From assembly GCF_009687865.1 (NCBI RefSeq), contig NZ_BLAE01000054.1, positions 1 to 64,000 of the forward strand: a DNA stretch of 64,000 nucleotides, written 5' to 3'. Made by a program: the position numbers and the translations under genes. Of the stretch, positions 1-64,000 are shown piece by piece (the first letter of the stretch is position 1; the number at the start of each line of letters is the position of its first letter). Under the pieces are notes generated by a model. That model did no database searches and was not told the origin of the DNA. It saw only the letters and a list, made by a program, of their open reading frames with translations. This stretch comes from Acrocarpospora macrocephala. Its GTDB lineage: Bacteria; Actinomycetota; Actinomycetes; Streptosporangiales; Streptosporangiaceae.

Positions 1-11
1 CCGGTTTGTTG

Positions 12-230
12 CTCCTGTTCGGGTGGCGTGGCTCCCTTGATCAGGTGGTCGGCGGTGTTGGTGTGCGGCGCTGTGATCCCCTCAGGGCGGCTGGCCGGTG
101 TGGTGGGGCTCTCCTGATGGGACGGTGTAGTCCTCCTGTTCAGGTGGTGTTGCTTCCCTGGTCAGGCGGTTGGGGGCGCGGCGCTGTGATTTCCCCAGGG
201 CGGGTGGCTGGTCGCGGTAGTTTCGGATTT
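12..230. repeat. Two degenerate tandem copies of a ~115-120 bp intergenic unit
   Basis: Two diverged copies are visible. One starts at 12 and one at 133, each opening with CTCCTGTTC(G/A)GGTGG. Each carries CGGCGCTGTGAT about 50 bases later (66 and 179), followed by a CAGGGCGG and TGGC(C/T)GGT block. The offsets are 121 and 113 bases, so the copies differ by small indels. No convincing gene lies here; short open frames lack a ribosome site and typical codon use. The array may continue left of the window. Confidence 0.6.
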
Positions 231-250
231 GGCTGGGTAGCGTCACTTAA

Positions 251-2071
251 GTGACGGAACCTTCACGTGATGTCGTTGAACTCGCCGAGCGGAGGGCGCG
301 GGCGCGGGCGGAGCGTGACTTCGTGTCTGCCGATCATTTGCGGGATGAGATTGCGGCTGCGGGCTGGATCGTGCACGACACGCCCGGCGGCGGCTTCGAG
401 CTCACCGCCAAACCACCGTTCGAAGTCTGGCCGACGGTGGAGTCGATTCCGGTCGCCGCCGTCATTGTGGATATTTCGCGACTTGACCAGGGTGGGGTGC
501 GGGCCAAGGGAACCCTCACCGGGGCAGGTGACAAGGCGCGTCACTGGGCGAAAGCTCGGGACAAAGCAGCCTCGGCCGAACGAGCAGGCGACCGCCCGGA
601 GCGATCACACAAGGCCGGCGGGCCCGCGCTCACGCCATCCCAGGCCGAGAACGCGCGCGCCGCCAACGAGACAATCACCGCCGCAGAAGACCCAACGGCG
701 CCCGGCGGCATGATCGAGACCGCGCTGACAGCGGCCGGTACACCGTCCATGGTCGCCTCCCAGCTCCTGTGGGACGGCAGCAGCGCTACCTCCAGAATCG
801 ACCAGGTCATCGCCGACCACGAAAGAGCCGTCGAAGCACAGAGGGCCGCCGCGGCACAGGAAGGTGCCCCACAGGAACGCGCGGACCGTGGCAAGGCCCC
901 ACAACCCAGCCAAGTTCAACCGACCGGGCCTCAACCCGGCCAGCTCAGCGAGGGTCAGCTCAGCGAGGGTCAGCTCAGCGAGGGTCAGCTCAGCGAGGGT
1001 CAGCTCAGCGAGGGTCAGCTCAGCCAGGGCCAGCTCAGGCAAGGCCAGTCCAGCCAGGGCCAGTCCGGTGAGGCGCCAACTGATCAAGGTTGGCCTAGCC
1101 AAGGTCGGTCAGGTGAGGTGGGGTCCGGCCAGGGTCAGTCTGGCGACGTGCAATCTGACCATGATCCGTCTCATCGGTCGCAGTCCGGTCGAGGTCGGTC
1201 CGATCAAGGTCGGTCCGATCAAGGTCGGTCTGGCGAGGTGGGGTCCGGCGAGGGTCGGTCCGGCCAACCGCAGCCTGGGCAGGTGGGGTCTGGCCAACTT
1301 CAGTCCGGTCATGGTCGGTCTACCGGTGACCTTGGTGAGGTTACTGGCGCGGGTGCGGATGAATCGGGCGTGCCGCCGATTGTTTCGGTGGGGATTCTGG
1401 TGGATGGGTGGCCTGAAGATCTTCAGACCTGTGTGGAGTCGGTGATTGCTCATACCTCGGCGCAGATTGTGGCGCTGGATTTGGGTGACGTGGATGGTGC
1501 TGGGGCGATGCTGCACGAGCTTGCTGCGCGTTACCCGGATCGCATCAAAGAGTGGCATGTCGCGGAAAAGCCGCACTGGCGGGAGGGATCTGCTGGTTGG
1601 GGTGCCGCGCGGACCAAGTTGCTGCATCTGGACACCGCGGACATTCATGTCGTGCTGGAGACGTCCACGGTCTTCGAAGGGGACGCGATCACGCCCTTGG
1701 TGCAGGAGCTGGACGCTGACGGTGTCGAAGCCGCGGGCTGGCGTGGGGTGAATCCCGCCAATGAAGGACATAAGTGGGAGGACGCCGGCCCGGGCCAGGT
1801 CAAAGCCCTGCTCGGCCATCTGTTCGCCGTCCGCCGGGTGACCGCGCTCGGCGTGGGCGGCTTCCCGGAACGAGCACGTTTCTACCGCAACGCCGACCTG
1901 GAGTTCTCCCTCAGCCTGCCGGGCACGCTCGTGGTCCCCGAGAAGGATCTCCCGGTCCGCGAGGAACGCCACCGCGGCTACCACGACGTCGATCCGGACT
2001 ACCGCGACAAGGAATCCCGCCGCACCTACGACCGAGTGCTCAAACGTCTGCGCGAGACCACGAACGGCTAG
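251..2071 (+). CDS. CysS-tail / glycosyltransferase-2-like protein with expanded Gln/Ser/Gly repeat linker
   Basis: This 606-residue protein starts at GTG. Residues 1-50 (ELAERRARARAERDFVSADHLRDE region) resemble the C-terminal helical segment of cysteinyl-tRNA synthetases. Residues about 375-600 (VSVGILVDGWPEDLQTCVES onward) resemble a GT2-like fold: a sugar-transferase start, a paired-charge region and an NADLEFSLSLPG segment. Homologous two-part proteins are, to my knowledge, common near murB in actinobacteria, although the substrate is unknown. Between the domains is a long disordered linker (about 215-365) rich in Gln, Ser and Gly, containing five near-identical GQLSE units and looser GRSDQ/GEVGSG units. 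No signal peptide is seen. The stop at 2071 is 82 bases before murB. Function as a transferase is inferred from fold resemblance only; the linker length is likely strain-specific. Confidence 0.75.
   Translation: MTEPSRDVVELAERRARARAERDFVSADHLRDEIAAAGWIVHDTPGGGFELTAKPPFEVWPTVESIPVAAVIVDISRLDQGGVRAKGTLTGAGDKARHWAKARDKAASAERAGDRPERSHKAGGPALTPSQAENARAANETITAAEDPTAPGGMIETALTAAGTPSMVASQLLWDGSSATSRIDQVIADHERAVEAQRAAAAQEGAPQERADRGKAPQPSQVQPTGPQPGQLSEGQLSEGQLSEGQLSEGQLSEGQLSQGQLRQGQSSQGQSGEAPTDQGWPSQGRSGEVGSGQGQSGDVQSDHDPSHRSQSGRGRSDQGRSDQGRSGEVGSGEGRSGQPQPGQVGSGQLQSGHGRSTGDLGEVTGAGADESGVPPIVSVGILVDGWPEDLQTCVESVIAHTSAQIVALDLGDVDGAGAMLHELAARYPDRIKEWHVAEKPHWREGSAGWGAARTKLLHLDTADIHVVLETSTVFEGDAITPLVQELDADGVEAAGWRGVNPANEGHKWEDAGPGQVKALLGHLFAVRRVTALGVGGFPERARFYRNADLEFSLSLPGTLVVPEKDLPVREERHRGYHDVDPDYRDKESRRTYDRVLKRLRETTNG
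938..1030 (+). repeat. In-frame 15-bp minisatellite (GQLSE units)
   Basis: A 15-base unit, GGTCAGCTCAGCGAG, is repeated five times almost perfectly. It then decays into related 12-15 base units to about 1340. Because the unit is a multiple of three, copy-number change would not break the frame. Confidence 0.85.
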
Positions 2072-2153
2072 CAGTTGCGGTCGGGAGTGCGGCGGCTGCG
2101 GGAGAGCATGGCGGCTAGGCTGGGCGGCGACTTTGGGGCGATCGAGGATGGGT

Positions 2154-3194
2154 ATGGCTGATCGTTTGGTAGGGGTGCGGCTTGCGCCGTATACGACGTT
2201 GCGGCTGGGTGGGGCTGCGCGGGCGTTTGTGTCGGCGGGGTCGCAGGATGAGTTGGTTGAGATCGTGGCGGGGGCTGATCGGGCTGGGGAGCAGGTCCTG
2301 GTGCTGGGGGGCGGGAGCAATCTCGTGCTCGGTGATGAGGGGTTTCCGGGGCTGGTGGTGAAGGTCGCGTCGGCGGGGGTGGAGTTCGGCGGGGCGGGGC
2401 GGGTGACCGTACAGGCGGGGGAGGATTGGGACGGGCTGGTCGCGCGGTGTGTGGCCGAGGGGTTGTCCGGGGTTGAGTGCCTGTCGGGTATTCCGGGGCT
2501 TGTCGGGTCGACGCCGATTCAGAACGTGGGGGCGTACGGGCAGGAGGTCGCGCAGACGATCTCGTCGGTGCGGGTGTATGACCGGCTTGCCAGGGAGACG
2601 CGGGATTTGCCGGCGGCGGCGTGCGGGTTCGCTTATCGGGACAGTGCGTTCAAGGGGGATCAGGGGCGGCATCTCGTTCTGGCGGTTACCTACGATCTTG
2701 TCGAGTCTGGGTTGTCGGGGCCGGTGGCGTACAAGGAACTGGCTTTGGCGTTGGGGGTCGAGTTAGGGGCTCGGGTGCCGTTGGCGGAGGCGCGGGCGGC
2801 GGTGCTGGGGTTGCGGCGGGGGAAGGGCATGGTGCTGGATGCGGATGATCCGGACACGATCAGTGCGGGGTCGTTCTTCACCAATCCCATTTTGAGTGCG
2901 GCCGAGGCGGCGGAGCTTGAGTTGCGGGCGCCGGAGTTTCCGCGGTGGGACATGCCGGGGGAGCGGGTCAAGGTTCCGGCGGCGTGGTTGATCGAGAACG
3001 CGGGGTTCCCGAAGGGGTACGAGCGCGGGTCGGTACGGATCTCCACCAAGCACACGCTCGCGCTCACCAATCCGACGGGGGCGGCGAGCGCGGAGGAGTT
3101 GCTGGCGCTGGCCCGGGAGGTCCGGGACGGGGTGCGGGAGAAGTTCGGGGTCACATTAGTGAACGAACCGGTCATGGTAGGTGTGCGCCTGTGA
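2154..3194 (+). CDS. murB: UDP-N-acetylenolpyruvoylglucosamine reductase MurB
   Basis: MurB reduces UDP-GlcNAc-enolpyruvate to UDP-MurNAc with NADPH and FAD in the cytoplasm, an early peptidoglycan step. The N-terminal FAD-binding (PCMH-type) half shows the TTLRLGG start, VLGGGSNLVLGDEGF (pyrophosphate loop), and SGIPGLVGSTPIQNVGAYGQE. The C-terminal half has the SAGSFFTNPIL motif with the catalytic Ser, and AAWLIENAGFPKG. Length of about 346 residues is normal for the actinobacterial form. I chose ATG 2154 because GAGG sits six bases upstream; ATG 2148 and TTG 2133 are in frame but have worse spacing. No operon partner follows, since the next gene has its own riboswitch leader. Confidence 0.95.
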   Translation: MADRLVGVRLAPYTTLRLGGAARAFVSAGSQDELVEIVAGADRAGEQVLVLGGGSNLVLGDEGFPGLVVKVASAGVEFGGAGRVTVQAGEDWDGLVARCVAEGLSGVECLSGIPGLVGSTPIQNVGAYGQEVAQTISSVRVYDRLARETRDLPAAACGFAYRDSAFKGDQGRHLVLAVTYDLVESGLSGPVAYKELALALGVELGARVPLAEARAAVLGLRRGKGMVLDADDPDTISAGSFFTNPILSAAEAAELELRAPEFPRWDMPGERVKVPAAWLIENAGFPKGYERGSVRISTKHTLALTNPTGAASAEELLALAREVRDGVREKFGVTLVNEPVMVGVRL

Positions 3195-3213
3195 TGGGCT
3201 AGAGTGAAAAAAC

Positions 3214-3303
3214 CCGAAGGGGAGTAGTCCAGAATCCGGCGATCGACATGCTGACGCGCTACGCGTCCGGTCCCGGAGCCCTCGTGGCGGACGAGACCTT
3301 CGG
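3214..3303 (+). promoter_or_regulatory. yybP-ykoY (Mn2+) riboswitch aptamer
   Basis: The leader of the GDT1-type transporter carries the two hallmark segments of this class: AAGGGGAGTAG at about 3217-3226 and CGAGACCTTC at 3292-3301. They are closed by a perfect 7-bp P1 helix, CCGAAGG (3214-3220) with CCTTCGG (3297-3303). The class is known to bind Mn2+ and to sit upstream of UPF0016/GDT1, TerC-like and P-type ATPase exporters, which matches the gene found here. Confidence 0.85.
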
Positions 3304-3362
3304 TCCGACAGCGATACCAAGCTGCCGGACCGAAGTCATGCCCCCAGTGGAACGCGGTCCGG
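3298..3362 (+). promoter_or_regulatory. Riboswitch expression platform with competing hairpins
   Basis: CTTCGGTCCG (3298-3307) pairs perfectly with CGGACCGAAG (3326-3335), extended inside by CAGC/GCTG. This uses the 3' strand of the aptamer P1 helix, so the two structures exclude each other. CCGGACC (3325-3331) can instead pair with GGTCCGG (3356-3362). No U-tract follows, so control at the level of translation or Rho seems more likely than intrinsic termination (inference). Confidence 0.7.
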
Positions 3363-3390
3363 TTGCTGTGAACGGGAAGGCCACCTCCGC

Positions 3391-3957
3391 GTGGAAGCGT
3401 TCTGGATCTCCCTCATTGTGATTTTCGTGGCCGAACTCGGCGACAAAAGCCAACTTATGGCGTTGACCTTCGCGAGCCGCTTTCGGCCGTTGCCGGTTCT
3501 CGCGGGCATCACCCTGGCCACCGCGATCGTCCACCTGCTCAGCGTCGCCCTCGGCGGCTTCCTCGGCGACACGCTTCCGACCACGGCCATCTCCATCGCC
3601 GCCGGCATCGCTTTCCTCGGCTTCGCCCTGTGGACCCTCCGCGGCGACGAACTAACCGCCGACGAAGCCCGCAAAGCTCAACGGGCCACCAAATCCGTCC
3701 TTATCGCGGTAACGGTCGCTTTCTTCCTCAGCGAACTGGGCGACAAGACCATGCTCGCTACCATCACCCTCGCCACCCAGCACGGCTGGCTCGCCACCTG
3801 GATCGGCTCCACGGTCGGCATGGTCGCCGCCGACGCCCTGGCCATCGTGGTCGGCCGCCTCCTCGGCACCCACCTGCCCGAAAAATTCATCAAATACGGC
3901 GCCTCCGCCGCCTTCGCCACCTTCGGCGTCATCCTCATCGCCGAAGCCATCCTCTGA
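3391..3957 (+). CDS. GDT1/TMEM165 (UPF0016) family Mn2+/Ca2+ transporter
   Basis: This 188-residue membrane protein has two homologous halves of three helices. Each half carries the family signature, AELGDKSQLMALTFASR near residue 14 and SELGDKTMLATITLATQ near residue 117. The acidic E-x-G-D residues are the presumed cation site. Bacterial relatives (MneA/Mnx) export Mn2+, and the Mn2+ riboswitch just upstream strongly supports that role here. The start is GTG 3391, 88 bases after the aptamer. GGGAAGG lies about 11 bases upstream and the CCAC/GTGG pairing around the start may limit initiation. The gene ends one base before the convergent LuxR gene. Confidence 0.9.
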   Translation: MEAFWISLIVIFVAELGDKSQLMALTFASRFRPLPVLAGITLATAIVHLLSVALGGFLGDTLPTTAISIAAGIAFLGFALWTLRGDELTADEARKAQRATKSVLIAVTVAFFLSELGDKTMLATITLATQHGWLATWIGSTVGMVAADALAIVVGRLLGTHLPEKFIKYGASAAFATFGVILIAEAIL

Positions 3958-6816
3958 TCAGCTCAGCAGGGCGAGGCGGTGGGCGGCGGCGGTGGCTTCG
4001 CCTCGGGTGGAGACGCCCAGTTTGGCGATGATGTTGGAGACGTGCACGCTGGCCGTTTTGGCGGAGATGGAGAGTTGGCTGGCGATGTCGCGGTTGGAGC
4101 GGCCTTCGGCCACCAGGCGGAGAACTTCCAGTTCACGGGGGGTGAGAAGGGCCGGTTCCTCGGGAGCCTCGGTGAGGGAGATGCCCGTACGACGCGCGAG
4201 CAGGTCGACGTGAGTGACCAGCGGAACAGCATCGAGGTCGACGGCGATGGTTCTGGCTTCGCGGAGCCACTCGTTGATCAAGTCACGGTTGGTGGCCGTG
4301 GTGGCGGCATGGAAGAGGGCCTTGGCCCGGGCGTAGGGGCGGTTGAGGTGCAGCCAGCCCTCGGCGGCGCCGATGAAATCCCCGAGGCATTCCAGCCGGA
4401 ACATCTCGCTGACCGGCCCGTCGGTGTTCATGCGCGCGGCAAGATCAGCCGCGCGGGCCCGAAGCGCGTCCGCGCGATCGGGGCTGACGGGAGCGGCGGC
4501 GTCGGTGACCCGGTAGATCTGGGCCAGCAACCGCCAGCCGAGCATGGCCTTACGCGACCACGGCGGGTTGATCAGCGCGCTCTCGGCCTTGTCGAGCGCG
4601 GTCATGGGGTCGCCAACGAGCAGATGCCAGCCGAGCGCGAGCCGGGTGTTCTGGGTCCACTCCTGGGTCCACTCCTCCAACCGGCCGGAGAGCGCCCCGA
4701 TTTCCACGAGATCGTCCTTGGCATTGTCCGCGTCACCCCTGGCCAGCAGGATCCCAGCCCGGGTCCGGGTGAGATGCCAGCGATTGCGCACCGCCGGGTC
4801 CATGGTCAACGCGCGCTTGATGACGGCGAGCGCTTCGTCCCAGCGACCCAGAGATTCCAGAGCCTCCGCGCGGTTGTTGGCGATGAAGACGCCCTGATCC
4901 CGGTAGCGGCCGTACTGCTTGGCCAGTTTCTCGCCCTCGACGGCCAGCTCGACGGCGTCCTCCGACCGGCCGAGATTCTCCAGCGCGTCCACGTTGTTGG
5001 CGAGCGCGCGCAGGACGACACGGCCGGACTTGTGGCGCGCCCCGATGGCTTGGGCGCGGCGGTTGGTGGACAGCGTGGAATGCAGATCGCCGGAGATGGA
5101 GTGACCGAGCGCGAGATTGATGAGCAGGTCGGCTTCCTGGCATTCGTCCCCGATCGAGCGCGCGACCCGCAGCGCCTCCTGGGTGACGGCGGTTCCCTCG
5201 ACCACGTGGTCCCCGAGCATGAGCAGCGTCCCCAGCCGGGACAGCACCATCGCCCGCGTCTCGCTGGGCAGCGGCACCAGCCGTTCGGCTTTCCGCAGGT
5301 CCTCCAGGGTGCCGTCCTTGCCCTTCTGGACCTTGCAGTTGACCAGGCGGACCAGGAGCGCGGCGACCCGCTCCGGCGCGACGGCCTCGTCAAGCTCGCT
5401 GAGCGCGCCTTTGGCGAACTTCATGCACCCATCGATGTCGGCGGCGAGGTACGCGGCCTCGGAGGCCCGTTCCAGCACGGTCGTGTGGTCGGCGTTGATC
5501 CGCTCAGCCGCGTCCGGCACCTTGTCCCACAAGGTCAGCACCCGTTCCAGCAGCTGAATCTGCTCGGTGTAGGCGAACGCGTTGGCCGCCTTCCCGGACG
5601 CCTCCCACGCCGACACCAGCGCCCACAGATCGTCCCGCGCGGAGAACCAGTGGTGCGCCATCTCGATGGCCGCCCGCCCCGGCGGCACCAGGCTACGATC
5701 CTGGTCGATCGCCTCGGCATACCGCGCGTGCATGCGGGCGTGCTCCCCGGGCAACAACTCATCGTGTACGGCTTCGCGAATCAGCGCATGCCGGAACGCG
5801 TACGCCCCACCGTCCGCGACCTGCATCACGTTGCCCGCCACGGCGGGCCGGAGCGCGTTCTCCAGGTCGATGTCGGAGAGGCCGCTGACCCTGGCCAGCA
5901 GCTCGTGCCCGACCCGGATCCCGCCCGCGGCCGCGATCCGGAGCACCCGCTGGGTCTCCTCCGGCAGCCGCTCGACCGAGCTGAGTATCAGATCCTGCAG
6001 CGAGTCGGGGAAGGAGTAGTCGCCGTCGCACTCGACCATCGCCTCGACGAACAGCGGAACGCCCTCGGTGCGCTCGAACACCTTGCCCACCCGGGCGAAC
6101 TCCGGGGTCCGGCCGAGGATCCCGGCCATCTGCTCGGCCACCTCGTCCTGGGTCAGCCGGGGCACCTCCACCCGGGAGACGCCGTCGACCCTGGCCAGTT
6201 CGGCCAGCACCGGCCGGAGCGGATGGGTGCGGTTCAACTCGTCCGACCGGTACGTCATGACCATCAGCAGCGGAACGGCGCGTATGTTCCGGCTGAGGAA
6301 TGCGATGAGATCGCGGCTGGATCGATCGGCCCAGTGGATGTCCTCGATGACGAGGACCACCGGCCGCTGTTCCGCCAGCCGCTCCAGCAGGGTGAGGATC
6401 TGCTCGAACAGCCGCGCCCTGGCGGTTTCGCTCTCGGTGTCCCCGCTCGGCTCCCCGAATTCGGGCAACAGCCGGGCCAGGTCACGGGCGGCGCCTTCGG
6501 GCAGCATCGCGGCCACGTCGGCGGCGCCCATCTCCCGGACGAGCTGGCGCAGCGCCGCGGTGAACGGCGCGTACGCGAGGCCTTCGGTGGAAAGTTCGAC
6601 GCAACCGCCGACGATCACGTGGGCGCCGTCCTGTTCGGCCTGTTCGGCGAAGCGGCTCACCAGGCGGGTCTTGCCCACCCCGGCCTCCCCGCCGAGTAAC
6701 ACCGCGGCGGCGGTCTGCTTGCGCGCCTGGTCGAATATTTCGGCCAGGAACGTCAGCTCCGCCACCCGTCCCACGAAGACGGGGCTAACCGCTCGACCCA
6801 CCATGTTGTCCAGCAT
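3958..6816 (-). CDS. Large LuxR-family ATPase regulator (LAL/MalT-like)
   Basis: This 952-residue transcriptional regulator has an N-terminal AAA/STAND ATPase with Walker A GGEAGVGKTRLV (Lys49) and Walker B VVLVIEDIHWAD. A long TPR-like helical middle follows. At the C-terminus is a LuxR helix-turn-helix (LLTPRELEVLRLVAEGRSNRDIASQLSIS). Such LAL proteins activate secondary metabolism or sugar genes after ligand and ATP binding, but the target here cannot be read from sequence. The start is ATG 6816 on the reverse strand; the following FVGRVAELTFL is the usual opening of the family. The stop abuts the GDT1 stop. A small basic protein gene lies upstream in the same direction, separated by a strong terminator, so this gene probably has its own promoter between 6817 and 6882. 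Confidence 0.93.
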   Translation of the reverse strand: MLDNMVGRAVSPVFVGRVAELTFLAEIFDQARKQTAAAVLLGGEAGVGKTRLVSRFAEQAEQDGAHVIVGGCVELSTEGLAYAPFTAALRQLVREMGAADVAAMLPEGAARDLARLLPEFGEPSGDTESETARARLFEQILTLLERLAEQRPVVLVIEDIHWADRSSRDLIAFLSRNIRAVPLLMVMTYRSDELNRTHPLRPVLAELARVDGVSRVEVPRLTQDEVAEQMAGILGRTPEFARVGKVFERTEGVPLFVEAMVECDGDYSFPDSLQDLILSSVERLPEETQRVLRIAAAGGIRVGHELLARVSGLSDIDLENALRPAVAGNVMQVADGGAYAFRHALIREAVHDELLPGEHARMHARYAEAIDQDRSLVPPGRAAIEMAHHWFSARDDLWALVSAWEASGKAANAFAYTEQIQLLERVLTLWDKVPDAAERINADHTTVLERASEAAYLAADIDGCMKFAKGALSELDEAVAPERVAALLVRLVNCKVQKGKDGTLEDLRKAERLVPLPSETRAMVLSRLGTLLMLGDHVVEGTAVTQEALRVARSIGDECQEADLLINLALGHSISGDLHSTLSTNRRAQAIGARHKSGRVVLRALANNVDALENLGRSEDAVELAVEGEKLAKQYGRYRDQGVFIANNRAEALESLGRWDEALAVIKRALTMDPAVRNRWHLTRTRAGILLARGDADNAKDDLVEIGALSGRLEEWTQEWTQNTRLALGWHLLVGDPMTALDKAESALINPPWSRKAMLGWRLLAQIYRVTDAAAPVSPDRADALRARAADLAARMNTDGPVSEMFRLECLGDFIGAAEGWLHLNRPYARAKALFHAATTATNRDLINEWLREARTIAVDLDAVPLVTHVDLLARRTGISLTEAPEEPALLTPRELEVLRLVAEGRSNRDIASQLSISAKTASVHVSNIIAKLGVSTRGEATAAAHRLALLS

Positions 6817-6882
6817 GTCATGCCTTCTATGGGCTGTTCGCCCTGTTTTTCTGCGGGTGAACCGGGCTACGGAGGGGCCTTA

Positions 6883-6918
6883 CATGCCCGGCCGGGAGGG
6901 AGGTTCCGGCCGGGCATG
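6883..6918 (-). terminator. Strong GC-rich hairpin terminator
   Basis: A perfect 13-bp inverted repeat, CATGCCCGGCCGG (6883-6895) and CCGGCCGGGCATG (6906-6918), lies 11 bases after the stop of the small reverse-strand gene. This is consistent with the usual actinobacterial U-less terminator. Confidence 0.75.
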
Positions 6919-6928
6919 CATGCGGTCG

Positions 6929-7096
6929 TCATGAGGTGCGAGACTTGTTGAACCCACCCCGGAGGCGACGACTCGCGCTCCGCTGGTGAGCCTTCCTCGA
7001 CGCCTGCGCCTCGCGTGCCCGACGGTGGCTGGTGGCCTCCTGGTGGAGCTCGGCGACCCGGTTGATGATCAGCTGGTAGTGCAGTTCGGGACCCAT
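6929..7096 (-). CDS. Small basic helical protein (55 aa)
   Basis: A 55-residue open frame starts at ATG 7096 with a clear AGGAGAACC ribosome site about five bases upstream. The peptide opens MGPELHYQLIINRVAEL and continues as one long, Arg/Ala/His-rich amphipathic helix (REAQASRKAHQRSASRR), ending GGFNKSRTS. The composition suggests nucleic-acid or membrane-surface binding, but I recognise no family. It is followed by a strong terminator. The real ribosome site, terminator and lack of a competing frame make it a likely gene despite its size. Confidence 0.7.
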   Translation of the reverse strand: MGPELHYQLIINRVAELHQEATSHRRAREAQASRKAHQRSASRRLRGGFNKSRTS

Positions 7097-7257
7097 TTGA
7101 GGTTCTCCTTGATTCGCTTTTTCCTTACATACTTAAGATTCGGGCTAAGGCCCCCAGGCCCACATCAGGCGGATGCCCTATCTCTTGCTGAACCTTTGGC
7201 CTAGGCCGCCCTAAGGCACGCCGTATCCCCGCCTTAGACGCGTCAGCATGAAGCTCC

Positions 7258-8202
7258 GTGACCTCTCTAACGATCTTCGCGGTGCTGCTGACCCTGCTGT
7301 CTCCGCAGGTGAAAGCAACTAAGTGGCGGGTCTTCCGGGTCATGCCTCCGGCCGCCTCCACGCCGCTTGAGGGAGTGTCGGCGGGGGCTTCCGATCTCTG
7401 GGTGGTACGGGCCGGTGCTACCGCGCTGCACTGGGATGGCCGGGTTTGGGGGGAGGACGGCGAGCCGTACCTGATCGTGGGGCGCGGGCGGGAGATGTGG
7501 CGGTTCGCGGATGGTTCTGCGGGGGTTGTGGCCGGGCGGTGGACCGGGCAGGGGTGGACGGATCAGCCGCTGGGGGCGCTGGACGCGCATGTGACCGAGG
7601 CGGTCGTCGCCGGGCCCGCCGATGTCTGGGCTTCGGGGTTGCAGTGGACGGATGCCGGCATGCGGGATGTGTCGTGGCGCTGGAACGGCCGGGTCTGGCG
7701 GAAGGTCACGACGCCTCGGCCGGTCACCGCGTATGCCGCGACCGGGCCCTCGGATGTGTGGGCGGTGAGCAGCATCGATCGGGTCACCCATTTCCAGCAT
7801 TGGGACGGCTCGAAGTGGACCGCCACCGTCGCGCCCGGTGGGCCGATTGAGATCAATGACATCGTCGCTTTGTCCCCTGCGGAGGCGTATGCGGTCGGAT
7901 CCGTGACCAAGGCGGAAGGGGTGGTTCTGCGGTGGAATGGCAGCTCGTGGAGTCGGATGGGGCGGCGGGTGGCCAGCGGCGCGTACACGCATGCCGCGGC
8001 GGATGGCGCCGGCGGGGTGTGGATGGCGGAGCGGGATTATCTGGTTCACCTGCGGAACGGGCGGTGGATGCGGCAGCTGAGTCCGGTGCCGCAGGCTGAG
8101 CTGAAAGGCATTGCCCATGTGGCCGGGACGGGGAGGATGTGGGCGATCGCCGAGGGGGCGGCTGGGCAGTATGTGCTGTCATATCCGCGAACTGGGGGGT
8201 GA
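7258..8202 (+). CDS. Secreted beta-propeller-like protein with (P/A)SD(L/V)WAV repeats
   Basis: This protein of about 314 residues has a short hydrophobic N-terminus (LTIFAVLLTLLSPQVKA) that looks like a signal peptide. It then carries repeated blade-like units with ASDLWVV, PADVWASG, PSDVWAVS and PAEAYAVG, each followed by a W-N/D-G-x-x-W strand. These resemble Kelch/WD-like repeats found in many secreted actinobacterial proteins. No catalytic motif is seen, so a surface binding or structural role is plausible. GTG 7258 is the only start that includes the signal-like stretch; the nearby ATG 7248 is out of frame. Spacing to the next gene suggests it is monocistronic. Confidence 0.75.
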   Translation: MTSLTIFAVLLTLLSPQVKATKWRVFRVMPPAASTPLEGVSAGASDLWVVRAGATALHWDGRVWGEDGEPYLIVGRGREMWRFADGSAGVVAGRWTGQGWTDQPLGALDAHVTEAVVAGPADVWASGLQWTDAGMRDVSWRWNGRVWRKVTTPRPVTAYAATGPSDVWAVSSIDRVTHFQHWDGSKWTATVAPGGPIEINDIVALSPAEAYAVGSVTKAEGVVLRWNGSSWSRMGRRVASGAYTHAAADGAGGVWMAERDYLVHLRNGRWMRQLSPVPQAELKGIAHVAGTGRMWAIAEGAAGQYVLSYPRTGG

Positions 8203-8211
8203 TCAGCGGTG

Positions 8212-8234
8212 TTGGCACCCGTGAGATGTGCCAA
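8212..8234. promoter_or_regulatory. Inverted repeat TTGGCAC-N9-GTGCCAA
   Basis: A perfect 7-bp inverted repeat (8212-8218 and 8228-8234) begins nine bases after the stop of the propeller gene and about 130 bases before deoC. It could be a weak terminator or an operator for the deoC operon; the sequence alone does not decide. Confidence 0.4.
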
Positions 8235-8363
8235 AGATTCGGGCGCAGGATCGGCGGGCTGTTCCCTTCTCTCCTGTCTGACCTGCGGTGATGCGTTGGG
8301 GGGCTAGCGTGCCGGGGGCGAGCCGGTTTGGATTCGTTCGTCCGGGTCGGCGATGCTAGGGGG

Positions 8364-9302
8364 GTGTCAACTCTGACGACCGACGTCGCTTCGTCGAACG
8401 CGGCCCTGCGCGGGTTCCTGCACGGGCTGCCCGGTGTCGACAAGGTGGGTGCGGACGCCCGCGCCGCCATGCTGGGCACCCGGTCCATCAAGACCACCGC
8501 CAAGCGGCAGGCGATCGACCTGGCCATCTCGATGGTGGACCTGACCACGCTCGAAGGCGCGGACACGCCTGGCAAGGTGCGGGCGATGTGCGCCAAAGCA
8601 GTCCATCCCGATCCCAGCAATCCGGACGTTCCCCGGGTAGCCGCCGTCTGTGTTTATCCGGATCTGGTGGCGGAAGCCGTACAGGCGGTGCGGGGTTCCG
8701 GGGTGAAGGTGGCCAGTGTCGCGACGGCGTTTCCCAGCGGGCGGTCGTCGCTGGAGGTGAAGGTCACCGACACGGCGCTGGCGGTCGCGGCGGGGGCCGA
8801 CGAGGTGGACATGGTCATCGATCGGGGGGCATTCCTGGCCGGTGACTATCTGAAGGTGTTCGAGGAGATTGTCGCGATCAAGGCGGCCTGCGGGAGCGCG
8901 CATCTGAAGGTGATCCTGGAGACCGGGGAACTCGCTACGTACGACAATGTGCGGCGGGCGTCGTGGCTGGCCATGCTAGCGGGGGGCGACTTCATCAAGA
9001 CCTCTACGGGGAAGGTGCAGCCCGCGGCCACGCTGCCGGTGACGCTGGTGATGCTGGAGGCGGTTCGGGACTTTCTCGCCACGACCGGGCGGAAGGTCGG
9101 CGTGAAACCCGCCGGCGGCATCCGGACCACCAAGGACGCGATCAAGATGCTGGTGCTGGTCAACGAGACTGCCGGCGACGGCTGGCTGCATCCGGACTGG
9201 TTCCGGCTCGGCGCCTCGTCGGTCCTCAACGATCTGCTCATGCAGCGGCAGAAGCAGGACACCGGACGCTACTCCGGCCCCGACTACTTCACATTGGACT
9301 AA
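8364..9302 (+). CDS. deoC: Deoxyribose-phosphate aldolase DeoC
   Basis: DeoC cleaves 2-deoxyribose-5-phosphate to acetaldehyde and glyceraldehyde-3-phosphate, the last step of deoxynucleoside catabolism. The class I aldolase Schiff-base lysine region is LAGGDFIKTSTGK, followed by VGVKPAGGIRTTKDA with the second key lysine; AVCVYPDLV and ADEVDMVIDRGA are also typical. Length is about 312 residues. I prefer GTG 8364, since relatives begin near STLTTDVASS; TTG 8328 is an in-frame alternative with a better-spaced purine-rich site. The aldehyde dehydrogenase starts three bases after the stop, so acetaldehyde made here can be oxidised by its neighbour. Confidence 0.95.
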   Translation: MSTLTTDVASSNAALRGFLHGLPGVDKVGADARAAMLGTRSIKTTAKRQAIDLAISMVDLTTLEGADTPGKVRAMCAKAVHPDPSNPDVPRVAAVCVYPDLVAEAVQAVRGSGVKVASVATAFPSGRSSLEVKVTDTALAVAAGADEVDMVIDRGAFLAGDYLKVFEEIVAIKAACGSAHLKVILETGELATYDNVRRASWLAMLAGGDFIKTSTGKVQPAATLPVTLVMLEAVRDFLATTGRKVGVKPAGGIRTTKDAIKMLVLVNETAGDGWLHPDWFRLGASSVLNDLLMQRQKQDTGRYSGPDYFTLD

Positions 9303-9305
9303 AGG

Positions 9306-10721
9306 ATGTTCGAGTACGCACCAGCGCCCGAGTCGCGCGATGTCGTCGACATCAAGCCGTCCTACGGGCTGTTCGTCAACGGCGAGTTCGTGGACGGGTC
9401 GGGGTCGGCGTTCAAGACGATCAACCCGGCCTCGGAGGAGAAACTCGCCGAGATCGCCGCCGCCTCGGCCGCCGACGTGGACCTGGCCGTCCAGGCCGCC
9501 CGCAAGGCGTTCACCACCTGGTCGGCGATGCCCGGCGCCGAACGCGCCAAATACCTGTTCAGGATCGCCAGAATCATCCAGGAACGCGCCCGCGAACTGG
9601 CCGTCCTGGAGTCCCTGGACAACGGCAAACCGATTCGCGAATCCCGCGACGTGGACCTGCCCCTGGTCGCCGCGCACTTCTTCTACTACGCGGGCTGGGC
9701 GGACAAACTCGAATACGCCGGGTACGGCACCCGCCCCCTCGGCGTCGCGGGCCAGGTCATCCCGTGGAACTTCCCGCTGCTCATGCTGGCCTGGAAGATC
9801 GCGCCAGCGCTGGCTTGCGGGAACACCGTCGTGCTCAAACCCGCGGAAACGACCCCGCTGACGGCGTTGCTGTTCGCGGAGATCTGCCAGCAAGCGGATT
9901 TGCCTCCCGGCGTCGTAAATATCGTGACCGGGGCGGGCGAAACCGGTGCGGCGGTGGTGAACCATCCGGATGTCGACAAAGTCGCGTTCACCGGGTCGAC
10001 CGAGGTCGGGCGGCTGATCGCGCGGTCGGTGGCGGGCACCGGGAAGAAGGTGACCCTCGAGCTCGGGGGGAAGGCCGCCAACATCGTGTACGAGGACGCG
10101 GCGCTCGATCAGGCGGTCGAGGGGATCGTGAACGGGATCTTCTTCAACCAGGGGCATGTGTGCTGCGCCGGGTCCCGGTTGCTGGTCCAGGAGTCGATCG
10201 CGGGTGAGTTGCTGGCTTCGCTGAAGCGGCGGCTCGGCACGTTGCGGATGGGCGATCCGCTGGACAAGAACACTGATATCGGGGCGATCAATTCGGCTGC
10301 TCAGCTGGCCAAGATTCGGGAACTGTCCGACATGGGGGAGCAGGAGGGCGCCGAACGGTGGTCTCCGGCGTGCGCGATCCCCGATCGGGGGTTCTGGTTC
10401 CCGCCGACCATCTTCACCGGGGTCGCGCAGTCGCATCGCATCGCCCGGGAGGAGATCTTCGGGCCGGTGTTGTCGGTGCTGACGTTCCGTACGCCCGGAG
10501 AAGCTGTGGAAAAGGCGAACAACACGCCGTTCGGGCTGTCTGCCGGGGTGTGGACGGAGAAGGCGTCGCTGATGTTGTGGACGGCGGATCGGCTGCGGGC
10601 CGGGGTCGTCTGGTCCAACACGTTCAACCGGTTCGATCCGGCGTCGCCGTTCGGCGGTTACAAGGAATCCGGGTACGGCCGCGAGGGCGGGCGTCATGGG
10701 CTGGAGGCGTACCTTCGATGA
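9306..10721 (+). CDS. Aldehyde dehydrogenase (NAD(P)+)
   Basis: This 471-residue ALDH superfamily enzyme has an intact active site: the Asn region VIPWNFPLLM, the general-base Glu in LELGGKAANIV, and the nucleophilic Cys in NQGHVCCAGSRL. The C-terminal PFGGYKESGYGREGG motif is also normal. Coupled to deoC with a three-base gap, it probably oxidises acetaldehyde or related products to the acid. Its stop overlaps the start of the following half-ALDH (ATGA), indicating translational coupling and perhaps a complex. Confidence 0.93.
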   Translation: MFEYAPAPESRDVVDIKPSYGLFVNGEFVDGSGSAFKTINPASEEKLAEIAAASAADVDLAVQAARKAFTTWSAMPGAERAKYLFRIARIIQERARELAVLESLDNGKPIRESRDVDLPLVAAHFFYYAGWADKLEYAGYGTRPLGVAGQVIPWNFPLLMLAWKIAPALACGNTVVLKPAETTPLTALLFAEICQQADLPPGVVNIVTGAGETGAAVVNHPDVDKVAFTGSTEVGRLIARSVAGTGKKVTLELGGKAANIVYEDAALDQAVEGIVNGIFFNQGHVCCAGSRLLVQESIAGELLASLKRRLGTLRMGDPLDKNTDIGAINSAAQLAKIRELSDMGEQEGAERWSPACAIPDRGFWFPPTIFTGVAQSHRIAREEIFGPVLSVLTFRTPGEAVEKANNTPFGLSAGVWTEKASLMLWTADRLRAGVVWSNTFNRFDPASPFGGYKESGYGREGGRHGLEAYLR

Positions 10722-11584
10722 GTGAGCGGCTGTCGGTTCGCAAGACGTACAAACTGTTCATCGGCGGTGCGTTTCCCCGATCGGAGAGCGGAAGGTCCTA
10801 TGTCGTGACCTCCTCCAAGGGCGATTTCCTGGCCAACGCGTCCAAGGCGTCCCGCAAGGACGCCCGGGATGCCGTGGTAGCCGCCCGGAAGGCGTTCGCG
10901 GGCTGGTCCGGTGCAACCGCGTACAACCGGGGGCAGGTGATCTACCGGATCGCCGAAATGCTGGAGAGCCGCCGCGCCCAGTTCGCGGCCGAACTCGTCG
11001 CCGCCGACGGCGTCTCCACCAAGAAGGCCACCGAACTCGTGGACGCCGCCGTCGACCGCCTGGTTTGGTACGCCGGCTGGTCCGACAAGATCGGCGCCAT
11101 CCGCGGCTCGGCCAACCCTGTCGCGGGCCCCTACTTCAACCTCTCCTCAACCGAGCCGACCGGCGTCGTGGCCATCGTCGCCCCGCCGATGGGCCCGCTC
11201 CTCGGCCTGATCAGCGTGATCGCCCCCGTGATCGTCACCGGCAACACCTGCGTCGTCATCGCCTCAGAACGCGCCCCCCTCCCCTCGATCACCCTCTCCG
11301 AGGTCCTCGCCACCTCCGACCTCCCCGGCGGCGTCGTCAACATCCTCACCGGCAAGCCCGACGAAATCGCCCCCTGGCTGGCCGGCCACATGGACGTCAA
11401 CGCCCTCGACCTGACCGGCGCATCCCCCGAACTCGCCCTCACCTGCGAAGAACTCGCCGCAGAGAACCTCAAACGAGTCCTACGCCCCCCGACAGACACA
11501 ATCGACTGGCTCGCCGACCCGGGCACCGCCCGCATGACGACTTTCCTCGAAACCAAAACCGTCTGGCACCCCATCGGCGTCTAG
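10718..11584 (+). CDS. Half-length aldehyde dehydrogenase homologue lacking catalytic residues
   Basis: This protein of 288 residues starts at ATG 10718, sharing four bases with the upstream ALDH stop. It aligns with the N-terminal, NAD-binding half of ALDHs (YKLFIGGAFPRSESG, AAVDRLVWYAGWSDKIG, TGNTCVVIASERAPLP, GGVVNILTG). It ends soon after the segment equivalent to the FTGST loop, at ALDLTGASPEL. It therefore lacks both the catalytic Glu and Cys domains. The frame is open, well coded and coupled, so it is not an obvious pseudogene. Similar deoC-ALDH-half-ALDH trios are, as far as I recall, found in other actinomycetes. A structural or regulatory subunit of the upstream enzyme is the natural inference. 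Confidence 0.85.
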   Translation: MSERLSVRKTYKLFIGGAFPRSESGRSYVVTSSKGDFLANASKASRKDARDAVVAARKAFAGWSGATAYNRGQVIYRIAEMLESRRAQFAAELVAADGVSTKKATELVDAAVDRLVWYAGWSDKIGAIRGSANPVAGPYFNLSSTEPTGVVAIVAPPMGPLLGLISVIAPVIVTGNTCVVIASERAPLPSITLSEVLATSDLPGGVVNILTGKPDEIAPWLAGHMDVNALDLTGASPELALTCEELAAENLKRVLRPPTDTIDWLADPGTARMTTFLETKTVWHPIGV

Positions 11585-11588
11585 TTGG

Positions 11589-12920
11589 TTAGTTCGGGGC
11601 GTGGCGGGACCAGGGGCGGGTGGATTCCAGGTGGGTGGCGAGGCCGAGGAGTTGGGGTTCGGCGCCTGGGGGTGCGATGAGTTGGATGCCGATGGGGAGG
11701 CCGGTGGAGTGGCGGCCGTACGGGACGGTCATGGCGGGCCAGCCGGCCAGGTTCCAGGCGGCGGTGACGGGGGCGTAGCCGACGTTGAGGAGGGTGTTCT
11801 TGGTCAGGCCGCGTCGCCCCCAGCGGTGGGCTTTCGGGGGGATGTGGGCGAGAGTGGGGGTGAGGAGGACGTCGGCGTTGCCGAACCACAGGTCGGCGCC
11901 GTTGGCGCGCCAGCGGTCGCGGGTGCGGGTGCCGTCCAGGTGGAGGGTGCGGACGGTGCGACCGGCGGCGGCCAGCGTGCGGGTCCGGCGTTCCAGCTTG
12001 GCGACGGGAAGGCCCTGAGAGTCCTCGGCGGCGCAGGAGTACCAGGCCACGATTGACGACATGCCGACGATGGGCGGCAGGCGGCGGCCGGGCACCACGG
12101 TGTGGCCCCCTTCGCGGAGGGAGTGTCCCGCCTCCTCGACCGCGCGCTGGAACTCGTTGTCGATGGACAGGCCGACGGGCAGCGGGTTGGGCGCCACCGC
12201 GATGCGCAGATCGATAGCTCGGGGAGTGAGCGTGGCGTCGTCGGCCATGACGCCGAGGGCGAGCGCGGCATCGGCGACCGTCGTCGTCAGCGGGCCGTTC
12301 TCGCACATCTCGAACCAGTCATGCGTCGGCGCGGGAACCACGCCGAGACCCGGCTTGATGGCGATGATGCCGCAACACGCGCCGGGAATGCGCAGCGAGC
12401 CGAGGCCGTCGTTGCCGACCGCCAGGGGCACGAGCCCGGCAGCCACCGCCGCCGCGCTCCCACCCGACGAACCACCGGGCGTTCTGTCCAGGTTCCACGG
12501 GTTGCGAGCGGTGCCGTACACGCTGTCGGAGAAGGCGACCAGGCTGAGCTCGGGGACGTTGGTGAGGGCGACGACCACCGCGCCCGCCCGCCGCAGCCGG
12601 GCCACCACGGGATGGTCCGCGGTCGCGGGCTCGGCGGGCGTGGCCGCGGAGCCGTTGCGGGTGGCCTCGCCCGCCACCTCGATGTTGTCCTTGACCGCGA
12701 CCGGCACCCCGGCCAGCGGCAACTCCGCGAGATCATCCCGATCCTGTACGGCTTGCGCCTCCCGGACGGCCTCCTCGCTCCGCACCTTCCGGAAGGCACC
12801 CAGCGCGGACGCCCGCGCCTCGATGGCGGCGAGATGCTCGGCCACGACCCCCGGCACCGTGGCCTTCCCGTTCCGCACGGCTTCAGCGATCTCCACAGCG
12901 GTACGACCGACCCACGACAT
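11589..12920 (-). CDS. Amidase signature family hydrolase
   Basis: This protein of about 443 residues belongs to the amidase signature family (Ser-cisSer-Lys triad). The lysine lies in GVPVAVKDNIEV, the cis-Ser in TPGGSSGGSAAA, and the nucleophilic Ser in GNDGLGSLRIPGACCG, where LRIPG replaces the more common IRIPA. Substrate is unknown (amide, nitrile-derived amide or carbamate). The start at ATG 12920 gives MSWVGRTAVEIAEAV, the usual first helix; an in-frame TTG 12968 would add 16 unlikely residues. It converges with the half-ALDH four bases away and is transcribed away from the RHH gene with 57 bases between. Confidence 0.9.
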   Translation of the reverse strand: MSWVGRTAVEIAEAVRNGKATVPGVVAEHLAAIEARASALGAFRKVRSEEAVREAQAVQDRDDLAELPLAGVPVAVKDNIEVAGEATRNGSAATPAEPATADHPVVARLRRAGAVVVALTNVPELSLVAFSDSVYGTARNPWNLDRTPGGSSGGSAAAVAAGLVPLAVGNDGLGSLRIPGACCGIIAIKPGLGVVPAPTHDWFEMCENGPLTTTVADAALALGVMADDATLTPRAIDLRIAVAPNPLPVGLSIDNEFQRAVEEAGHSLREGGHTVVPGRRLPPIVGMSSIVAWYSCAAEDSQGLPVAKLERRTRTLAAAGRTVRTLHLDGTRTRDRWRANGADLWFGNADVLLTPTLAHIPPKAHRWGRRGLTKNTLLNVGYAPVTAAWNLAGWPAMTVPYGRHSTGLPIGIQLIAPPGAEPQLLGLATHLESTRPWSRHAPN

Positions 12921-12977
12921 GCCCAGAGTCTGACCCCACCCCCCGGCGGTGTGAAGCCTTGTAACCAAGCCGATGCA

Positions 12978-13157
12978 TCACTCATCGCGGGGTTCGCGAG
13001 GGCCGCGCCCCACCTGTTTGAGCGCGAGCCGCAGAGCGAACTCGATTTGCGAGTTCACGCTTCTGAGGTCGTCCGCCGCCCACTTGGCGATGGCCTCGTG
13101 GACGGCGGGGTCGAGCCGCAGCAGCAGTTTCTTCGGCTCGCGCCGGGCGTCAGGCAT
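12978..13157 (-). CDS. Small ribbon-helix-helix (Arc-like) protein
   Basis: A 59-residue protein overlaps the end of the SPFH gene by eight bases. The sequence [20 protein letters not shown] followed by [22 protein letters not shown] matches the Arc/MetJ ribbon-helix-helix pattern: a basic strand (KKLLLRL) then two helices with the [11 protein letters not shown] turn. It is likely a DNA-binding dimer. As it is translationally coupled to the SPFH gene it may autoregulate the pair through the repeats at 14022-14044 (inference). It is not a toxin-antitoxin module as far as I can see, since no toxin frame lies beside it. Confidence 0.82.
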
Positions 13158-14001
13158 ACAAGCTGCCGGTGTTCACCACCGGCTGGACCGCGCGGTCGCC
13201 GCAGAGCACGACCAGAAGGTTGGAGACCATCGCCGCGCGGCGCTCCTCGTCGAGCTCCACCACATGCTCGGCGCTCAGCCGGTCCAGCGCCAGCTGGACC
13301 ATGCCGACCGCGCCTTCCACGATCTGCCGCCGGGCCGCGACGACCTGCGAGGCCTGCTGGCGGACCAGCATCGCCTGGGCGATCTCCGGCGCGTAGGCCA
13401 GGTGGGTGATCCTGGCTTCCATGATCTCGATCCCGGCCAGCTCGGTGCGGTCGCGCAGCTCCGTGGTCAGCTCTTCGGCGATGCTGGCGCCGTCGCGCAG
13501 GCTGGTGCGCTCCTCGATATGCGAGTCGTACGGATGGGTGGTGGCCAGGTGGCGGACGGCGGCTTCCGACTGGATCGCCACATACTGCTCGTAGTTGTCC
13601 ACCGAGAACGACGCCTTGGCGGTCTCGACCACCCGGAAGACGACCACCGCGGCGATCTCCACGGGGCTGCCGTCAGCGTCGTTGACCTTGAGTTTGGTGG
13701 TTTCGAAGTTGCGCACGCGCAGGGTGACGCGGCGCCGGTCCGTCAGGGGGATGACGAACTGGAACCCGGGGTCCTTCACCGAGCCCACATACCGCCCGAA
13801 GAACTGGATGACCTTGGCCTCGTTGGGGTTGATCACCGTGAATCCGGTGGCCAGCACGCCGACCAGCACCAGCGCGACGGCCCAGATGACGATGGCGGTG
13901 ACCTCCCCGCTGGACAGGCCTAACACCACCAGAGCCGCGGCCACCACGACGATGGCCAGCAGCACCCAGAAACCGTTGACCCGGAACGCCTGTCGCTCCA
14001 T
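13150..14001 (-). CDS. SPFH/Band-7 domain membrane protein
   Basis: This 283-residue protein has two N-terminal membrane segments (about 10-30 and 34-54) followed by a Band-7/stomatin domain ([25 protein letters not shown]). The coiled C-terminal part ([30 protein letters not shown]) is the usual oligomerisation region. Such proteins build membrane-associated cages or flotillin-like microdomains. The start ATG 14001 is preceded by AAGGAGGAG. The following gene overlaps by eight bases and encodes an RHH protein, a pairing seen in other actinobacteria. Confidence 0.92.
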
Positions 14002-14021
14002 CGGCTCCTCCTTGCTATTGA

Positions 14022-14044
14022 AGTGATATCACCAAGCTATCACT
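14022..14044. promoter_or_regulatory. Palindrome GTGATATCAC plus TATCACT repeat
   Basis: Upstream of the SPFH gene, the perfect palindrome GTGATATCAC (14023-14032) is followed 12 bases later by another TATCACT (14038-14044). The elements TATCACC and TATCACT form direct repeats with one helical-turn spacing, as expected for a ribbon-helix-helix operator. It overlaps the last codons of the neighbouring small gene. Confidence 0.6.
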
Positions 14045-14330
14045 CCTTCGCCGTAGACGCGCGCGCGAAAAGTTCGGCCACCGTGACCCGGTAGTGGAAC
14101 CGGGACGTCGCCCCGATGACCATGGTCAGCCACATGTCCTCGTTGATCCGATAGACCGCCCGATCCGCCTCCACTCCTGGATGTTTCGGCTGATGCCGCA
14201 TCGCCAGCTCGTACGCGATGGACCTGGCCTCCTCCCGACCCCCGTCGACCTCGTAGATGTCCGAGATCCGCCATTCCTTGCGGTCGAACCGCCCGACGTT
14301 CTCCTCAACGAGAACCCGCCACTCACTCAT
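14040..14330 (-). CDS. Conserved hypothetical protein (96 aa)
   Basis: This small acidic-to-neutral single-domain protein begins MSEWRVLVEENVGRF and contains EARSIAYELAMRHQPKH and a YRINEDMWLTMVIGATSRFHYRVT strand pair. The alternating pattern suggests an alpha/beta fold without membrane segments. ATG 14330 is preferred; an upstream frame to 14360 adds 10 Arg-rich residues. I recognise no named family. It is read in the same direction as the SPFH gene, but the putative operator lies at its 3' end, so it may be a separate unit. Confidence 0.65.
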   Translation of the reverse strand: MSEWRVLVEENVGRFDRKEWRISDIYEVDGGREEARSIAYELAMRHQPKHPGVEADRAVYRINEDMWLTMVIGATSRFHYRVTVAELFARASTAKE

Positions 14331-14363
14331 GCGGCGATCATGCCGGGTCCGCTCCGGCAAGGC

Positions 14364-14393
14364 GAAGGCACGCCCCCTCGGGGGCGTACCTTC
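14364..14393 (-). terminator. Hairpin terminator
   Basis: GAAGG-CACGCCCCC and GGGGGCGTA-CCTTC form an interrupted 13-bp stem with a short TC loop. It lies 12 bases beyond the stop of the reverse-strand secreted protein ending at 14405. Confidence 0.7.
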
Positions 14394-14404
14394 TGCGATG
14401 GGTG

Positions 14405-15340
14405 TCAGCCGCCCAGACCGAACTGCTTGAGCATCTGCGGCGTGACCTGCTTGGTCTGGTCGGCCGGTGGCGGCTGGACCGAGACCGGCTTGTCAAACTC
14501 GGTTACCGTCGAGGTCAGCGTGAACTGCGGCTTCTCGCCTTCCTCGTTGCGGTAGCGGGACTTGCGTACCATGCCGTGCTCGTCGACCCAGATGTCGGAC
14601 CGGAGTTCGTGGACGCCCGTGGCGCCTGGGCTCTCCATCGGGCTGGCGGACGCGACGCCGAAGGCGGCCTTGGCCAGGTCCACGTTGTAGTTGGCGGTGT
14701 AGTGGGTGACGGTCTTGCCGTCCACCTCGGAGGTGCCGACCATCTTGACGTCCTCGTACGCGTGGACGAGCTTCTCGATGGTGGCCGGGTTGGTGACCGT
14801 GGCGGTGTCGAACATCTTGCGGATGGCCTGCCCGTGCGGGCCCTTGAGGTCGGCGAGGGCGACCTTCCACCAGGGTGGGCCCTGGGCGCCCTGGGCGAGA
14901 CCGTCGGGATTGACGTACGCGGTGCCGCCGCTCACGATCAGTTCGGGTTTGGCGGAGCTCGCTTTGCCGTTCAAGGTGAGGTCGGTCGCCTTGGCCTCAA
15001 GGACGACGGACGGCTTGGCCTGGTACTGGTACGTGCCGTTCGCCGTGGTGTCGCCCGAGGTGAAGGTGAACTTGCCGATGTTGCTGGTTGCCTGCGCCGA
15101 CTTGGTCAGCGCCTGCCGCAGTGCGGTCGTCGGGTCGGCCTCGGTCGCCGTCGGGCTGCTGGTCGGGCTCTCCGACCCCTCCGGCGGCGTCGTCTCCTCC
15201 GACGGCATTTCGCTAGGCGGACTTTCGGTCATGCCCGGTGACGGTGGCGCGGGGTTCGCCCACGCTGTGGTCCCACCGATGCCGCTGGCCAGCACGCTCA
15301 AGGTGCCGATCGCGGCTAGTCGAAGACGAGCCTGTCCCAT
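14405..15340 (-). CDS. Secreted LppX/LprG-like (LolA-fold) protein
   Basis: This 311-residue exported protein has a signal peptide (residues 1-28, ending TTAWA-NPAPP). A Pro/Ser/Glu/Thr-rich disordered stretch (about 30-68) follows, then a LolA/LppX-like half-barrel (TSNIGKFTFTSGDTTANGTYQYQ, SDIWVDEHGMVRKSRYRNE). The family binds lipids or participates in lipoprotein transport in actinobacteria. No lipobox Cys is present, so it seems to be secreted or wall-linked rather than lipid-anchored. The start ATG 15340 has GGGGG about six bases upstream. It is followed by its own terminator and stands alone. Confidence 0.8.
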   Translation of the reverse strand: MGQARLRLAAIGTLSVLASGIGGTTAWANPAPPSPGMTESPPSEMPSEETTPPEGSESPTSSPTATEADPTTALRQALTKSAQATSNIGKFTFTSGDTTANGTYQYQAKPSVVLEAKATDLTLNGKASSAKPELIVSGGTAYVNPDGLAQGAQGPPWWKVALADLKGPHGQAIRKMFDTATVTNPATIEKLVHAYEDVKMVGTSEVDGKTVTHYTANYNVDLAKAAFGVASASPMESPGATGVHELRSDIWVDEHGMVRKSRYRNEEGEKPQFTLTSTVTEFDKPVSVQPPPADQTKQVTPQMLKQFGLGG

Positions 15341-15547
15341 GTATCCCCCTGGTCCGGCGAAATTGACCTGCCAAAGGACGTTATGTACCGATTTCGGATG
15401 AAATATCCCTAAATGCGGATTTCAGAGGGTTCGCAGGCGATTACTTTGCGTCAAAGCTGGAGTTGCCGACCGAGTAACGGCCACGTGTTGACCATGGACC
15501 ACCGCCCGCGTCCCGTCCTTCTCGGAGATCGTCGACGCGAGTTCGGC

Positions 15548-17362
15548 TCAGAGGGTCTCGGTCACGGGGCGGCGGCCGCCGAGGCGGGCGGGAACAGCGG
15601 TGAGCGCCGCCACCACGAGCACGGTTGCCAGCACCACGGCGAGCAGCTGCCAGAGCGACGGAAGCGTGGCCCTGTCGCTGTCGCCGCCGGTGATCGCGTT
15701 GATGGCGGCGAACAGTGCGAAGCCTCCCGGAAAGACGCCCACGACAGCGCCGACGAGCGCGGGCAGCACCTGCGCGGCCGCCAGTGCCGTACTCACATCA
15801 CGCGGGGTTGCGCCGAGGGCGCGCGCCAGCGCCGACGAATGCCGGTTGTCGAGCACCGTCGCCCAGGTGATGACGATGGCGTTGACCGCCGCCAGGGAGA
15901 GCAGTATGACGATCCAGACGAGGAGTACCTGGCGCAGCACCTCCACCTGAGCATCGGCGTATCCGCCGGCGAGTGGTTGGGTGGTGAGGAAGGCGTTGAG
16001 TACCAGGACGACGAAGATCCCACTGACCGTGATCGCGATACTGACCACCCCCAGCACGACCCGGCGCGGCCGGCGGGCGGCAACCCGCAAGGCGAGAAGC
16101 AGCGGGACGGGCAGTCGCGCCGAGATCGCGATCAGCCAACCGATGCGGCGGGGTGGGCGTGGCGAGTCGGCCAGCGCGTTGACGGTGCTGGAGCGGGCGG
16201 CGCGCACGGCCGGAACAACGGTCGCGACTACCGCGACTCCGAGTGCCACGGCGGTCACCAGACCGACCGTGGACATGGTCATCGACGGCGTGCCCGCGCT
16301 ACCGATGAGGCCGGCACTGGACTCGGCGAGCAACGGAGCGGCCAGCGATCCGACCGCCAACCCGGCCGCGGCCGCGACGATGGCCACGAGGACATACTCC
16401 GCGAGCAGCACGGCGGCGACCAGGCTCGGCGTGCCGCCGACTGCTTTGAGGAGTCCGACGCGTCTGGTCTGATCGGCCATCCGGCCGCCGACCAGTACAG
16501 AAAGACCGGCCACGGCGAGCAGGCCAAGCAGCCAGGCTCCGATCAGCAGCAGGATCTGGGAGTCTCTGGCCAGCTCGGTGGCGTCTTCGAGGATGTTCTC
16601 CCAGGGCTGCATAGGCGTAGCGCCGCCATGTTCGCCGTGGTTCGCCACGAACGCCTGGGCCTCAGCCGGATCGGCCAGCTTCAGGTTCATCACGTAGGAC
16701 AGGGAGTCGGTGGTGAGGCTCCGCACATCCGCCTGGGTGAGCCAGACCAGTCCGGGATTGTGCAACAACCCCGGAGGCACTTCGTCGGTAATGGCACCGT
16801 TTACGCAACCAATGGCGACAATGCAGGACGCGCCCGGATAGGGCGGCATGGCGGCGGTGACCGCAACGCCGACGACCTCGAACGACCGGCTGTCCAGAGT
16901 GACCGGATCACCCACGCGCACATGGAGCGCATTGGCGAAGGCGGCCTCGACCACCACGCCGCCATCGCGGACCCAGCTGCCCTGGATCAGCTCGGGCTGG
17001 TCGACCGACGCGGGCGCGGCGTCGCGCCCCACGACCTGCACATCTGACGTTCGACCGGATGCCTGAAGTTTCGCCGGGGCGACCGGGTACGGCCCGCTGT
17101 GGTCGATGACGCCGGCAGCGCCGGCCAACTCCTCCAGGCCGGAAAGCTTCGCAGGCTGGTAGACGCCGGCGACCACGTCAGGTCCGTGGGTCGCCGCCCG
17201 GGTGCTCTGGTACGGGTCGCTGGCCGCGTCGCGCAGGACGAGCGCGAGCGTCAACGTCGTGGTGGCCGCCATGATGGCGAGCAGCAGCAGCGCGGCCTCG
17301 ATGCGGCGCCGCCGGAGGTCGCGTACGGCGAGGCGGCCCACGAGCAGGATGCGGCCCAACAC
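15548..17362 (-). CDS. FtsX/MacB-type ABC transporter permease
   Basis: This 604-residue permease has an N-terminal helix (about 22-42), a MacB-like periplasmic domain (about 45-270), then two FtsX-like membrane blocks (about 275-400 and 430-590) with ARPRRVVLGVVSIAITVSG and VNAIVITWATVLDNRHSSALARALGATPRDV. GTG 17362 begins two bases after the ATPase stop and follows GGAGGACTGAGG. It completes a PadR-ATPase-permease operon of the MacB type, usually exporting peptides, antibiotics or lipoproteins; the cargo is not evident. A longer frame reaching 18253 is only a read-through of another frame of the ATPase gene. Confidence 0.9.
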   Translation of the reverse strand: MLGRILLVGRLAVRDLRRRRIEAALLLLAIMAATTTLTLALVLRDAASDPYQSTRAATHGPDVVAGVYQPAKLSGLEELAGAAGVIDHSGPYPVAPAKLQASGRTSDVQVVGRDAAPASVDQPELIQGSWVRDGGVVVEAAFANALHVRVGDPVTLDSRSFEVVGVAVTAAMPPYPGASCIVAIGCVNGAITDEVPPGLLHNPGLVWLTQADVRSLTTDSLSYVMNLKLADPAEAQAFVANHGEHGGATPMQPWENILEDATELARDSQILLLIGAWLLGLLAVAGLSVLVGGRMADQTRRVGLLKAVGGTPSLVAAVLLAEYVLVAIVAAAAGLAVGSLAAPLLAESSAGLIGSAGTPSMTMSTVGLVTAVALGVAVVATVVPAVRAARSSTVNALADSPRPPRRIGWLIAISARLPVPLLLALRVAARRPRRVVLGVVSIAITVSGIFVVLVLNAFLTTQPLAGGYADAQVEVLRQVLLVWIVILLSLAAVNAIVITWATVLDNRHSSALARALGATPRDVSTALAAAQVLPALVGAVVGVFPGGFALFAAINAITGGDSDRATLPSLWQLLAVVLATVLVVAALTAVPARLGGRRPVTETL

Positions 17363-17364
17363 CC

Positions 17365-18111
17365 TCAGTCCTCCAGTCCGATGAGGGCGCCGAGCTGCCC
17401 GGTGGTGCCACCGGTCAACCTGGTCTCGTCTATCAACGCGCCGTCGCGCATCGAGATCATCCGGTCTGCGGTGGCCGCGATCCGCGCGTCGTGGGTGACG
17501 ACGACCAGCGTCTGACCGGACTCGTGCAGGCCCTCGAAGAGCTGGAGGACGTCCATGGTGGCGGCGCTGTCCAGATTTCCGGTCGGTTCGTCGGCGAAAA
17601 CGACCAGCGGTTCGTTGCTCAACGCCCGGGCGACCGCGACCCGCTGCCGCTGACCGCCGGACAGCGCGGAGGGCAGGAAACGCGCCCGGTCGGCGAGCCC
17701 GACCTGCTCCAGCAGATCCTCCGCGCGCCGTCTGGCGGCCCGCGGCGAGCGTCCGGCCAGGAGTGCCGACAGCTCGACGTTCTCCACGGCGGTGAGCTCC
17801 TCCATCAGGTGAAAGGACTGGAAGACGAAGCCGACGGCAGTTCGCCGCAGCCGGGCCAGGGCCTTCTCGCCGATGTCGTCGATGCGATGGCCGTTCAGCG
17901 ACACCTCTCCACCCGAGGGCCGGTCCAGCCCTCCGAGCAGGTGGAGCAGCGTGGACTTCCCGCAGCCGCTGGGCCCCATCACCGCCACCGTCTCGCCGGC
18001 GCCGATGTCGAGATCGACCCCGTCGACGGCGCGCACCAATCCTTCCCCCTTGCCGTACTCCTTTCGCAACCCGCGGGCGCGAAGCACGGGCATGTCGGCG
18101 GCGTTGCTCAC
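17365..18111 (-). CDS. ABC transporter ATP-binding protein (MacB/LolD type)
   Basis: This 248-residue ATPase has Walker A GPSGCGKSTLLHL, Q-loop FVFQSFHLMEELTAVENVEL, signature LSGGQRQRVAVARAL, Walker B PLVVFADEPTGNLDS and H-loop VVTHDARIA, all intact and typical of the LolD/MacB group. GTG 18111 overlaps the PadR stop as GTGA and is preceded by AGGAGCGGATC; a longer start at 18147 lies inside padR and is less likely. It is paired with the permease downstream. Confidence 0.94.
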   Translation of the reverse strand: MSNAADMPVLRARGLRKEYGKGEGLVRAVDGVDLDIGAGETVAVMGPSGCGKSTLLHLLGGLDRPSGGEVSLNGHRIDDIGEKALARLRRTAVGFVFQSFHLMEELTAVENVELSALLAGRSPRAARRRAEDLLEQVGLADRARFLPSALSGGQRQRVAVARALSNEPLVVFADEPTGNLDSAATMDVLQLFEGLHESGQTLVVVTHDARIAATADRMISMRDGALIDETRLTGGTTGQLGALIGLED

Positions 18112-18635
18112 GATCCGCTCCTTCGGTGGGTCCAGTTCTTCTCGCATGCCTCGAGCCAGCGCAGGTCCGCCTGCAGCCGGAGCACGATGCCCTCCAGCAA
18201 CAGCGCCGCGTCTGAGCGCTTCGGCTCGGCCATGGCGGCGCGCTGGGCGTCACGCAGCCGGCGCAGCAGCTCGCGGCGCTGGGTGTCGACGATGGTGAGC
18301 GGGTCGGCCAGCCCGGCCCACGCGGCCGCGATCAGCTTGAGATGGAACTCCGCGAGGTCGGGTCTTGGCCAGCCCACCTCGGCGATCCACTCGGCGACTC
18401 GCTGCTGGCCGTCGGGGGTGAGCGCGTACACCTTGCGATCCGACCGGTCGGCGTCATCGGCAGACTTCTCGACCGCCAACAGGCCGGCCTTTTCCAGCCG
18501 GGCCAGCGTGACGTAGACCTGCCCAGCGTTCATCGCGTCACCGAGAGGGCCGAGCGCGTCGCGCAGCCGCGCACGCAGCTGGTAGCCGTGCGATGGCTCT
18601 TTGGCCAGCATCGCCAGCACCACTTCCTGCTGCAT
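18108..18635 (-). CDS. PadR-family transcriptional regulator
   Basis: This 175-residue protein has an N-terminal winged helix (VVLAMLAKEPSHGYQLRARL, VYVTLARLEKAGLL, DRKVYALTPDGQQRV) and a C-terminal coiled dimerisation segment typical of PadR-s1/s2 regulators. It is the first gene of the exporter operon and probably represses it, releasing DNA on ligand binding. A perfect 11-bp inverted repeat sits immediately upstream (18646-18676). AGGGGG precedes the ATG by four bases. Confidence 0.92.
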   Translation of the reverse strand: MQQEVVLAMLAKEPSHGYQLRARLRDALGPLGDAMNAGQVYVTLARLEKAGLLAVEKSADDADRSDRKVYALTPDGQQRVAEWIAEVGWPRPDLAEFHLKLIAAAWAGLADPLTIVDTQRRELLRRLRDAQRAAMAEPKRSDAALLLEGIVLRLQADLRWLEACEKNWTHRRSGS

Positions 18636-18645
18636 TGGACCCCCT

Positions 18646-18676
18646 ATAACCGTTAGCCCCTATGTCTAACGGTTAT
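18646..18676. promoter_or_regulatory. Probable PadR operator (11-bp inverted repeat)
   Basis: ATAACCGTTAG (18646-18656) and CTAACGGTTAT (18666-18676) form a perfect inverted repeat separated by nine bases, starting 11 bases upstream of the padR start codon. Its position across the expected promoter suggests autoregulation. It does not match the ATGT-N8-ACAT pattern of PadR itself, so the match to this protein is inferred from position. Confidence 0.75.
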
Positions 18677-18845
18677 CCCCGCCGCTGGCAAGCCCGCGCC
18701 GTACCAGTTGCAGGGACCGCTGCGGCTGGCGAAGCCGGCGCGGCCCGGCTGACAGAGCCCGGGTCGTCGGCAGGTTCCCTTGTATTCCTCTTGGCCGGTG
18801 ACCTCAACGTGCGGACGGTAGGACCTCTACGCGCAGCCGCGGCTG

Positions 18846-19229
18846 CTAGTCCTCGTCGAGGCAGAGGCAGAAGGGGTGGCCGGCCGGGTCGAGGAGCACT
18901 CGGACGTTTTCCTGCGGCTGGGCCGCGGCCAGCGTGGCTCCCAGGGCGATCGCGTCGGCGACAGCGGAATCGAGGTCGCCGACCTGGAAGTCGAAGTGCA
19001 TCATCGGACGCTGCTCGCCGTCGACGGGCGGCCAGACGGGGGGCCGGTAATCGGCGGCCTGCTGGAACACCAGGTAGATGGATCCCTGCGGGGCGGCGAT
19101 AATCGACGTTCCCGGTTCCTCGTGGCCGATGGGCCAACCAAGCAACTCGGAGTAGAACCGCGCCAAGGCACCGGGATCGGGCGCTTCAATAGCGGTGCCC
19201 CACCACATACCGGCCGTTCGAGATCGCAT
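18846..19229 (-). CDS. VOC (glyoxalase-like) family protein
   Basis: This protein of 127 residues has two beta-alpha-beta-beta-beta modules: WGTAIEAPDPGALARFYSEL then MMHFDFQVGDLDSAVADAIALG, ending VRVLLDPAGHPFCLCLDED. It matches the glyoxalase/bleomycin-resistance (VOC) fold common in actinobacteria. His and Glu positions in the strands could bind a metal, but the reaction is unknown. ATG 19229 is chosen over an in-frame start at 19259. Confidence 0.9.
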   Translation of the reverse strand: MRSRTAGMWWGTAIEAPDPGALARFYSELLGWPIGHEEPGTSIIAAPQGSIYLVFQQAADYRPPVWPPVDGEQRPMMHFDFQVGDLDSAVADAIALGATLAAAQPQENVRVLLDPAGHPFCLCLDED

Positions 19230-19314
19230 GCGCGTATCCTGTCGCGGCGGCTCAACCACGTCTACCAGGCACTGCCCCGGCCGGATAGCTCACATCGGCC
19301 CAGATCAGCCACTG

Positions 19315-21774
19315 TTAGGCGCGTCGGGGGTTTGTCCGGCGGGTGGCGGTGGCGCCGATCGGGTTCTCCGGCCAGGGGTGGCGCGGGTACCTTCCTCGGA
19401 GTTCGGCGCGGACGGCCTGGTATCCCTCCCGCCAGAAGGACGCGAGATCGGACGTCACCGCGGCGGGCCGCCCCGCGGGCGACAGGAGATGCACGGTGAG
19501 GGGCACTCCCGCGATCCGTGGGGCGTCGTCCCAGCCGAACAGCTCCTGCACCTTGACCGCCAGCACCGGCCGTTCCCCGGAGTAGTCGATTCTGATCTTC
19601 GATCCGCTCGGCACCTCGACCCGCTCAGGCGCGACATCCTCGATCCGCGCCGACCAGGGCACCAGCCGCCGCAACGCGGCCAGCACGTCGATCCGCGCCA
19701 GATCACTCCGCCGCCGGACCCGGGACAGCTCCGGCTCCAGCCACTGTTCGGCCGCATCCACCAGAGCCGTATCGTCCACCGGCGGCCACGGCTCCCCGAC
19801 GATCCGGTGGCAGAACGCCAGACGTTCCCGGAACGCACGCGCGTCCGAAGTCCACCGCAGCAACGCCACCCCTTCCTGGCGCAGCCCGTCCAGCACAGCC
19901 GGACGTACATCGGCATCCACCAGCGGCACCGACGACAGCTCGATCGCCCCCAGCCGCCGGACCCTCCTGGCGAGGATCTCACCCCGCCGCCAGCCGATCT
20001 CTTCCGCTTCCTCCAGCAGCGCCGCCGCCGCGATCCGCGCGATCCCCTCGTCGATGACCACCCCCTGCCGAACCCGCGCCACCGAACTCCCCACCCCCCG
20101 ATCGGCCACCGCCACAGCCAGCCACTCGGCCTCACTCAACCCCGCCCCCGCCACAGCCCCCGTCCCAGAAGCCATAACAAAGCCCCCTTCACCACGCCGC
20201 CGCGCCACCCTCTCCGGATACGCCAAAGCCACCACCAGCCCAGCAACCTGGTCATCTTGTCCAACGCGCTGTCCTGGAGGCGGGGAGCCGAGGGCCTGGG
20301 TGAGACGGCGGGTCTCCTGGCGCCAGCGGTCGGAGAGGCTGTCGTTTCCCCGCCGGACCGAGCGCAGGACGGCGACGAAGTCGTCGGATGCCGAACTGGG
20401 GAGCCGGTCGGCGAGCAGGGCGACAATTTCGGCGGCCCGACGGACTCCGACCTGGTTCGCGCCGTCGATGAGTGCGCGGGCGAGCCGGGGATGTACTCCA
20501 ATGTCGGCCATTTTCCGGCCCCGCTCAGTGACTCGGCCGCCGTGCACAGCGCCAAGAGCGATCAGCGTGTCCCGCGCGGCGATCATTGCCCCACTGGGAG
20601 GCGGATCGAGCAACGCCAGCCCGCCCGCGTCGGGATCTCCCCAGCAGGCCGCCTGAAGCGCGAAATCGGTGAGATCCTCAAGCGCGATCTCCGGCTGCGC
20701 ATACTCGGGCAGCCGTTCATGCTCCCCCGCCGACCAGCACCGATAGGCGAACCCGTCCCTCTCGCGCCCAGCCCGCCCAGCCCGCTGCGCGGCCGACGCC
20801 TTCGAGGCCCGTACGGTCACCAGCGACCCCAGCCCTCGCGCGTGATCCATCCGAGGCTCCCGAGCGAGCCCCGAATCCACCACGACACTCACCCCAGGAA
20901 TGGTCAGGCTGGATTCCGCCACCGACGTCGCCAGAATCACCCTCCGCCCCACACCACGACTCAAAGCCGCATCTTGGACGGCACCAGACGCCTGCCCGTG
21001 AACCTCCAGAACCTGGACGTCAGGCAACATCCGCGCCACCCTGCCCAGCTCCGACACCCCCGGCAGAAAGCAGAGCACGTCCCCTTCGTGCCGGGCCAGC
21101 GCCAGCCGTACGACATCGGAGACATGAGCGAGAAAGGCCGGATCGACACGCAGCCCGTGCGGCGGCGCGACCGGCTGGACCGGAGGAGCCCAGACGATCT
21201 CAACCGCATGCGTGGCACCCTCGGTATGAATGACCGGCGCGCCCCCGAGCAGCCGAGCCCAACGCGTCGCGTCGGTAGTAGCGGACGTCGCCAAAAGGCG
21301 CAGATCCGGACGAAGAGCCTCCCGAATATCGATCAGGAACGCGAGCGCGGTATCGGCGTCGAGATGGCGTTCGTGGCATTCGTCCATGACGACCACATCG
21401 ATCCCGTCAAGTTCAGGCTCACGCTGCAACCGCCGAAGCAGCACCCCGGTCGTCACCACCTCCACCCGCGTACGCGGACCGACCTGCCGCTCCCCCCGAA
21501 TCGTGAACCCGACCCGCTCCCCGACCTTCTCCCCAAGCAGCCACGCCATCCGCCGAGCCGCCGCCCGCACAGCGATCCGCCGCGGCTCCGCAACGACCAC
21601 CCGCCCACCCGAAGAGAACAACCCAGGCACCAACCCCGCAAGCGCAAGCGGCACCAGAGTCGTCTTCCCGGTCCCCGGCGGCGCAGTGAGCACGGCGGTT
21701 CCAGCCGACCCAAGCGCACCCACCACATCGGGCACCACATGCCGGACAGGAAGCTCGGACCACTCGGGGCGCAT
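19315..21774 (-). CDS. hrpB: ATP-dependent helicase HrpB
   Basis: This 819-residue DEAH-type helicase opens MRPEWSELPVRHVVPDVV. Walker A is APPGTGKTTLVPLALAG (Lys37), motif II is the DEAH-like DECHERH, motif III is LLATSATTDA, and motif VI is SAAQRAGRAGRERDGFAYR. A C-terminal HrpB-specific region ends the protein (REGYQAVRAELRGRYPRHPWPENP, a hallmark ending). Its RNA/DNA role in actinobacteria is poorly defined. The start ATG 21774 lies within 16 bases of the rho 3'-end repeat array, so its promoter, if any, must be inside the repeats or it is read from upstream. Confidence 0.95.
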   Translation of the reverse strand: MRPEWSELPVRHVVPDVVGALGSAGTAVLTAPPGTGKTTLVPLALAGLVPGLFSSGGRVVVAEPRRIAVRAAARRMAWLLGEKVGERVGFTIRGERQVGPRTRVEVVTTGVLLRRLQREPELDGIDVVVMDECHERHLDADTALAFLIDIREALRPDLRLLATSATTDATRWARLLGGAPVIHTEGATHAVEIVWAPPVQPVAPPHGLRVDPAFLAHVSDVVRLALARHEGDVLCFLPGVSELGRVARMLPDVQVLEVHGQASGAVQDAALSRGVGRRVILATSVAESSLTIPGVSVVVDSGLAREPRMDHARGLGSLVTVRASKASAAQRAGRAGRERDGFAYRCWSAGEHERLPEYAQPEIALEDLTDFALQAACWGDPDAGGLALLDPPPSGAMIAARDTLIALGAVHGGRVTERGRKMADIGVHPRLARALIDGANQVGVRRAAEIVALLADRLPSSASDDFVAVLRSVRRGNDSLSDRWRQETRRLTQALGSPPPGQRVGQDDQVAGLVVALAYPERVARRRGEGGFVMASGTGAVAGAGLSEAEWLAVAVADRGVGSSVARVRQGVVIDEGIARIAAAALLEEAEEIGWRRGEILARRVRRLGAIELSSVPLVDADVRPAVLDGLRQEGVALLRWTSDARAFRERLAFCHRIVGEPWPPVDDTALVDAAEQWLEPELSRVRRRSDLARIDVLAALRRLVPWSARIEDVAPERVEVPSGSKIRIDYSGERPVLAVKVQELFGWDDAPRIAGVPLTVHLLSPAGRPAAVTSDLASFWREGYQAVRAELRGRYPRHPWPENPIGATATRRTNPRRA

Positions 21775-21787
21775 CCGCCCATTGTTA

Positions 21788-22137
21788 TCAGGCAGCGCCC
21801 ATCTCCTTCGACCGGGTGAGCAACGAACGAGTCCTATTGTCAGGCAGTGCACAGGGCGAGCAGGAGGTCCACAACGGAGGAGGCCCCTTCGCGCTGGCGA
21901 GGAAGGGCGTGAAGCAGTTCCCTTCCCACGCGGCGCGCATTCCGGGCAGGAGGTCCCCTTTGGGCGGGAGGAGGAGCTTGTGACAGCCCCGTCTCATGCG
22001 GCGCGCATTCCGAGCAGGAGATCCCCTTCGGGCGGGTGAGGAGGGTTTGTAGCAGCCCTTTCTCGTGTGGCGCGCATGCCGAGCAGGGGCTCCGCGTTGG
22101 AGAAGATCTCCTTCGGGCGGGTGAGGAAGGGCCTGAG
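21788..22137 (-). repeat. Degenerate tandem copies of the rho-like gene's 3' end
   Basis: Read on the reverse strand, downstream of the rho-like stop at 22198, the last ~20 codons plus stop of that gene recur at least five times with about 67-70 base spacing. Copies lie near 22066-22137 (PFLTRPKEIFSNAEPLLGMRA), 21994-22055 (LLTRPKG then DLLLGMRAA-stop), 21929-21985 (LLPPKGDLLPGMRAA), 21840-21912 (PFLASAKG, ASSVVDLLLALCTA-stop) and a shortened copy at 21788-21830 (SLLTRSKEMGAA-stop). The genuine tail is PFLTRLKETSSNAELLLGLR. No independent gene is evident here. Confidence 0.85.
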
Positions 22138-22197
22138 CGGCTCGGCCGCTTCGTTGGCCCGACCCAGGCAGGAAATGCCCGCTAAATGGTCCTTTTC

Positions 22198-23304
22198 TCA
22201 GGCGGCGCGCAGGCCGAGGAGGAGTTCCGCGTTGGAGGAGGTCTCCTTCAGGCGGGTGAGGAAGGGCTCGAAGGAGTCCTGGCCGTGGAGGGCCTTGCGG
22301 AGTTTCCAGACGAGGGAGAGCTCGGTGGGGTCGAGCAGGAGTTCCTCGCGGCGGGTGCCGGACGCGGTGACGTCGACGGCGGGGAAGATGCGGCGGTCGG
22401 CCAGGCTTCGGGTGAGTTTGAGCTCCATGTTGCCGGTGCTCTTGAACTCCTCGAAGAGGTTGTCGTCCATTTTGGAGCCGGTTTCGACCAGCGCGGTGGC
22501 CAGGATCGTGAGCGAGCCGCCCTCGCGCAGGTTGCGGGCCGCGCCGAGCAGCCGCTTGGGCGGGTGAATGGCCCGCACGTCGATCCCGCCGGTGAGCACC
22601 TTTCCGCCGCCGGGCTGAGTGATGTTGTACGCACGACCCAGCCGCGTGATCGAATCGACCAGCATGACCACATCGTGGCCCAGCTCGACGAGCCGCTTGG
22701 CCCGCTCCACGGCGAGTTCGGTGACGGTGATGTGGTCGGTGGCGGGACGGTCGAAGGTGGAGGCGATGACCTCGGCCTGGACCGATTCGCGCATGTCGGT
22801 GACCTCTTCTGGCCGCTCGTCGACGAGCACGACCATCAGATGGCAGTCCGGGTGGTTGGCGGTGATCGCGTTGGCGACCGCCTGGAGCAGCAGCGTCTTG
22901 CCGGCTTTGGGAGGGGCCACGATGAGGCCACGCTGGCCCTTGCCGATGGGCGCCACCAGGTCGAGGACCCGGGTGGACAGCACGCCCTTGGTGGTCTCCA
23001 GGCGGAGCCGTTCGGTGGGATGGATAGGAGTGAGGTCGGCGAACGCGGGACGGTTGCGCGGCGGCCCGGTGGCGATCGAGATCAGCCGGCCGCCCTGGGC
23101 GGTGCCGGTGATCACGTCCCCGGTTCTGAGCCCGACGAGCAGGTCTTTCGGGACCGTGACGTCGCCGGGACCGCGCAGGTAGCCTTCGGTTTTCAGGGTG
23201 GAGCCGTCCAGAATCCCGCTGACCTCGCGGAGCACCGCGGGTTTGACCGCGTTGTTCCGGGAACGCGTCCTGGGCTCACCCACATGAGTTTGGGTAAGAG
23301 TCAT
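22198..23304 (-). CDS. Compact transcription termination factor Rho homologue
   Basis: This 368-residue protein has the Rho cold-shock-like RNA-binding fold (REVSGILDGSTLKTEGYL, VTVPKDLLVGLRTGDVITG) and a complete RecA-type motor. Motor motifs are Walker A APPKAGKTLLLQ, Walker B DVVMLVDSITRLGRAYN, the Q/R-loop region LTGGIDVRAIHPPKRLLGAARNL, TALVETGSKMDD, and DRRIFPAVDVTASGTRREE. It lacks the N-terminal helix bundle and the large basic insertion that make the main actinobacterial Rho about 600-700 residues long. ATG 23304 follows AAGGACAAATT. It is therefore probably a second, minimal Rho rather than the housekeeping one, or a secondarily reduced Rho. Its 3' end is repeated downstream. Confidence 0.88.
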   Translation of the reverse strand: MTLTQTHVGEPRTRSRNNAVKPAVLREVSGILDGSTLKTEGYLRGPGDVTVPKDLLVGLRTGDVITGTAQGGRLISIATGPPRNRPAFADLTPIHPTERLRLETTKGVLSTRVLDLVAPIGKGQRGLIVAPPKAGKTLLLQAVANAITANHPDCHLMVVLVDERPEEVTDMRESVQAEVIASTFDRPATDHITVTELAVERAKRLVELGHDVVMLVDSITRLGRAYNITQPGGGKVLTGGIDVRAIHPPKRLLGAARNLREGGSLTILATALVETGSKMDDNLFEEFKSTGNMELKLTRSLADRRIFPAVDVTASGTRREELLLDPTELSLVWKLRKALHGQDSFEPFLTRLKETSSNAELLLGLRAA

Positions 23305-23609
23305 AATTTGTCCTTGCGGATATGGGGAAGTTGGCATGACCGCAGGCATCGCGAAATGAAGTCAAAGCTGTGCGGTCACAAACTCGGCCAGATCGGCCGG
23401 TCGCACGTGCCCGAGAGTCGGGCCAGAAACATGCGAGCTACGTCGACGATAACACGCCACTCGGCGAGATGTATTCCCCAAAACGCGGCCACCAACCCCC
23501 ATTCGCCCACCATTCTCGGACCGCTGACGGCTCCAGCAGCACTGCTCGCCCAGGTCACGGCACGTGAAGGCGCACCCGAACGCCAACTCACGCAACGGTG
23601 AATCGCCCG

Positions 23610-23910
23610 GCACCTGGGGTCGGTCGTTCCCCGGAGCGTCCCATGATTCGCCCGGAGGGCGTGAGATGGTTCCCGGAACCCTCACGAGCGGAATGGTGAA
23701 TCGCTGGCGCGCTCGGAGGGCGTCCGATCATTCCCCACACCGTCACGGAGGGAACCGTGCGAGCCGGGAGGGCGCAAGATCATTCCCGGCACCCTCACAG
23801 ACGCAACCGCGACCCGCTGGCGCGCCTTGAGCGTGAGATCGTTCCCGGGATCGCACAGACGGACGGCTAATCAGGGCGCGTGAGATCGTTCCCGGGGCCT
23901 CGTGTGGATC
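23610..23910. repeat. Degenerate intergenic repeats, unit ~50-60 bp
   Basis: The motif GGGCGTGAGATCGTTCCCGG recurs with changes at about 23665, 23726, 23778, 23837 and 23884 (position of the GAT), usually followed by a CCCTCAC block. Spacings are 61, 52, 59 and 47 bases, too irregular for CRISPR. It lies upstream of the compact rho and downstream of the LURP-one gene. The stretch 23305-23609 has no gene I can support. Confidence 0.7.
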
Positions 23911-23911
23911 G

Positions 23912-24490
23912 TTAGCGTGACTGGAGGGCGTCTAGGGCTACGGCCATGGCGATGACCAGGCGGCGGTCGAGGCGTGGGTCGTTGATGTCGATGGCGTAGG
24001 TGTCGCGTAGGCCCCAGCGGCGTTCCACGGAGAAGGCGATGGACGCGCCCACGCTGAAGTCGAAGTGGTAGGGCAGCCACGACAGTGAGTCGGTGAAGCG
24101 TCGCAGGATGGCCACCAGTGGGTTGCGTTCCTGGCCGGTCAGGGTGGGCAGGCCGGGCTGCTGGAGATGCCAGGTGGAACGGAGCAACGACTTGCCGAAG
24201 TCCTTCCGGAACAGTCCAATGGGAACTCCGGACGCGTCCACCACGTCGTAGCCGCTGGCCAGGTCGATGACCTTGCGCGCCTTGAAGGCGGCAAGCGCCT
24301 CACCTCGCGATTCATCCGTATAAAGGGTGACCTGTTCCTTCAGCGTCAGACGTTTCTGCTCGGCGAAGGCCACGACCGGACCGTCGGAGCCGTCGGGCTC
24401 GGCGATGTGGACGACGTAACGGTTGATCATCATGGTGATCTTCTGGCGCAGGATCAGCCGCGTCTGCGTCTGGAGGGTCGCCGTGTCCAC
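23912..24490 (-). CDS. LURP-one-related (tubby-like fold) protein
   Basis: This protein of 192 residues has repeated strand pairs such as RLILRQKITMMINRYVVHI, TLYTDESRGEALAAFKARKV and YDVVDASGVPIGLFRKDFG. They fit the beta-barrel LURP-one/phospholipid-scramblase superfamily, whose bacterial function is unknown. GTG 24490 is chosen because GGAGG lies six bases upstream; a longer frame starts at 24520. It follows the TetR gene in the same direction at a 42-base distance, so co-transcription is possible. Confidence 0.75.
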   Translation of the reverse strand: MDTATLQTQTRLILRQKITMMINRYVVHIAEPDGSDGPVVAFAEQKRLTLKEQVTLYTDESRGEALAAFKARKVIDLASGYDVVDASGVPIGLFRKDFGKSLLRSTWHLQQPGLPTLTGQERNPLVAILRRFTDSLSWLPYHFDFSVGASIAFSVERRWGLRDTYAIDINDPRLDRRLVIAMAVALDALQSR

Positions 24491-24532
24491 TTGAACCTCC
24501 GTAAATGGTCTCTTTGCCACCCTATTACGGAG

Positions 24533-25135
24533 TCAGCGGAGGGGAAGATCCCCGGTGAGAAACCGCTGGATGGAAGGTGCCACACAGGCCACGATCTCCT
24601 CCAGTGTGAGGGCGGTCATGATTTCGATCTGGATGACGTAACGGGCGAAGACGATGCCCATGAGCTGGGAGGCGGCCAGGAGCGCGCGCTGCTGGGGATG
24701 ATCGGACCCGAGGTGCTTGCCCAGCGGCCCGGCCAGTTCATGGATCATGAAGTCTTTCAGGATCCCGGCCGCCGCAGGGGAGGTGGCCGCGGACACGACC
24801 ACCGCCTTGATCCGTGGACCGATCTCAGGATCCTCCCAAAGCGTGAAATAGCGGGCGGTGAGCCGTTCCCCGAGCGTCTCCAGGTCGCCGTCGAAGGACT
24901 CGACCAACTGCCGGATCGGCATGCCCCCGTTCCTGATCGACTCGCCGAACAAGCCGTCCTTGTTCCCGAAGAAGTGCATGACCAGGGCGGGATCCACCCC
25001 GGCCGCGCGGGCCACGCCCCGGATCGTCGTCCCGCCGTAACCGTGCTCGATGAAGGACGTCATCGCGGCCTCCAGGATGGCCTCCCGCGTCTGGGTGTTC
25101 CCTGGCCGCCGGCCGCTCTTGGTCTCGGTCTCCAT
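24533..25135 (-). CDS. TetR-family transcriptional regulator
   Basis: This 200-residue repressor has an N-terminal helix-turn-helix (REAILEAAMTSFIEHGYGGTTIRGVARAAGVDPALVMHFFGNKDGLF) and a helical ligand-binding domain resembling the TetR C-terminal type 18-like group. It is divergent from a membrane protein gene, with two matching palindromes between them, so it likely represses both. The ligand is unknown. Confidence 0.93.
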   Translation of the reverse strand: METETKSGRRPGNTQTREAILEAAMTSFIEHGYGGTTIRGVARAAGVDPALVMHFFGNKDGLFGESIRNGGMPIRQLVESFDGDLETLGERLTARYFTLWEDPEIGPRIKAVVVSAATSPAAAGILKDFMIHELAGPLGKHLGSDHPQQRALLAASQLMGIVFARYVIQIEIMTALTLEEIVACVAPSIQRFLTGDLPLR

Positions 25136-25142
25136 ACCCCCT

Positions 25143-25189
25143 ATTCAACCATGTTGAATTCGTCTATGGTGAACTCAACGCTGTTGAAG
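25143..25189. promoter_or_regulatory. Two TetR-type operators in the divergent promoter
   Basis: ATTCAAC-CAT-GTTGAAT (25143-25159) is a perfect 7-bp-arm palindrome, and CTCAAC-GCT-GTTGAA near 25173-25189 is a close second copy. The centres are 30 bases apart (about three helical turns). Both share TCAAC-N3-GTTGA, a common form for TetR regulators. Confidence 0.85.
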
Positions 25190-25208
25190 TCATCACTAGG
25201 AGAATTCG

Positions 25209-26171
25209 ATGAGGAAGCTGCTCCCGGCCGTCGTGCTGGTGACGCTCATCGGGCTCGCGTTCGCCGCTTCGTTCGTGGGCGCGCTGCACCAGCCCGAACC
25301 CCATGGCGTGCCCGTGGGCGTGGTCGCGCCCGCGCAAATGGCCGCCCAGATCGACGCCGGGCTGGCCGCCAAGAAGCCCGGCGCGTTCGAGATCACGAGT
25401 TACGCCGACGAGGCCGGCGCGCGGACCGCGCTCGGCGACCGCGAGGTCGAGGCCGTGCTCCTCCCGCAGCAGGCCAAACTGATCGTCGCCAGCGCCGGCG
25501 GGCGGACCGCGTCCACGGTGATCACCCAGGTGTTCACCGGCGTCGCCCAGGCCCAGGGCCAGCAGCTCACGGTCGAGGACGCCCACCCGCTGCCCCCCGG
25601 CGACTCCGGCGGCGTCTCCGGGATGTTCTACGTGCTCGCCCTGGTCATCCCCGGCATCGCCATCGCCGTCCTGGCCGGTCACGCCGGAGCCAGCTCCGGC
25701 CAGAAGCTCGCTGTCATCGCGCTCGCCTCGGTCACGGTCGCGCTGGCCAACGCCTGGCTGGCCGACGTGGTCTTCGGCGCGCTCCCCGGGGCGTACCTCG
25801 GGCTGGCCGCCGTCTCCGCCGCCGTCACCTTCACCCTCGGCCTGGTGGTCGCGGGCCTGGTCCGGGTGCTGGGCACCCCGGGCGTCGGGCTGGCCGCCCT
25901 GCTGTTCGTCGTGGTCGGCATCCCCGCCAGCGGCGGCCCGCTCGGCGCCCGATTCATCCCCGAGTGGTACGCAGCGATCGGCCAGACCCTCCCGATCGGC
26001 CAGGGCACGGTGGCCATCCGCAACACCGTCTTCTTCGACGGCGCGGCCCTCACCGTCCCGCTCACCGTTCTGGCCGCCTGGGCCCTGGTCGGCCTGCTCC
26101 TGCTGCTCATCCCCGTACGGCACCGCGCCGCGGCCCACGCCGCCACCGCCCAGCCCGTCCCCGTGGCGTGA
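25209..26171 (+). CDS. YhgE/Pip-like or ABC-2-like membrane protein
   Basis: This 320-residue protein has an N-terminal membrane helix (about 5-24), an extracellular domain (about 30-130) and then five or six helices (about 143-305). The layout resembles the DUF3533/YhgE/SNG1 group of ABC-2-like proteins, which includes efflux-related permeases. No ATPase is encoded beside it. AGGAGAATTCG precedes the ATG. The divergent TetR and paired operators suggest inducible expression in response to a toxic compound (inference). Confidence 0.75.
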   Translation: MRKLLPAVVLVTLIGLAFAASFVGALHQPEPHGVPVGVVAPAQMAAQIDAGLAAKKPGAFEITSYADEAGARTALGDREVEAVLLPQQAKLIVASAGGRTASTVITQVFTGVAQAQGQQLTVEDAHPLPPGDSGGVSGMFYVLALVIPGIAIAVLAGHAGASSGQKLAVIALASVTVALANAWLADVVFGALPGAYLGLAAVSAAVTFTLGLVVAGLVRVLGTPGVGLAALLFVVVGIPASGGPLGARFIPEWYAAIGQTLPIGQGTVAIRNTVFFDGAALTVPLTVLAAWALVGLLLLLIPVRHRAAAHAATAQPVPVA

Positions 26172-26340
26172 TTTACGTCACCCAATATCCGGAAATGTCG
26201 GGCCGGGCAACTGTTGAACTTCTGGCATAGCCCGGCCTTCTGCCCAGGATCACCCTGGGAAGACCAGCGAAAGCATGGCCAATCTCACAGGTGTCCTCAG
26301 CGTCATCTCAGCAGAGTCATGCGAGATTCAAGGAGTGCAG

Positions 26341-27348
26341 ATGTCCACCGGGTGGAGATGGGTCGCCGCTCTCGCTATAGGCGGCGGTGCGTATCTCGTC
26401 CTGCGGGACGAGTTGCCCCAGCCTGGAGAGATCTGGGCCACGATCACCAATGTCAACCCCGCCTGGCTCGCCGTGGCCGTCGCCGCCGAGGCGGTCTCCA
26501 TGGCGACCTTCGCCCGGCTCTTCCGCAGACTCCTGGGCCTGGGCGGAACCAAGATCAGCCTGGGTCGCGCGCTGGCCGTCACCTACGCGCGTAACGCCTT
26601 CTCGAACTCGCTGCCCGCGGGGCCGGTCCTGTCCATCGCGTACACCACGCGAGAGTTCAGCCGGCTGGGCGCGGGCAGGCCGCTCATCGCGGCCACGCTG
26701 GTGCTCGCCGCGTTCTATTCGGGGGTGACCTTCGGGGTGCTGAGCCTGGTCGCGCTGCTCGGCTCGCCCGCGACCCGGATCCCGACGTTGATCGCCGCCG
26801 TCGCCGTGGTGGCGCTGGCCGCCATGGTGATGCGAACCCGCCCGTTCGTCGGCGTGGTACGGCGGCGCATGCCGAAGCTGTCGGCGCAGCTGGACGCGGC
26901 TCGGGCCGCCATTCGCCCGGCCTCCCGGGATCGGGCCATCCTGGCCGGGCTCGCGCTGCTGAACTGGCTGCTCGATGTGGCCTGCCTGGTGGCGGTCTGC
27001 GTCGCGGTGGGTGTCGACATCGGCCCGCACACGATGTTGCTGGGCTACGTCGCCGCCAAGGGCGCGCAGGCGCTGGCGTTGATTCCGGGCGGGCTCGGCG
27101 TCGTCGAGATCGGGATGGCCGCCACGTTCTTCGCGGCCGGAGCGAGTGGTGGCGCGGCGGGGGCGGTCGTGGCGTTGTACCGGCTCATCTCGTACTGGGC
27201 GATTCTGATCGCGGGCTGGCTGGCGTGGGCCTTCCTGCACGACGAGGTGCGGGCCGCGGCCAAGGTGGTGGGCAGGTTCCTGATGCGCGCGGGCGCGAGC
27301 ATGAGCCCGTTCGCGCTCCCGCCGACCGAGCGCGGCGCGCACCCCTAG
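26341..27348 (+). CDS. UPF0104 / lysylphosphatidylglycerol synthase TM-region family protein
   Basis: This 335-residue integral membrane protein has about eight helices. Motifs include ARNAFSNSLPAGPVLSIAYTTREF and GYVAAKGAQALALIPGGLGVVEIGM, both characteristic of the YbhN/AglD/MprF membrane domain. It lacks the cytosolic aminoacyl-transferase domain, so lipid flipping or a polyprenol-linked role is more likely than lysyl transfer. ATG 26341 follows AAGGAGTGCAG; the frame's earlier start at 26275 has no ribosome site. Confidence 0.88.
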   Translation: MSTGWRWVAALAIGGGAYLVLRDELPQPGEIWATITNVNPAWLAVAVAAEAVSMATFARLFRRLLGLGGTKISLGRALAVTYARNAFSNSLPAGPVLSIAYTTREFSRLGAGRPLIAATLVLAAFYSGVTFGVLSLVALLGSPATRIPTLIAAVAVVALAAMVMRTRPFVGVVRRRMPKLSAQLDAARAAIRPASRDRAILAGLALLNWLLDVACLVAVCVAVGVDIGPHTMLLGYVAAKGAQALALIPGGLGVVEIGMAATFFAAGASGGAAGAVVALYRLISYWAILIAGWLAWAFLHDEVRAAAKVVGRFLMRAGASMSPFALPPTERGAHP

Positions 27349-27435
27349 GGGTTTTGTCAGGGTCCCCGGTGGAACGGGGGTTGGCGGCGGTTCGTTGGAC
27401 CGAGTGACTGACAACCCCAGACGGAGGAAACCACG

Positions 27436-27621
27436 ATGCACCGGTCCAGACACCACAAGATGATCGCTGGCGTCTGCGGCGGGATCGCCGAACGCTACGG
27501 CATGTCGCCCAACACGGTCCGGCTCCTGTTCCTGCTCTCCTGCATCCTGCCCGGGCCGCAGTTCATCATCTACCTGATCATGTGGGTCTTCATACCCAAG
27601 GCCCCGGCGTATCCTCGATAA
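27436..27621 (+). CDS. PspC-domain small membrane protein
   Basis: The 61-residue protein MHRSRHHKMIAGVCGGIAER continues with a PNTVRLLFLLSC helix and IIYLIMWVFIPK. This is the complete PspC fold: short helix, GVCGGIAERYG motif, and one hydrophobic hairpin. PspC proteins take part in membrane-stress signalling. ACGGAGGAAACC lies upstream at ideal distance. lipB starts one base after its stop. Confidence 0.92.
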   Translation: MHRSRHHKMIAGVCGGIAERYGMSPNTVRLLFLLSCILPGPQFIIYLIMWVFIPKAPAYPR

Positions 27622-27622
27622 C

Positions 27623-28252
27623 ATGCAGAACCGGTCGCTGACCCTTATCCAGGATGACCTGGTCGACTACGAGAAGGCCATGGAGCGCATGGCCGACCTG
27701 GTCCAAGAACGCCAGGACGACACGCGGCCGGATACCTTGTGGCTGCTCAGCCACCCCAAGGTCTACACGGTCGGGCGGCGCACGCTGACCGAGCACCTGC
27801 CCGACCCGTCGCACGGCATCCCGGTCGTTCCCACCGGCCGGGGCGGCCAGCTCACCTACCACGGCCCCGGCCAGCTGGTCGGCTACCTGATCGTCAAGCT
27901 CGGCCCGAACGAGGGTGTGGTCGACTACATCCGCGAGGTGGAGCTCCGGCTGGTGGCCGCGCTGGGCGTGCTCGGCGTTCCGGCCGAGCGCCGGGACACC
28001 CCGCCGGGCTCGGAACTGCTCACCGGCGTCTGGACCGCCGGGCGCAAGATCGTCTCCATCGGCATGCGGGCCAGCAAGGCGGTCACCAGCCACGGCTTCG
28101 CCATCAACGTCAACGGCGACCTCACCCCGTGGGACCTCGCCGTCGCCTGCGGCATGCCGGAGGTGGACATGACCTCGATCGCCCGCGAACTCGGCGCCGC
28201 TGACTTCGACACCGTCCGCGCCACGGTCGCCAAGGAGTTCCAGGCCTCATAA
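27623..28252 (+). CDS. lipB: Octanoyl-(acyl-carrier-protein)-protein N-octanoyltransferase LipB
   Basis: LipB moves octanoyl from ACP to lipoyl domains of 2-oxoacid dehydrogenases and GcvH. The hallmark motifs are GRGGQLTYHGPGQLVGYLI, the catalytic Lys in TAGRKIVSIGM, SHGFAINVNGDL, and the catalytic Cys in VACGMPEVDMTSI (the usual PCGI Cys, here preceded by Ala). The length of 209 residues is normal. lipA is not in the window. The gene begins one base after pspC, with no clear Shine-Dalgarno, so translational coupling is likely. Confidence 0.95.
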   Translation: MQNRSLTLIQDDLVDYEKAMERMADLVQERQDDTRPDTLWLLSHPKVYTVGRRTLTEHLPDPSHGIPVVPTGRGGQLTYHGPGQLVGYLIVKLGPNEGVVDYIREVELRLVAALGVLGVPAERRDTPPGSELLTGVWTAGRKIVSIGMRASKAVTSHGFAINVNGDLTPWDLAVACGMPEVDMTSIARELGAADFDTVRATVAKEFQAS

Positions 28253-28256
28253 CGCC

Positions 28257-28287
28257 GGTACGGCTCCCGCCAGGCGGAAGCCGTACC
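28257..28287. terminator. Bidirectional hairpin terminator
   Basis: GGTACGGCT-CCCGCC and GGCGG-AAGCCGTACC form a stem of about 14 bp around a single-base loop, between the convergent ends of lipB and the permease gene. Confidence 0.8.
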
Positions 28288-28301
28288 AGAGAAGAAGAAG
28301 G

Positions 28302-29840
28302 TCAGGCGTCGATCGAGTCGACCGTGCGGCGTGGCCCGGTGAACCAGTGCCGCGCGGACAGCGCCCACCACAGGCCGACCCCGAGCACCATGGCGCCCAC
28401 CACGATCGGCGCGTAGTTCACGGCGGTCCAGGTGAACGACTCATCCGCTTCGGTGGCCGGATTGTCGGAATTGAACGGCACGCCCGCGGGAGCGAGCGGC
28501 ATGATGAAGTAGATCGACACGATCGCGATCTCGATGATCGCGATCCAGCCCATCACCTTGTACTTGGCGCCCAGCGTCCACGGGCCGGGCTGGAAGGCGT
28601 CGCCCATGCGCAGCCGCAGCCAGATCGGGATGGCGAAGGCGATGTAGAGGCCGATCACCGCCACCGAGACCACCGCGTAGAAGGCCAGCGGCGTGCCGGT
28701 CGGGGCCTTGTACAGGGCGGGCAGGGTGAGGATGAGCGCGGCCACGCAGCCGAAGATGATGGCGTTGACGGGGGTCCTGTTCCGGTCCACCTTGGACCAG
28801 AGCCGCCAGCCGGGGATCGCGCCGTCCCGCGAGAACGCGTACGTCATTCGCGACATCGAGGTCACGCAGCTCATGCCGCAGAAGAACTGCCCGATCGTGG
28901 AGATCGCGAAGATCGCGTTCGCCAGGTTGCCGGGCACGGCCGTGTCGAAGATCGCGCCCACGAAGCCGAACTGGGCGTTGATCTCGTCCACGTTGGTGGC
29001 CGCGAACAGGAAGGCCAGCAGCAGGATCCAGCCGCCGATCGCGGAGTAGAAGATCGACTGCCAGAGGCCGCGGGCCGCTGCGGTGGCCGCGCCCTGGGTC
29101 TCCTCTGATACGTGCGCGCACGCGTCGAAACCGGTGATCGTGTACTGGGTGAGCAGGAACCCGAGCGGCAGCACGTAGATCCAGAAGCTGCCGCTGCTGA
29201 AGCCCGAGTTATTGATCGTCTCGGTGAACACGAACGACATCGACTGGTGCGAGTCCGGACCGAAGATGAGGATCAGGACCACCACCGCGGCACCGAACAC
29301 ATGCCACCACACCGACACGTTCTGCAAGATCGAGATGAGCCGGTGGCTGTAGATGTTGATCAGAGCGTGCAGCACCAGCACGACGGCGAACAGGATGAAG
29401 GTGTTGACCAGCGACACCTCAAGACCGAAGAACCGGTCGAGAGTGATGTTCAGGAACGTGGCGCAGCCGTAGTCCACCGACGCGGTCACCGCGATCAAGC
29501 CGATCAGGTTGAACCAGCCGGTGAACCAGCCGTGGATCGGCTTGCCCATCTTGGCGGCCCACCAGTAGATGCCGCCCGCCGTCGGATAGGCCGACACCAG
29601 CTCCGACATGCACAGACCGATGATCAGGATGAAGACGGAGATGATCGGCCAGCCCCAGGAGATGGCGATGGGGCCGCCGTTGTTCCAGGCCTGGCCGAAC
29701 GTGGTGAAACACCCGGCGAGGATCGAGATGATGGAGAAGGAGATCGCGAAGTTGGAGAACCCACTCCAGGTCCGCGACAGTTCTTGTTTGTAACCGAGTT
29801 CGGCGAGTCGTTTGGCGTCGTCGTCGAGGGCTTGCGCCAT
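28302..29840 (-). CDS. APC-family amino acid/amine permease
   Basis: This 512-residue permease has about 12 membrane helices. The opening LAELGYKQELSRTWSGFSNFAISFSIISILAG and SAYPTAGGIYWWAA match the amino acid/choline transporter (ACT, BAT1/GabP-like) group within the APC superfamily. Its neighbours are a choline-kinase-like protein and an FAD/GcvT fusion oxidoreductase, so a methylated amine or amino acid is a plausible substrate. The gene starts at ATG 29840, 25 bases after the upstream gene stop, and is probably co-transcribed with it. Confidence 0.9.
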   Translation of the reverse strand: MAQALDDDAKRLAELGYKQELSRTWSGFSNFAISFSIISILAGCFTTFGQAWNNGGPIAISWGWPIISVFILIIGLCMSELVSAYPTAGGIYWWAAKMGKPIHGWFTGWFNLIGLIAVTASVDYGCATFLNITLDRFFGLEVSLVNTFILFAVVLVLHALINIYSHRLISILQNVSVWWHVFGAAVVVLILIFGPDSHQSMSFVFTETINNSGFSSGSFWIYVLPLGFLLTQYTITGFDACAHVSEETQGAATAAARGLWQSIFYSAIGGWILLLAFLFAATNVDEINAQFGFVGAIFDTAVPGNLANAIFAISTIGQFFCGMSCVTSMSRMTYAFSRDGAIPGWRLWSKVDRNRTPVNAIIFGCVAALILTLPALYKAPTGTPLAFYAVVSVAVIGLYIAFAIPIWLRLRMGDAFQPGPWTLGAKYKVMGWIAIIEIAIVSIYFIMPLAPAGVPFNSDNPATEADESFTWTAVNYAPIVVGAMVLGVGLWWALSARHWFTGPRRTVDSIDA

Positions 29841-29865
29841 GTAGGCCTCCTCATGCCTTGGGGGG

Positions 29866-30765
29866 TTACCGGCGCACGGCGTCGATCAGACGTCCGAAGC
29901 CGGGGTCTTTGAGATCGCGTACGGCTTGCGCGAACTTGTCGGCGGCCTCGGCGTTGTAGTCGAAGTCGCGGTGCTGCGGAGTCAGCCCGTGGTGCACGAC
30001 GAACCAGAGTGTCCAGGTCAGGTTGGACATGATCAGATTCAGCCGGACTCGTGCGGCCGGGGCGGCGTCGTCGAAGTACGCCAGGGTGAGGCGCTCGACG
30101 TCGTCGGGGTCGAAATCGGCCTCGGCGGCCAGGTCGCCGAGCTCGAAGCAGGGGTCGTTGTTGCCGGACAGCTGGTAGTCGACGATTCGCACCACGCCGC
30201 CGGCCTTGATGAAGTTCTCCGGCAGCAGGTCGTTGTGGCAGGGGACGGTTCTCATCGGCCGGACCGCGAGGGCCTGCTCGATCTCGGCGACGGCCGGGGT
30301 CCAGTCCTCGTATCCGTCGGGGAGCTTCAGGCTGTTGGCCTTGCAGAGGGCCACAAAATCTGCGTGCTTCCGGAAAATCGAGAAATCATTGCCGAACCGG
30401 GGGCCCGCGTGCAGGGCCCGGCAGGCTTTCGCGATCTTGCCGATCTCATCCCGTACGGCCGGCGCGTCGAGGGTCACGCCGTCGATGTACTCCAGGATGA
30501 GCGCGCCCGGCAGTTCGTGCAGCACCTGCGCGCCGACGCCTGTGGACGCGGCGAGCACGGTGTTGGCGATCTCCTGCTCCAGCGGGATGCCCAGGCCTGT
30601 CGCGGCGATCCGGGGATCGAGCACCCGGAGCAGCCAGCGGTCGCCGTCCTCGGTCTCCACCCGGGCGATGTGGTGGCTGAGCCCACCCTTGATCGTCGTA
30701 TGGCTGACCGGGCGCCCGGCCCAGGCCGCGACCATCTCCAGCGCGTCCTTGACGGCATCTGGCAT
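29866..30765 (-). CDS. Choline/ethanolamine kinase-like phosphotransferase
   Basis: This 299-residue protein of the APH/choline kinase fold has catalytic loop VPCHNDLLPENFI (HxD-x4-N), metal site RIVDYQLSGNNDPCFELGDLAAE, and an N-terminal nucleotide region with SHHIARVE. It may phosphorylate choline, ethanolamine or a related amine. ATG 30765 follows AAAAGGAGCCGG; a longer frame runs to 30984 but overlaps the divergent gene and its promoter. It is first in an operon with the APC permease. Confidence 0.9.
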   Translation of the reverse strand: MPDAVKDALEMVAAWAGRPVSHTTIKGGLSHHIARVETEDGDRWLLRVLDPRIAATGLGIPLEQEIANTVLAASTGVGAQVLHELPGALILEYIDGVTLDAPAVRDEIGKIAKACRALHAGPRFGNDFSIFRKHADFVALCKANSLKLPDGYEDWTPAVAEIEQALAVRPMRTVPCHNDLLPENFIKAGGVVRIVDYQLSGNNDPCFELGDLAAEADFDPDDVERLTLAYFDDAAPAARVRLNLIMSNLTWTLWFVVHHGLTPQHRDFDYNAEAADKFAQAVRDLKDPGFGRLIDAVRR

Positions 30766-30778
30766 GCCCGGCTCCTTT

Positions 30779-30796
30779 TGGTCTACCTTCAGACCA
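30779..30796. promoter_or_regulatory. Palindrome TGGTCT-N6-AGACCA in divergent promoter
   Basis: A perfect 6-bp-arm palindrome lies between the divergent phosphotransferase and oxidoreductase genes. TGGTC/GACCA arms resemble sites used by GntR/FadR-type regulators. No regulator gene is adjacent, so the factor is unknown. Confidence 0.6.
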
Positions 30797-30837
30797 TTGA
30801 TCCGATTGTGGAGCCCAGGCGTTACAGGACGGTACCA

Positions 30838-33780
30838 ATGGTGCAACTTCCCGCAGACGCCCAGGCGGTTGTGGTCGGTGGTGGGGTAGCTGGATGCAGC
30901 GTCGCCTTCCACCTCGCCCGGCTGGGTTGGCAGGACGTGATCCTGCTGGAACGCCATGACCTGACCGAGGGCACGACCTGGCACTCAGCGGGTTTCGTCG
31001 GCCAGTTGCGGTCCACGGTCACCCAGACCCGCATGATCATGTACTCGGCTGGTCTCTACCCAGAACTGCGTGATCTCACCGGGTTGGATCCCGGCTGGCA
31101 CGGGGTCGGTGGACTTCGCCTCGCGACCACCCCCGAACGCCACGAGGAACTCCTCCGCCAGGCTGGCGCTGCCGAGACATACGGCCTGGACATGGATCTT
31201 CTGGACGCGTCGGCGACGTATGACCGCATGCCGCTGCTTGCCGTGGACGACGTTCTGGCATCGCTCTGGCTTCCTGGTGATGGCTGGCTGGATCCGGCCC
31301 GGCTGGGGCGGGCGTTGGCGGAAGGGGCCCGCAAGCTCGGCGTTCGTATCATTACGGGCGTTGAGGTAACGGGCATCGACGTCGAAAACGGCCGCGTCCG
31401 GGGGGTCAGGGTCCGCAGGTCCACTGAGTCGGGTGTCGGCGGCTCGGCGTCCCCAGGGTGGGATGTCCACGGATCGGCGCTTCCTGGGTCGGATGTCGGC
31501 GGATCCGGCTCTCGCGGGTCGGAGGGTCGTCAATCGGCTGGGGGAACTCAGCCCAACGCTGGTGGGTCTGCCCGGAGTGGAGTTGGCTCGCGGCCGCAGG
31601 AGGAGCGGCACCGGCAAGACCTCGACGGGCGGGGTGAGATCGCGCCTGGTTCGGAGTGGGTCATTCGGACGGACACGGTGGTCAATGCCGCAGGTGCCGC
31701 AGCCGGGGTGGTCGGGCGGATGGCCGGGGTCGATGTGCCCGTTGTGCCGATCAAGCATCAGTATGTGGTGACCGCGCCTTCCGGGGTTCCGGTGACGGCG
31801 CCGACGGTTCGGGATCCCGACAACATCGTGTATTTCCGTGAAGAGGGTGGCGGCATTCTCGTCGGGGGATATATCCGGACTCCGGATGTTTGGGAGGACC
31901 CTAACCCGCTCTCCCAGCCTCGCGCCCTCTTCCCCCCGAACATGCCCAAATTCGAGGAATCCTGGGAGTCCGCCCGCCGCCGCCTCCCTTCCCTCCGCTC
32001 CAACGGCCAGATCGTCAAGGTCGTCCACGGCCCCGAAGCCTTCACCCCCGACGGCGAATTCCTCCTCGGCGAGACCTCCGTCCGCGGCTTCTGGGTCGCC
32101 GCCGGCTTCTGCGTCCACGGCCTCGCCGCGGCCGGCGGCGTCGGCAAGGTCATGGCCGAGTGGATCGTCGACGGCCAGCCCGAATACGACATGTTCGCCA
32201 TGGACATCGCCCGCTTCGGCACCCACGCCCGCTCGGCCACCTGGGCCCGCGCGAAAGCCCTCGACTCCTACAGCAAGTACTACGACATCGCCTACCCCGG
32301 CGAGGAACGCACCGCCGCCCGCCCACTCCGCCGCTCTCCCGCGTGGGTACGGCATGCGGAACTGGGCGCCGAATTCGGCGAAAAAGCAGGCTGGGAACGA
32401 GTCAACTGGTACGACTTGCCCAATTCTCTGCGGAACCAGGGATCTTCGACCGAAGAGCCATCGGGAACCTCAGACGCATCGACAAATCCGGCTTCGTCCG
32501 GATCTGCGTCGGGCGGAGCATTGTCGGGTGGGGTTGCGTCGGGTGGAGCTCTGCTCGGTGGAGCTGCGCCGGGAGGAGATTCCTCGGATGGCGCTGTCCC
32601 GGATGGAGTTTCCTCGGATGGCGCTGTCCCGGATGGAGTTTCGGTAGGAGATTCCTCGGATGGAGCTTTGTCGGGGGGAGCTTCCTCGGATAGGGATTTG
32701 TTGGATCGGACTTCCGTGGGTCCTTTGGTGGATGACGCCTCGGGCGAAGCCACGGAGAGGGCCCTGGAGCGGAGCTCCGGGTATAAACCGGGTGGGTGGG
32801 CGGGTCGTTTCTGGTCTCCTTCGATTCGGGAGGAGTGTTTGGCGACTCGGGATGCGGCGGGGTTGTTTGATCAGACTTCTTTTGGGAAGTTGGAGATTTC
32901 TGGGCTGGGGGCGTTGCAGCGGATTGCGGGTAACGATATCGACAAGGCTGTTGGGTCGGTTGTTTATACGCAGTTGCTTAATGGGCGGGATGGGATTGAG
33001 GCGGATGTCACGGTTACGCGGTTGGGGGAGGATCGGTTTCGGCTGGTGACCGGGACTGCGTTTGGTGGGCATGATATGGCGTTGCTCAGGCGTCATGGCG
33101 TTGAGGTTCGGGATGTGACGTCGGCTTATGCGTGTTACTGCCTTTGGGGGCCGAAGGCGTACAGCATTCTGGCGGGGTTGACCGGGGATGATCTGAGCTT
33201 TGGGTATATGAAGGCTCGGGAGATCAGTGTGGGGTATGTGCCGGTGCTGGCGCAGCGGGTGACGTTTGTGGGGGAGTTCGGGTGGGAGTTGTATTGTCCC
33301 GTTGAGTATGGGCTGACGCTTTGGGACACGCTGATGGCGGCGGGTGTGCCGGAGGGGATGCGGCCCGGGGGGTATCGGGCGATCGATTCGATGCGGCTGG
33401 AGAAGGGGTATCGCGTTTGGGGGTCGGATATCACTCCGGAGACCACTCCGTTGGAAGCGGGGTTGGGGTTTGCGGTCCGTACCGAGCGGCGGGCGGGAAT
33501 GAAGCGGCCGGAGAGTGAACTCGCGTGCCTGTTGCTGGACGGCGGTAAGGATGTCGCGCTCGGCGGCGAGCCGGTGCGGTTGGATGGCACGCCTGTGTCG
33601 CGGGTGACCAGCGGCGGATATGGGTATCGGGTCGATCGGTCGATCGCTTACGCCTATGTGCCGCCGGGAACGACCCGCGTCGAGGTGGGCGTCAACGGGA
33701 AATGGGTCGGCGCGGACGTTACGTTCGGGCCGGTTTATGACCCCCGCCATCACCGTATTCGCGCCACTCCCTGGAAATGA
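30838..33780 (+). CDS. FAD-dependent oxidoreductase / GcvT fusion (dimethylglycine oxidase-like) with two low-complexity inserts
   Basis: This 980-residue protein has an N-terminal DAO-type FAD domain (VVVGGGVAGCSVAFHLARLG, then EGTTWHSAGF whose His49 is the usual covalent-flavin residue). Next is an FAO-M connector (AAGFCVHGLAAAGGVGK, AKALDSYSKYYDIAYPGEE). It ends with a GcvT-type folate domain (SSLGLFDQTSFGKLEI-like start, then GEFGWELYCP, GGYRAIDSMRLEKGYR, GVNGKWVGADVT). Relatives oxidise dimethylglycine, sarcosine or similar N-methyl amines and pass formaldehyde to tetrahydrofolate. Two Gly/Ser/Asp-rich stretches interrupt the domains at about residues 195-273 and 535-646, neither expected in the family. 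ATG 30838 is preferred; an upstream frame to 29926 is antisense to the kinase. Confidence 0.88.
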   Translation: MVQLPADAQAVVVGGGVAGCSVAFHLARLGWQDVILLERHDLTEGTTWHSAGFVGQLRSTVTQTRMIMYSAGLYPELRDLTGLDPGWHGVGGLRLATTPERHEELLRQAGAAETYGLDMDLLDASATYDRMPLLAVDDVLASLWLPGDGWLDPARLGRALAEGARKLGVRIITGVEVTGIDVENGRVRGVRVRRSTESGVGGSASPGWDVHGSALPGSDVGGSGSRGSEGRQSAGGTQPNAGGSARSGVGSRPQEERHRQDLDGRGEIAPGSEWVIRTDTVVNAAGAAAGVVGRMAGVDVPVVPIKHQYVVTAPSGVPVTAPTVRDPDNIVYFREEGGGILVGGYIRTPDVWEDPNPLSQPRALFPPNMPKFEESWESARRRLPSLRSNGQIVKVVHGPEAFTPDGEFLLGETSVRGFWVAAGFCVHGLAAAGGVGKVMAEWIVDGQPEYDMFAMDIARFGTHARSATWARAKALDSYSKYYDIAYPGEERTAARPLRRSPAWVRHAELGAEFGEKAGWERVNWYDLPNSLRNQGSSTEEPSGTSDASTNPASSGSASGGALSGGVASGGALLGGAAPGGDSSDGAVPDGVSSDGAVPDGVSVGDSSDGALSGGASSDRDLLDRTSVGPLVDDASGEATERALERSSGYKPGGWAGRFWSPSIREECLATRDAAGLFDQTSFGKLEISGLGALQRIAGNDIDKAVGSVVYTQLLNGRDGIEADVTVTRLGEDRFRLVTGTAFGGHDMALLRRHGVEVRDVTSAYACYCLWGPKAYSILAGLTGDDLSFGYMKAREISVGYVPVLAQRVTFVGEFGWELYCPVEYGLTLWDTLMAAGVPEGMRPGGYRAIDSMRLEKGYRVWGSDITPETTPLEAGLGFAVRTERRAGMKRPESELACLLLDGGKDVALGGEPVRLDGTPVSRVTSGGYGYRVDRSIAYAYVPPGTTRVEVGVNGKWVGADVTFGPVYDPRHHRIRATPWK

Positions 33781-34659
33781 TCACGGAGGGAGTTCGTCGC
33801 GGTTCGGCAGGCCCTGCCAGGTGCTCGCACTGGCCACCGCGAAAGCGGCCACCGCGATGCCACGCTTGAGCCGATCCGACGGATGCGAATCGTCCAGCAA
33901 GGCGCTCAGATACCCGGCCACGAACGCTCCGCCGACCTCCGTCGAATCGACGACCGTCACCGGAGCCGCCTGGGTGTCGTAGCGGAAACCGTCGACGGTG
34001 GCGCTCGCGCCCTTGGATCCGCGGGTCACGACGAGTTCTCGGAGCGATCCAATGGCGGTTTCGACCAGCCCGAGCTCGTCCTGGTTGGAGAAGAGCACGT
34101 CGGCGGAGGCGGCCAGTTCGGTGAGCCCTTCGCGGGCCTCCTCAACGCTCTCCCACAGATAAGCCCGATGATTGACATCCACCGACACCAGCACCCCGGC
34201 ATCTTTGGCCAGCTTGACGGCGTGATGAACCGCACTCCAGGTGAACCCGCTCAACGCCGGAGTGATTCCGGTGACATGCAGGATGCGCGCGGATTGGATC
34301 GCCTCCGCCGGAACATCTCCGGTAGACAGGCGCGACCCCGCGGACCCATCCCGGTAGTTCACCGCGTGCGCGACCCGCCCAATCCGCCGCTGCCGCAACA
34401 CGATCCCACTCGACGCGGTCTCGTCCACCCGCATATGGCTGGTGTCGATGCCTTCCCCACGCAGCACGGTAAGCGTCCGTACGCCGATCTCGTCATCACT
34501 CACCCGCCCCAGAAATCCCACAGAATGCCCGAGCCGCGCCAGCCCGACGGCGACGGTCAGCTCGGCGCCTTCCAAGTCCAATCGTGCGGTCATATCGTGT
34601 CGGAGCCGCTCGGCCGAGATGACACCCAGCACCTCGCCCAGCGTGAACACGTCGCTCAT
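33781..34659 (-). CDS. PfkB-family sugar kinase homologue with altered active-site motif
   Basis: This 292-residue ribokinase-fold protein resembles 2-keto-3-deoxygluconate kinases: GAELTVAVGLARLGHSVGFLGRVSDDEIG, HVTGITPALSG, SVDVNHRAYLWES, VVTRGSKGASA. In the second PfkB signature the usual DTTGAGDAFVAG reads DSTEVGGAFVAG, so the anion-hole Gly-Ala-Gly and the catalytic-base Asp are replaced. Activity is therefore doubtful. It starts at ATG 34659 with TAGGAAAG upstream that overlaps the preceding stop, and probably forms a two-gene unit with the 149-residue protein. Confidence 0.85.
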   Translation of the reverse strand: MSDVFTLGEVLGVISAERLRHDMTARLDLEGAELTVAVGLARLGHSVGFLGRVSDDEIGVRTLTVLRGEGIDTSHMRVDETASSGIVLRQRRIGRVAHAVNYRDGSAGSRLSTGDVPAEAIQSARILHVTGITPALSGFTWSAVHHAVKLAKDAGVLVSVDVNHRAYLWESVEEAREGLTELAASADVLFSNQDELGLVETAIGSLRELVVTRGSKGASATVDGFRYDTQAAPVTVVDSTEVGGAFVAGYLSALLDDSHPSDRLKRGIAVAAFAVASASTWQGLPNRDELPP

Positions 34660-34670
34660 GTACGGCTTTC

Positions 34671-35120
34671 CTAGATCTCAGGTCGCGGCGGCAGAGTCTC
34701 GATTTTCCATGACGAGTCAGCGTCGAGACTCCAGAGCAGCTGGTTCTCCGAGTCCCACTTCTTGGGCGCGTCCGTGGTCGCGCGCGGGTGCATATCCCGC
34801 TCGTCCAACGCGGCCTTGTACGCCTTCCACGCCTGCCGGTATGCCCGCCGCGCTTCGACGTCGTCATCGGCGTACATCTCGGGCGGGGTTGATTCCTGCT
34901 GGCTCGTGCCGTCGGGGAACAGCGTCTGCCAGCGGTCGTTGCTCATGCGATTGGTCGCGCGGAACTCGAGGGCTCCCTCCGGCAGCCAGCGCCACCGCAC
35001 CGCCCAGCCACGCGCGTGGAGCGTTCCGTCCGCGCGCGTGTCCACCGCCACCTGCGGCAGGGCCAATGCCCAGGGCCGGAAGTAGGCCGCGAAACTCTCC
35101 GCCACCGTTGTTGGCTCCAT
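34671..35120 (-). CDS. Conserved hypothetical protein (149 aa)
   Basis: This soluble protein of 149 residues opens MEPTTVAESFAAYFRPWALA and is rich in Trp and Arg (GWAVRWRWLPEGALEFR, RMSNDRWQTLFPDG). A helical middle (ARRAYRQAWKAYKAALDE) and ENQLLWSLDADSSWKIE follow. No signal or membrane segment is seen. I do not recognise a family. It immediately precedes the PfkB-like gene (11 bases), suggesting a joint transcript. Confidence 0.7.
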   Translation of the reverse strand: MEPTTVAESFAAYFRPWALALPQVAVDTRADGTLHARGWAVRWRWLPEGALEFRATNRMSNDRWQTLFPDGTSQQESTPPEMYADDDVEARRAYRQAWKAYKAALDERDMHPRATTDAPKKWDSENQLLWSLDADSSWKIETLPPRPEI

Positions 35121-35212
35121 ACCTCAGGATGATCTCAAGTTTCCCCGCATAACGGCGATAATTGCCCAAATCGCAACACGGCTCTCCCGCCTCAAGGGCA
35201 CGGCTCCCGCAA

Positions 35213-35249
35213 CACGGGTGCGGCTCCCGCACCGAGAGCCGCATCCGTG
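35213..35249 (-). terminator. Hairpin terminator
   Basis: CACGG-TGCGGCTC and GAGCCGCA-CCGTG form a long stem with small internal bulges around CCGCACC, lying about 24 bases beyond the stop of the reverse-strand membrane protein. Related CGGCTCCCGC blocks just upstream (35200-35230) look like short local duplications. Confidence 0.7.
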
Positions 35250-35272
35250 CCCGGCGGAGGCCGGTTGGCGGT

Positions 35273-35740
35273 CTAGTGGTTCTCGTCGGGCCGGTGCGCG
35301 TGCCGGGCACCGGCGACGAGCTTGTCCGAATCCGGCGGAACCCGCGTTCCATCGGGGTCGAGCGTGGCGTCCTCTGTCCGGGTCTGCGCGGGAACCGGCT
35401 GATCGTCCACTCCGGTGTGGTCACGATCGGCCGTGTCCAGGCGCTTCTCCAGGTCCCGCTTCTCACTTTCCAGCCGCGAGACGCGGTTACGCTCGGCCAG
35501 GTGCGCCTCACGCCGACGCCGTCGTCGCAGCGCGGACCTGTGCATCCCGCCCACGACCAGGGCCAGCCCGAGGAGGAGTGCCACCGCGGTGGCGGCGCCG
35601 GCCACGAACACCTCGACCGACGTAAAACTCAACGTCCGATCCAGGACGGAAACACTGGTGGTGACCGTGCTATCCAGCATGAACACCTGGACCGCGACCA
35701 CCACCGCGACCACGATCAGAAGAAGGCCCAGCAAAACCAT
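35273..35740 (-). CDS. Small two-helix membrane protein with coiled coil (LapA-like topology)
   Basis: This 155-residue protein has two membrane helices (about 1-22 and 44-66), a basic patch (RSALRRRRRREAH), a coiled coil (about 82-105: NRVSRLESEKRDLEKRLD) and a polar disordered tail. The arrangement resembles LapA-domain/DUF1049 proteins of uncertain role. The start ATG 35740 is followed directly by the first helix. It has its own terminator and seems monocistronic. Confidence 0.75.
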   Translation of the reverse strand: MVLLGLLLIVVAVVVAVQVFMLDSTVTTSVSVLDRTLSFTSVEVFVAGAATAVALLLGLALVVGGMHRSALRRRRRREAHLAERNRVSRLESEKRDLEKRLDTADRDHTGVDDQPVPAQTRTEDATLDPDGTRVPPDSDKLVAGARHAHRPDENH

Positions 35741-35812
35741 GATCTCTCACCCCTAACTGATGTGGTTGACGTGGGCCAACCCCGCCTGCCCCGAAACCAC
35801 TGCCCCAAACGG

Positions 35813-37102
35813 TTAGTCGCGTAGGACGGTTATCGCGCGGCCTTCCAGGGTGAGGGCTTGGGCCGCGTGGTCGGCTAGCTGGGTGAAGAGGTCGGTGCGT
35901 TCCTCGTTTGTGAGGGGTTCGGCCTTGGTGGCGAGGTCGAAGGATTCCGTGGCGAGGGCGGCGAGTTGGGGAGTTGCTGTTGAGCCTTGGGTTACTTGGA
36001 GGGTCATGTATTCCTCCAGGATTTCGGCGAAGCGGGGGAGTTGGGGGATCAGTGGGGTGAGGGCGGTGGAGGCGAGGGTGGACCAGGCGGTGGCGGATTG
36101 GCGGTAGAGGGTGGCGGCTTCGGTGAGGCGGGGGTCGATGAGGGGGGCCGCTTCGTCGAGGAAGTCGGCGTAGATGGGGCGGGTGGCGCCGGGGGAGCCG
36201 TACTCGATTTCCAGGCAGACGTGGAGGCGGGCGAGGGCGGAGAAGAGCGCGCCCGGGGTGGCGAATCGGGCGGACCAGCCTTTCTTGCCGGTGGTGTCGC
36301 CGAGTTGTTCGACCAGGCGGCGCATGCCAGATAGGCCCATGTTGACGTCGAAGTAGTTGTTGAGGACCGGGCCGGTGAGGTGGGCGATCGTGGTGGCGAT
36401 GGCTTCCCGGATCGCATCCTGGATCGACGAAGGAGTGCTGGGTTGCAGGGCGAGCAGGTGGTGTTTGCCTTTGCGGTGCCGGGCCCAGGCGGTTTCCAGC
36501 GCGGACAGCGGGATGCGCTCGGGGGTGGTGCGCTCGTCGTCCACGTAGACGGTGTCGCCGTCGAGGCCGATGACGGCGATCTCGTAGCCGTCGCCGAACG
36601 GCAGGCCGGGATGCCAGGGCAGCGCGTGGCGGTCGACCCGGCAGATGGCGGCGCGGCCGTCGCCGAGAACCTCGCGCAGGTGGCGTTCGGCGATCTTGGC
36701 GCTGCCGGTCTGCCGGATTTCGTAGCCGATGCCCGCCCGCGTGAGCGCCGCCGGGATGAACGGCTCCGGATGATGCTGGGTGACGATCGTCATCGTCGTC
36801 ATCTCGGTGTACTCGAAGATCGCGTAAAGGAATCCGATGCCGCCGCCCAGCCCGGCCAGCATCGCCTCGCTGTACGGCTCGCCGCTGTGCGGCGCGACCA
36901 CGCCCGCCTGTCGGAGCACCCGCCCCAGCAGCGCCGAATCGTGGTGCACGCCGCCCCCGGTGGCCGGATATCCCCGCAGGATGGCCGGATCCACCGGCGG
37001 CTTGGCCGCGCCGAGCACGTGCCGCCGCGCGGTCGTGTACGCCTCGCCGGTCCTGGCCATGCGCTCGCGAACCCGGCGCTTGAAAGTCTTGCCCTCGGTC
37101 AT
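35813..37102 (-). CDS. BtrH N-terminal / DUF4872 domain protein
   Basis: This 429-residue protein has an N-terminal Arg-rich helix (GKTFKRRVRERMARTGEAYTTARRHVLG). A cysteine-protease-like BtrH N-terminal domain (GVHHDSALLGRVLRQAG, YSEAMLAGLGGGIGFLYAIF, DGYEIAVIGLDGDTVYVDD) and a helical DUF4872-type C-terminus (ALFSALARLHVCLE) follow. BtrH-type domains occur in butirosin and peptide tailoring loci, but a Cys in place of Ser or His in the expected active site is not evident, so catalysis is uncertain. A 14-bp perfect palindrome lies just upstream. It stands alone. Confidence 0.8.
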   Translation of the reverse strand: MTEGKTFKRRVRERMARTGEAYTTARRHVLGAAKPPVDPAILRGYPATGGGVHHDSALLGRVLRQAGVVAPHSGEPYSEAMLAGLGGGIGFLYAIFEYTEMTTMTIVTQHHPEPFIPAALTRAGIGYEIRQTGSAKIAERHLREVLGDGRAAICRVDRHALPWHPGLPFGDGYEIAVIGLDGDTVYVDDERTTPERIPLSALETAWARHRKGKHHLLALQPSTPSSIQDAIREAIATTIAHLTGPVLNNYFDVNMGLSGMRRLVEQLGDTTGKKGWSARFATPGALFSALARLHVCLEIEYGSPGATRPIYADFLDEAAPLIDPRLTEAATLYRQSATAWSTLASTALTPLIPQLPRFAEILEEYMTLQVTQGSTATPQLAALATESFDLATKAEPLTNEERTDLFTQLADHAAQALTLEGRAITVLRD

Positions 37103-37110
37103 CTGCGTCC

Positions 37111-37124
37111 CATCAGGCCTGATG
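37111..37124. promoter_or_regulatory. Perfect 14-bp palindrome CATCAGGCCTGATG
   Basis: The palindrome begins nine bases upstream of the BtrH-like start codon, and a half-site GGCCTGA occurs again near 37164. The location fits an operator for the downstream gene; no cognate regulator is adjacent. Confidence 0.6.
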
Positions 37125-37252
37125 ACACCTCACGACGGGCCCACGCTCCGTCGCGGACGTCTGTGGCCTGACATCTGCGCAGCCGGCAGGAAACGCCCCA
37201 AGGACAGCGATCCCCTTTGCCTCCGCGAAAGCCGATGGGCGTGGACCACCGG

Positions 37253-37630
37253 TCAGGAGGTTGGGCGCGAGACGTCGCCCTGCCCCTTTTCTACCATCCG
37301 ACCCTTGACGATCGCCACGCCCAAGCCCGCGCCAACGGCGTACCAGAAGAGATCCGGGGCGTTGAAGGTGGAGCCGAGGACCAACCGGGCCAGGACGCTA
37401 TGTGCGGACAAATCCGCCGGGATGCCGGTGAGCTGGAAGAACTCGACCGCCCAGCTGATCCCCGTAGCCGCCAAAGCCGCATAAAGAGGCCGCAACCAGA
37501 AGGCCAGCAGCGCGTAGATCAGCGTCGTGTAGAGGGCGATTCCGGCGTATTTGGCGAAATCACCGCCGGTGAACGCGCGCACCCCCAGACCCAGCACCAG
37601 CACGACGGGCACCGCGAGCCAAGGTCTCAT
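37253..37630 (-). CDS. DUF2809 membrane protein
   Basis: This protein of about 125 residues has four hydrophobic segments and motifs GISWAVEFFQLTG and STFNAPDLFWYAVGAGLGVAIV, which match DUF2809 (a VanZ-like small membrane protein). The function is unknown. ATG 37630 and GTG 37633 are adjacent and in frame, and neither has a clear ribosome site. Confidence 0.85.
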   Translation of the reverse strand: MRPWLAVPVVLVLGLGVRAFTGGDFAKYAGIALYTTLIYALLAFWLRPLYAALAATGISWAVEFFQLTGIPADLSAHSVLARLVLGSTFNAPDLFWYAVGAGLGVAIVKGRMVEKGQGDVSRPTS

Positions 37631-37672
37631 CACGGTATAGATGATCCCGCATCCGCTGGGTAGGGCCTATCC

Positions 37673-37864
37673 ATGGACGAGTTGCAGCAGGTGGAAGAGG
37701 AACTGGCCAGCCTCCGCAGGCAGGCGCGCGAACTGCGCGAGCAGATCGGCGAAGGTCCGACGGACCCGGCCGAGGTGGCGATGCTGATCGCGAACGCGGA
37801 CCAGTTGGACGCCCTGGCGGAGAACATGGAGCTCCGCCGCCAGAGCTTGCTCAACAAGCAGTAG
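37673..37864 (+). CDS. Small coiled-coil protein (63 aa)
   Basis: The peptide MDELQQVEEELASLRRQARE continues as two helices (LREQIGEGP turn, then ADQLDALAENMELRRQSLLN). Heptad spacing of Leu predicts a coiled-coil hairpin. It is acidic and has no signal. ATG 37673 follows GGTAGGGCC. The role is unknown; a strong terminator follows 11 bases after the stop. Confidence 0.75.
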   Translation: MDELQQVEEELASLRRQARELREQIGEGPTDPAEVAMLIANADQLDALAENMELRRQSLLNKQ

Positions 37865-37875
37865 TTATGCCTTCG

Positions 37876-37909
37876 GTGCCGGTACGGCCCGGCGCGGCCG
37901 TACCGGCAC
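37876..37909. terminator. Bidirectional hairpin terminator
   Basis: A perfect 14-bp stem, GTGCCGGTACGGCC (37876-37889) with GGCCGTACCGGCAC (37896-37909) and a six-base loop, lies between the convergent coiled-coil and GH16 genes. Confidence 0.9.
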
Positions 37910-37918
37910 CTCCGGCCG

Positions 37919-40063
37919 TCACTGGTAGACGCGCACGTAGTCCACGAGCATGCGCTGCGGGAGCACGGTCGTCGCGTCGGGGGGTCCTGGCCAGTCGCCG
38001 CCCACCGCGTTGTTCAGGATGATGAAGAACGGGTGGTCGAAGACCCAGGGCCCTCTGGTCGCCTCAAGCGAGGCTCGGTCTACGGTGTGGACGGTGTTGC
38101 CGTCCATGGTGAACTTCATGCCGGTGCTGTTCCACTCCACCGCGTACACGTGGAAGTCGCTGGCGAAGTCCCCGGCGATCGTGTACGGCGAGCCGAATCC
38201 GCCCGCCCCGAAGTACGCGGGCGCGTGGATGGTCGAGTAGGTGGTGTTGGGTATGCGGCCGATGTGCTCCATGATGTCGATCTCCCCGACGTACGGCCAG
38301 GGGCGGCCCTGGTCGAAGAAGTCGGCGCCGAGCATCCAGAACGCGGGCCACAGGCCGGTGGTGCCGGACACCTTGATCCGGGCCTCGACCTTGCCGTAGG
38401 TGAAGCTGAACTTGCCGTAGGTGTTGATGCGGGAGGACGTGTACTGGCACGGGCCGCCGGGGCAGGACGAGCCGGCGACGGTCTGCCTGCGGGCTTCCAT
38501 CACCAGGTTGCCGGCGCCGTCGGTGGAGGCGTTGTCGTGGTTGGTGTAGTACTGCAGCTCGTTGTTGACGCCGGGGCCGATTTCGGCCTGCCAGCGGGCG
38601 GCGCTGGGCTTGGTGCCGGCCGGGTCGTTGAACTCGTCGCTCCAGACGAGCAGCGGGGGGTTGCGCGGGTCTGGGGGCAGCGGGGGCGGGGTGATGGGGG
38701 CGCCGCCGGTGCCGTACACCTGGAACTCCCAGAGGGAGTAGCCGTAGGGGGTGGCGCGCTGGGTGCCGTACATGCGGACGTAACGTCCGGAGCCGGTCAC
38801 GTTCAGGGTCTGCTTGAAGCCGGTGCCGGTGGTGGTGGTGTAGATCGGGGTCCAGTTGGTGGCGTCGTTGGAGGTCTGGATCTGGAACGCGCGGGCGTAG
38901 GCCGGGTCCCATTGCAGGACGACCCGTCTGATCTGCGCGACTGCGCCCAAGTCCACATAAATCCAGCCCGGATCCACCCAGCCGGTCGTCGAGCTCGTCG
39001 CCCAGCGGCTCGCCGGGTCACGGTCGAAGGCCCGTGCGGGGATGCACTCGAAGCAGTTGCCGTCGCTCTGTGACGAGGAGGCGACGCCGGGCTTGCCATA
39101 CGAAAGCAGGACTTCGGTGCCCGGGGAAGGTGAGGGGGACGGAGAAGGTGAGGGCGAGGGTGATGGGGAAGGCGAGGGGGACGAGCCTGAGCCGGTGCGG
39201 ACCGCGACCTCCCAGAGGGAGTAGCCGAACGCGGTGGCCCGCTGGGTGCCGTTGACCCGCAGGTAACGCCCGGTCCCGGTGACGTCCAGGTTCTCGGTCC
39301 CGCCCGGCCCGGTGGTGGTCGAGTAGATGTTCGTCCAGGTCGTCCCGTTGGTGGAGACCTGGATCTGGTACGCCCTCGCGAACGCGGGCTCCCAACTCAA
39401 CGTGACCCCACAGATCGCCACAGACGACCCCAAGTCCACCTGAACCCACTGCGGGTCGCTGAACGCGCTGGACCACCGGGTGCCCGGGTTGCCGTCGAAC
39501 GCGGACGATGCCGGGAAGGCCGCGCTCTCGGTCGAGGAGGCGGTGGCGGGCTTGCCCTGAGCGGCGTTGACGGTGCCGCAGCCACTGGTGCCGACCGGGC
39601 TGCCGTACACCTGGAATTCCCAGAGGGAGTAACCCCAGGCGGTGGCCCGCTGGGTGCCGTACATGCGGACGTAGCGCCCAGTCCCGGACACGTTAATGGT
39701 TTGCACGCCGCCGGCTCCGGTGGTCGTGCTGTACATGCTCGTCCAGGTGGTGCCGTTGGCGGAGATCTGCAGCTCGAAGCCGCGGGCGTACGCGGCCTCC
39801 CAGTTCAGCACGACCTGCGAGACGGTGGCCTGGATGCCGAGGTCAACTTGGATCCACTGCGGATCGGTGAACAGGCTGCCCCAGCGGGTGCCGGTGCTGC
39901 CGTCCACCGCGGCGGCGGGGGTGAACGCGGCCTCGGAGGAGGACGCGGTGGCGGTCTTGCCTTGGGAAAGCAGGGTGTCGGCCGCGGCTGCGGGGACGCT
40001 CACAACGTAGGTAACGATCAGCGCGAACGCGGCAAGCAGTCCTAATCGGACGCGTGCATGCAT
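37919..40063 (-). CDS. Secreted GH16 beta-1,3-glucanase with three discoidin (F5/8-type C) domains
   Basis: This 714-residue exported enzyme has a signal peptide (about 1-29, ending VPAAAA). Two tandem F5/8 type C/CBM32-like domains follow (about 30-160 and 165-300, each with a TRW-S/G then DPQWVQVDLG motif). A PSPSPS linker separates a third, diverged copy (about 330-465) from the C-terminal GH16 domain. The catalytic motif is GEIDIMEHIG (E-x-D-x-x-E), with RINTYGKFSFTYGKVEARIK, as in laminarinases. It hydrolyses beta-1,3-glucans outside the cell. ATG 40063 follows GAGGAGGTTCC. It is divergent from a sugar ABC transporter, with LacI-type operators between them. Confidence 0.95.
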   Translation of the reverse strand: MHARVRLGLLAAFALIVTYVVSVPAAAADTLLSQGKTATASSSEAAFTPAAAVDGSTGTRWGSLFTDPQWIQVDLGIQATVSQVVLNWEAAYARGFELQISANGTTWTSMYSTTTGAGGVQTINVSGTGRYVRMYGTQRATAWGYSLWEFQVYGSPVGTSGCGTVNAAQGKPATASSTESAAFPASSAFDGNPGTRWSSAFSDPQWVQVDLGSSVAICGVTLSWEPAFARAYQIQVSTNGTTWTNIYSTTTGPGGTENLDVTGTGRYLRVNGTQRATAFGYSLWEVAVRTGSGSSPSPSPSPSPSPSPSPSPSPGTEVLLSYGKPGVASSSQSDGNCFECIPARAFDRDPASRWATSSTTGWVDPGWIYVDLGAVAQIRRVVLQWDPAYARAFQIQTSNDATNWTPIYTTTTGTGFKQTLNVTGSGRYVRMYGTQRATPYGYSLWEFQVYGTGGAPITPPPLPPDPRNPPLLVWSDEFNDPAGTKPSAARWQAEIGPGVNNELQYYTNHDNASTDGAGNLVMEARRQTVAGSSCPGGPCQYTSSRINTYGKFSFTYGKVEARIKVSGTTGLWPAFWMLGADFFDQGRPWPYVGEIDIMEHIGRIPNTTYSTIHAPAYFGAGGFGSPYTIAGDFASDFHVYAVEWNSTGMKFTMDGNTVHTVDRASLEATRGPWVFDHPFFIILNNAVGGDWPGPPDATTVLPQRMLVDYVRVYQ

Positions 40064-40120
40064 GGAACCTCCTCGACGGAGCACCAAACCAGGACAGGCC
40101 GCGCCGGGCCGACGAGTGCG

Positions 40121-40133
40121 GGGAAGCGCTCTC
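40121..40133. promoter_or_regulatory. LacI-type operator 1 (GGGAAGCGCTCTC)
   Basis: A near palindrome lies in the leader of the GH16 gene, 58 bases before its start codon. It shares the G(A/G)GAA-CG/GC-TTC(T/C)C pattern of the three other sites in this interval. Confidence 0.7.
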
Positions 40134-40210
40134 GGACACTGAGCGTGCTCGCGATTCAGTACTACTGTCAAGTGTTGAATTAACATGTGAGAAACCGGCG
40201 AGACGTGCGA

Positions 40211-40224
40211 GAGAACGCTTTCCC
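40211..40224. promoter_or_regulatory. LacI-type operator 2 (GAGAACGCTTTCCC)
   Basis: A second imperfect palindrome lies in the middle of the divergent control region. Its CG-centred core matches sites 3 and 4. Confidence 0.65.
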
Positions 40225-40281
40225 CTGCCCGGAAGATCGCAATTTCACCCCGCTGACATGCGGATATGTCGGAAAAATCAG

Positions 40282-40293
40282 GGGAACGTTCCC
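40282..40293. promoter_or_regulatory. LacI-type operator 3 (perfect GGGAACGTTCCC)
   Basis: A perfect 12-bp palindrome, similar in form to the CebR box (GGGAGCGCTCCC), lies upstream of a TTGACA (40327-40332) that may be the -35 element of the transporter promoter. Confidence 0.8.
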
Positions 40294-40363
40294 TAGAGGT
40301 CACGACGATCGTTATCTCGGAACCCATTGACAAGTTTCCGGAGCCAGGACCAACCTCACTCCA

Positions 40364-40375
40364 GGGAACGTTCTC
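40364..40375. promoter_or_regulatory. LacI-type operator 4 (GGGAACGTTCTC)
   Basis: This near-perfect copy of site 3 lies 33 bases downstream of TTGACA and 33 bases before the lipoprotein start, where repressor would block initiation. Confidence 0.8.
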
Positions 40376-40407
40376 TTCATGATCATAAATAGGAAGGTTC
40401 CAACGGC

Positions 40408-41706
40408 ATGTCCACTCTCCCTCGCCGCCGCGTGACGCGGCTCGTCGTGCCCCTGATCGCCGCATCCCTCCTGGCCGCCTGCGGTGGCGAGGACCCGGCC
40501 CCCAGCGGTGGCGCGTCCGCCTCCCAGCCGGCTGAGAAGGTCACCCTTACCGTCGCCCTGTTCAGCGACTTCCACTACGCGCCGCTGTACGAAGAGTTCA
40601 AGAAGACCCACCCGAACGTCACGATCACCGAGCGCCGGTCCCAGTTCAACGACCACCACAACAACCTGGTCACCCAGCTGGCCACCGGCGCGGGCGCGGC
40701 CGACGTGGTCGCGATCGAGGGCGGGTTCATCGCCACCTTCCAGCAGGTGCCGGACAAGTTCTACAACCTGGCCGACTACGGGCTGACCTCCCGCCAGTCG
40801 GAATACCTGGACTGGAAGTGGCAGCTCGGCCTCGCCGCCGACGGCAAGACGCTGCTCGGCCTCGGCACCGACGTCGGCGGCCTGGCCATGTGCTACCGCC
40901 CCGACCTGTTCAAGAAGGCCGGCCTGCCCACCAACCGCGACGAGGTCTCGGCGCTGTGGCCCACCTGGGACGCCTACGTCGAGACCGGCAAGAAGTTCGT
41001 CGCCGGCGGCGTGAAGGACGCCGCCTTCACCGACGGCCCCGGTGAGCACTTCCGGGCCATGGTCGAGCAGGCTCCGGTCGGCTTCTACGACGCCTCGAAC
41101 AACCTGGTCGTGGCCACCAACCCGGACGTCAAGAAGGCCTTCGACATGGGCGTCTCGATGATCCAGAACAAGCTGTCCGGCAAGCTCACCGCGTTCACCC
41201 CCGAGTGGACCACCGGCATCGCCAAGGGCACCTTCGCCACCATGGTCTGCCCGGCCTGGAAGACCGGCGTGATCAAGGACCAGAAGCCCGGCGAGGGCAC
41301 CTGGGACATCGCCGCGGTGCCCGGTGGCGGCGGCAACCAGGGCGGCACCCACCTGATGGCTCCCAAGCAGGGCAAGCACCCCAAGGAAGCGGCCGAGCTG
41401 ATCAACTTCCTGACCAGCAAGGAGAGCCAGCTCACCCTCTGGAAGGACGCCAGCGCGCTGCCCTCCCTGCCCGCCCTGTACGAGGACCCGGCGGTGTCCA
41501 CCTACGTCAACCCGTACTTCGGCGACGCTCCGATCGGCAAGATCTTCACCGACGCCGCGAAGGCGCTCAAGCCCCAGCACACCGGCCCCAAGTCCGGTGA
41601 CGTGCTGCTCGCCATGGGCAACGGCCTGAGCCGGGTCGAACTGCAGAACCAGGCGCCGGAAGAGGCCTGGGCCCAGGCGGTCGCGGACGCGGAAAAGATC
41701 AAGTAA
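40408..41706 (+). CDS. Sugar ABC transporter substrate-binding lipoprotein (CebE-like)
   Basis: This 432-residue lipoprotein has a signal with lipobox LLAAC (Cys25) followed by a Gly/Ser/Pro linker. The type I solute-binding (family 1) core includes EEFKKTHPNVTITERRSQF, ATGAGAADVVAIEGGFI and GSFATMVCPAWKTGVI-like segments. It should bind oligosaccharides, probably beta-linked glucose units given the GH16 and GH1 neighbours. ATG 40408 has AGGAAGG about ten bases upstream. A series of strong hairpins separates it from the permeases, a common way to give more binding protein than permease. Confidence 0.94.
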   Translation: MSTLPRRRVTRLVVPLIAASLLAACGGEDPAPSGGASASQPAEKVTLTVALFSDFHYAPLYEEFKKTHPNVTITERRSQFNDHHNNLVTQLATGAGAADVVAIEGGFIATFQQVPDKFYNLADYGLTSRQSEYLDWKWQLGLAADGKTLLGLGTDVGGLAMCYRPDLFKKAGLPTNRDEVSALWPTWDAYVETGKKFVAGGVKDAAFTDGPGEHFRAMVEQAPVGFYDASNNLVVATNPDVKKAFDMGVSMIQNKLSGKLTAFTPEWTTGIAKGTFATMVCPAWKTGVIKDQKPGEGTWDIAAVPGGGGNQGGTHLMAPKQGKHPKEAAELINFLTSKESQLTLWKDASALPSLPALYEDPAVSTYVNPYFGDAPIGKIFTDAAKALKPQHTGPKSGDVLLAMGNGLSRVELQNQAPEEAWAQAVADAEKIK

Positions 41707-41713
41707 CTGTCCA

Positions 41714-41860
41714 GGGTGGCCGGTCATTCTCCCCGGCCACCCAGTTCGGCTTGGCCGCGCCTGTGTCTGGACTGAGGAACGCAGGGTCGCGAAGCGGCCC
41801 GGAGTGACGAGGGAAGACACAGGCTGAAGGCGGCCAAGCCCGCCGATCCGAAGGATCGGC
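41714..41860 (+). ncRNA. Structured intergenic RNA with three consecutive stems
   Basis: Between the binding protein and permease genes lie three helices. The first is 10 bp (41714-41723/41733-41742). The second is a long 20-bp interrupted stem (41748-41757/41831-41840 and 41759-41768/41815-41824) enclosing about 46 bases. The third is an 8-bp GAA-looped hairpin (41842-41860). They probably stabilise the upstream message or attenuate the permease genes. The enclosed GAGGAACGCAG...GAGTGACGAGGG text may be a dispersed element. Confidence 0.65.
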
Positions 41861-41883
41861 CAATGTCACAGAAAGGAGCGGGT

Positions 41884-42852
41884 ATGGCCACGCGTGCCCC
41901 GGACCGCCCGGCCGCGCCGCCGCGTCCCCCCGGGAAACGGCGCAGGTTCAACGGGCGCCACTGGCGCTACCAGGCCGACGTCAAAGGCTCGCCGTATGCC
42001 TACGTCGCGCCGTTCTTTCTGCTGTTCTGCGCCTTCGGGCTGTTCCCGCTGCTCTACACGGCCTGGGTCAGCCTGCACGAGTGGACGCTGCTCCAGGACG
42101 AGCACGAGTTCCTCGGCCTGGACAACTTCATCGCGGTCGTCCAGGACTCCTACTTCTGGAACGCCACCTTCAACACGCTGTCGATCGGGTTCCTGTCCAC
42201 CGCGCCGCAGCTGCTGCTGGCGATCTGGCTGGCACATCTGCTGAACCGGCCACTGCGGGCGCAGACGCTGTTCCGAGTCACGTTGCTGCTGCCCAACGTG
42301 ACCAGCGTGGTCGCCGTGGTGGTCATCTTCAGCCAGATCTTCGGGCGCGACTTCGGGCTGCTCAACTGGGTGTTGTCGCTGTTCGGGGCCGGGGAGATCG
42401 ACTGGCGGGCCGGGACGGGCACCTCGCACATCGCCATCTCGACCATGATCATGTGGCGGTGGACGGGGTATAACGCGCTCATTCTGCTGGCGGCCATGCA
42501 GGCCGTACCCAGAGAGCTGTATGAGGCGGCCACCATCGACGGCGCGAGCAATCTCACCCAGCTGCGCAAGATCACCATTCCGATGATCCGGCCGACGATG
42601 ATCTTCGTGGTGATCACCTCGACCATCGGCGCCATGCAGATCTTCGCCGAGCCGCTGCTGTTCGGCGCCTACAGCGTGACCGGCGGTCAGGACCGGCAAT
42701 ACCAGACGCTGGCGCTGTTCATCTACGAGAACTTCGCCCGCCTGGACTTCGGCTACGCCTCGGCCATCTCCTGGATGATGTTCCTGTTCATCATCGTGAT
42801 CGCCGGGATCAACTTCCTGCTGACCAGCAGGACGAAGGGGGATCTGCGATGA
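41884..42852 (+). CDS. Sugar ABC transporter permease (CebF/MalF-like)
   Basis: This protein of 322 residues has six membrane helices after a basic N-terminal tail (PPGKRRRFNGRHWRYQ). The EAA loop is VPRELYEAATIDGASNLTQLRKITIPMIRP, as required for ATPase contact. ATG 41884 follows AAAGGAGCGGGT. It overlaps the next permease by ATGA. No ATPase gene is present in this locus, so a shared MsiK-like ATPase elsewhere is expected, as is known for actinobacterial CebEFG systems. Confidence 0.94.
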   Translation: MATRAPDRPAAPPRPPGKRRRFNGRHWRYQADVKGSPYAYVAPFFLLFCAFGLFPLLYTAWVSLHEWTLLQDEHEFLGLDNFIAVVQDSYFWNATFNTLSIGFLSTAPQLLLAIWLAHLLNRPLRAQTLFRVTLLLPNVTSVVAVVVIFSQIFGRDFGLLNWVLSLFGAGEIDWRAGTGTSHIAISTMIMWRWTGYNALILLAAMQAVPRELYEAATIDGASNLTQLRKITIPMIRPTMIFVVITSTIGAMQIFAEPLLFGAYSVTGGQDRQYQTLALFIYENFARLDFGYASAISWMMFLFIIVIAGINFLLTSRTKGDLR

Positions 42853-43670
42853 GGGCTGCGAAGGGCATGCGGCTCACCTATCTCACCCTGCTGGGCGTCG
42901 CCTTCTTCACCGCGCTGCCGCTGTATTTCAGTGTCGTGGTGGCCTCCCGGGACAACGCCGCGCTGGCCCAGGTGCCGCCGCCGATGATCCCCGGCGGCAA
43001 CTTCTTCGAGAACATCGGCCGGGTCTTCGAGACCGTGCCGTTCGCGCTGGCCATGCTCAACTCGGTGATCGTGTCCGGGTCCATCGCGGTCGCGGTGATG
43101 TTCCTCTCCACGCTGGCCGGGTTCGCGTTCGCCAAGCTGCGGTTCCGCGGCCGCCAGGCGCTGCTGCTGATCACCGTGGCCACCATGATGGTGCCTTCGC
43201 TGCTCGGCATGATCCCGCTCTACATGCTGATGGTGAAGCTGGAGTGGACCGGCAGCATCTACGCGCTGATCGTGCCGGGCCTGGTCAACGCGTTCGGCGT
43301 GTTCTTCATGACGCAGTACCTGTCCCGCGCGCTGCCCACCGAGCTGCTGGAGGCGGGGCGGGTGGACGGCTGCACCACCTGGGGCCTGGTCTGGCACGTG
43401 GTCTTCCCGGCCGCCCGCCCGGCCGCGGCCGTGCTCGGCATGCTCACGTTCATGAACGCGTGGAACGACTACATGTGGCCGCTGCTCGTGCTCACCCCGG
43501 AGAACCCGACCGTGCAGGTGGCCCTGTCCACGCTCGCCGCGGGTTACGTCAACGACTACGTGATGGGCCTGGCCGGTACGGCACTCGGCACGCTGCCGCT
43601 GGTCCTCGTCTTCGCGTTGCTCGGCAAACACATCATCGGAGGAATCATGCAGGGAGCGGTCAAGGGATGA
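42849..43670 (+). CDS. Sugar ABC transporter permease (CebG/MalG-like)
   Basis: This 273-residue inner-membrane permease has six helices. The EAA loop is LPTELLEAGRVDGCTTWGLVWHVVFPAARP, and NAWNDYMWPLLVL is typical of MalG-type partners. It starts inside the stop of the first permease (ATGA), and its stop in turn overlaps the beta-glucosidase start (ATGA), so expression is tightly coupled. Confidence 0.95.
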   Translation: MRAAKGMRLTYLTLLGVAFFTALPLYFSVVVASRDNAALAQVPPPMIPGGNFFENIGRVFETVPFALAMLNSVIVSGSIAVAVMFLSTLAGFAFAKLRFRGRQALLLITVATMMVPSLLGMIPLYMLMVKLEWTGSIYALIVPGLVNAFGVFFMTQYLSRALPTELLEAGRVDGCTTWGLVWHVVFPAARPAAAVLGMLTFMNAWNDYMWPLLVLTPENPTVQVALSTLAAGYVNDYVMGLAGTALGTLPLVLVFALLGKHIIGGIMQGAVKG

Positions 43671-45091
43671 CGTCGACCATCGAGACTCGGGGGCACGGGA
43701 AGGTCGAGCCCTCGACACAGGGTCATTCCGTGGTCTTTCCGGACGGCTTCATCTGGGGCGCGGCCACCGCCTCCTACCAGATCGAGGGGGCCGCGCGCGA
43801 GGACGGCCGCGGGCCGTCGATCTGGGACACCTTCGCGCGCACGCCCGGACGGGTGGCCGACGGGCACACCGGCGACGTGGCCTGCGATCACTACCACCGC
43901 TACCGGGAGGATGTCGGGTTGATGGCCGGGCTCGGGCTCGGCGTCTACCGGTTCTCCACCGCGTGGCCGCGGATCGTGCCGGACGGGTCCGGGCCGGTCA
44001 ATCCGCGCGGCCTGGACTTCTACGACAAGCTTGTGGACGAGTTGCTGGGGGCGGGGATCACGCCCTATGTCACGCTTTATCACTGGGATCTTCCGCAGAA
44101 TCTGGAGGATCGGGGTGGGTGGGCCAATCGGGATACGGCTTACCGGTTCGGTGATTACGCGCAGGCCGTACATGCGCGGCTTGGGGATCGGGTGCGGACC
44201 TGGACCACCTTGAACGAACCGTGGGTGTCGGCGTTCCTCGGCTACTGCAGCGGGGTGCACGCGCCGGGGCGCCAGTCGGAGGCGGACGCGTTCAAGGCCT
44301 CGCACCACCTGCTGCTCGCGCACGGTCTGGCCGCGCAGGCGCTGACCGGGGAGCTCGCGCTCACCCTCAACCTGGCCCCGGTGGTGACGCCCGCGCAGGC
44401 GCTCGACCCCGCGGCGGAGATCTCCGACGTCGACCGGGAGGCGGTCGACCGGATCGACGCCCTGCTCAACCGGCAGTTCATCGACCCGGCCCTGCGCGGG
44501 ACGTACCCGCCGGAGGTGCTGGAGATCGCGGCCCGGCACGGCGGCCTCGACCACATCAAGGACGGCGATCTGGCGATCATCAACCAGCCGATCGACCTGC
44601 TCGGGATCAACTACTACAACCCGTGCATCGTCGAGGCGGCCCCGGGCACTCCGGCCAACGAGGCATACCCGGGCTCGGAGGGCATCGGCTTCGCCAGCCT
44701 GGACGTGCCGTCCACCGCGATGGGCTGGCCCATCATCCCGTCAGGGCTTTCCTCCCTGCTCGTACGGCTAAGCCAGGACTACCCCGAAGTCGGGCTGATC
44801 GTCACCGAGAACGGCGCCGCCTTCGACGACGTCGTGGTGGGCGACCGGGTCCCGGACGCCGACCGGGTAGCGTACCTGGACGGCCATCTGCGCGCCGCGC
44901 ACGCCGCCATCGAGGCGGGGGCGGATCTGCGGGGTTACCTCGTCTGGTCATTGCTGGACAATTTCGAATGGGCCGAGGGTTACCACCTGAGGTTCGGCAT
45001 CGTCCGCGTCGACTACGGCACTCAGCGCCGCCTGCTCAAGGACAGCGCGCTGTGGTATCGCGGGGTCATCCAGCGAAACGGAATTGCATGA
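43667..45091 (+). CDS. GH1 beta-glucosidase
   Basis: This 474-residue cytoplasmic family 1 glycoside hydrolase has acid/base Glu in TTLNEPWVSAF and nucleophile Glu in GLIVTENGAAFDD. Other conserved segments are GAATASYQIEGA, FSTAWPRIVP, LYHWDLPQNLEDRGGW and VWSLLDNFEWAEGY. It should release glucose from imported cello- or laminari-oligosaccharides. Its start and stop both overlap neighbours by four bases, placing it between the permease and lacI genes in one operon. Confidence 0.96.
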   Translation: MTSTIETRGHGKVEPSTQGHSVVFPDGFIWGAATASYQIEGAAREDGRGPSIWDTFARTPGRVADGHTGDVACDHYHRYREDVGLMAGLGLGVYRFSTAWPRIVPDGSGPVNPRGLDFYDKLVDELLGAGITPYVTLYHWDLPQNLEDRGGWANRDTAYRFGDYAQAVHARLGDRVRTWTTLNEPWVSAFLGYCSGVHAPGRQSEADAFKASHHLLLAHGLAAQALTGELALTLNLAPVVTPAQALDPAAEISDVDREAVDRIDALLNRQFIDPALRGTYPPEVLEIAARHGGLDHIKDGDLAIINQPIDLLGINYYNPCIVEAAPGTPANEAYPGSEGIGFASLDVPSTAMGWPIIPSGLSSLLVRLSQDYPEVGLIVTENGAAFDDVVVGDRVPDADRVAYLDGHLRAAHAAIEAGADLRGYLVWSLLDNFEWAEGYHLRFGIVRVDYGTQRRLLKDSALWYRGVIQRNGIA

Positions 45092-46083
45092 AACGTCCTA
45101 CCTTGGAGGCGGTCGCCGCCAGGGCCGGTGTGTCCAAGTCGACCGTCTCCCGGGTCGTGAACGGCGACACGACGGTCACTCCGGATTTTCGCGAGGTCGT
45201 GCTGCGCGCGGTCAACGAGCTGGGCTACGTGCCCAACTCGGTCGCGCGCAGCCTGGTCACCCAGCGGACCAACTCGATCGCGCTCATCGTCTCCGACCCG
45301 CCCGCCGGGCTGTTCTCCGACGATCCGATGTTCTCCGCCGTGGTCCGGTCCGCCAGCCGGGCCCTGGAGGCGGCCAGCAAGCAGGTCGTTCTGATGCTGG
45401 CGGGCTCGGACGAGAGCCGGTTGCGCGTCCAGGAGTACATCGCCGCCGGGCACGTGGACGGGGTCATGCTGGTGTCCTTCTACGGCGCCGATCCGCTGCC
45501 GGCGGCTCTGGTGCGGATGGGGTTGCCGATCGCGTCCTTCGGGAAGCCGGTGTCGGCGCCTTCGGTGCCGTATGTGGACAACGACAACTATGACGGGGCC
45601 GCGCAGGCGGTCCGGCACCTGCTGGGGCGCGGGCGGCGGCGGATCGCGACGATCTCCGGGCCGCTGGACATGATCGCGGCGCAGGATCGGTTGACCGGCT
45701 ATCGGGACACGCTCCGCGACACCGGGCGGCGGTCGATCATCGCGGTTGGGGACTTCACCCGGGTTTCCGGTGATCAGGCGATGTGCCAGTTGCTTGAGGA
45801 TGATCCGGGGCTGGACGCGGTGTTCGCGGCCAACGATTTAATGGCGATCGGGGCGTTGCGCGCGTTGCGGCAGGCCGGGCGGCGGGTGCCGGACGATGTC
45901 GCGGTGGTCGGATATGACGACATCGAGGCCGCGCTCTACACCGATCCGCCGTTGACGACGGTGCGTAGTCCGATGGCCGCTCAGGCGCTGGCGGTGGTCA
46001 GCCAGCTGCTCGGCCTGTTCGAGGGCGGGTCGACAGATCCGGTGATCATGCCGACGGAACTGGTGGTGAGGGAGTCCAGCTAG
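45088..46083 (+). CDS. LacI-family transcriptional repressor (CebR-like)
   Basis: This 331-residue regulator has helix-turn-helix TLEAVAARAGVSKSTVSRVVNG with a hinge helix (VARSLVTQ), then a periplasmic-binding-like effector domain (DVAVVGYDDIEAALYTDPPLTTV). It is the last gene of the operon, overlapping the beta-glucosidase by ATGA. It probably represses both its own operon and the divergent GH16 gene via the four palindromes at 40121-40375, with a beta-gluco-oligosaccharide as inducer (inference by CebR analogy). Confidence 0.94.
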   Translation: MKRPTLEAVAARAGVSKSTVSRVVNGDTTVTPDFREVVLRAVNELGYVPNSVARSLVTQRTNSIALIVSDPPAGLFSDDPMFSAVVRSASRALEAASKQVVLMLAGSDESRLRVQEYIAAGHVDGVMLVSFYGADPLPAALVRMGLPIASFGKPVSAPSVPYVDNDNYDGAAQAVRHLLGRGRRRIATISGPLDMIAAQDRLTGYRDTLRDTGRRSIIAVGDFTRVSGDQAMCQLLEDDPGLDAVFAANDLMAIGALRALRQAGRRVPDDVAVVGYDDIEAALYTDPPLTTVRSPMAAQALAVVSQLLGLFEGGSTDPVIMPTELVVRESS

Positions 46084-46165
46084 GTCTCACCCTGTAGTAA
46101 GCAAATTCTACCAATTCGAGCTGATATTAGTGGTATTGATGCATTCACGGACGCTTGGGGAGCAT

Positions 46166-47542
46166 ATGTCCGTAAAGCTCGGATTGGTGGACCTGCGGGA
46201 CGCCGAATACTCCTATCTTGACGCGCGGGGGCACGTCTACCTCGATTACACGGGGTCAGGGCTGCCCTCGCGACACCAGATCCGCGCCCACGCCGAACGT
46301 GTCATCGGCGGATGCTACGGGAATCCGCATTCGGAGAATCCCACCTCCAGCGCGGCGACCGCGCTGGTGGATCGCACCCGGGCGGCCATCCTCGCCTATT
46401 TCAACGCCGCACCCGACGAGTACGCGGTGATCTTCACCTCCAACGCCACCGGCGCCTGCCGGTTGGTGGGGGAGGCTTACCCTTTCGGGCCGGACGCCCG
46501 GCTCGTGCTGACCAGTGATAACCACAATTCGGTCAACGGCATTCGGGAGTACGCGCGAGCGCGTGGCGCTGAGGTCACGGCCGTGGGCATGGTCAGCCCT
46601 GAGCTGCGAGTGGACGAAGGGGAACTGCTCTACGCGCTGGACGGGACCCGAGGGCTGCTCGCCTTCCCCGCGCAGAGCAACTTCACCGGAGTGCAGCATC
46701 CGCTTCGGTGGGTCACCGAAGCCCGGGCGCGAGGCTACGACGTGCTGCTCGACGCCGCCGCCTTCGTGCCCGCCAACCGCCTCGACCTCAGCGAGATCCA
46801 TCCCGACTTCGTACCGGTCAGCTGGTACAAAATCTTCGGCTACCCGACCGGCGTCGGCTGCCTGATCGCCCGCCGCGAGGCTTTGTCTCGACTTATCCGG
46901 CCATGGTTCGCGGGTGGAACGATCAAAGCCGTCAGCGCGTACGGCAACTGGCACGTCTTCAACGAGGATGAGAGCGCCTTCGAAGACGGCACCCTCAACT
47001 TCCTCTCCATCCCCGACGTCGAAATCGGCCTCAGCTGGATCTCGAGCATCGGCATCGACGCCATCCACACCCACGTCACCACCCTGACCGGCATCCTCCT
47101 CGACCGCCTCACCACCCTCCGCCACCGCAACGGCGCCCCCTTCGTCAGCGTCTACGGCCCCACCACCACCCGCGACCGCGGCGCCACCGTCACCTTCAAC
47201 TTCCGCACCCCCGACGGCGACATCATCGACGAACGCGACGTCGCCCGCTCCTCCGCCGCCGCCGGCATCTCCCTCCGCACCGGCTGCTTCTGCAACCCCG
47301 GCGCCGGCGAACGCGCCTTCGCCATCGACGAATCCCTCCTCGCCGGCCCCTACTTCCACGCCGACCTAACCCTCGACGACTACCTCCACGCCCTAGGCCT
47401 CCCCAGCGGCGGCGCCGTCCGCGTATCCCTCGGCCTAGCCTCCAACGCAGCAGACATCGACCGCTTCATCGACTTCGCAACAGCGAAATACCTAGACCGA
47501 GTCCCGGACTACGCAGATCTCGCCCCTCGCCTGCGTTGCTGA
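46166..47542 (+). CDS. Class V aminotransferase / molybdenum-cofactor-sulfurase-like PLP enzyme
   Basis: This protein of about 458 residues has the cysteine-desulfurase fold. The start is YLDARGHVYLDYTGSGLPS, PLP Asp/Lys segments are VLLDAAAFVPANRLDL and VPVSWYKIFGYPTGVGCLIAR, and the substrate-Cys loop is SLRTGCFCNPGAGE, characteristic of Mo-cofactor sulfurase N-terminal domains. The C-terminal MOSC domain of the eukaryotic enzyme is absent. Sulfur transfer from cysteine is the likely chemistry, but the acceptor is unknown. ATG 46166 has GGGGAG just upstream; ATG 46139 and GTG 46130 in the same frame are alternatives. Confidence 0.88.
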   Translation: MSVKLGLVDLRDAEYSYLDARGHVYLDYTGSGLPSRHQIRAHAERVIGGCYGNPHSENPTSSAATALVDRTRAAILAYFNAAPDEYAVIFTSNATGACRLVGEAYPFGPDARLVLTSDNHNSVNGIREYARARGAEVTAVGMVSPELRVDEGELLYALDGTRGLLAFPAQSNFTGVQHPLRWVTEARARGYDVLLDAAAFVPANRLDLSEIHPDFVPVSWYKIFGYPTGVGCLIARREALSRLIRPWFAGGTIKAVSAYGNWHVFNEDESAFEDGTLNFLSIPDVEIGLSWISSIGIDAIHTHVTTLTGILLDRLTTLRHRNGAPFVSVYGPTTTRDRGATVTFNFRTPDGDIIDERDVARSSAAAGISLRTGCFCNPGAGERAFAIDESLLAGPYFHADLTLDDYLHALGLPSGGAVRVSLGLASNAADIDRFIDFATAKYLDRVPDYADLAPRLRC

Positions 47543-47591
47543 GATATCCATGTATCGCCGAGGCTCACACGGTGGACGAGGAGTGAGTGGC

Positions 47592-47891
47592 ATGGCCGAG
47601 CGTAAGGCGTGGTCCGAGAAACGTGCCGAGATCATGAGCCGTCCCGGGGCCGGGGCCGCCTACGAGGCCGCCCGGGTCCGTTTCGAACTGGGCGAAGCCG
47701 TACGGCTCCGCCGTGAGGAGCTTGGCCTCACCCAGACCGAGTTGGCCGAGCGGGCGGGGTTGAAGCAGCCGGCTGTGGCGCGGTTCGAGGCGGGTGGCAC
47801 CATGCCCACCATCCCTATGCTGGAACGCCTCGCCGAGGCATTGGAACTGCGCCTCAGCGTGCAACTCCACCCGCTTCGTGAGGCCAGTTAG
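47592..47891 (+). CDS. XRE-family (HigA-like) DNA-binding protein
   Basis: This protein of 99 residues has a Cro/C1-type helix-turn-helix (LRREELGLTQTELAERAGLKQPAVARFEAGG) preceded by a helical arm (WSEKRAEIMSRPGAGAAYEAARVRFELGEA). The pattern is that of HigA/RelB-type antitoxins, but no toxin frame is adjacent. GAGGAG about nine bases upstream supports ATG 47592. It may be an orphan antitoxin or a single regulator. Confidence 0.85.
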   Translation: MAERKAWSEKRAEIMSRPGAGAAYEAARVRFELGEAVRLRREELGLTQTELAERAGLKQPAVARFEAGGTMPTIPMLERLAEALELRLSVQLHPLREAS

Positions 47892-47939
47892 TCGAGCTGG
47901 CACCACAACCGCCCTACCGGAACCCCCGGTACCACTGGA

Positions 47940-48788
47940 CTAGAAGTGCCCGTCGGACGCCATCGACTGGGTGCCGATCACGTCGAGTAGGCGGAGCTTG
48001 TCGGCGGTGTCGGAGACTGGTGGGGCGGTGTAGACGACGAGGCGCAGGTCGGTGCCCGGCACGGTCAGGACGTCGCAATCGAGCGCGAGCGGTCCGACAT
48101 CGGGGTGGTGGATCGTCTTGGTGTTCATCACGTGGGTGCCGACCTCGTGTGAGGTCCACAGCGTGGCGAAGCGGGGGCTGGCGCGCCGCAGGTCGGCGAC
48201 GAGGGAGGTCAGGCCGGGGTCCAGGGGGTAGCGGGCGGTTACGGCCCTGAGGTCGGCGACTGCGGCGAGTTCGAACCTGGCTCCCTGCTCGGCTGAGTGG
48301 GTGATGCGGGTGGGCGCCTCGGTGAAGTGGCACCACAGCACGTTGCGCTCGCGGTCGCGCAGGCCGGAGGGGTCGCCGAGCAGCGCGGCGTACAAGCGGT
48401 TCCACGCGATCAGGGTCCAGGCCGCGTCAAACACGCTGACCGGGGTGCCCTCCATCTGGTCGAGCAGCCGCTGCGCGCTGGGCGTGAGGTGCGACGGCAT
48501 GCGATCGTTCGCGGGCGCGAGCCGCCCCGCCAGCAGGAACAGGTGCCGACGTTCCTGGTCCGACAGCCGCAGTGCGCGTGCCAACGCGGTGATGACCTGT
48601 TCGGACGGTGCCGTCGCCCGGCCCTGCTCGAGGCGGATGATGTAGTCCACCGACATGCCGGCCAGCTGGGCGACCTCCTCGCGCCGCAGCCCGGCCGCCC
48701 GGCGCGCGCGCCCGGCGGGAAGCCCGACCGCGACCGGGTCGATCCGGTCCCGCCAGCGGCGTAGCGCGGCGCCCAGCTCGTTGCTCAT
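47940..48788 (-). CDS. XRE regulator with MmyB-like ligand-binding domain
   Basis: This 282-residue regulator has an N-terminal helix-turn-helix (RRAAGLRREEVAQLAGMSVDYIIRLEQGRA) followed by the MmyB-type domain (VFDAAWTLIAWNRLYAALLGD, RYPLDPGLTSLVADLRRASPRFATLW, HPDVGPLALDCDVLTVPGTDLRLVVYTA). Such proteins often control a divergent SDR gene and sense fatty acids or similar ligands. That arrangement is seen here, with 102 bases between this gene and the SDR. ATG 48788 is preferred; the longer frame to 49109 is antisense. Confidence 0.92.
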   Translation of the reverse strand: MSNELGAALRRWRDRIDPVAVGLPAGRARRAAGLRREEVAQLAGMSVDYIIRLEQGRATAPSEQVITALARALRLSDQERRHLFLLAGRLAPANDRMPSHLTPSAQRLLDQMEGTPVSVFDAAWTLIAWNRLYAALLGDPSGLRDRERNVLWCHFTEAPTRITHSAEQGARFELAAVADLRAVTARYPLDPGLTSLVADLRRASPRFATLWTSHEVGTHVMNTKTIHHPDVGPLALDCDVLTVPGTDLRLVVYTAPPVSDTADKLRLLDVIGTQSMASDGHF

Positions 48789-48890
48789 TCGCCCACCATA
48801 TGGGTGGTGCGCACCCGACTGCCTGGTACCGCCGTTCCCAGGAAGAAGCAGACACTTCCTGCTCGTACGGGCGGCGCCCAGGCTGGGGGC

Positions 48891-49826
48891 ATGACGACGA
48901 CACTTGTCACCGGGGCGAACAGGGGGCTGGGCCTGGAGACCGCCCGCCGCCTGGTCCAGGCCGGGCACGAGGTGTTTCTCGGGGCCCGCGACGCCCGGCG
49001 GGGAGAGGCGGCCGCACGGCGGGCCGGTGGCCGCCCGCTGCTCCTGGACGTCACCAGCGACGACTCCGTGCGAGCGGCGGCGGACCGGGTCCGCGTGGCG
49101 GCCGGGCACCTCGACGTCCTGGTCAACAACGCGGGCGTGATCGGCTCCATCGAGTCAGCTGGCGAGATCACCGCCGCGGACATGCAGGCGTGCTTCGACA
49201 CCAACGTGTTCGGCGTGGTCCGGGTCACGCGCGCGTTCCTGCCGCTGCTCCAGCGGAGCCCGGCGCCCGTCGTGGTGAACGTCAGCAGCGGTCTTGGCTC
49301 GCTGGCCGTCGCGGCCGACCCCGACGCGTACACGGAGGTCGTGCCAGTCTGGGTCCCCGCGCTGGTCTACAGCGCCTCCAAGGCGGCGCTGAACATGGTC
49401 ACGGCGCAGTACGCACACGCATACCCGGCCATGCGGATCAACGCGGTCGACCCCGGGCACACAGCCACCGACTTCAACGGCCACTCCGGCGCGCAGACCG
49501 TGGCGGAGGGCGCGGAGATCATCGTACGCATGGCCATGATCGACAAGGAGGGCCCGACCGGTGGTTACTTCGCCGCGACCGGCCGCTTCCCTGGTAGTCC
49601 GATGCAACGAAAGGAATCCCGCGATGAACAAGCGCCGGGTCGAGATCGTGTTCGATGTCGCGTGCGTGCTTTCCTATCTCGTCTTCACCCGGTACAGCCG
49701 GGCCGCGCAGCGCTACCGCGAGAGTGGCGGCGAGGTCGAGACGGTCTTTCTCCCGTTCCAGCACCGGCCAGACGCCGATCCCGCTGGCGAGCCCCTCTTC
49801 GAGACGCACAAGCGCGACCGCGGTGA
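48891..49826 (+). CDS. Short-chain dehydrogenase/reductase with out-of-frame C-terminal extension
   Basis: This SDR has TGANRGLGLETARRL (cofactor Gly motif), VLVNNAGVIGS, and the catalytic Ser/Tyr/Lys in NVSSGLGS and LVYSASKAALN. It oxidises or reduces an unknown alcohol/ketone. After GGYFAATGRFPG the frame fails to stop and continues 75 residues with Arg-rich, non-native text, overlapping the next gene by about 200 bases. A stop (TAG 49595-49597) occurs one base out of frame, exactly where the family ends (RFPW). One missing C in the TTCCC tract would restore it, so a recent frameshift or sequencing error is likely. Confidence 0.8.
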   Translation: MTTTLVTGANRGLGLETARRLVQAGHEVFLGARDARRGEAAARRAGGRPLLLDVTSDDSVRAAADRVRVAAGHLDVLVNNAGVIGSIESAGEITAADMQACFDTNVFGVVRVTRAFLPLLQRSPAPVVVNVSSGLGSLAVAADPDAYTEVVPVWVPALVYSASKAALNMVTAQYAHAYPAMRINAVDPGHTATDFNGHSGAQTVAEGAEIIVRMAMIDKEGPTGGYFAATGRFPGSPMQRKESRDEQAPGRDRVRCRVRAFLSRLHPVQPGRAALPREWRRGRDGLSPVPAPARRRSRWRAPLRDAQARPR

Positions 49827-50226
49827 GGCCGCCGCGCGCGAGGTCCAGACCATGACAACCTTCGGCGCCGAGGACGGGCTGAAGGTGGACTTCGGGCGCG
49901 TGGTGTCGACCAACACCTTCGACGCCCACCGCCTCATCGCCCAGGCCGCCGCCCAGGGCCGCGGCGAACGGATGGCGGAGCGCCTGTTCCGCGCCTACTT
50001 CACCGACGCGCTCAACGTCGCCGACCACGACATCCTGGTGATGCTGGCCGAGGAAACGGGCGTACGGATGTCCGACGGCGGCGCAACAGAACTGCGCGCC
50101 GAGCTCGACCGCGTACGCGGGCTCGGCTTCACCGCCGACTCGGTCCCCGCCTTCCGCTTCGACACCGGTCTCACGCTCTCCGGCGAACAGCCGGAGGAGG
50201 CCTTCTTCGCCGCGTTCGAGGCCTAG
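49624..50226 (+). CDS. DsbA-family (FrnE-like) oxidoreductase
   Basis: This 200-residue thioredoxin-fold protein with the DsbA helical insert opens MNKRRVEIVFDVACVLSYLV and ends LTLSGEQPEEAFFAAFEA. The usual CPWC active site reads ACVLS, so only the first Cys is present and thiol-disulfide exchange may be impaired. FrnE-like proteins act in polyketide or stress pathways. ATG 49624 follows GAAAGGAATC. It ends in a convergent overlap (CTAG) with the CoA-binding gene. Confidence 0.85.
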   Translation: MNKRRVEIVFDVACVLSYLVFTRYSRAAQRYRESGGEVETVFLPFQHRPDADPAGEPLFETHKRDRGEAAAREVQTMTTFGAEDGLKVDFGRVVSTNTFDAHRLIAQAAAQGRGERMAERLFRAYFTDALNVADHDILVMLAEETGVRMSDGGATELRAELDRVRGLGFTADSVPAFRFDTGLTLSGEQPEEAFFAAFEA

Positions 50227-50723
50227 CGGCGGAGGGCCCATTCGACGGCGGGGCAGCGGTCCATGACTACCTCTAAACCTGCTGCTTGGGCGCGGCGGGC
50301 TGCGGGGATGTCGATGACGTTGAGGGGGAGCCAGACGGCTTTGGCGTGGATGGTGATTGCCTGGGTTATGGCTTCGGGGGCGTGGAGGGAGCGGCGGTAG
50401 ACGGCCACGACGTCTACGGGGGTGGGGATGTCGGTGAGGGTGGGGTAGCCCTTTTCGCCGAGGACGGGCTCGGCGAGGGGGTGCACGGGGATGATGGTCT
50501 TGCCGCGTTGCTGGAGGAGTCTGGCCTGGTCGTACGCGGTTCGGTCGGGGTTGTTGGCTAGTCCGACGAAGGCCCAGGTCTGGGTGTCGTGGAGGAGCCG
50601 CCGGATGACACCCAAGTCGGCGAAACGGTCTTCCATGGTCTCTGCAACATGCGGGATGTCGCGGAACATCCGGATTTCCGGGGCTATTTGGGTGCGGTAC
50701 AGCCCCTCTGGGGGGTTGGTCAT
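50223..50723 (-). CDS. CoA-binding domain protein (YccU-like)
   Basis: This protein of 166 residues has a Rossmann-like CoA-binding domain: WAFVGLANNPDRTAYDQARLLQQRG, PVHPLAEPVLGEKGYPTLTDIP, VDVVAVYRRSLHAPEAI, VWLPLNVIDIPAARRAQAAGLEVVMDRCP. It may be involved in CoA-persulfide or acyl-CoA sensing. The stop shares CTAG with the opposing DsbA-like gene. ATG 50723 is taken as the start; a frame runs on to 51050 but is low quality. Confidence 0.88.
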   Translation of the reverse strand: MTNPPEGLYRTQIAPEIRMFRDIPHVAETMEDRFADLGVIRRLLHDTQTWAFVGLANNPDRTAYDQARLLQQRGKTIIPVHPLAEPVLGEKGYPTLTDIPTPVDVVAVYRRSLHAPEAITQAITIHAKAVWLPLNVIDIPAARRAQAAGLEVVMDRCPAVEWALRR

Positions 50724-51183
50724 GATCCGGCCCCGGGGATTCCGGGGGCCGTTCGAGTCGCTGCGCCTCTGACGGCGTGTCAAACCCGATCGAAGCGGTA
50801 CGAGTCCGGAGAAGCCCTTGGTGGGACCTTCCGTGCACGTTGAGCGGTCAAAGGTGGCAATTCCCTCGTTGGGTGATTTCGTGAACGTTTCAGCAGGTCC
50901 TTCTTGTGGCTGTGTGCTGGCTCGTTCGACTTTTCCCGACTGTCCGTAGATCGCGCTTTCGTTCGCATATAATTGGACAAATAGATGGATGGCGATGTGG
51001 GTGGACTGCAAGATTGATCGAGAGTCAACCTGGTTGTGAGTAGCATTCATCTTCGGTTGGGTCGCAGGTCGGGGCCTGGTTCATGGCTTCACCCGTGATG
51101 TTTGCCCATACGTCATTGGTTGAATTTGTAACTAGGAACTCATCGGGTTATCCGGAATTCTCTCTGTAGAGGAAAGCAGGGAG
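50724..51183 (+). promoter_or_regulatory. Leader region of lanthipeptide operon with TATAAT element
   Basis: This 460-base intergenic stretch has lower GC than its surroundings and no convincing gene. A perfect TATAAT occurs at 50968-50973 without a strong -35 at 17-18 bases. It may be the -10 of the lanthipeptide transcript, giving a leader of about 205 bases. No obvious RamR-like direct repeats were found by eye. Confidence 0.35.
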
Positions 51184-53667
51184 ATGGCCGTGAATGACCA
51201 GTATGAGCTTTATTGCCTGGCGGATCGGCTTTTTTATGATTCGCCGGATAATCGGCAGTCGGAACATGCTGATTTCCCGGTAGCCGGCCGGGAGGTGCCG
51301 GTCGGGTGGGAGCATCAGCCGACCGACACGTGGATGCACTACGCGCCGGGTGTCCGGCAGATCGCGATGCAGGGCTGGAAGATTCACGTTTCGGCCCGGC
51401 TTGAAGACGCGGATCGGGTGCTGGGGGCGGTGTGGGACTACTGCGTGCCCAGGGACATCCCGTTCAAGTTCCTGCGCAGTGCGCCGGTTGTGACCATGCT
51501 CAACTCGAAAGCCGCCCCCCGGGGAGCAAGCGGCAAGCTTGTCACGATTTATCCGCATGAATCGGAGCTGGAGCTTGCGCTCAAGGAGCTCGATACGCTC
51601 CTGCGTGGCGTCGAAGGGCCGTACATCCTCAGCGACCTTCGCTACGCGGACGGGCCGCTGTATGTCCGCTACGGGGGCTTCGTCCCGCGCTACTGCCTTG
51701 ACGACAGCGGCGAGCAGGTTACCGCGATCGAGAACGCCGACAGCGAGCTCGTTCCCGACGTCCGCGGTCCCTCGTTCGTCGTTCCGCCGTGGGTTCAGTT
51801 GCCCGAATTCCTGAAGCCCCAACTCGAAGCTCGGAATGCGGTCACGACCGGCGGGTTGCCGTACGAGATCGAGGCGGTGATGCACTTTTCCAACGGTGGC
51901 GGGGTGTATCTGGGGTGGGATCGGCGTACCGGCGAGCGAGTGGTGCTCAAGGAGGCCAGGCCGCATGCGGGGCTGGACGCCGGCGGGCGGGATGCGGTGG
52001 CTCGGCTCCAGCACGAGCGGGACATGCTCCAGCGCCTGAGGGGCCTGGACGCTGTCCCGGAATATCGTGACTATTTCACCCTTGGCGAGCACCACTTCCT
52101 CGTCATGGAGTTCGTCGACGGGAATCCGTTGCAGCGCCAGCTGGTTCACCGCTATCCGCTGACGAGGGCCAACTGCTCGGCGGAGAGTCTCGCCGAATAC
52201 ACCGCGTGGGTTCTGGAGATGCTGCCCCGAGTCCGGGACGCGGTCGAATCGCTGCACCGGCGCGGCGTGGTCTTCGGCGACCTGCACCCCAACAACATCC
52301 TGGTCACCGAGACCGGTCGCGTGGTCCTCATCGACTTCGAAGTGGCCATGCCGGTCGAGGACCAGGGCCGTTCCCTGCTCGCTCACCCCGCCTTCCAGGC
52401 ACCCCCGAACCGCCGCGGCGCAGAGGTCGATCTCTACTCACTCGCCTGCCTCTGCTTCGGCCTGTTCGCCCCCCAAGCCACCATCATGCTCCCCCTGGCC
52501 AACAACAAGATCACCCAACTGGCCCACCTGATCACCACCACCTTCCCGGTCCCCCCAGAGATCATCACCACCGCCCTGCGAACCATCCAGGGCGCGAACC
52601 CTGACGCGGATGCGCTCTCCTTCAAGGCGACCGAGTGGCCGTCCGGCGCGGATGCGATGGTCCGGGCGATTCTGGCCACTGCCACGCCCGGTCGTCGGGA
52701 TCGGCTCTTCCCTGGAGATATCGCGCAGTTCCGCCCAGGAGGCGGCCTCAACTTCGCGCACGGCGCCGCCGGTGTGTTGTACGCGCTGGACGCAGCTGGA
52801 GCCGGGCGATACCCGGAATACGAGGACTGGCTGCTGGCCCGGGCATCACAACCCGCCCCTGGAACTCCGCTGGGTTTCTATGACGGATTGCATGGCATCG
52901 CCCACGCGCTCGATCGATTCGGGCACCGAGACATCGCGCTCGACCTGGTCGACCGCGCGATGCGCGAGGACTGGCGGCGACTGGACGCCGGCCTGTCCAC
53001 CGGCCTGGCCGGAATCGGGCTGAACCTGCTGCACCTCGGCCTGGACGCGCAAGCCGTCATCGAGACCTGCGCCGCCCGGCTACCCGACGACGTGCCCGAA
53101 CTAAGCGGTGGCTCCAACCCTCGGGCGGGGCTCATGCACGGTTCCAGCGGATCCGCGCTGCTGTTCCTGCACGCCTACGAGCACAGCGGCGACCACGCCC
53201 TGCTCGACCTGGCCGAACGCGCACTCCGACAGGACCTGCGGCGATGCATCCGCACCCAGGACGGTTCCCTCCAAGTGAACCAGGGCTGGCGGACATTGCC
53301 CTACCTGGAGGAAGGCTCGGTCGGGATCGCCCTCGTGCTGGACCGATTCCTCACCCATCGTCCCGACGAAGAACTGCGCGCCGACCTCGACGCGCTCCTG
53401 CTCGTCACCCGATGCGGCTACTTCGTGCAGCCCGGCCTGTTCGCCGGCCGGGCCGGACTCGTCCTCGCCGAACCGGATCTGATCCCCGGCCTGGACTGGC
53501 ATGCCCTTCCCTACCGGGACGGACTCGCGTTCCCCGGCGACCAGTTGCTCCGCCTCTCGATGGATTTCGCCACCGGGACCGCGGGCGTGCTGCTCGCCGT
53601 GAGCGGCGCTCCGCTCCCCTTCCTGCGACCGCCCGGCGAGCACACCGGTTCAGGGGCGCCCCTGTGA
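51184..53667 (+). CDS. Class III lanthipeptide synthetase LanKC
   Basis: This 827-residue trifunctional enzyme has an N-terminal phospho-Ser/Thr lyase domain (about 1-215) and a protein-kinase domain (about 225-500). In the kinase domain, GGGVYLGWDRRTGERVVLKEA is the glycine loop and VAIK-like lysine, and GVVFGDLHPNNILV is the catalytic loop, followed by VLIDFEVAMP. The C-terminal LanC-like cyclase has GLHGIAHALDRFG, STGLAGIGLNLLHLG and GLMHGSSGSALLFLHAYE but lacks the Cys-Cys/His zinc ligands, which marks class III rather than class IV. It phosphorylates and eliminates Ser/Thr in the precursors and closes the rings. GAAAGCAGGGAG precedes ATG 51184. Confidence 0.96.
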   Translation: MAVNDQYELYCLADRLFYDSPDNRQSEHADFPVAGREVPVGWEHQPTDTWMHYAPGVRQIAMQGWKIHVSARLEDADRVLGAVWDYCVPRDIPFKFLRSAPVVTMLNSKAAPRGASGKLVTIYPHESELELALKELDTLLRGVEGPYILSDLRYADGPLYVRYGGFVPRYCLDDSGEQVTAIENADSELVPDVRGPSFVVPPWVQLPEFLKPQLEARNAVTTGGLPYEIEAVMHFSNGGGVYLGWDRRTGERVVLKEARPHAGLDAGGRDAVARLQHERDMLQRLRGLDAVPEYRDYFTLGEHHFLVMEFVDGNPLQRQLVHRYPLTRANCSAESLAEYTAWVLEMLPRVRDAVESLHRRGVVFGDLHPNNILVTETGRVVLIDFEVAMPVEDQGRSLLAHPAFQAPPNRRGAEVDLYSLACLCFGLFAPQATIMLPLANNKITQLAHLITTTFPVPPEIITTALRTIQGANPDADALSFKATEWPSGADAMVRAILATATPGRRDRLFPGDIAQFRPGGGLNFAHGAAGVLYALDAAGAGRYPEYEDWLLARASQPAPGTPLGFYDGLHGIAHALDRFGHRDIALDLVDRAMREDWRRLDAGLSTGLAGIGLNLLHLGLDAQAVIETCAARLPDDVPELSGGSNPRAGLMHGSSGSALLFLHAYEHSGDHALLDLAERALRQDLRRCIRTQDGSLQVNQGWRTLPYLEEGSVGIALVLDRFLTHRPDEELRADLDALLLVTRCGYFVQPGLFAGRAGLVLAEPDLIPGLDWHALPYRDGLAFPGDQLLRLSMDFATGTAGVLLAVSGAPLPFLRPPGEHTGSGAPL

Positions 53668-53725
53668 CCGGACGCCGAGCGGCACCCGTACCGACTCGCA
53701 TCGCGAAGGAGGTGAACACGCGCAC

Positions 53726-53860
53726 ATGGTTCTTCTCGACCTTCAGGCCATGGAGGTGCCGGGTGGCTACGGCCACGGCCACGGCGGCGGCAGCACGCTG
53801 ACGCTGCTGGGCTGCCAGTCGAACACCCCCAGCAACCTGAGCCTTCTGCTCTGTCACTAG
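53726..53860 (+). CDS. Class III lanthipeptide precursor 1 (RamS/AmfS-like, 44 aa)
   Basis: The leader MVLLDLQAMEVP matches RamS/AmfS leaders and their LxLQ synthetase-recognition motif. Pro12 is the only leader proline. It is followed by a hinge GGYGHGHGGG and two ring motifs, STLTLLGC (S23, T26, C30) and SNLSLLLC (S36, S39, C43), separated by QSNTP, and a final His. Both motifs fit S/T-x2-S/T-x3-C, the labionin/lanthionine pattern. AAGGAGGT lies 12 bases upstream, a rather long spacing. Confidence 0.95.
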   Translation: MVLLDLQAMEVPGGYGHGHGGGSTLTLLGCQSNTPSNLSLLLCH

Positions 53861-53908
53861 AGCTCACGCATAACTCAATGAACCCCCCGATAAAGAAGGA
53901 GCACGACC

Positions 53909-54046
53909 ATGGTTCTTCTCGACCTTCAGGCGATGGAAGTTCCCGGCGGCGGCCACGGCCACGGCGGTGGCGGCGGGAGCACGCTGACCCTGCTCGGCTG
54001 CCAGTCGAACACGCCGAGCAACCTGAGCCTCCTGCTCTGCCACTAG
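53909..54046 (+). CDS. Class III lanthipeptide precursor 2 (paralogue, 45 aa)
   Basis: This is a second precursor with identical leader residues 1-12 and an identical 22-residue core from Ser24 to His45. Rings involve S24/T27/C31 and S37/S40/C44. Only the hinge differs: GGGHGHGGGGG instead of GGYGHGHGGG. Between the two genes all differences outside the hinge are synonymous (five in the leader, six in the core). AAGAAGGAGC precedes ATG 53909 at about eight bases. The genes are 48 bases apart. Confidence 0.95.
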   Translation: MVLLDLQAMEVPGGGHGHGGGGGSTLTLLGCQSNTPSNLSLLLCH

Positions 54047-54056
54047 CACGAGTCCC

Positions 54057-54087
54057 CGAGCCCTGAGCTGCCCCAGCTCAGGGCTCG
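54057..54087 (+). terminator. Attenuating hairpin after the precursor genes
   Basis: A perfect 14-bp stem, CGAGCCCTGAGCTG with CAGCTCAGGGCTCG, has a CCC loop. It lies 10 bases after precursor 2 and 24 bases before the first transporter gene, so it probably makes precursor mRNA more abundant than transporter mRNA. Confidence 0.85.
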
Positions 54088-54111
54088 GCCCTTCTGGAAG
54101 GAGAACCCCGG

Positions 54112-55737
54112 GTGCGTACCGCGGATCAGCTCGTGACCGGGGTGATCAGGCGCGGCGGGCCCGCTGTCGGGGTGCTGGCCGTGACCTCGGTGGTCGGGGG
54201 GGTGCTCGCGCTGGCCTTGCCGTACACGCTGGGCCGGACCGCTGACGCCCGTTCGGGGGGCTGGCTCGCGGTGAGCGTCGCGGTTGTCGCGTTGCTGGTC
54301 GTCTGTGACACGTTCGGGGTGTGGGCCGGGGGCGCGAGCGGGGCGCAGGCGTCGGCTTGGCTGCGGCATCGGCTGGTACGGCATGTGATAGGCGTCGGGC
54401 CGGGATTGACCCGGTCGATTCCGGAAGGCGATCTGGTGACCCGGATCGGGATGAACGCCGAAGAGGTCGGCCGTGCCCCGGATGCCGCGATCACCGGCGC
54501 CACGATGCTCATCCCGGCGGTGGGCAGCCTGGTGGCGCTCTTGCTCATCGATCCTTGGCTGGCGTTGACGCTGGTGGCCGGGCTCGCGGTCATCGTGCTG
54601 GTGTTGCGGACATTCCTTCGGGTTTCGACCGCGCTCGCGGGGGGCTATCAGGAGGCGCAGGCGGACATCGCCGCGCGGCTGGTCGACGCCGTCGCCGGGG
54701 CCAGGACCATCGCCGCCGCCGGGACCGCCGCGCAGGAGACGCGCCGCGTGCTGTCCGCGCTGCCCCAGGTGCGCGCGCACGCGCTGGAACTGTGGCGTGT
54801 CCGGGCCCAGGCGGGCGTGCAGGCCGCCGTCGTGATCCCCTTGCTGGAGGTTTGCGTGCTCGGCGTCGGCGGATTCCGCCTCGCCGCCGGCGACCTCACC
54901 ACCGGCGAACTGTACGCAGCCGCCCGCTATGTCGTCCTCGGCGCCGGCCTCGGCTCCGCCCTCGGCTACGTCAGCCAGGTCGCCCGCGCCCGCGCCGCCG
55001 CCCGCCGTATGGTCGCGCTTCTGGACGAATGCCCGGCCCTCCATGGCGTACGGCACCTGCCCGACGGACCCGGCGCCCTCACCTTCCACAACGTCATGGC
55101 CCCCGGCCTCACCATCCCCGACCTCAAGATCCCCGGCGGCACGGCCGTCGCCGTCGTCGGCCGTTCCGGCTCCGGCAAATCCCGCCTCGCCGCCCTCGCC
55201 GGACGCCTCACCGACCCGGTCGGCGGCGAGATCCTGCTCGATGACGTCCCGCTCACCCTCCTGTCCCGTACGGCGCTGCGGCAAGCGATCGGGTACGCCT
55301 TCGAGCGCCCCGCCCTGGTCGGGGACACGGTCGCCGACACCATCGGACCCTCGGCGGAGGAAGCCGCCCGCGCGGCGGGAGCGGACACGTTCATCCGGCG
55401 GTTCCCCTCCGGCTACGCCACCCCGCTGGCCGATGCACCCATGTCCGGCGGCGAACGGCAGCGCATCGGGCTGGCGCGTGCCTTCGCGCACGGCGATCGG
55501 CTGCTGGTGCTCGACGACGCCACGTCCAGTTTGGACACCATTACCGAGCATCAGGTGGGGGTCGCTCTGGCCGGGGACTCCCGTACCCGGCTGATCGTCA
55601 CCCACCGGACCGCCATGGCGGCCCGCGCCGACCTGGTCATCTGGCTGGAACGCGGCCGGGTACGCGGCTACGACCACCACGCCCGCCTGTGGCGCAACCA
55701 GGACTACCGATCCGTCTTCCAGGCGGAGGCGTCATGA
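54112..55737 (+). CDS. ABC transporter ATPase/permease (AmfB/RamB-like)
   Basis: This 541-residue half-transporter has six N-terminal membrane helices (about 20-300), then an ATPase with Walker A VVGRSGSGKSRLAALAG, signature MSGGERQRIGLARAFA, Walker B LLVLDDATSSLD and switch His in LIVTHRTA. All are intact. GTG 54112 follows AAGGAGAACCCCGG. It overlaps the second half-transporter by ATGA, predicting a heterodimeric exporter for the lanthipeptide. Confidence 0.94.
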   Translation: MRTADQLVTGVIRRGGPAVGVLAVTSVVGGVLALALPYTLGRTADARSGGWLAVSVAVVALLVVCDTFGVWAGGASGAQASAWLRHRLVRHVIGVGPGLTRSIPEGDLVTRIGMNAEEVGRAPDAAITGATMLIPAVGSLVALLLIDPWLALTLVAGLAVIVLVLRTFLRVSTALAGGYQEAQADIAARLVDAVAGARTIAAAGTAAQETRRVLSALPQVRAHALELWRVRAQAGVQAAVVIPLLEVCVLGVGGFRLAAGDLTTGELYAAARYVVLGAGLGSALGYVSQVARARAAARRMVALLDECPALHGVRHLPDGPGALTFHNVMAPGLTIPDLKIPGGTAVAVVGRSGSGKSRLAALAGRLTDPVGGEILLDDVPLTLLSRTALRQAIGYAFERPALVGDTVADTIGPSAEEAARAAGADTFIRRFPSGYATPLADAPMSGGERQRIGLARAFAHGDRLLVLDDATSSLDTITEHQVGVALAGDSRTRLIVTHRTAMAARADLVIWLERGRVRGYDHHARLWRNQDYRSVFQAEAS

Positions 55738-57392
55738 CATTTCAGCTGTTGTGGCGTTCTGTGGCGCGGGAACCGGGGCGGGCGTGGCGGCTGGCCGCGT
55801 GGTCGGTGGCGGAAGTGGCGCCGTCGTTCGTGGTCGGGCTGGCGTTGGCGGGGGCCATCGATGACGGGTTCGGGGGCGGGCGGCCCGAGGTCGGGGTGAT
55901 CTGGGTTGGAGTGCTGGGGTTGTCGTGGGTTGTCGCGGCGGTGGGGGCTAGGCAGGCCTTGCTGGCATTGGCCGGGATTGTGGAACCGTTCCGGGAGCGG
56001 TTGATCGCGGGGGTCGTGCAGGACGCCCTGGTCGGGGCGCGGGTGGAGGCGGCCGCGGTGACGCGGTCGAATCTGCAGGTGGAGGTGGCCAGGGACGCGT
56101 TCGCGACCGTGCTCGGGGTGCTGCGGTCGTTCGTGTTCACGCTGGTCAGCGTCGTGCTGGGGATGGCGGCGCTGATGCCCGAGGTGCTGGTGCTGGTGCT
56201 GCCGCCGATCGCGGCGGGGGTGGCGCTGTTCCTGCTGTCGTTGCCCGCGCTGGCCCGGCGGCAGCGGGAGTTCCTGATCGCCGATGAGCGGACCACCGAG
56301 GTGGTCACGATGGCGATGGGCGGGTTGCGCGATGTCGTGGCCTGCGGCGACGAGGAGCGTACGGTCGCGCTGGTCGGGCGCCGGATCGACGAGCAGGCGG
56401 CGGCGGCCCGGGCGCTCGCGCGGGTCACCGCCGTGCGGACGTTCTCGCTCGGACTGGGTGGCTGGTTGCCGGTGATGCTGGTGCTGGGCTTCGCGCCGGG
56501 GTTGGGGGCGAGCCCGGGTGTGGTCGTCGGAGTGCTGGCCGCCGTTGTCCAGTCGCTGACGCCCGCGCTGGGCGGATTAGTGGAAGGGCTCGGGGTGAGC
56601 GGAGTGCGGCTTGTGGTGACGTTGGAGCGTCTTTTGGGCAATCGACCGGTGGAGGGTCCGCAGCGGGTCATGCCGCCGGATGTACGGGTTGAGCTGTCGG
56701 GGGTGACATTTCGGTATGGGCCCCACGCGGACCCTGTTGTCGCCGGTCTCGATCTGGTTGTGGCGGAGGGGGAACATCTCGCGGTCGTCGGGCCCAGCGG
56801 GATTGGTAAGTCCACACTCGCGGCGCTGATCACCGGGCTGGTCCGGCCCGATGAGGGTGCGGTCACCGTCGGCGGAATGGCCGCGGATCGGGTGGATCCC
56901 GCCGCGCGCGTGCTCATCCCGCAGGAGGCGTACGTCTTTCGCGGGACGCTCTGGGACAACCTCACCTATCTGTCAGTCGCGTCCGCGTCCCGGGTCGACG
57001 GAGCCGTGGACGCGGTCGGTGCGCGGGAGCTGGTCGGACGGCTCGGCGGGTATCAGGCCGAGATCCATGCGGGGCTGTTGACCCCGGGGGAGCGGCAGCT
57101 GCTGGCCCTGGTCCGCGCCTACCTGTCGCCGACGCGGCTCACCATCCTGGACGAATCCACCTGCCATCTCGACTTGGCCGCCGAAGCCCGCGCCGAGCAG
57201 GCGTTCGCCCGCCGGGGCGGCACCCTGATCGTCATCGCTCACCGCCTCACCTCGGCCCTGCGCGCCCGCCGCATCCTCGTCATGGACGGCAGCACCGCCG
57301 TGTCGGGCACGCATGCCGACCTTCTCCGCACGTCTCCCCTGTATGCCGACCTCGCCGGACAGTGGGGTCCCGACCTGGAGAAAGTGTCATGA
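55734..57392 (+). CDS. ABC transporter ATPase/permease (AmfA/RamA-like)
   Basis: This 552-residue half-transporter has a membrane domain (about 20-310) and an ATPase with Walker A VVGPSGIGKSTLAALITG and Walker B LTILDESTCHLD. Its signature reads LTPGERQLLALVRAY instead of LSGGQ, so this subunit probably forms a degenerate site in a heterodimer. It starts in the ATGA of the first subunit and ends in an ATGA with the peptidase gene. Confidence 0.93.
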   Translation: MTFQLLWRSVAREPGRAWRLAAWSVAEVAPSFVVGLALAGAIDDGFGGGRPEVGVIWVGVLGLSWVVAAVGARQALLALAGIVEPFRERLIAGVVQDALVGARVEAAAVTRSNLQVEVARDAFATVLGVLRSFVFTLVSVVLGMAALMPEVLVLVLPPIAAGVALFLLSLPALARRQREFLIADERTTEVVTMAMGGLRDVVACGDEERTVALVGRRIDEQAAAARALARVTAVRTFSLGLGGWLPVMLVLGFAPGLGASPGVVVGVLAAVVQSLTPALGGLVEGLGVSGVRLVVTLERLLGNRPVEGPQRVMPPDVRVELSGVTFRYGPHADPVVAGLDLVVAEGEHLAVVGPSGIGKSTLAALITGLVRPDEGAVTVGGMAADRVDPAARVLIPQEAYVFRGTLWDNLTYLSVASASRVDGAVDAVGARELVGRLGGYQAEIHAGLLTPGERQLLALVRAYLSPTRLTILDESTCHLDLAAEARAEQAFARRGGTLIVIAHRLTSALRARRILVMDGSTAVSGTHADLLRTSPLYADLAGQWGPDLEKVS

Positions 57393-59350
57393 CCTACCCT
57401 GACGCGGAACGCCAGCCCATCGTGGATGTCATCCACGGTCACCGGATCGAAGATCCGTACCGGTGGCTGGAGGACCCGGACAGCCCGCAGACCGAGAAAT
57501 GGCTGGCCGCCCAGGACGATCTCTGGCGCACCCATTCGCTCCCCGCCCGGCCCCGCCTCCGCAACCGAATCGCCCAACTCACCGCAACGGGCGTCATCGG
57601 CACCCCCACCTGGCGAGGCGAGCGCGCCTTCCGCCTCCGCCGGGAACCAGGCCAGGAACACGCCATCCTCTATGTCGGCGTCCCAGATCAATGGGAGGCA
57701 TCCGGGAGGCTTCCCGGTCATATCGGGGAGATGGTGTGGCGGGTGGTGCTCGATCCGATGGTGGTGGATCCGGCGGGGACGACGACGCTTGACGATTGGC
57801 ATCCGTCGCCGGACGGGAAGCTGGTCACCGTGCAGCTTTCCCGGCGGGGGGAGGAACGGGCTCAGCTGTACGTGCTGGATGTGATGACGGGGGATGTTGT
57901 GGATGGGCCGGTGGGGGATTGCCGGTATTCGCCGGTGGCCTGGCTGCCCTCGTCGGACGCGTTCTACTACATCCGCGGGCGGATGGCTCACCTGCGGCGG
58001 CTTCGCGGGGACGATCTGGCGCTGGTTGAGGCGGATGGTCTGGCGTTGAGCGCCGACGGGCGATGGCTGACGCTTTCCGCCAATCGGGGGGCTGGTAATG
58101 ACATCCGGTTGTGCGACTTGGCGGGGCCGGAATGGCGGCAGGTGGAGGGCCGGGGCGCCAAGACGGCGGTGACCGTGGCGGCGGACGGGCGGCTCTATGT
58201 CGCGACGACGCAGGGAGCGCCACGAGTGCGGCTGGGCGTCGGCGATCCCGCTGATCCGAATGCCTGGCGGGATCTGGTGCCTGAGGATCCGCAGGCCGTA
58301 CTCACCGATTTCGCATTGATCGACGGCGCGCTGCTGGTGACGCGGATCCGGCACGCGATCGGCGAGATCAATGTTCACGACCCCGTGACCGGGGAGTGGA
58401 GAAGCGCGGTTCCGCTTCCCGGTCACGGTTCCATCGGGCGGATGTCCGCGAGTGGGCATCAGGTGTGGTTCACGTATGCGGATTACGTCACGCCGGAGAG
58501 TGTGTATCGGTATGACGTCCGGACCGGGCAGACCACGCTGTGGGAGCCCGCGCCCGGCCGCGCCGACCTGCCGGAGGTCGAATCCCACCAGATCGAATAC
58601 CCGTCCGCCGACGGCACCCTGGTGCGCATGGTCGTGCTCTCCGGCCCGTCCACAGGCCCTCGACCCTGCATCTTGTACGGCTACGGCGGATTCGGTGTCC
58701 CGCTCACTCCGGCCTATTCGAGCTATGTCCTGCCCTGGATAGAAGCCGGGGGGATTTTCGCCTTCGCTCAGATCCGCGGCGGGGGCGAAGAAGGGGAAGA
58801 CTGGCACCGCGCCGGCACCCTCGACCGTAAACAGAACGTCTTCCATGACTTCGCCGCCGCCGCGGAAACCCTGATCACCGGGCGCTGGACCACGCCGGAC
58901 CGCCTGGGCATCTGCGGCGAATCCAACGGCGGCCTCCTCGTCGGTGCCATGCTCACCCAGCGCCCCGACCTGTTCGCCGCCGCCGTCTGCTCCGCGCCCG
59001 TCCTCGACATGGCCCGCTACGAACTCTCCGGCCTCGGCCCCCGCTGGCGCGCCGAGTACGGCTCCGCCAGCGACCCCGACGCGATCGCCTGGCTTCTGCG
59101 TTATTCCCCGTATCACCACGTACGCGAGGGGGTCCGATATCCCGCCACGCTCTTCACCGTCTTCGGGGGCGACACCCGGGTAGACCCCTCACATGCGCGG
59201 AAGATGTGCGCTGCTCTGCAACACGCCACCGCCGGGCCCCGTCCGATCCTTCTCCGCCACGAATCCGATGTCGGCCATGGCGCCCGCGCGGCCAGCCGAT
59301 CCATCGAATTGGCCGCCGACATGCTGGCCTTCTTCACCGCCCATCTCTAA
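57389..59350 (+). CDS. Prolyl oligopeptidase (S9A), likely leader peptidase (FlaP-like)
   Basis: This 653-residue cytosolic S9 enzyme has a seven-bladed propeller (about 70-400) and a C-terminal alpha/beta-hydrolase domain. Catalytic Ser lies in ICGESNGGLL, Asp in FGGDTRVDPSHARK, and His in SDVGHGARA. ILYGYGGFGVPLTPAYSSY is the usual oxyanion/entry segment. No signal peptide is seen, so it acts inside the cell. Its start overlaps the second transporter (ATGA), tying it to the lanthipeptide operon. FlaP in flavipeptin biosynthesis is the known parallel; Pro12 in both leaders is the predicted cut site. Confidence 0.94.
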   Translation: MTYPDAERQPIVDVIHGHRIEDPYRWLEDPDSPQTEKWLAAQDDLWRTHSLPARPRLRNRIAQLTATGVIGTPTWRGERAFRLRREPGQEHAILYVGVPDQWEASGRLPGHIGEMVWRVVLDPMVVDPAGTTTLDDWHPSPDGKLVTVQLSRRGEERAQLYVLDVMTGDVVDGPVGDCRYSPVAWLPSSDAFYYIRGRMAHLRRLRGDDLALVEADGLALSADGRWLTLSANRGAGNDIRLCDLAGPEWRQVEGRGAKTAVTVAADGRLYVATTQGAPRVRLGVGDPADPNAWRDLVPEDPQAVLTDFALIDGALLVTRIRHAIGEINVHDPVTGEWRSAVPLPGHGSIGRMSASGHQVWFTYADYVTPESVYRYDVRTGQTTLWEPAPGRADLPEVESHQIEYPSADGTLVRMVVLSGPSTGPRPCILYGYGGFGVPLTPAYSSYVLPWIEAGGIFAFAQIRGGGEEGEDWHRAGTLDRKQNVFHDFAAAAETLITGRWTTPDRLGICGESNGGLLVGAMLTQRPDLFAAAVCSAPVLDMARYELSGLGPRWRAEYGSASDPDAIAWLLRYSPYHHVREGVRYPATLFTVFGGDTRVDPSHARKMCAALQHATAGPRPILLRHESDVGHGARAASRSIELAADMLAFFTAHL

Positions 59351-59427
59351 GCCCAGGTCAGGTTGGCCTTCTACACCGCCCACCTCTGAGCGCAGACCAT
59401 GCCGGCCTTCTAACCGCTGAGCCCAGG
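59324..59427 (+). repeat. Degenerate tandem copies of the peptidase gene's 3' end
   Basis: The end of the peptidase gene (CTGGCCTTCTTCACCGCC...TAAGCCCAGG) is followed by two decayed copies at about 38-base spacing: TTGGCCTTCTACACCGCC...CTCTGA at 59363 and CCGGCCTTCTAACCGCTGAGCCCAGG at 59402. They would encode LAFFTAHL, LAFYTAHL and PAF, each with a stop. Confidence 0.85.
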
Positions 59428-59437
59428 CGATGGAGGG

Positions 59438-59911
59438 TCATGCGCTGGCGATCTCGAACCAGACCTTGTTTCGACCGGCTTCGCGGACCATGCCCCAGCG
59501 GGCTGAGAGTGCGTCCAACAGGGGGAGGCCGCGACCGCTGGATCCGTTCGGGATGGAATGGCCGGCGCATGGTGGGCTTGCCGATCCCTCGTCCTGGACG
59601 CAGACGCGTACCCGGCCACGGGGAAATGTCACGGTCACCGTGAATTCGCCCCCGTCGCCCGACCGGGAGTGCACCACCGCGTTGGTGGCGATCTCGCTGG
59701 TCAGTAACACACAGTCATCATGCAAGGGGTGATCACGGCCAAGTGTCGCCGACACCAACCGGCGGGCTTGAACCACCTGATCCCGCCCTCCGGACAGCCG
59801 CGCCTCGACATTCCCAGTCGCGGGGACAGCGGAGGCGGTCCCTCCTGTCGCTCCAGGTGTGGCATTCCTGATAGTAGTGGTGCTTCCCATCTCGTTCCCC
59901 GACCCGTTCAT
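59438..59911 (-). CDS. HATPase_c_2 ATP-binding protein (anti-sigma-factor-like)
   Basis: This 157-residue protein has a GHKL-type ATP-binding domain: ARRLVSATLGRDHPLHDDCVLLTSEIATNAVVHS (N box), VRVCVQDEGSASPP (G1) and GRGLPLLDALSARWGM (G2). It belongs to the large actinobacterial group related to RsbW/SpoIIAB, which regulate sigma or other proteins by phosphorylation or ATP-dependent binding. AGGAGGGG stands three bases before ATG 59911. It is convergent with the peptidase gene, and its partner is not in the window. Confidence 0.9.
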   Translation of the reverse strand: MNGSGNEMGSTTTIRNATPGATGGTASAVPATGNVEARLSGGRDQVVQARRLVSATLGRDHPLHDDCVLLTSEIATNAVVHSRSGDGGEFTVTVTFPRGRVRVCVQDEGSASPPCAGHSIPNGSSGRGLPLLDALSARWGMVREAGRNKVWFEIASA

Positions 59912-60271
59912 GAGCCCCCTCCTATGGCCGCGAAATGAAGACGCACGGGCGGCTCTCTTGAGATGTCGCGAGAAGGTAGGAGTTGGCTTCCCTTATGGAA
60001 CCGTTTACGCCGGGATGTGAAGGCTGTCAGCACGAGGTGCCGAAGTGGCCTAACTCCCACTGCGGGTGATCGTTCGGCCTGCGCGGTTGTGCGCTCGTCG
60101 AGGCCCGTCACTCCACGAGAAGGATGTGAAGAGTAGCTGGCCCTGATGGCAGGCTGCGCGCCGGCAGGCGTGGTGCGCTGTCCGTGCGTTGGGCGTCCCT
60201 ATTTGGTGGCTGATCTGGGTCTATGTGCTATTCGGCGGCAATTGGCTAGCCTGATGGGTGGGAGGTGGCTC
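59912..60271. other. Intergenic region, no supported gene
   Basis: About 360 bases separate the divergent ATP-binding protein and small acidic protein genes. A frame from 60146 joins the downstream gene but has poor codon use and no ribosome site. Promoters for both genes are expected; none stands out by eye. Confidence 0.5.
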
Positions 60272-60469
60272 ATGTCCGAACCGGAGGGACGCTCAGGCGC
60301 TCAGGATCATGAGTTCGTTGTGGAGCGGGTCAGGGATATCACCAAGGGCGAAGAAGTCGTTATCGAATCGCGTGGTGGGGTGGATACCGCGATTCGTATT
60401 ATTTTCCCGACTTCGTGGGATCGGGTTATTGAGCATCCTGAATCGACGACAACCGGTGAAGACGAATAG
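60272..60469 (+). CDS. Small acidic protein of unknown function (65 aa)
   Basis: The peptide MSEPEGRSGAQDHEFVVERV continues RDITKGEEVVIESRGG and VDTAIRIIFPTSWDRVIEHPE. ATG 60272 has GGAGGT six bases upstream. The GC content and codon use are lower than in neighbouring genes. It ends five bases before a methyltransferase gene and is probably co-transcribed. I recognise no family; the strand-rich middle suggests a small beta fold. Confidence 0.6.
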   Translation: MSEPEGRSGAQDHEFVVERVRDITKGEEVVIESRGGVDTAIRIIFPTSWDRVIEHPESTTTGEDE

Positions 60470-60474
60470 GAACG

Positions 60475-60963
60475 ATGACGGCTCGACTGAGCTGGGCGGT
60501 TGACGCGCTGGATATCGTCCCGACTGATCATATACTCGAAATCGGCTGCGGCAGCGGCACGGCGGTGTCGCTCATCTCCTCGAAGCTGACGACAGGCAAG
60601 GTCGTGGCCCTTGACCGGTCCCCGAAGATGATCGCCCTTGCCGAGCGGCGCAACCATGATGCGGTGACGGCCGGGAAGGCAATATTCCGCACTGCCGATT
60701 TCGAGAATGCGGACTTCGTCGGCGAACAATACGACAAGATCCTGGCGGTAAACGTCAACCTCTTCTGGGTGCGTCACCCAACCCACGAGATGGCCCTTAT
60801 CGAGAAACTGCTCAAGCCTGAGGGCTTCTTCTTCCTGTGTTACGAACCTCCATCAGGCCGAGCCCCCGCACTCTCCGAGAAGCTTCTCACCCATCTGAAA
60901 CCCTTCACCGTCGATGTCACGACGAAAGCGCCTGACCTGATCGGTTTCAAGATCTCTGTCTGA
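60475..60963 (+). CDS. Short SAM-dependent methyltransferase
   Basis: This 162-residue class I methyltransferase has motif I HILEIGCGSGTAVSLI, motif II VVALDRSPKMIALAERR, and a motif IV-like region YDKILAVNVNLFW. KLLKPEGFFFLCYEPP follows. It is shorter than most small-molecule methyltransferases (about 200-280 residues), with little N-terminal cap. Substrate is unknown. AGGAACG lies just upstream of ATG 60475. Together with the preceding small protein it forms a compact, slightly lower-GC unit that may be a recent arrival. Confidence 0.85.
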   Translation: MTARLSWAVDALDIVPTDHILEIGCGSGTAVSLISSKLTTGKVVALDRSPKMIALAERRNHDAVTAGKAIFRTADFENADFVGEQYDKILAVNVNLFWVRHPTHEMALIEKLLKPEGFFFLCYEPPSGRAPALSEKLLTHLKPFTVDVTTKAPDLIGFKISV

Positions 60964-61054
60964 GCAGGTAGCTCCTGACGGCGGGGGCAACCAGGTGCCC
61001 AAGCCCTGCGGTCCTTCTTGGTTGCGTATCTCCCGTCCGAATTCAGAAGGGCGG

Positions 61055-62170
61055 TTACTGGAGTTCTCGGGTTGTTTCTGTGATGAGTTCGTCAATGACG
61101 TCGGGGAGGTGGCCGGTGGTGGTGAGGGTGCGGTGCTGGCGGTGGGAGGAGGTGCCGGTGGAGAGGAGGTGGGAGGCGAGGTAAGAGATCTCTTCCCAGT
61201 CGCCCAGGTCTTTCAGGGCTTCTTGGGTGTAGTGGAGGAAGCGGTCGAGCATGGCGGGGGCGGGGAGTTTCTCGGAGGTCATGGGGTCGATGAGGTCGGC
61301 GGTCAGGCCGGAGCGGGCGGCGCGCCAGGTGGCGGCTTTGATCATGGGTGGAGAGGTGCGGACCGGGGGGCGTTCGGCCTGGATTTCGTCGATGCAGGTG
61401 AGGACCAGGGCTCTGGCCAGGCCGGCGAGGAGGACGGTCTCGTCGATGGTGGTGCACGCGTCGGCGATGCGGAATTCGAGGGTGGGGTAGCGGGTGCCCA
61501 GCCGGGCGTCCCAATACAGGTTGCCCATGTCGGTGAGCGCGTCGCTGTCCAGCAGTTGGCGGACATGCTCGGCATAGGCCGCATGGGACTCGAAGAGGGG
61601 TGGCGGACCGCCGATGGGAAATCCCGCCCAAAGGGGGTTCCGGAAGGATTGGTAGCCGGTGTCGGCGCTGTCGTAGAAGGGGGAACTGGCCGAGATGGCC
61701 AGGAACATGGGGAGCCAGGGTTGGACGCGGTTGAGGACCTGGACGGCGAGCTCCTGGTCGGCGATGCCGACGTGCACGTGGCAGCCGCAGGTGACCCGGC
61801 GCTGGACCACATCGCGATAATGCTCGAAACACCGGTCATACCGAGGTTTTCGCACGAGCCGGGTGGTTCGCCAGTCGGCGGTGGGCATCGTCCCGGCGGA
61901 GAGCACGGAGAGCCCGGCATCTGAGGCCATCTGGGTGAGCGTGCCCCGGAGTTTCCTGAGTTCGGCCCGGAGTTGCCGCAAGCTGTGACACACGTCGGTT
62001 CGTGTCTCGACCGTGGCCAGATGGAATTCGTGGTCGTATCCGTGATAGGTGCCAGGCACGGTGGGGCTCATGGCGAGTAGGGCGCCCATATTCGGGAGCC
62101 CTTCCGGCGCTAGCATTCGGCTCACCGGATCAACAATGAAGAACTCTTCTTCCACTCCCATCGTGAGCAC
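61055..62170 (-). CDS. YbdK-family carboxylate-amine ligase (GCS2)
   Basis: This 371-residue protein opens with TMGVEEEFFIVDP, the hallmark glutamate-cysteine-ligase-2 start, followed by GYDHEFHLATVETRTDVC, VTCGCHVHVGIADQE, RYPTLEFRIADACTTIDE and a C-terminal ATP-grasp-like region. YbdK proteins ligate glutamate to amines with ATP, and some have weak gamma-glutamylcysteine activity. GTG 62170 and ATG 62161 are both possible starts. It is not linked to the neighbours by operon structure. Confidence 0.93.
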   Translation of the reverse strand: MLTMGVEEEFFIVDPVSRMLAPEGLPNMGALLAMSPTVPGTYHGYDHEFHLATVETRTDVCHSLRQLRAELRKLRGTLTQMASDAGLSVLSAGTMPTADWRTTRLVRKPRYDRCFEHYRDVVQRRVTCGCHVHVGIADQELAVQVLNRVQPWLPMFLAISASSPFYDSADTGYQSFRNPLWAGFPIGGPPPLFESHAAYAEHVRQLLDSDALTDMGNLYWDARLGTRYPTLEFRIADACTTIDETVLLAGLARALVLTCIDEIQAERPPVRTSPPMIKAATWRAARSGLTADLIDPMTSEKLPAPAMLDRFLHYTQEALKDLGDWEEISYLASHLLSTGTSSHRQHRTLTTTGHLPDVIDELITETTRELQ

Positions 62171-62348
62171 AACGCGACTATACCGACGTCATTTCTGAAG
62201 TCAAACACCCAGGAAAACCCCTAGATTGTATATAAGGATGACCAATATCAGGACAAGAATCGGGATTTGTCCATTGGCGCCGCGCGCTCCTGGGCATGGG
62301 GCCGCCGCGGGTGATCTCCGGAATAATTGGGAAATTATAGACAATACG

Positions 62349-63608
62349 CTATTCTCGTAGCGCCTCGGCTCGGCGGCGGAACAGGCTCCGCTCGCGCTCG
62401 TTACGGGTCAGCCCGGCGGCTCGCTCGAACTCCTTCCGGGCCTCCGCCGTACGCCCCAGCCGGGCCAGCAGGTCCCCGCGCACGGCAGGCAACTGCGGAT
62501 ATTCCCGAAGCGCCTTCTCCGCTCCCAGCCCTTCGACGATCTCCAACCCTCGCCCAGGCCCGTACGCCATGCTCACCGCCACCGCGCGGTTCAACTCCAC
62601 CACCGGTGACGGCGCGACATGACCGAGAACCAGATACAGCGCGGCCATTCGCTCCCAATCGGTGTCCTCCGCCGACATCGCCCTGGCGTGACAGGCGGCG
62701 ATCGCGGCCTGCAGGCCGTACGGGCCTAGCGTGCCGAGCGACTCGGCGCGCTGCAGGGCGGCGAGGCCGCGGCGGATGAGTAGCCGATCCCAGCGTCCAC
62801 GGTCTTGATCGAGGAGCAGGACGGGTTCGCCGCCTGGGCCGGTGCGGGCCACGATGCGGGACATCTGGAGTTCCATCAAGGCGACCAGCCCGTGCACTTC
62901 CGTTTCGGACGGCATCAAACCCACCAGGATTCGCCCGAGCCGCAATGCTTCCTCGCACAGCGACGGGCGCATCCAGTCGTCTCCGGTGGTCGCGGCGTAA
63001 CCTTCGTTGAAGATGAGATAGATCACCTCCAGCACCGAAGCCAGCCGCGCGGGGAGCTCTCCCGGAGGGGGCAACTCGATCTTGATGTGCTTGTCGGAAA
63101 GGGTGCGTTTGGCGCGGAAGATTCGCTGTCCGACGGTCGGTTCGGGGACCAGGAACGCGCGTGCGATCTCCTCGGTGCTCAACCCGCCGAGCAGCCGGAG
63201 CGTCAGGGCCAGCCGTCCTTCCGTGGACAGCACCGGATGGCAGGCCGTGAACAGCAGCCGCAGCATGTCATCGCCGAACGGATCATCGAGCATGTCCACG
63301 GTTTCGGTCTCGACGTCCGCCTGCTGCCGTACCTGATCGCGGCCGAATTCTTTGAGTTTCTCCTCATATCGACTGCGGCGCCGGAGCATGTCGATGGCGC
63401 GGTGTTTGGCGGTGAGGGTGAGCCAGGCCCCGGGATTGTCCGGAACTCCCGATTGCGGCCACTGCTCCAGCGCGATGACCAGCGCGTCCTGCGCCAGCTC
63501 TTCGGCCAGCCCGATGTCGCCCACGATCCGGGCCAGCCCGGCGATCACTCGTCCGGCTTCCATCCGCCAGACCGCCTCGACCACCCGATGCGGGTCGCTC
63601 CCCGTCAT
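62349..63608 (-). CDS. ECF sigma factor with long C-terminal domain (ECF42 type)
   Basis: This protein of about 419 residues has a sigma-2 region (AEELAQDALVIALEQWPQSG, AIDMLRRRSRYEEK), a sigma-4 region (STEEIARAFLVPEPTVGQRIFRAKRTL), and about 230 extra residues of TPR-like helices (IYLIFNEGYAATTGDDW, ALYLVLGHVAPSPVVELNRAVA, LARLGRTAEARKEFERA). This is the ECF42 layout, known to be encoded beside DGPF (YCII-related) proteins, one of which is next door. ATG 63608 is chosen; an earlier TTG 63638 is in frame. Confidence 0.92.
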   Translation of the reverse strand: MTGSDPHRVVEAVWRMEAGRVIAGLARIVGDIGLAEELAQDALVIALEQWPQSGVPDNPGAWLTLTAKHRAIDMLRRRSRYEEKLKEFGRDQVRQQADVETETVDMLDDPFGDDMLRLLFTACHPVLSTEGRLALTLRLLGGLSTEEIARAFLVPEPTVGQRIFRAKRTLSDKHIKIELPPPGELPARLASVLEVIYLIFNEGYAATTGDDWMRPSLCEEALRLGRILVGLMPSETEVHGLVALMELQMSRIVARTGPGGEPVLLLDQDRGRWDRLLIRRGLAALQRAESLGTLGPYGLQAAIAACHARAMSAEDTDWERMAALYLVLGHVAPSPVVELNRAVAVSMAYGPGRGLEIVEGLGAEKALREYPQLPAVRGDLLARLGRTAEARKEFERAAGLTRNERERSLFRRRAEALRE

Positions 63609-63739
63609 ACCGGTCGATCCAAGCACGTCGAATCGCAAAACACGATGTCGGTTGATTAAAACCGTTCTGTCGATCAGGGGGTGAAAAGGGAACGACCCCG
63701 GCCGAATGCTGGAGGTCGAAGTCCCGGGATACCGAACGA

Positions 63740-63767
63740 CCCCCGGCCGAAGGAACTCGACCGGGGG
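63740..63767 (-). terminator. Hairpin terminator downstream of the DGPF gene
   Basis: CCCCCGG (63740-63746) pairs with CCGGGGG (63761-63767) in the 16 bases after the DGPF stop. A degenerate copy of GAACGACCCCGGCCGAA occurs near 63690, about 46 bases away. Confidence 0.6.
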
Positions 63768-63782
63768 CCATATCGCGAAATA

Positions 63783-64000
63783 TCAGGCGAAGTCTTCGGG
63801 GCCGTACACGCGGTGCACGATGGCTTCGCCCTCGAAGCCGGGCCACATGTCGCGGTGGAGCTTCATGAAGCGGCTGCCCCACTCGACCGCCTCCTCCTTG
63901 GACCTGACCTGGTACAGCGCGTAGCTGACCAGTTCCTTCGCCTCGGCGAACGGCCCGTCGGTGACGGTCAGCTTGCCGCCGACCACCTCGACCCTGGCCC
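63783..64000 (-). CDS. DGPF / YCII-related protein (partial)
   Basis: The 5' end lies beyond the window. The visible 71 residues include the family signature TDGPFAEAKELVSYALYQVR and end FEGEAIVHRVYGPEDFA. DGPF proteins accompany ECF42 sigma factors; their role is unknown, possibly as small-molecule binding or peroxide-related partners. The gene is read in the same direction as the sigma gene, with about 175 bases between stop and sigma start. Confidence 0.92.
   Translation of the reverse strand, partial: ARVEVVGGKLTVTDGPFAEAKELVSYALYQVRSKEEAVEWGSRFMKLHRDMWPGFEGEAIVHRVYGPEDFA

Follow-up and report, generated by a model that had tools for sequence, protein, structure and literature searches.

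A probable flavipeptin-type class III lanthipeptide locus with a clustered prolyl oligopeptidase in Acrocarpospora macrocephala

Class III lanthipeptide clusters of Actinobacteria are described in passages of PMC7268733 as usually lacking a protease gene. This makes it of interest which enzyme serves as the leader protease and how such an enzyme senses cyclisation of its substrate. The window analysed here, a stretch of 64,000 nucleotides from Acrocarpospora macrocephala (contig NZ_BLAE01000054.1, positions 1 to 64,000), contains an operon with the layout of the ram/amf loci for SapB-like morphogens, to which a gene for a prolyl oligopeptidase (POP) has been added. The question raised by this locus is whether the POP is the leader protease of the pathway or a passenger in an ordinary morphogen operon, and to which of the known systems the locus belongs.

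Six genes on the forward strand, encoding LanKC, two precursors, two ABC half-exporters and the POP, form one operon according to the translation of the window (Table 1). A sequence-only reading had proposed these six genes, and translation together with family models placed all of them where it had put them. The gene order LanKC, precursor, ABC, ABC, which had been likened to ram/amf, was confirmed, and the ATGA overlaps described for the last three genes (ABC 1, ABC 2 and POP) were read directly at 55734-55737 and 57389-57392. The locus is genuine and complete. A chance arrangement is spoken against by the occurrence of the two-precursor operon in all five of the Acrocarpospora genomes searched. 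Among the neighbouring genes between 46130 and 63638, no evident member of the pathway was identified. At 37919-40465 on the minus strand, the window also encodes a glycoside hydrolase family 16 domain fused to three F5/8 type C (galactose-binding) stretches.

Table 1. Features of the operon and its surroundings, in positions of the window.
Feature	Position	Strand	Description
Class V aminotransferase	46130-47542		upstream of operon
MmyB-like regulator	47940-49109	-	upstream of operon
Short-chain dehydrogenase frame	48804-49826		upstream of operon
CoA-binding protein	50223-51050	-	upstream of operon
LanKC	51184-53667	+	827 aa; class III lanthipeptide synthetase with RamC_N lyase-type N-terminal region, kinase and LanC-like cyclase
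Precursor 1	53726-53860	+	44 aa; NF033212, PF19402
Precursor 2	53909-54046	+	45 aa; NF033212, PF19402
RNA hairpin	54056-54088	+	15 base pairs, 3-base loop; from folding against shuffles
ABC exporter half 1	54112-55737	+	541 aa; membrane domain and ATPase; PF00664, PF00005
ABC exporter half 2	55734-57392	+	552 aa; PF00005
POP, FlaP-type prolyl oligopeptidase (S9)	57389-59350	+	653 aa; PF02897, PF00326
HATPase-domain protein	59438-59911	-	downstream of operon
Methyltransferase	60475-60963		downstream of operon
GCS2-type protein	61055-62170	-	downstream of operon
Sigma factor	62349-63638	-	downstream of operon

For LanKC, a score of 1046 bits was obtained with the class III LanKC model NF038151 (cut-off 575), by which the proposed class III operon was borne out, and the score with the class IV LanL model, 383 bits, lies below the cut-off of 650. 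The domains PF25816, PF00069 and PF05147 were identified in the protein, which also matches solved LanKC structures, 8sao among them. The same genome encodes a second LanKC/LanL-like synthetase with 34% identity to LanKC (L002, on G000:C42, minus strand, with a frame that is open at the end of the locus). In the cyclase part of this second protein, C-H-G and W-C-S-G stretches were seen by eye to resemble the zinc-ligand motifs of class IV.

The two precursors of the window are near-identical. Both contain the leader MVLLDLQAMEVP and the core STLTLLGCQSNTPSNLSLLLCH, the start of the core being set by inference, and the spacer between them reads GGYGHGHGGG in precursor 1 and GGGHGHGGGGG in precursor 2. 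Precursors 1 and 2 score 59.1 and 60.9 bits with the SapB/AmfS model NF033212 (cut-off 25), and 55.6 and 56.8 bits with the RamS model PF19402 (cut-off 24.3). Their description as SapB/AmfS-type precursors was upheld by these values, which are well above the cut-offs. A leader proline, P12, is located 11 residues ahead of the first core Ser in precursor 1 and 12 residues ahead of it in precursor 2.

The POP carries a propeller domain and a peptidase domain and matches the structure 2bkl with an E value of 2.7e-125; no signal sequence was evident by eye. For 2bkl, which we take to be a Myxococcus xanthus-type POP, S533, D616 and H651 presumably form the catalytic triad, and S512, D595 and H630 of the window POP were found aligned with these residues when counted on the alignment. 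The motif of the window POP is GESNGG, with Glu511 directly ahead of S512. An unlinked POP was also identified in the genome (L007), which is 55% identical to the operon-linked one and carries GGSNGG instead.

Related loci were collected in several sets. The first set of 61 consists of the window and of 60 loci picked by hand from a family-wide table of LanKC matches; a POP gene lies directly downstream in 38 of them, two loci end at a contig edge and 21 are without a POP. Twenty POP regions were fetched besides, which gave five more POP-linked loci, making 43 with the 38 of the first set, and 15 unlinked POPs. A named set comprises the best 80 loci of a contig scan with a LanKC alignment, its species overlapping with those of the first set. 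Among these best 80 loci listed, the nearest relatives of the window LanKC are those of Acrocarpospora corrugata, A. phusangensis and A. catenulata. At E<=1e-80, 218 of 341 genomes of Streptosporangiaceae gave a LanKC match, and at E<=1e-180, 37 of the 394 genomes of a class-wide draw did so. The same gene set was identified in many Streptosporangiaceae as well as in Kribbella, Jiangella, Nocardioides, Microlunatus and Labedaea.

In the POP-linked loci, the precursors are of one type. P12 was present in all 58 precursors of the 38 POP-linked loci of the first set, as was the core motif S-x-[LV]-[ST]-x3-C-x-S-x2-P-S-[NGA]-[LIV]-S-x3-C-H, and both were found again in 62 of 62 precursors from the 52 POP-linked loci of the named set. 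For the 21 loci without POP, 31 precursors were obtained from 20 loci, the precursor filter having found none in L098. P12 was identified in 21 of these 31 precursors and the POP-linked type of core in a single one (L070). P12 alone therefore needs no POP. In the nearest POP-less group, many of the other cores are SNLSLLGCTPHENSSLSLICG or a close variant of it. The sequence-only reading had staked its proposal on the precursors not being missing from close relatives that keep the rest of the operon; among the POP-linked loci of the first set, all 38 yielded precursors. The filter found no precursor in one of the five further POP-linked loci and in 9 of 31 Kribbella/Jiangella loci, each with only 1.5 kb of flank.

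The number of precursor copies ranges from one to four across the POP-linked loci. In Streptosporangium and its kin (L047-L050, L053 and L128), the precursor gene occurs in three or four tandem copies whose cores are near-identical. The Gly/His repeats of the spacer were considered as a trait that defines the family and were rejected, with His present in the spacer of 38 of the 58 POP-linked precursors of the first set; in many Nonomuraea loci the spacer is AASDVASGG or similar.

For the operon-linked POPs, the catalytic Ser, Asp and His were found to be kept in 43 of 43, and the residue ahead of the catalytic Ser is Glu in every one of them. Among 17 unlinked POPs, picked by hand from the table of POP matches, this residue is Gly in 16 and Gln in one. 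GESNGG or GESGGG was read in every linked POP of the named set (52 of 52) and of Kribbella and Jiangella (31 of 31), and a search of the genus Kribbella gave a POP match at E<=1e-170 in 37 of 38 genomes. In a tree of 60 POPs, the 43 operon-linked ones are located on one side of a branch with a support of 100/99. The window POP forms one group with the POPs of Kribbella flavida (100/99), which supports its proposed identity as a FlaP-type peptidase.

In a LanKC tree, the window protein grouped with both copies from K. flavida at a support of 100/98. This group consists of 27 rows, 25 of them with a linked POP. In another LanKC tree, calculated with a quick method, the POP group contains 47 rows, 43 of them with a POP. 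At the level of sequence comparison, common descent of the window locus with the flavipeptin locus was shown. The proposal of an unstudied family of SapB-like peptides was rejected: the same gene set is present in many genera, trees of LanKC and of POP join the window to K. flavida, and FlaP of this organism has been characterised biochemically (passages of PMC10885120 and PMC8960859). Since the POP and the precursor motifs share one ancestry, their association does not represent many independent events.

Four of the 47 rows of the POP group in the quick LanKC tree are without a linked POP (L055, L072, L054 and L070). Two of them, L055 and L072, end at contig edges. In the genome of L055 (G144), a GESNGG POP was identified near the start of another contig, and in the genome of L072 (G248), the POP found is of the GGSNGG kind only. 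L054, which is the same locus as L131, derives from Planomonospora sp. ID67723, and its LanKC is nested within the POP group. Its operon contains no POP, the genome shows a GGSNGG POP only, and its precursor has the core STVSLLLCSHHDSTLSAVC, with neither P12 nor the POP-linked core motif. L054 represents a natural case in which the POP and the precursor type were lost jointly, and supports a tie between the two. L070 speaks against a strict tie of this kind. Here, P12 and the core motif are kept in the absence of a linked POP, the reading frame of the exporter matches is interrupted, and the sole POP found in the genome (G290) at E<=1e-60 is of the GGSNGG kind.

With high probability, the class III lanthipeptide locus of the window is of the flavipeptin type, SapB/AmfS-like, and its POP takes off the leader after cyclisation. 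Ring type, cleavage site, order of steps and role are drawn here by analogy with flavipeptin and SapB. LanKC would recognise the LLDLQ leader and dehydrate Ser and Thr residues of the core, and would then form a lanthionine or labionin ring in each of the two stretches S-x2-T-x3-C and S-x2-S-x3-C. With both rings closed, the FlaP-type POP would most likely cut after the leader Pro12 in the cytoplasm, and by analogy it should prefer the modified, cyclised peptide over the linear precursor. For a peptide cut at this site after the loss of four waters, the calculated [M+H]+ is 3079.46 for precursor 1 and 3030.44 for precursor 2, and 2243.13 for the fully trimmed core of either. The Gly/His-rich spacer would probably be trimmed by a general aminopeptidase, and the two-part ABC exporter would secrete the product. 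A hydrophobic peptide with a surface-active or signalling function is the most likely product, for which SapB suggests a morphogen-like role.

That the locus is a plain SapB/AmfS morphogen (ram/amf) locus with the POP as a passenger, the leader being removed by general proteases encoded elsewhere, is considered improbable. This explanation can draw on a gene order which equals that of ram/amf apart from the POP, on the 21 first-set loci that keep the rest of the operon without it, and on the frequent presence of P12 in precursors without a linked POP; in addition, several class III leaders are reported in passages of PMC10885120 to be cleaved by AplP-like M1 proteases. However, translation of the POP is coupled to that of the exporter, the POP has been kept in one clade over long divergence with its catalytic residues and the Glu marker intact, and the window POP belongs to the POP group of K. 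flavida.

An even smaller chance is given to a POP that cuts twice, after the leader P12 and after the invariant Pro between the rings of the core, so that two one-ring peptides are formed. A core with Pro-Ser ahead of ring 2, as found in 58 of 58 POP-linked precursors versus 1 of 31 others, would be in line with this, but common descent explains the association equally well, and the core Pro directly precedes the first Ser of ring 2, which makes it a hindered site. In addition, FlaP is described in passages of PMC10885120 as cutting the leader at Pro(-12), efficiently in the modified precursor only with the rings in place. It is just as little to be expected that a POP acting on both prolines would be helped in recognising the modified peptide by the Glu before the catalytic Ser.

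Between the last precursor gene and the first exporter gene, a hairpin with a perfect 15-bp stem was identified (z -3.76; none of 200 shuffles folds as well). In 58 of 60 rows, whether they have a POP or not, the 90 bases after the last precursor include 11 or more paired bases in a row; these stretches are G+C-rich and were counted without shuffle comparison. For L099, the place of the hairpin is not followed by an exporter gene. The hairpin may tune or limit the expression of the exporter, or may protect the precursor mRNA.

The sequence-only reading had further emphasised the lack of a RamR-like regulator gene. This stood for the locus of this genome, as a tblastn search with one regulator as query found no RamR-like gene in the window between 47184 and 63000, but it fell as a trait of the group. 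In 32 of 43 POP-linked loci, counting a weak match of 35% in L053, a RamR-like response regulator is encoded next to the operon on the other strand, and a RamR-like gene adjoins the operon in 17 of 23 rows without a linked POP. The 11 POP-linked loci with no RamR-like gene in the stretch read are the window, four other Acrocarpospora, three Herbidospora, and L052, L061 and L073. Judged from these neighbourhoods, the absence is a local loss or move. In the genome of the window, 111 matches to one regulator query were obtained; a quick, poorly resolved tree placed each of the best three apart from the regulators that accompany the most closely related operons.

By these results, a large set of ram-like loci from Streptosporangiaceae is tied to flavipeptin, whose clustered POP has been studied biochemically. 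Within a genome, the lanthipeptide POP can be distinguished from further POPs by the GESNGG marker and the paired core motif. Whether the POP truly acts as the leader protease, and by what means it senses cyclisation, can now be tested directly. As additions to a known system, the Glu marker, the paired core motif and the natural loss case are modest; they were not met in the passages of the literature consulted, and no first report is claimed. A literature search for Acrocarpospora together with lanthipeptide found no paper.

Compared with other class III systems, a POP gene is also common to the LanPB clusters of Streptococcus pneumoniae and to the clusters of Brevibacterium, both of which are likened here by published description. 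According to passages of PMC7268733 and PMC5719810, the LanPB clusters, however, also encode a CAAX protease, and in Brevibacterium the similarity to flaP is weak and a leader Pro is present in only one of six predicted precursors. With the ram/amf loci of Streptomyces (SapB, AmfS), the window shares the order LanKC, precursor, ABC, ABC and precursors that fit both the SapB/AmfS and the RamS model; passages of PMC13380574 served as the source of the ram/amf layout, and the loci of S. coelicolor and S. griseus were compared by description. The window differs from them in the additional POP, in the absence of an adjacent ramR, and in a core with S-x2-T-x3-C as the first ring motif and a Pro ahead of the second. 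Since no RamR-like gene was found between 47184 and 63000, the window was filed by its precursors and LanKC and not as a full ram/amf locus.

The closest known system is the flavipeptin locus (FlaKC, FlaA, FlaP) of K. flavida, the flavipeptin strain being DSM 17836 (passages of PMC5719810). A correlation of FlaP and FlaA in Amycolatopsis and Jiangella, and an earlier co-localisation in Kribbella and Streptomyces, are mentioned in passages of PMC8960859. In K. flavida (G703), two complete flavipeptin-like clusters were identified, L234 and L235, each with its own POP; the comparison covers both, and either may be the published FlaA locus. Their precursors end in STLTVLGCGSAKPSNLSLLLCH and STLTVLGCGSQRPSNLSLLLCH. 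For L235, P12 lies 12 residues ahead of the first core Ser, which would fit Pro(-12) if the core starts at this Ser. The window combines the traits of the flavipeptin type, namely the descent of LanKC, a clustered POP with the corresponding descent and catalytic residues, and a leader proline about 12 residues before the core. Its LanKC is 62% and its POP about 56% identical to the K. flavida proteins, and the core pattern STLTxLGCxSxxPSNLSLLLCH, the leader P12, the GESNGG POP and two ABC genes are shared. In contrast to K. flavida, for which one precursor was found per cluster, the window has two precursors, it has no RamR-like gene next door, and its POP gene follows the exporter genes, whereas the POP gene of Kribbella is located ahead of the ABC genes. 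The loci of Kribbella, Jiangella, Labedaea, Nocardioides and Microlunatus have the order LanKC, precursor, POP, ABC, ABC, with GESNGG POPs and the same core pattern, one Microlunatus core having PSGLS in place of PSNLS.
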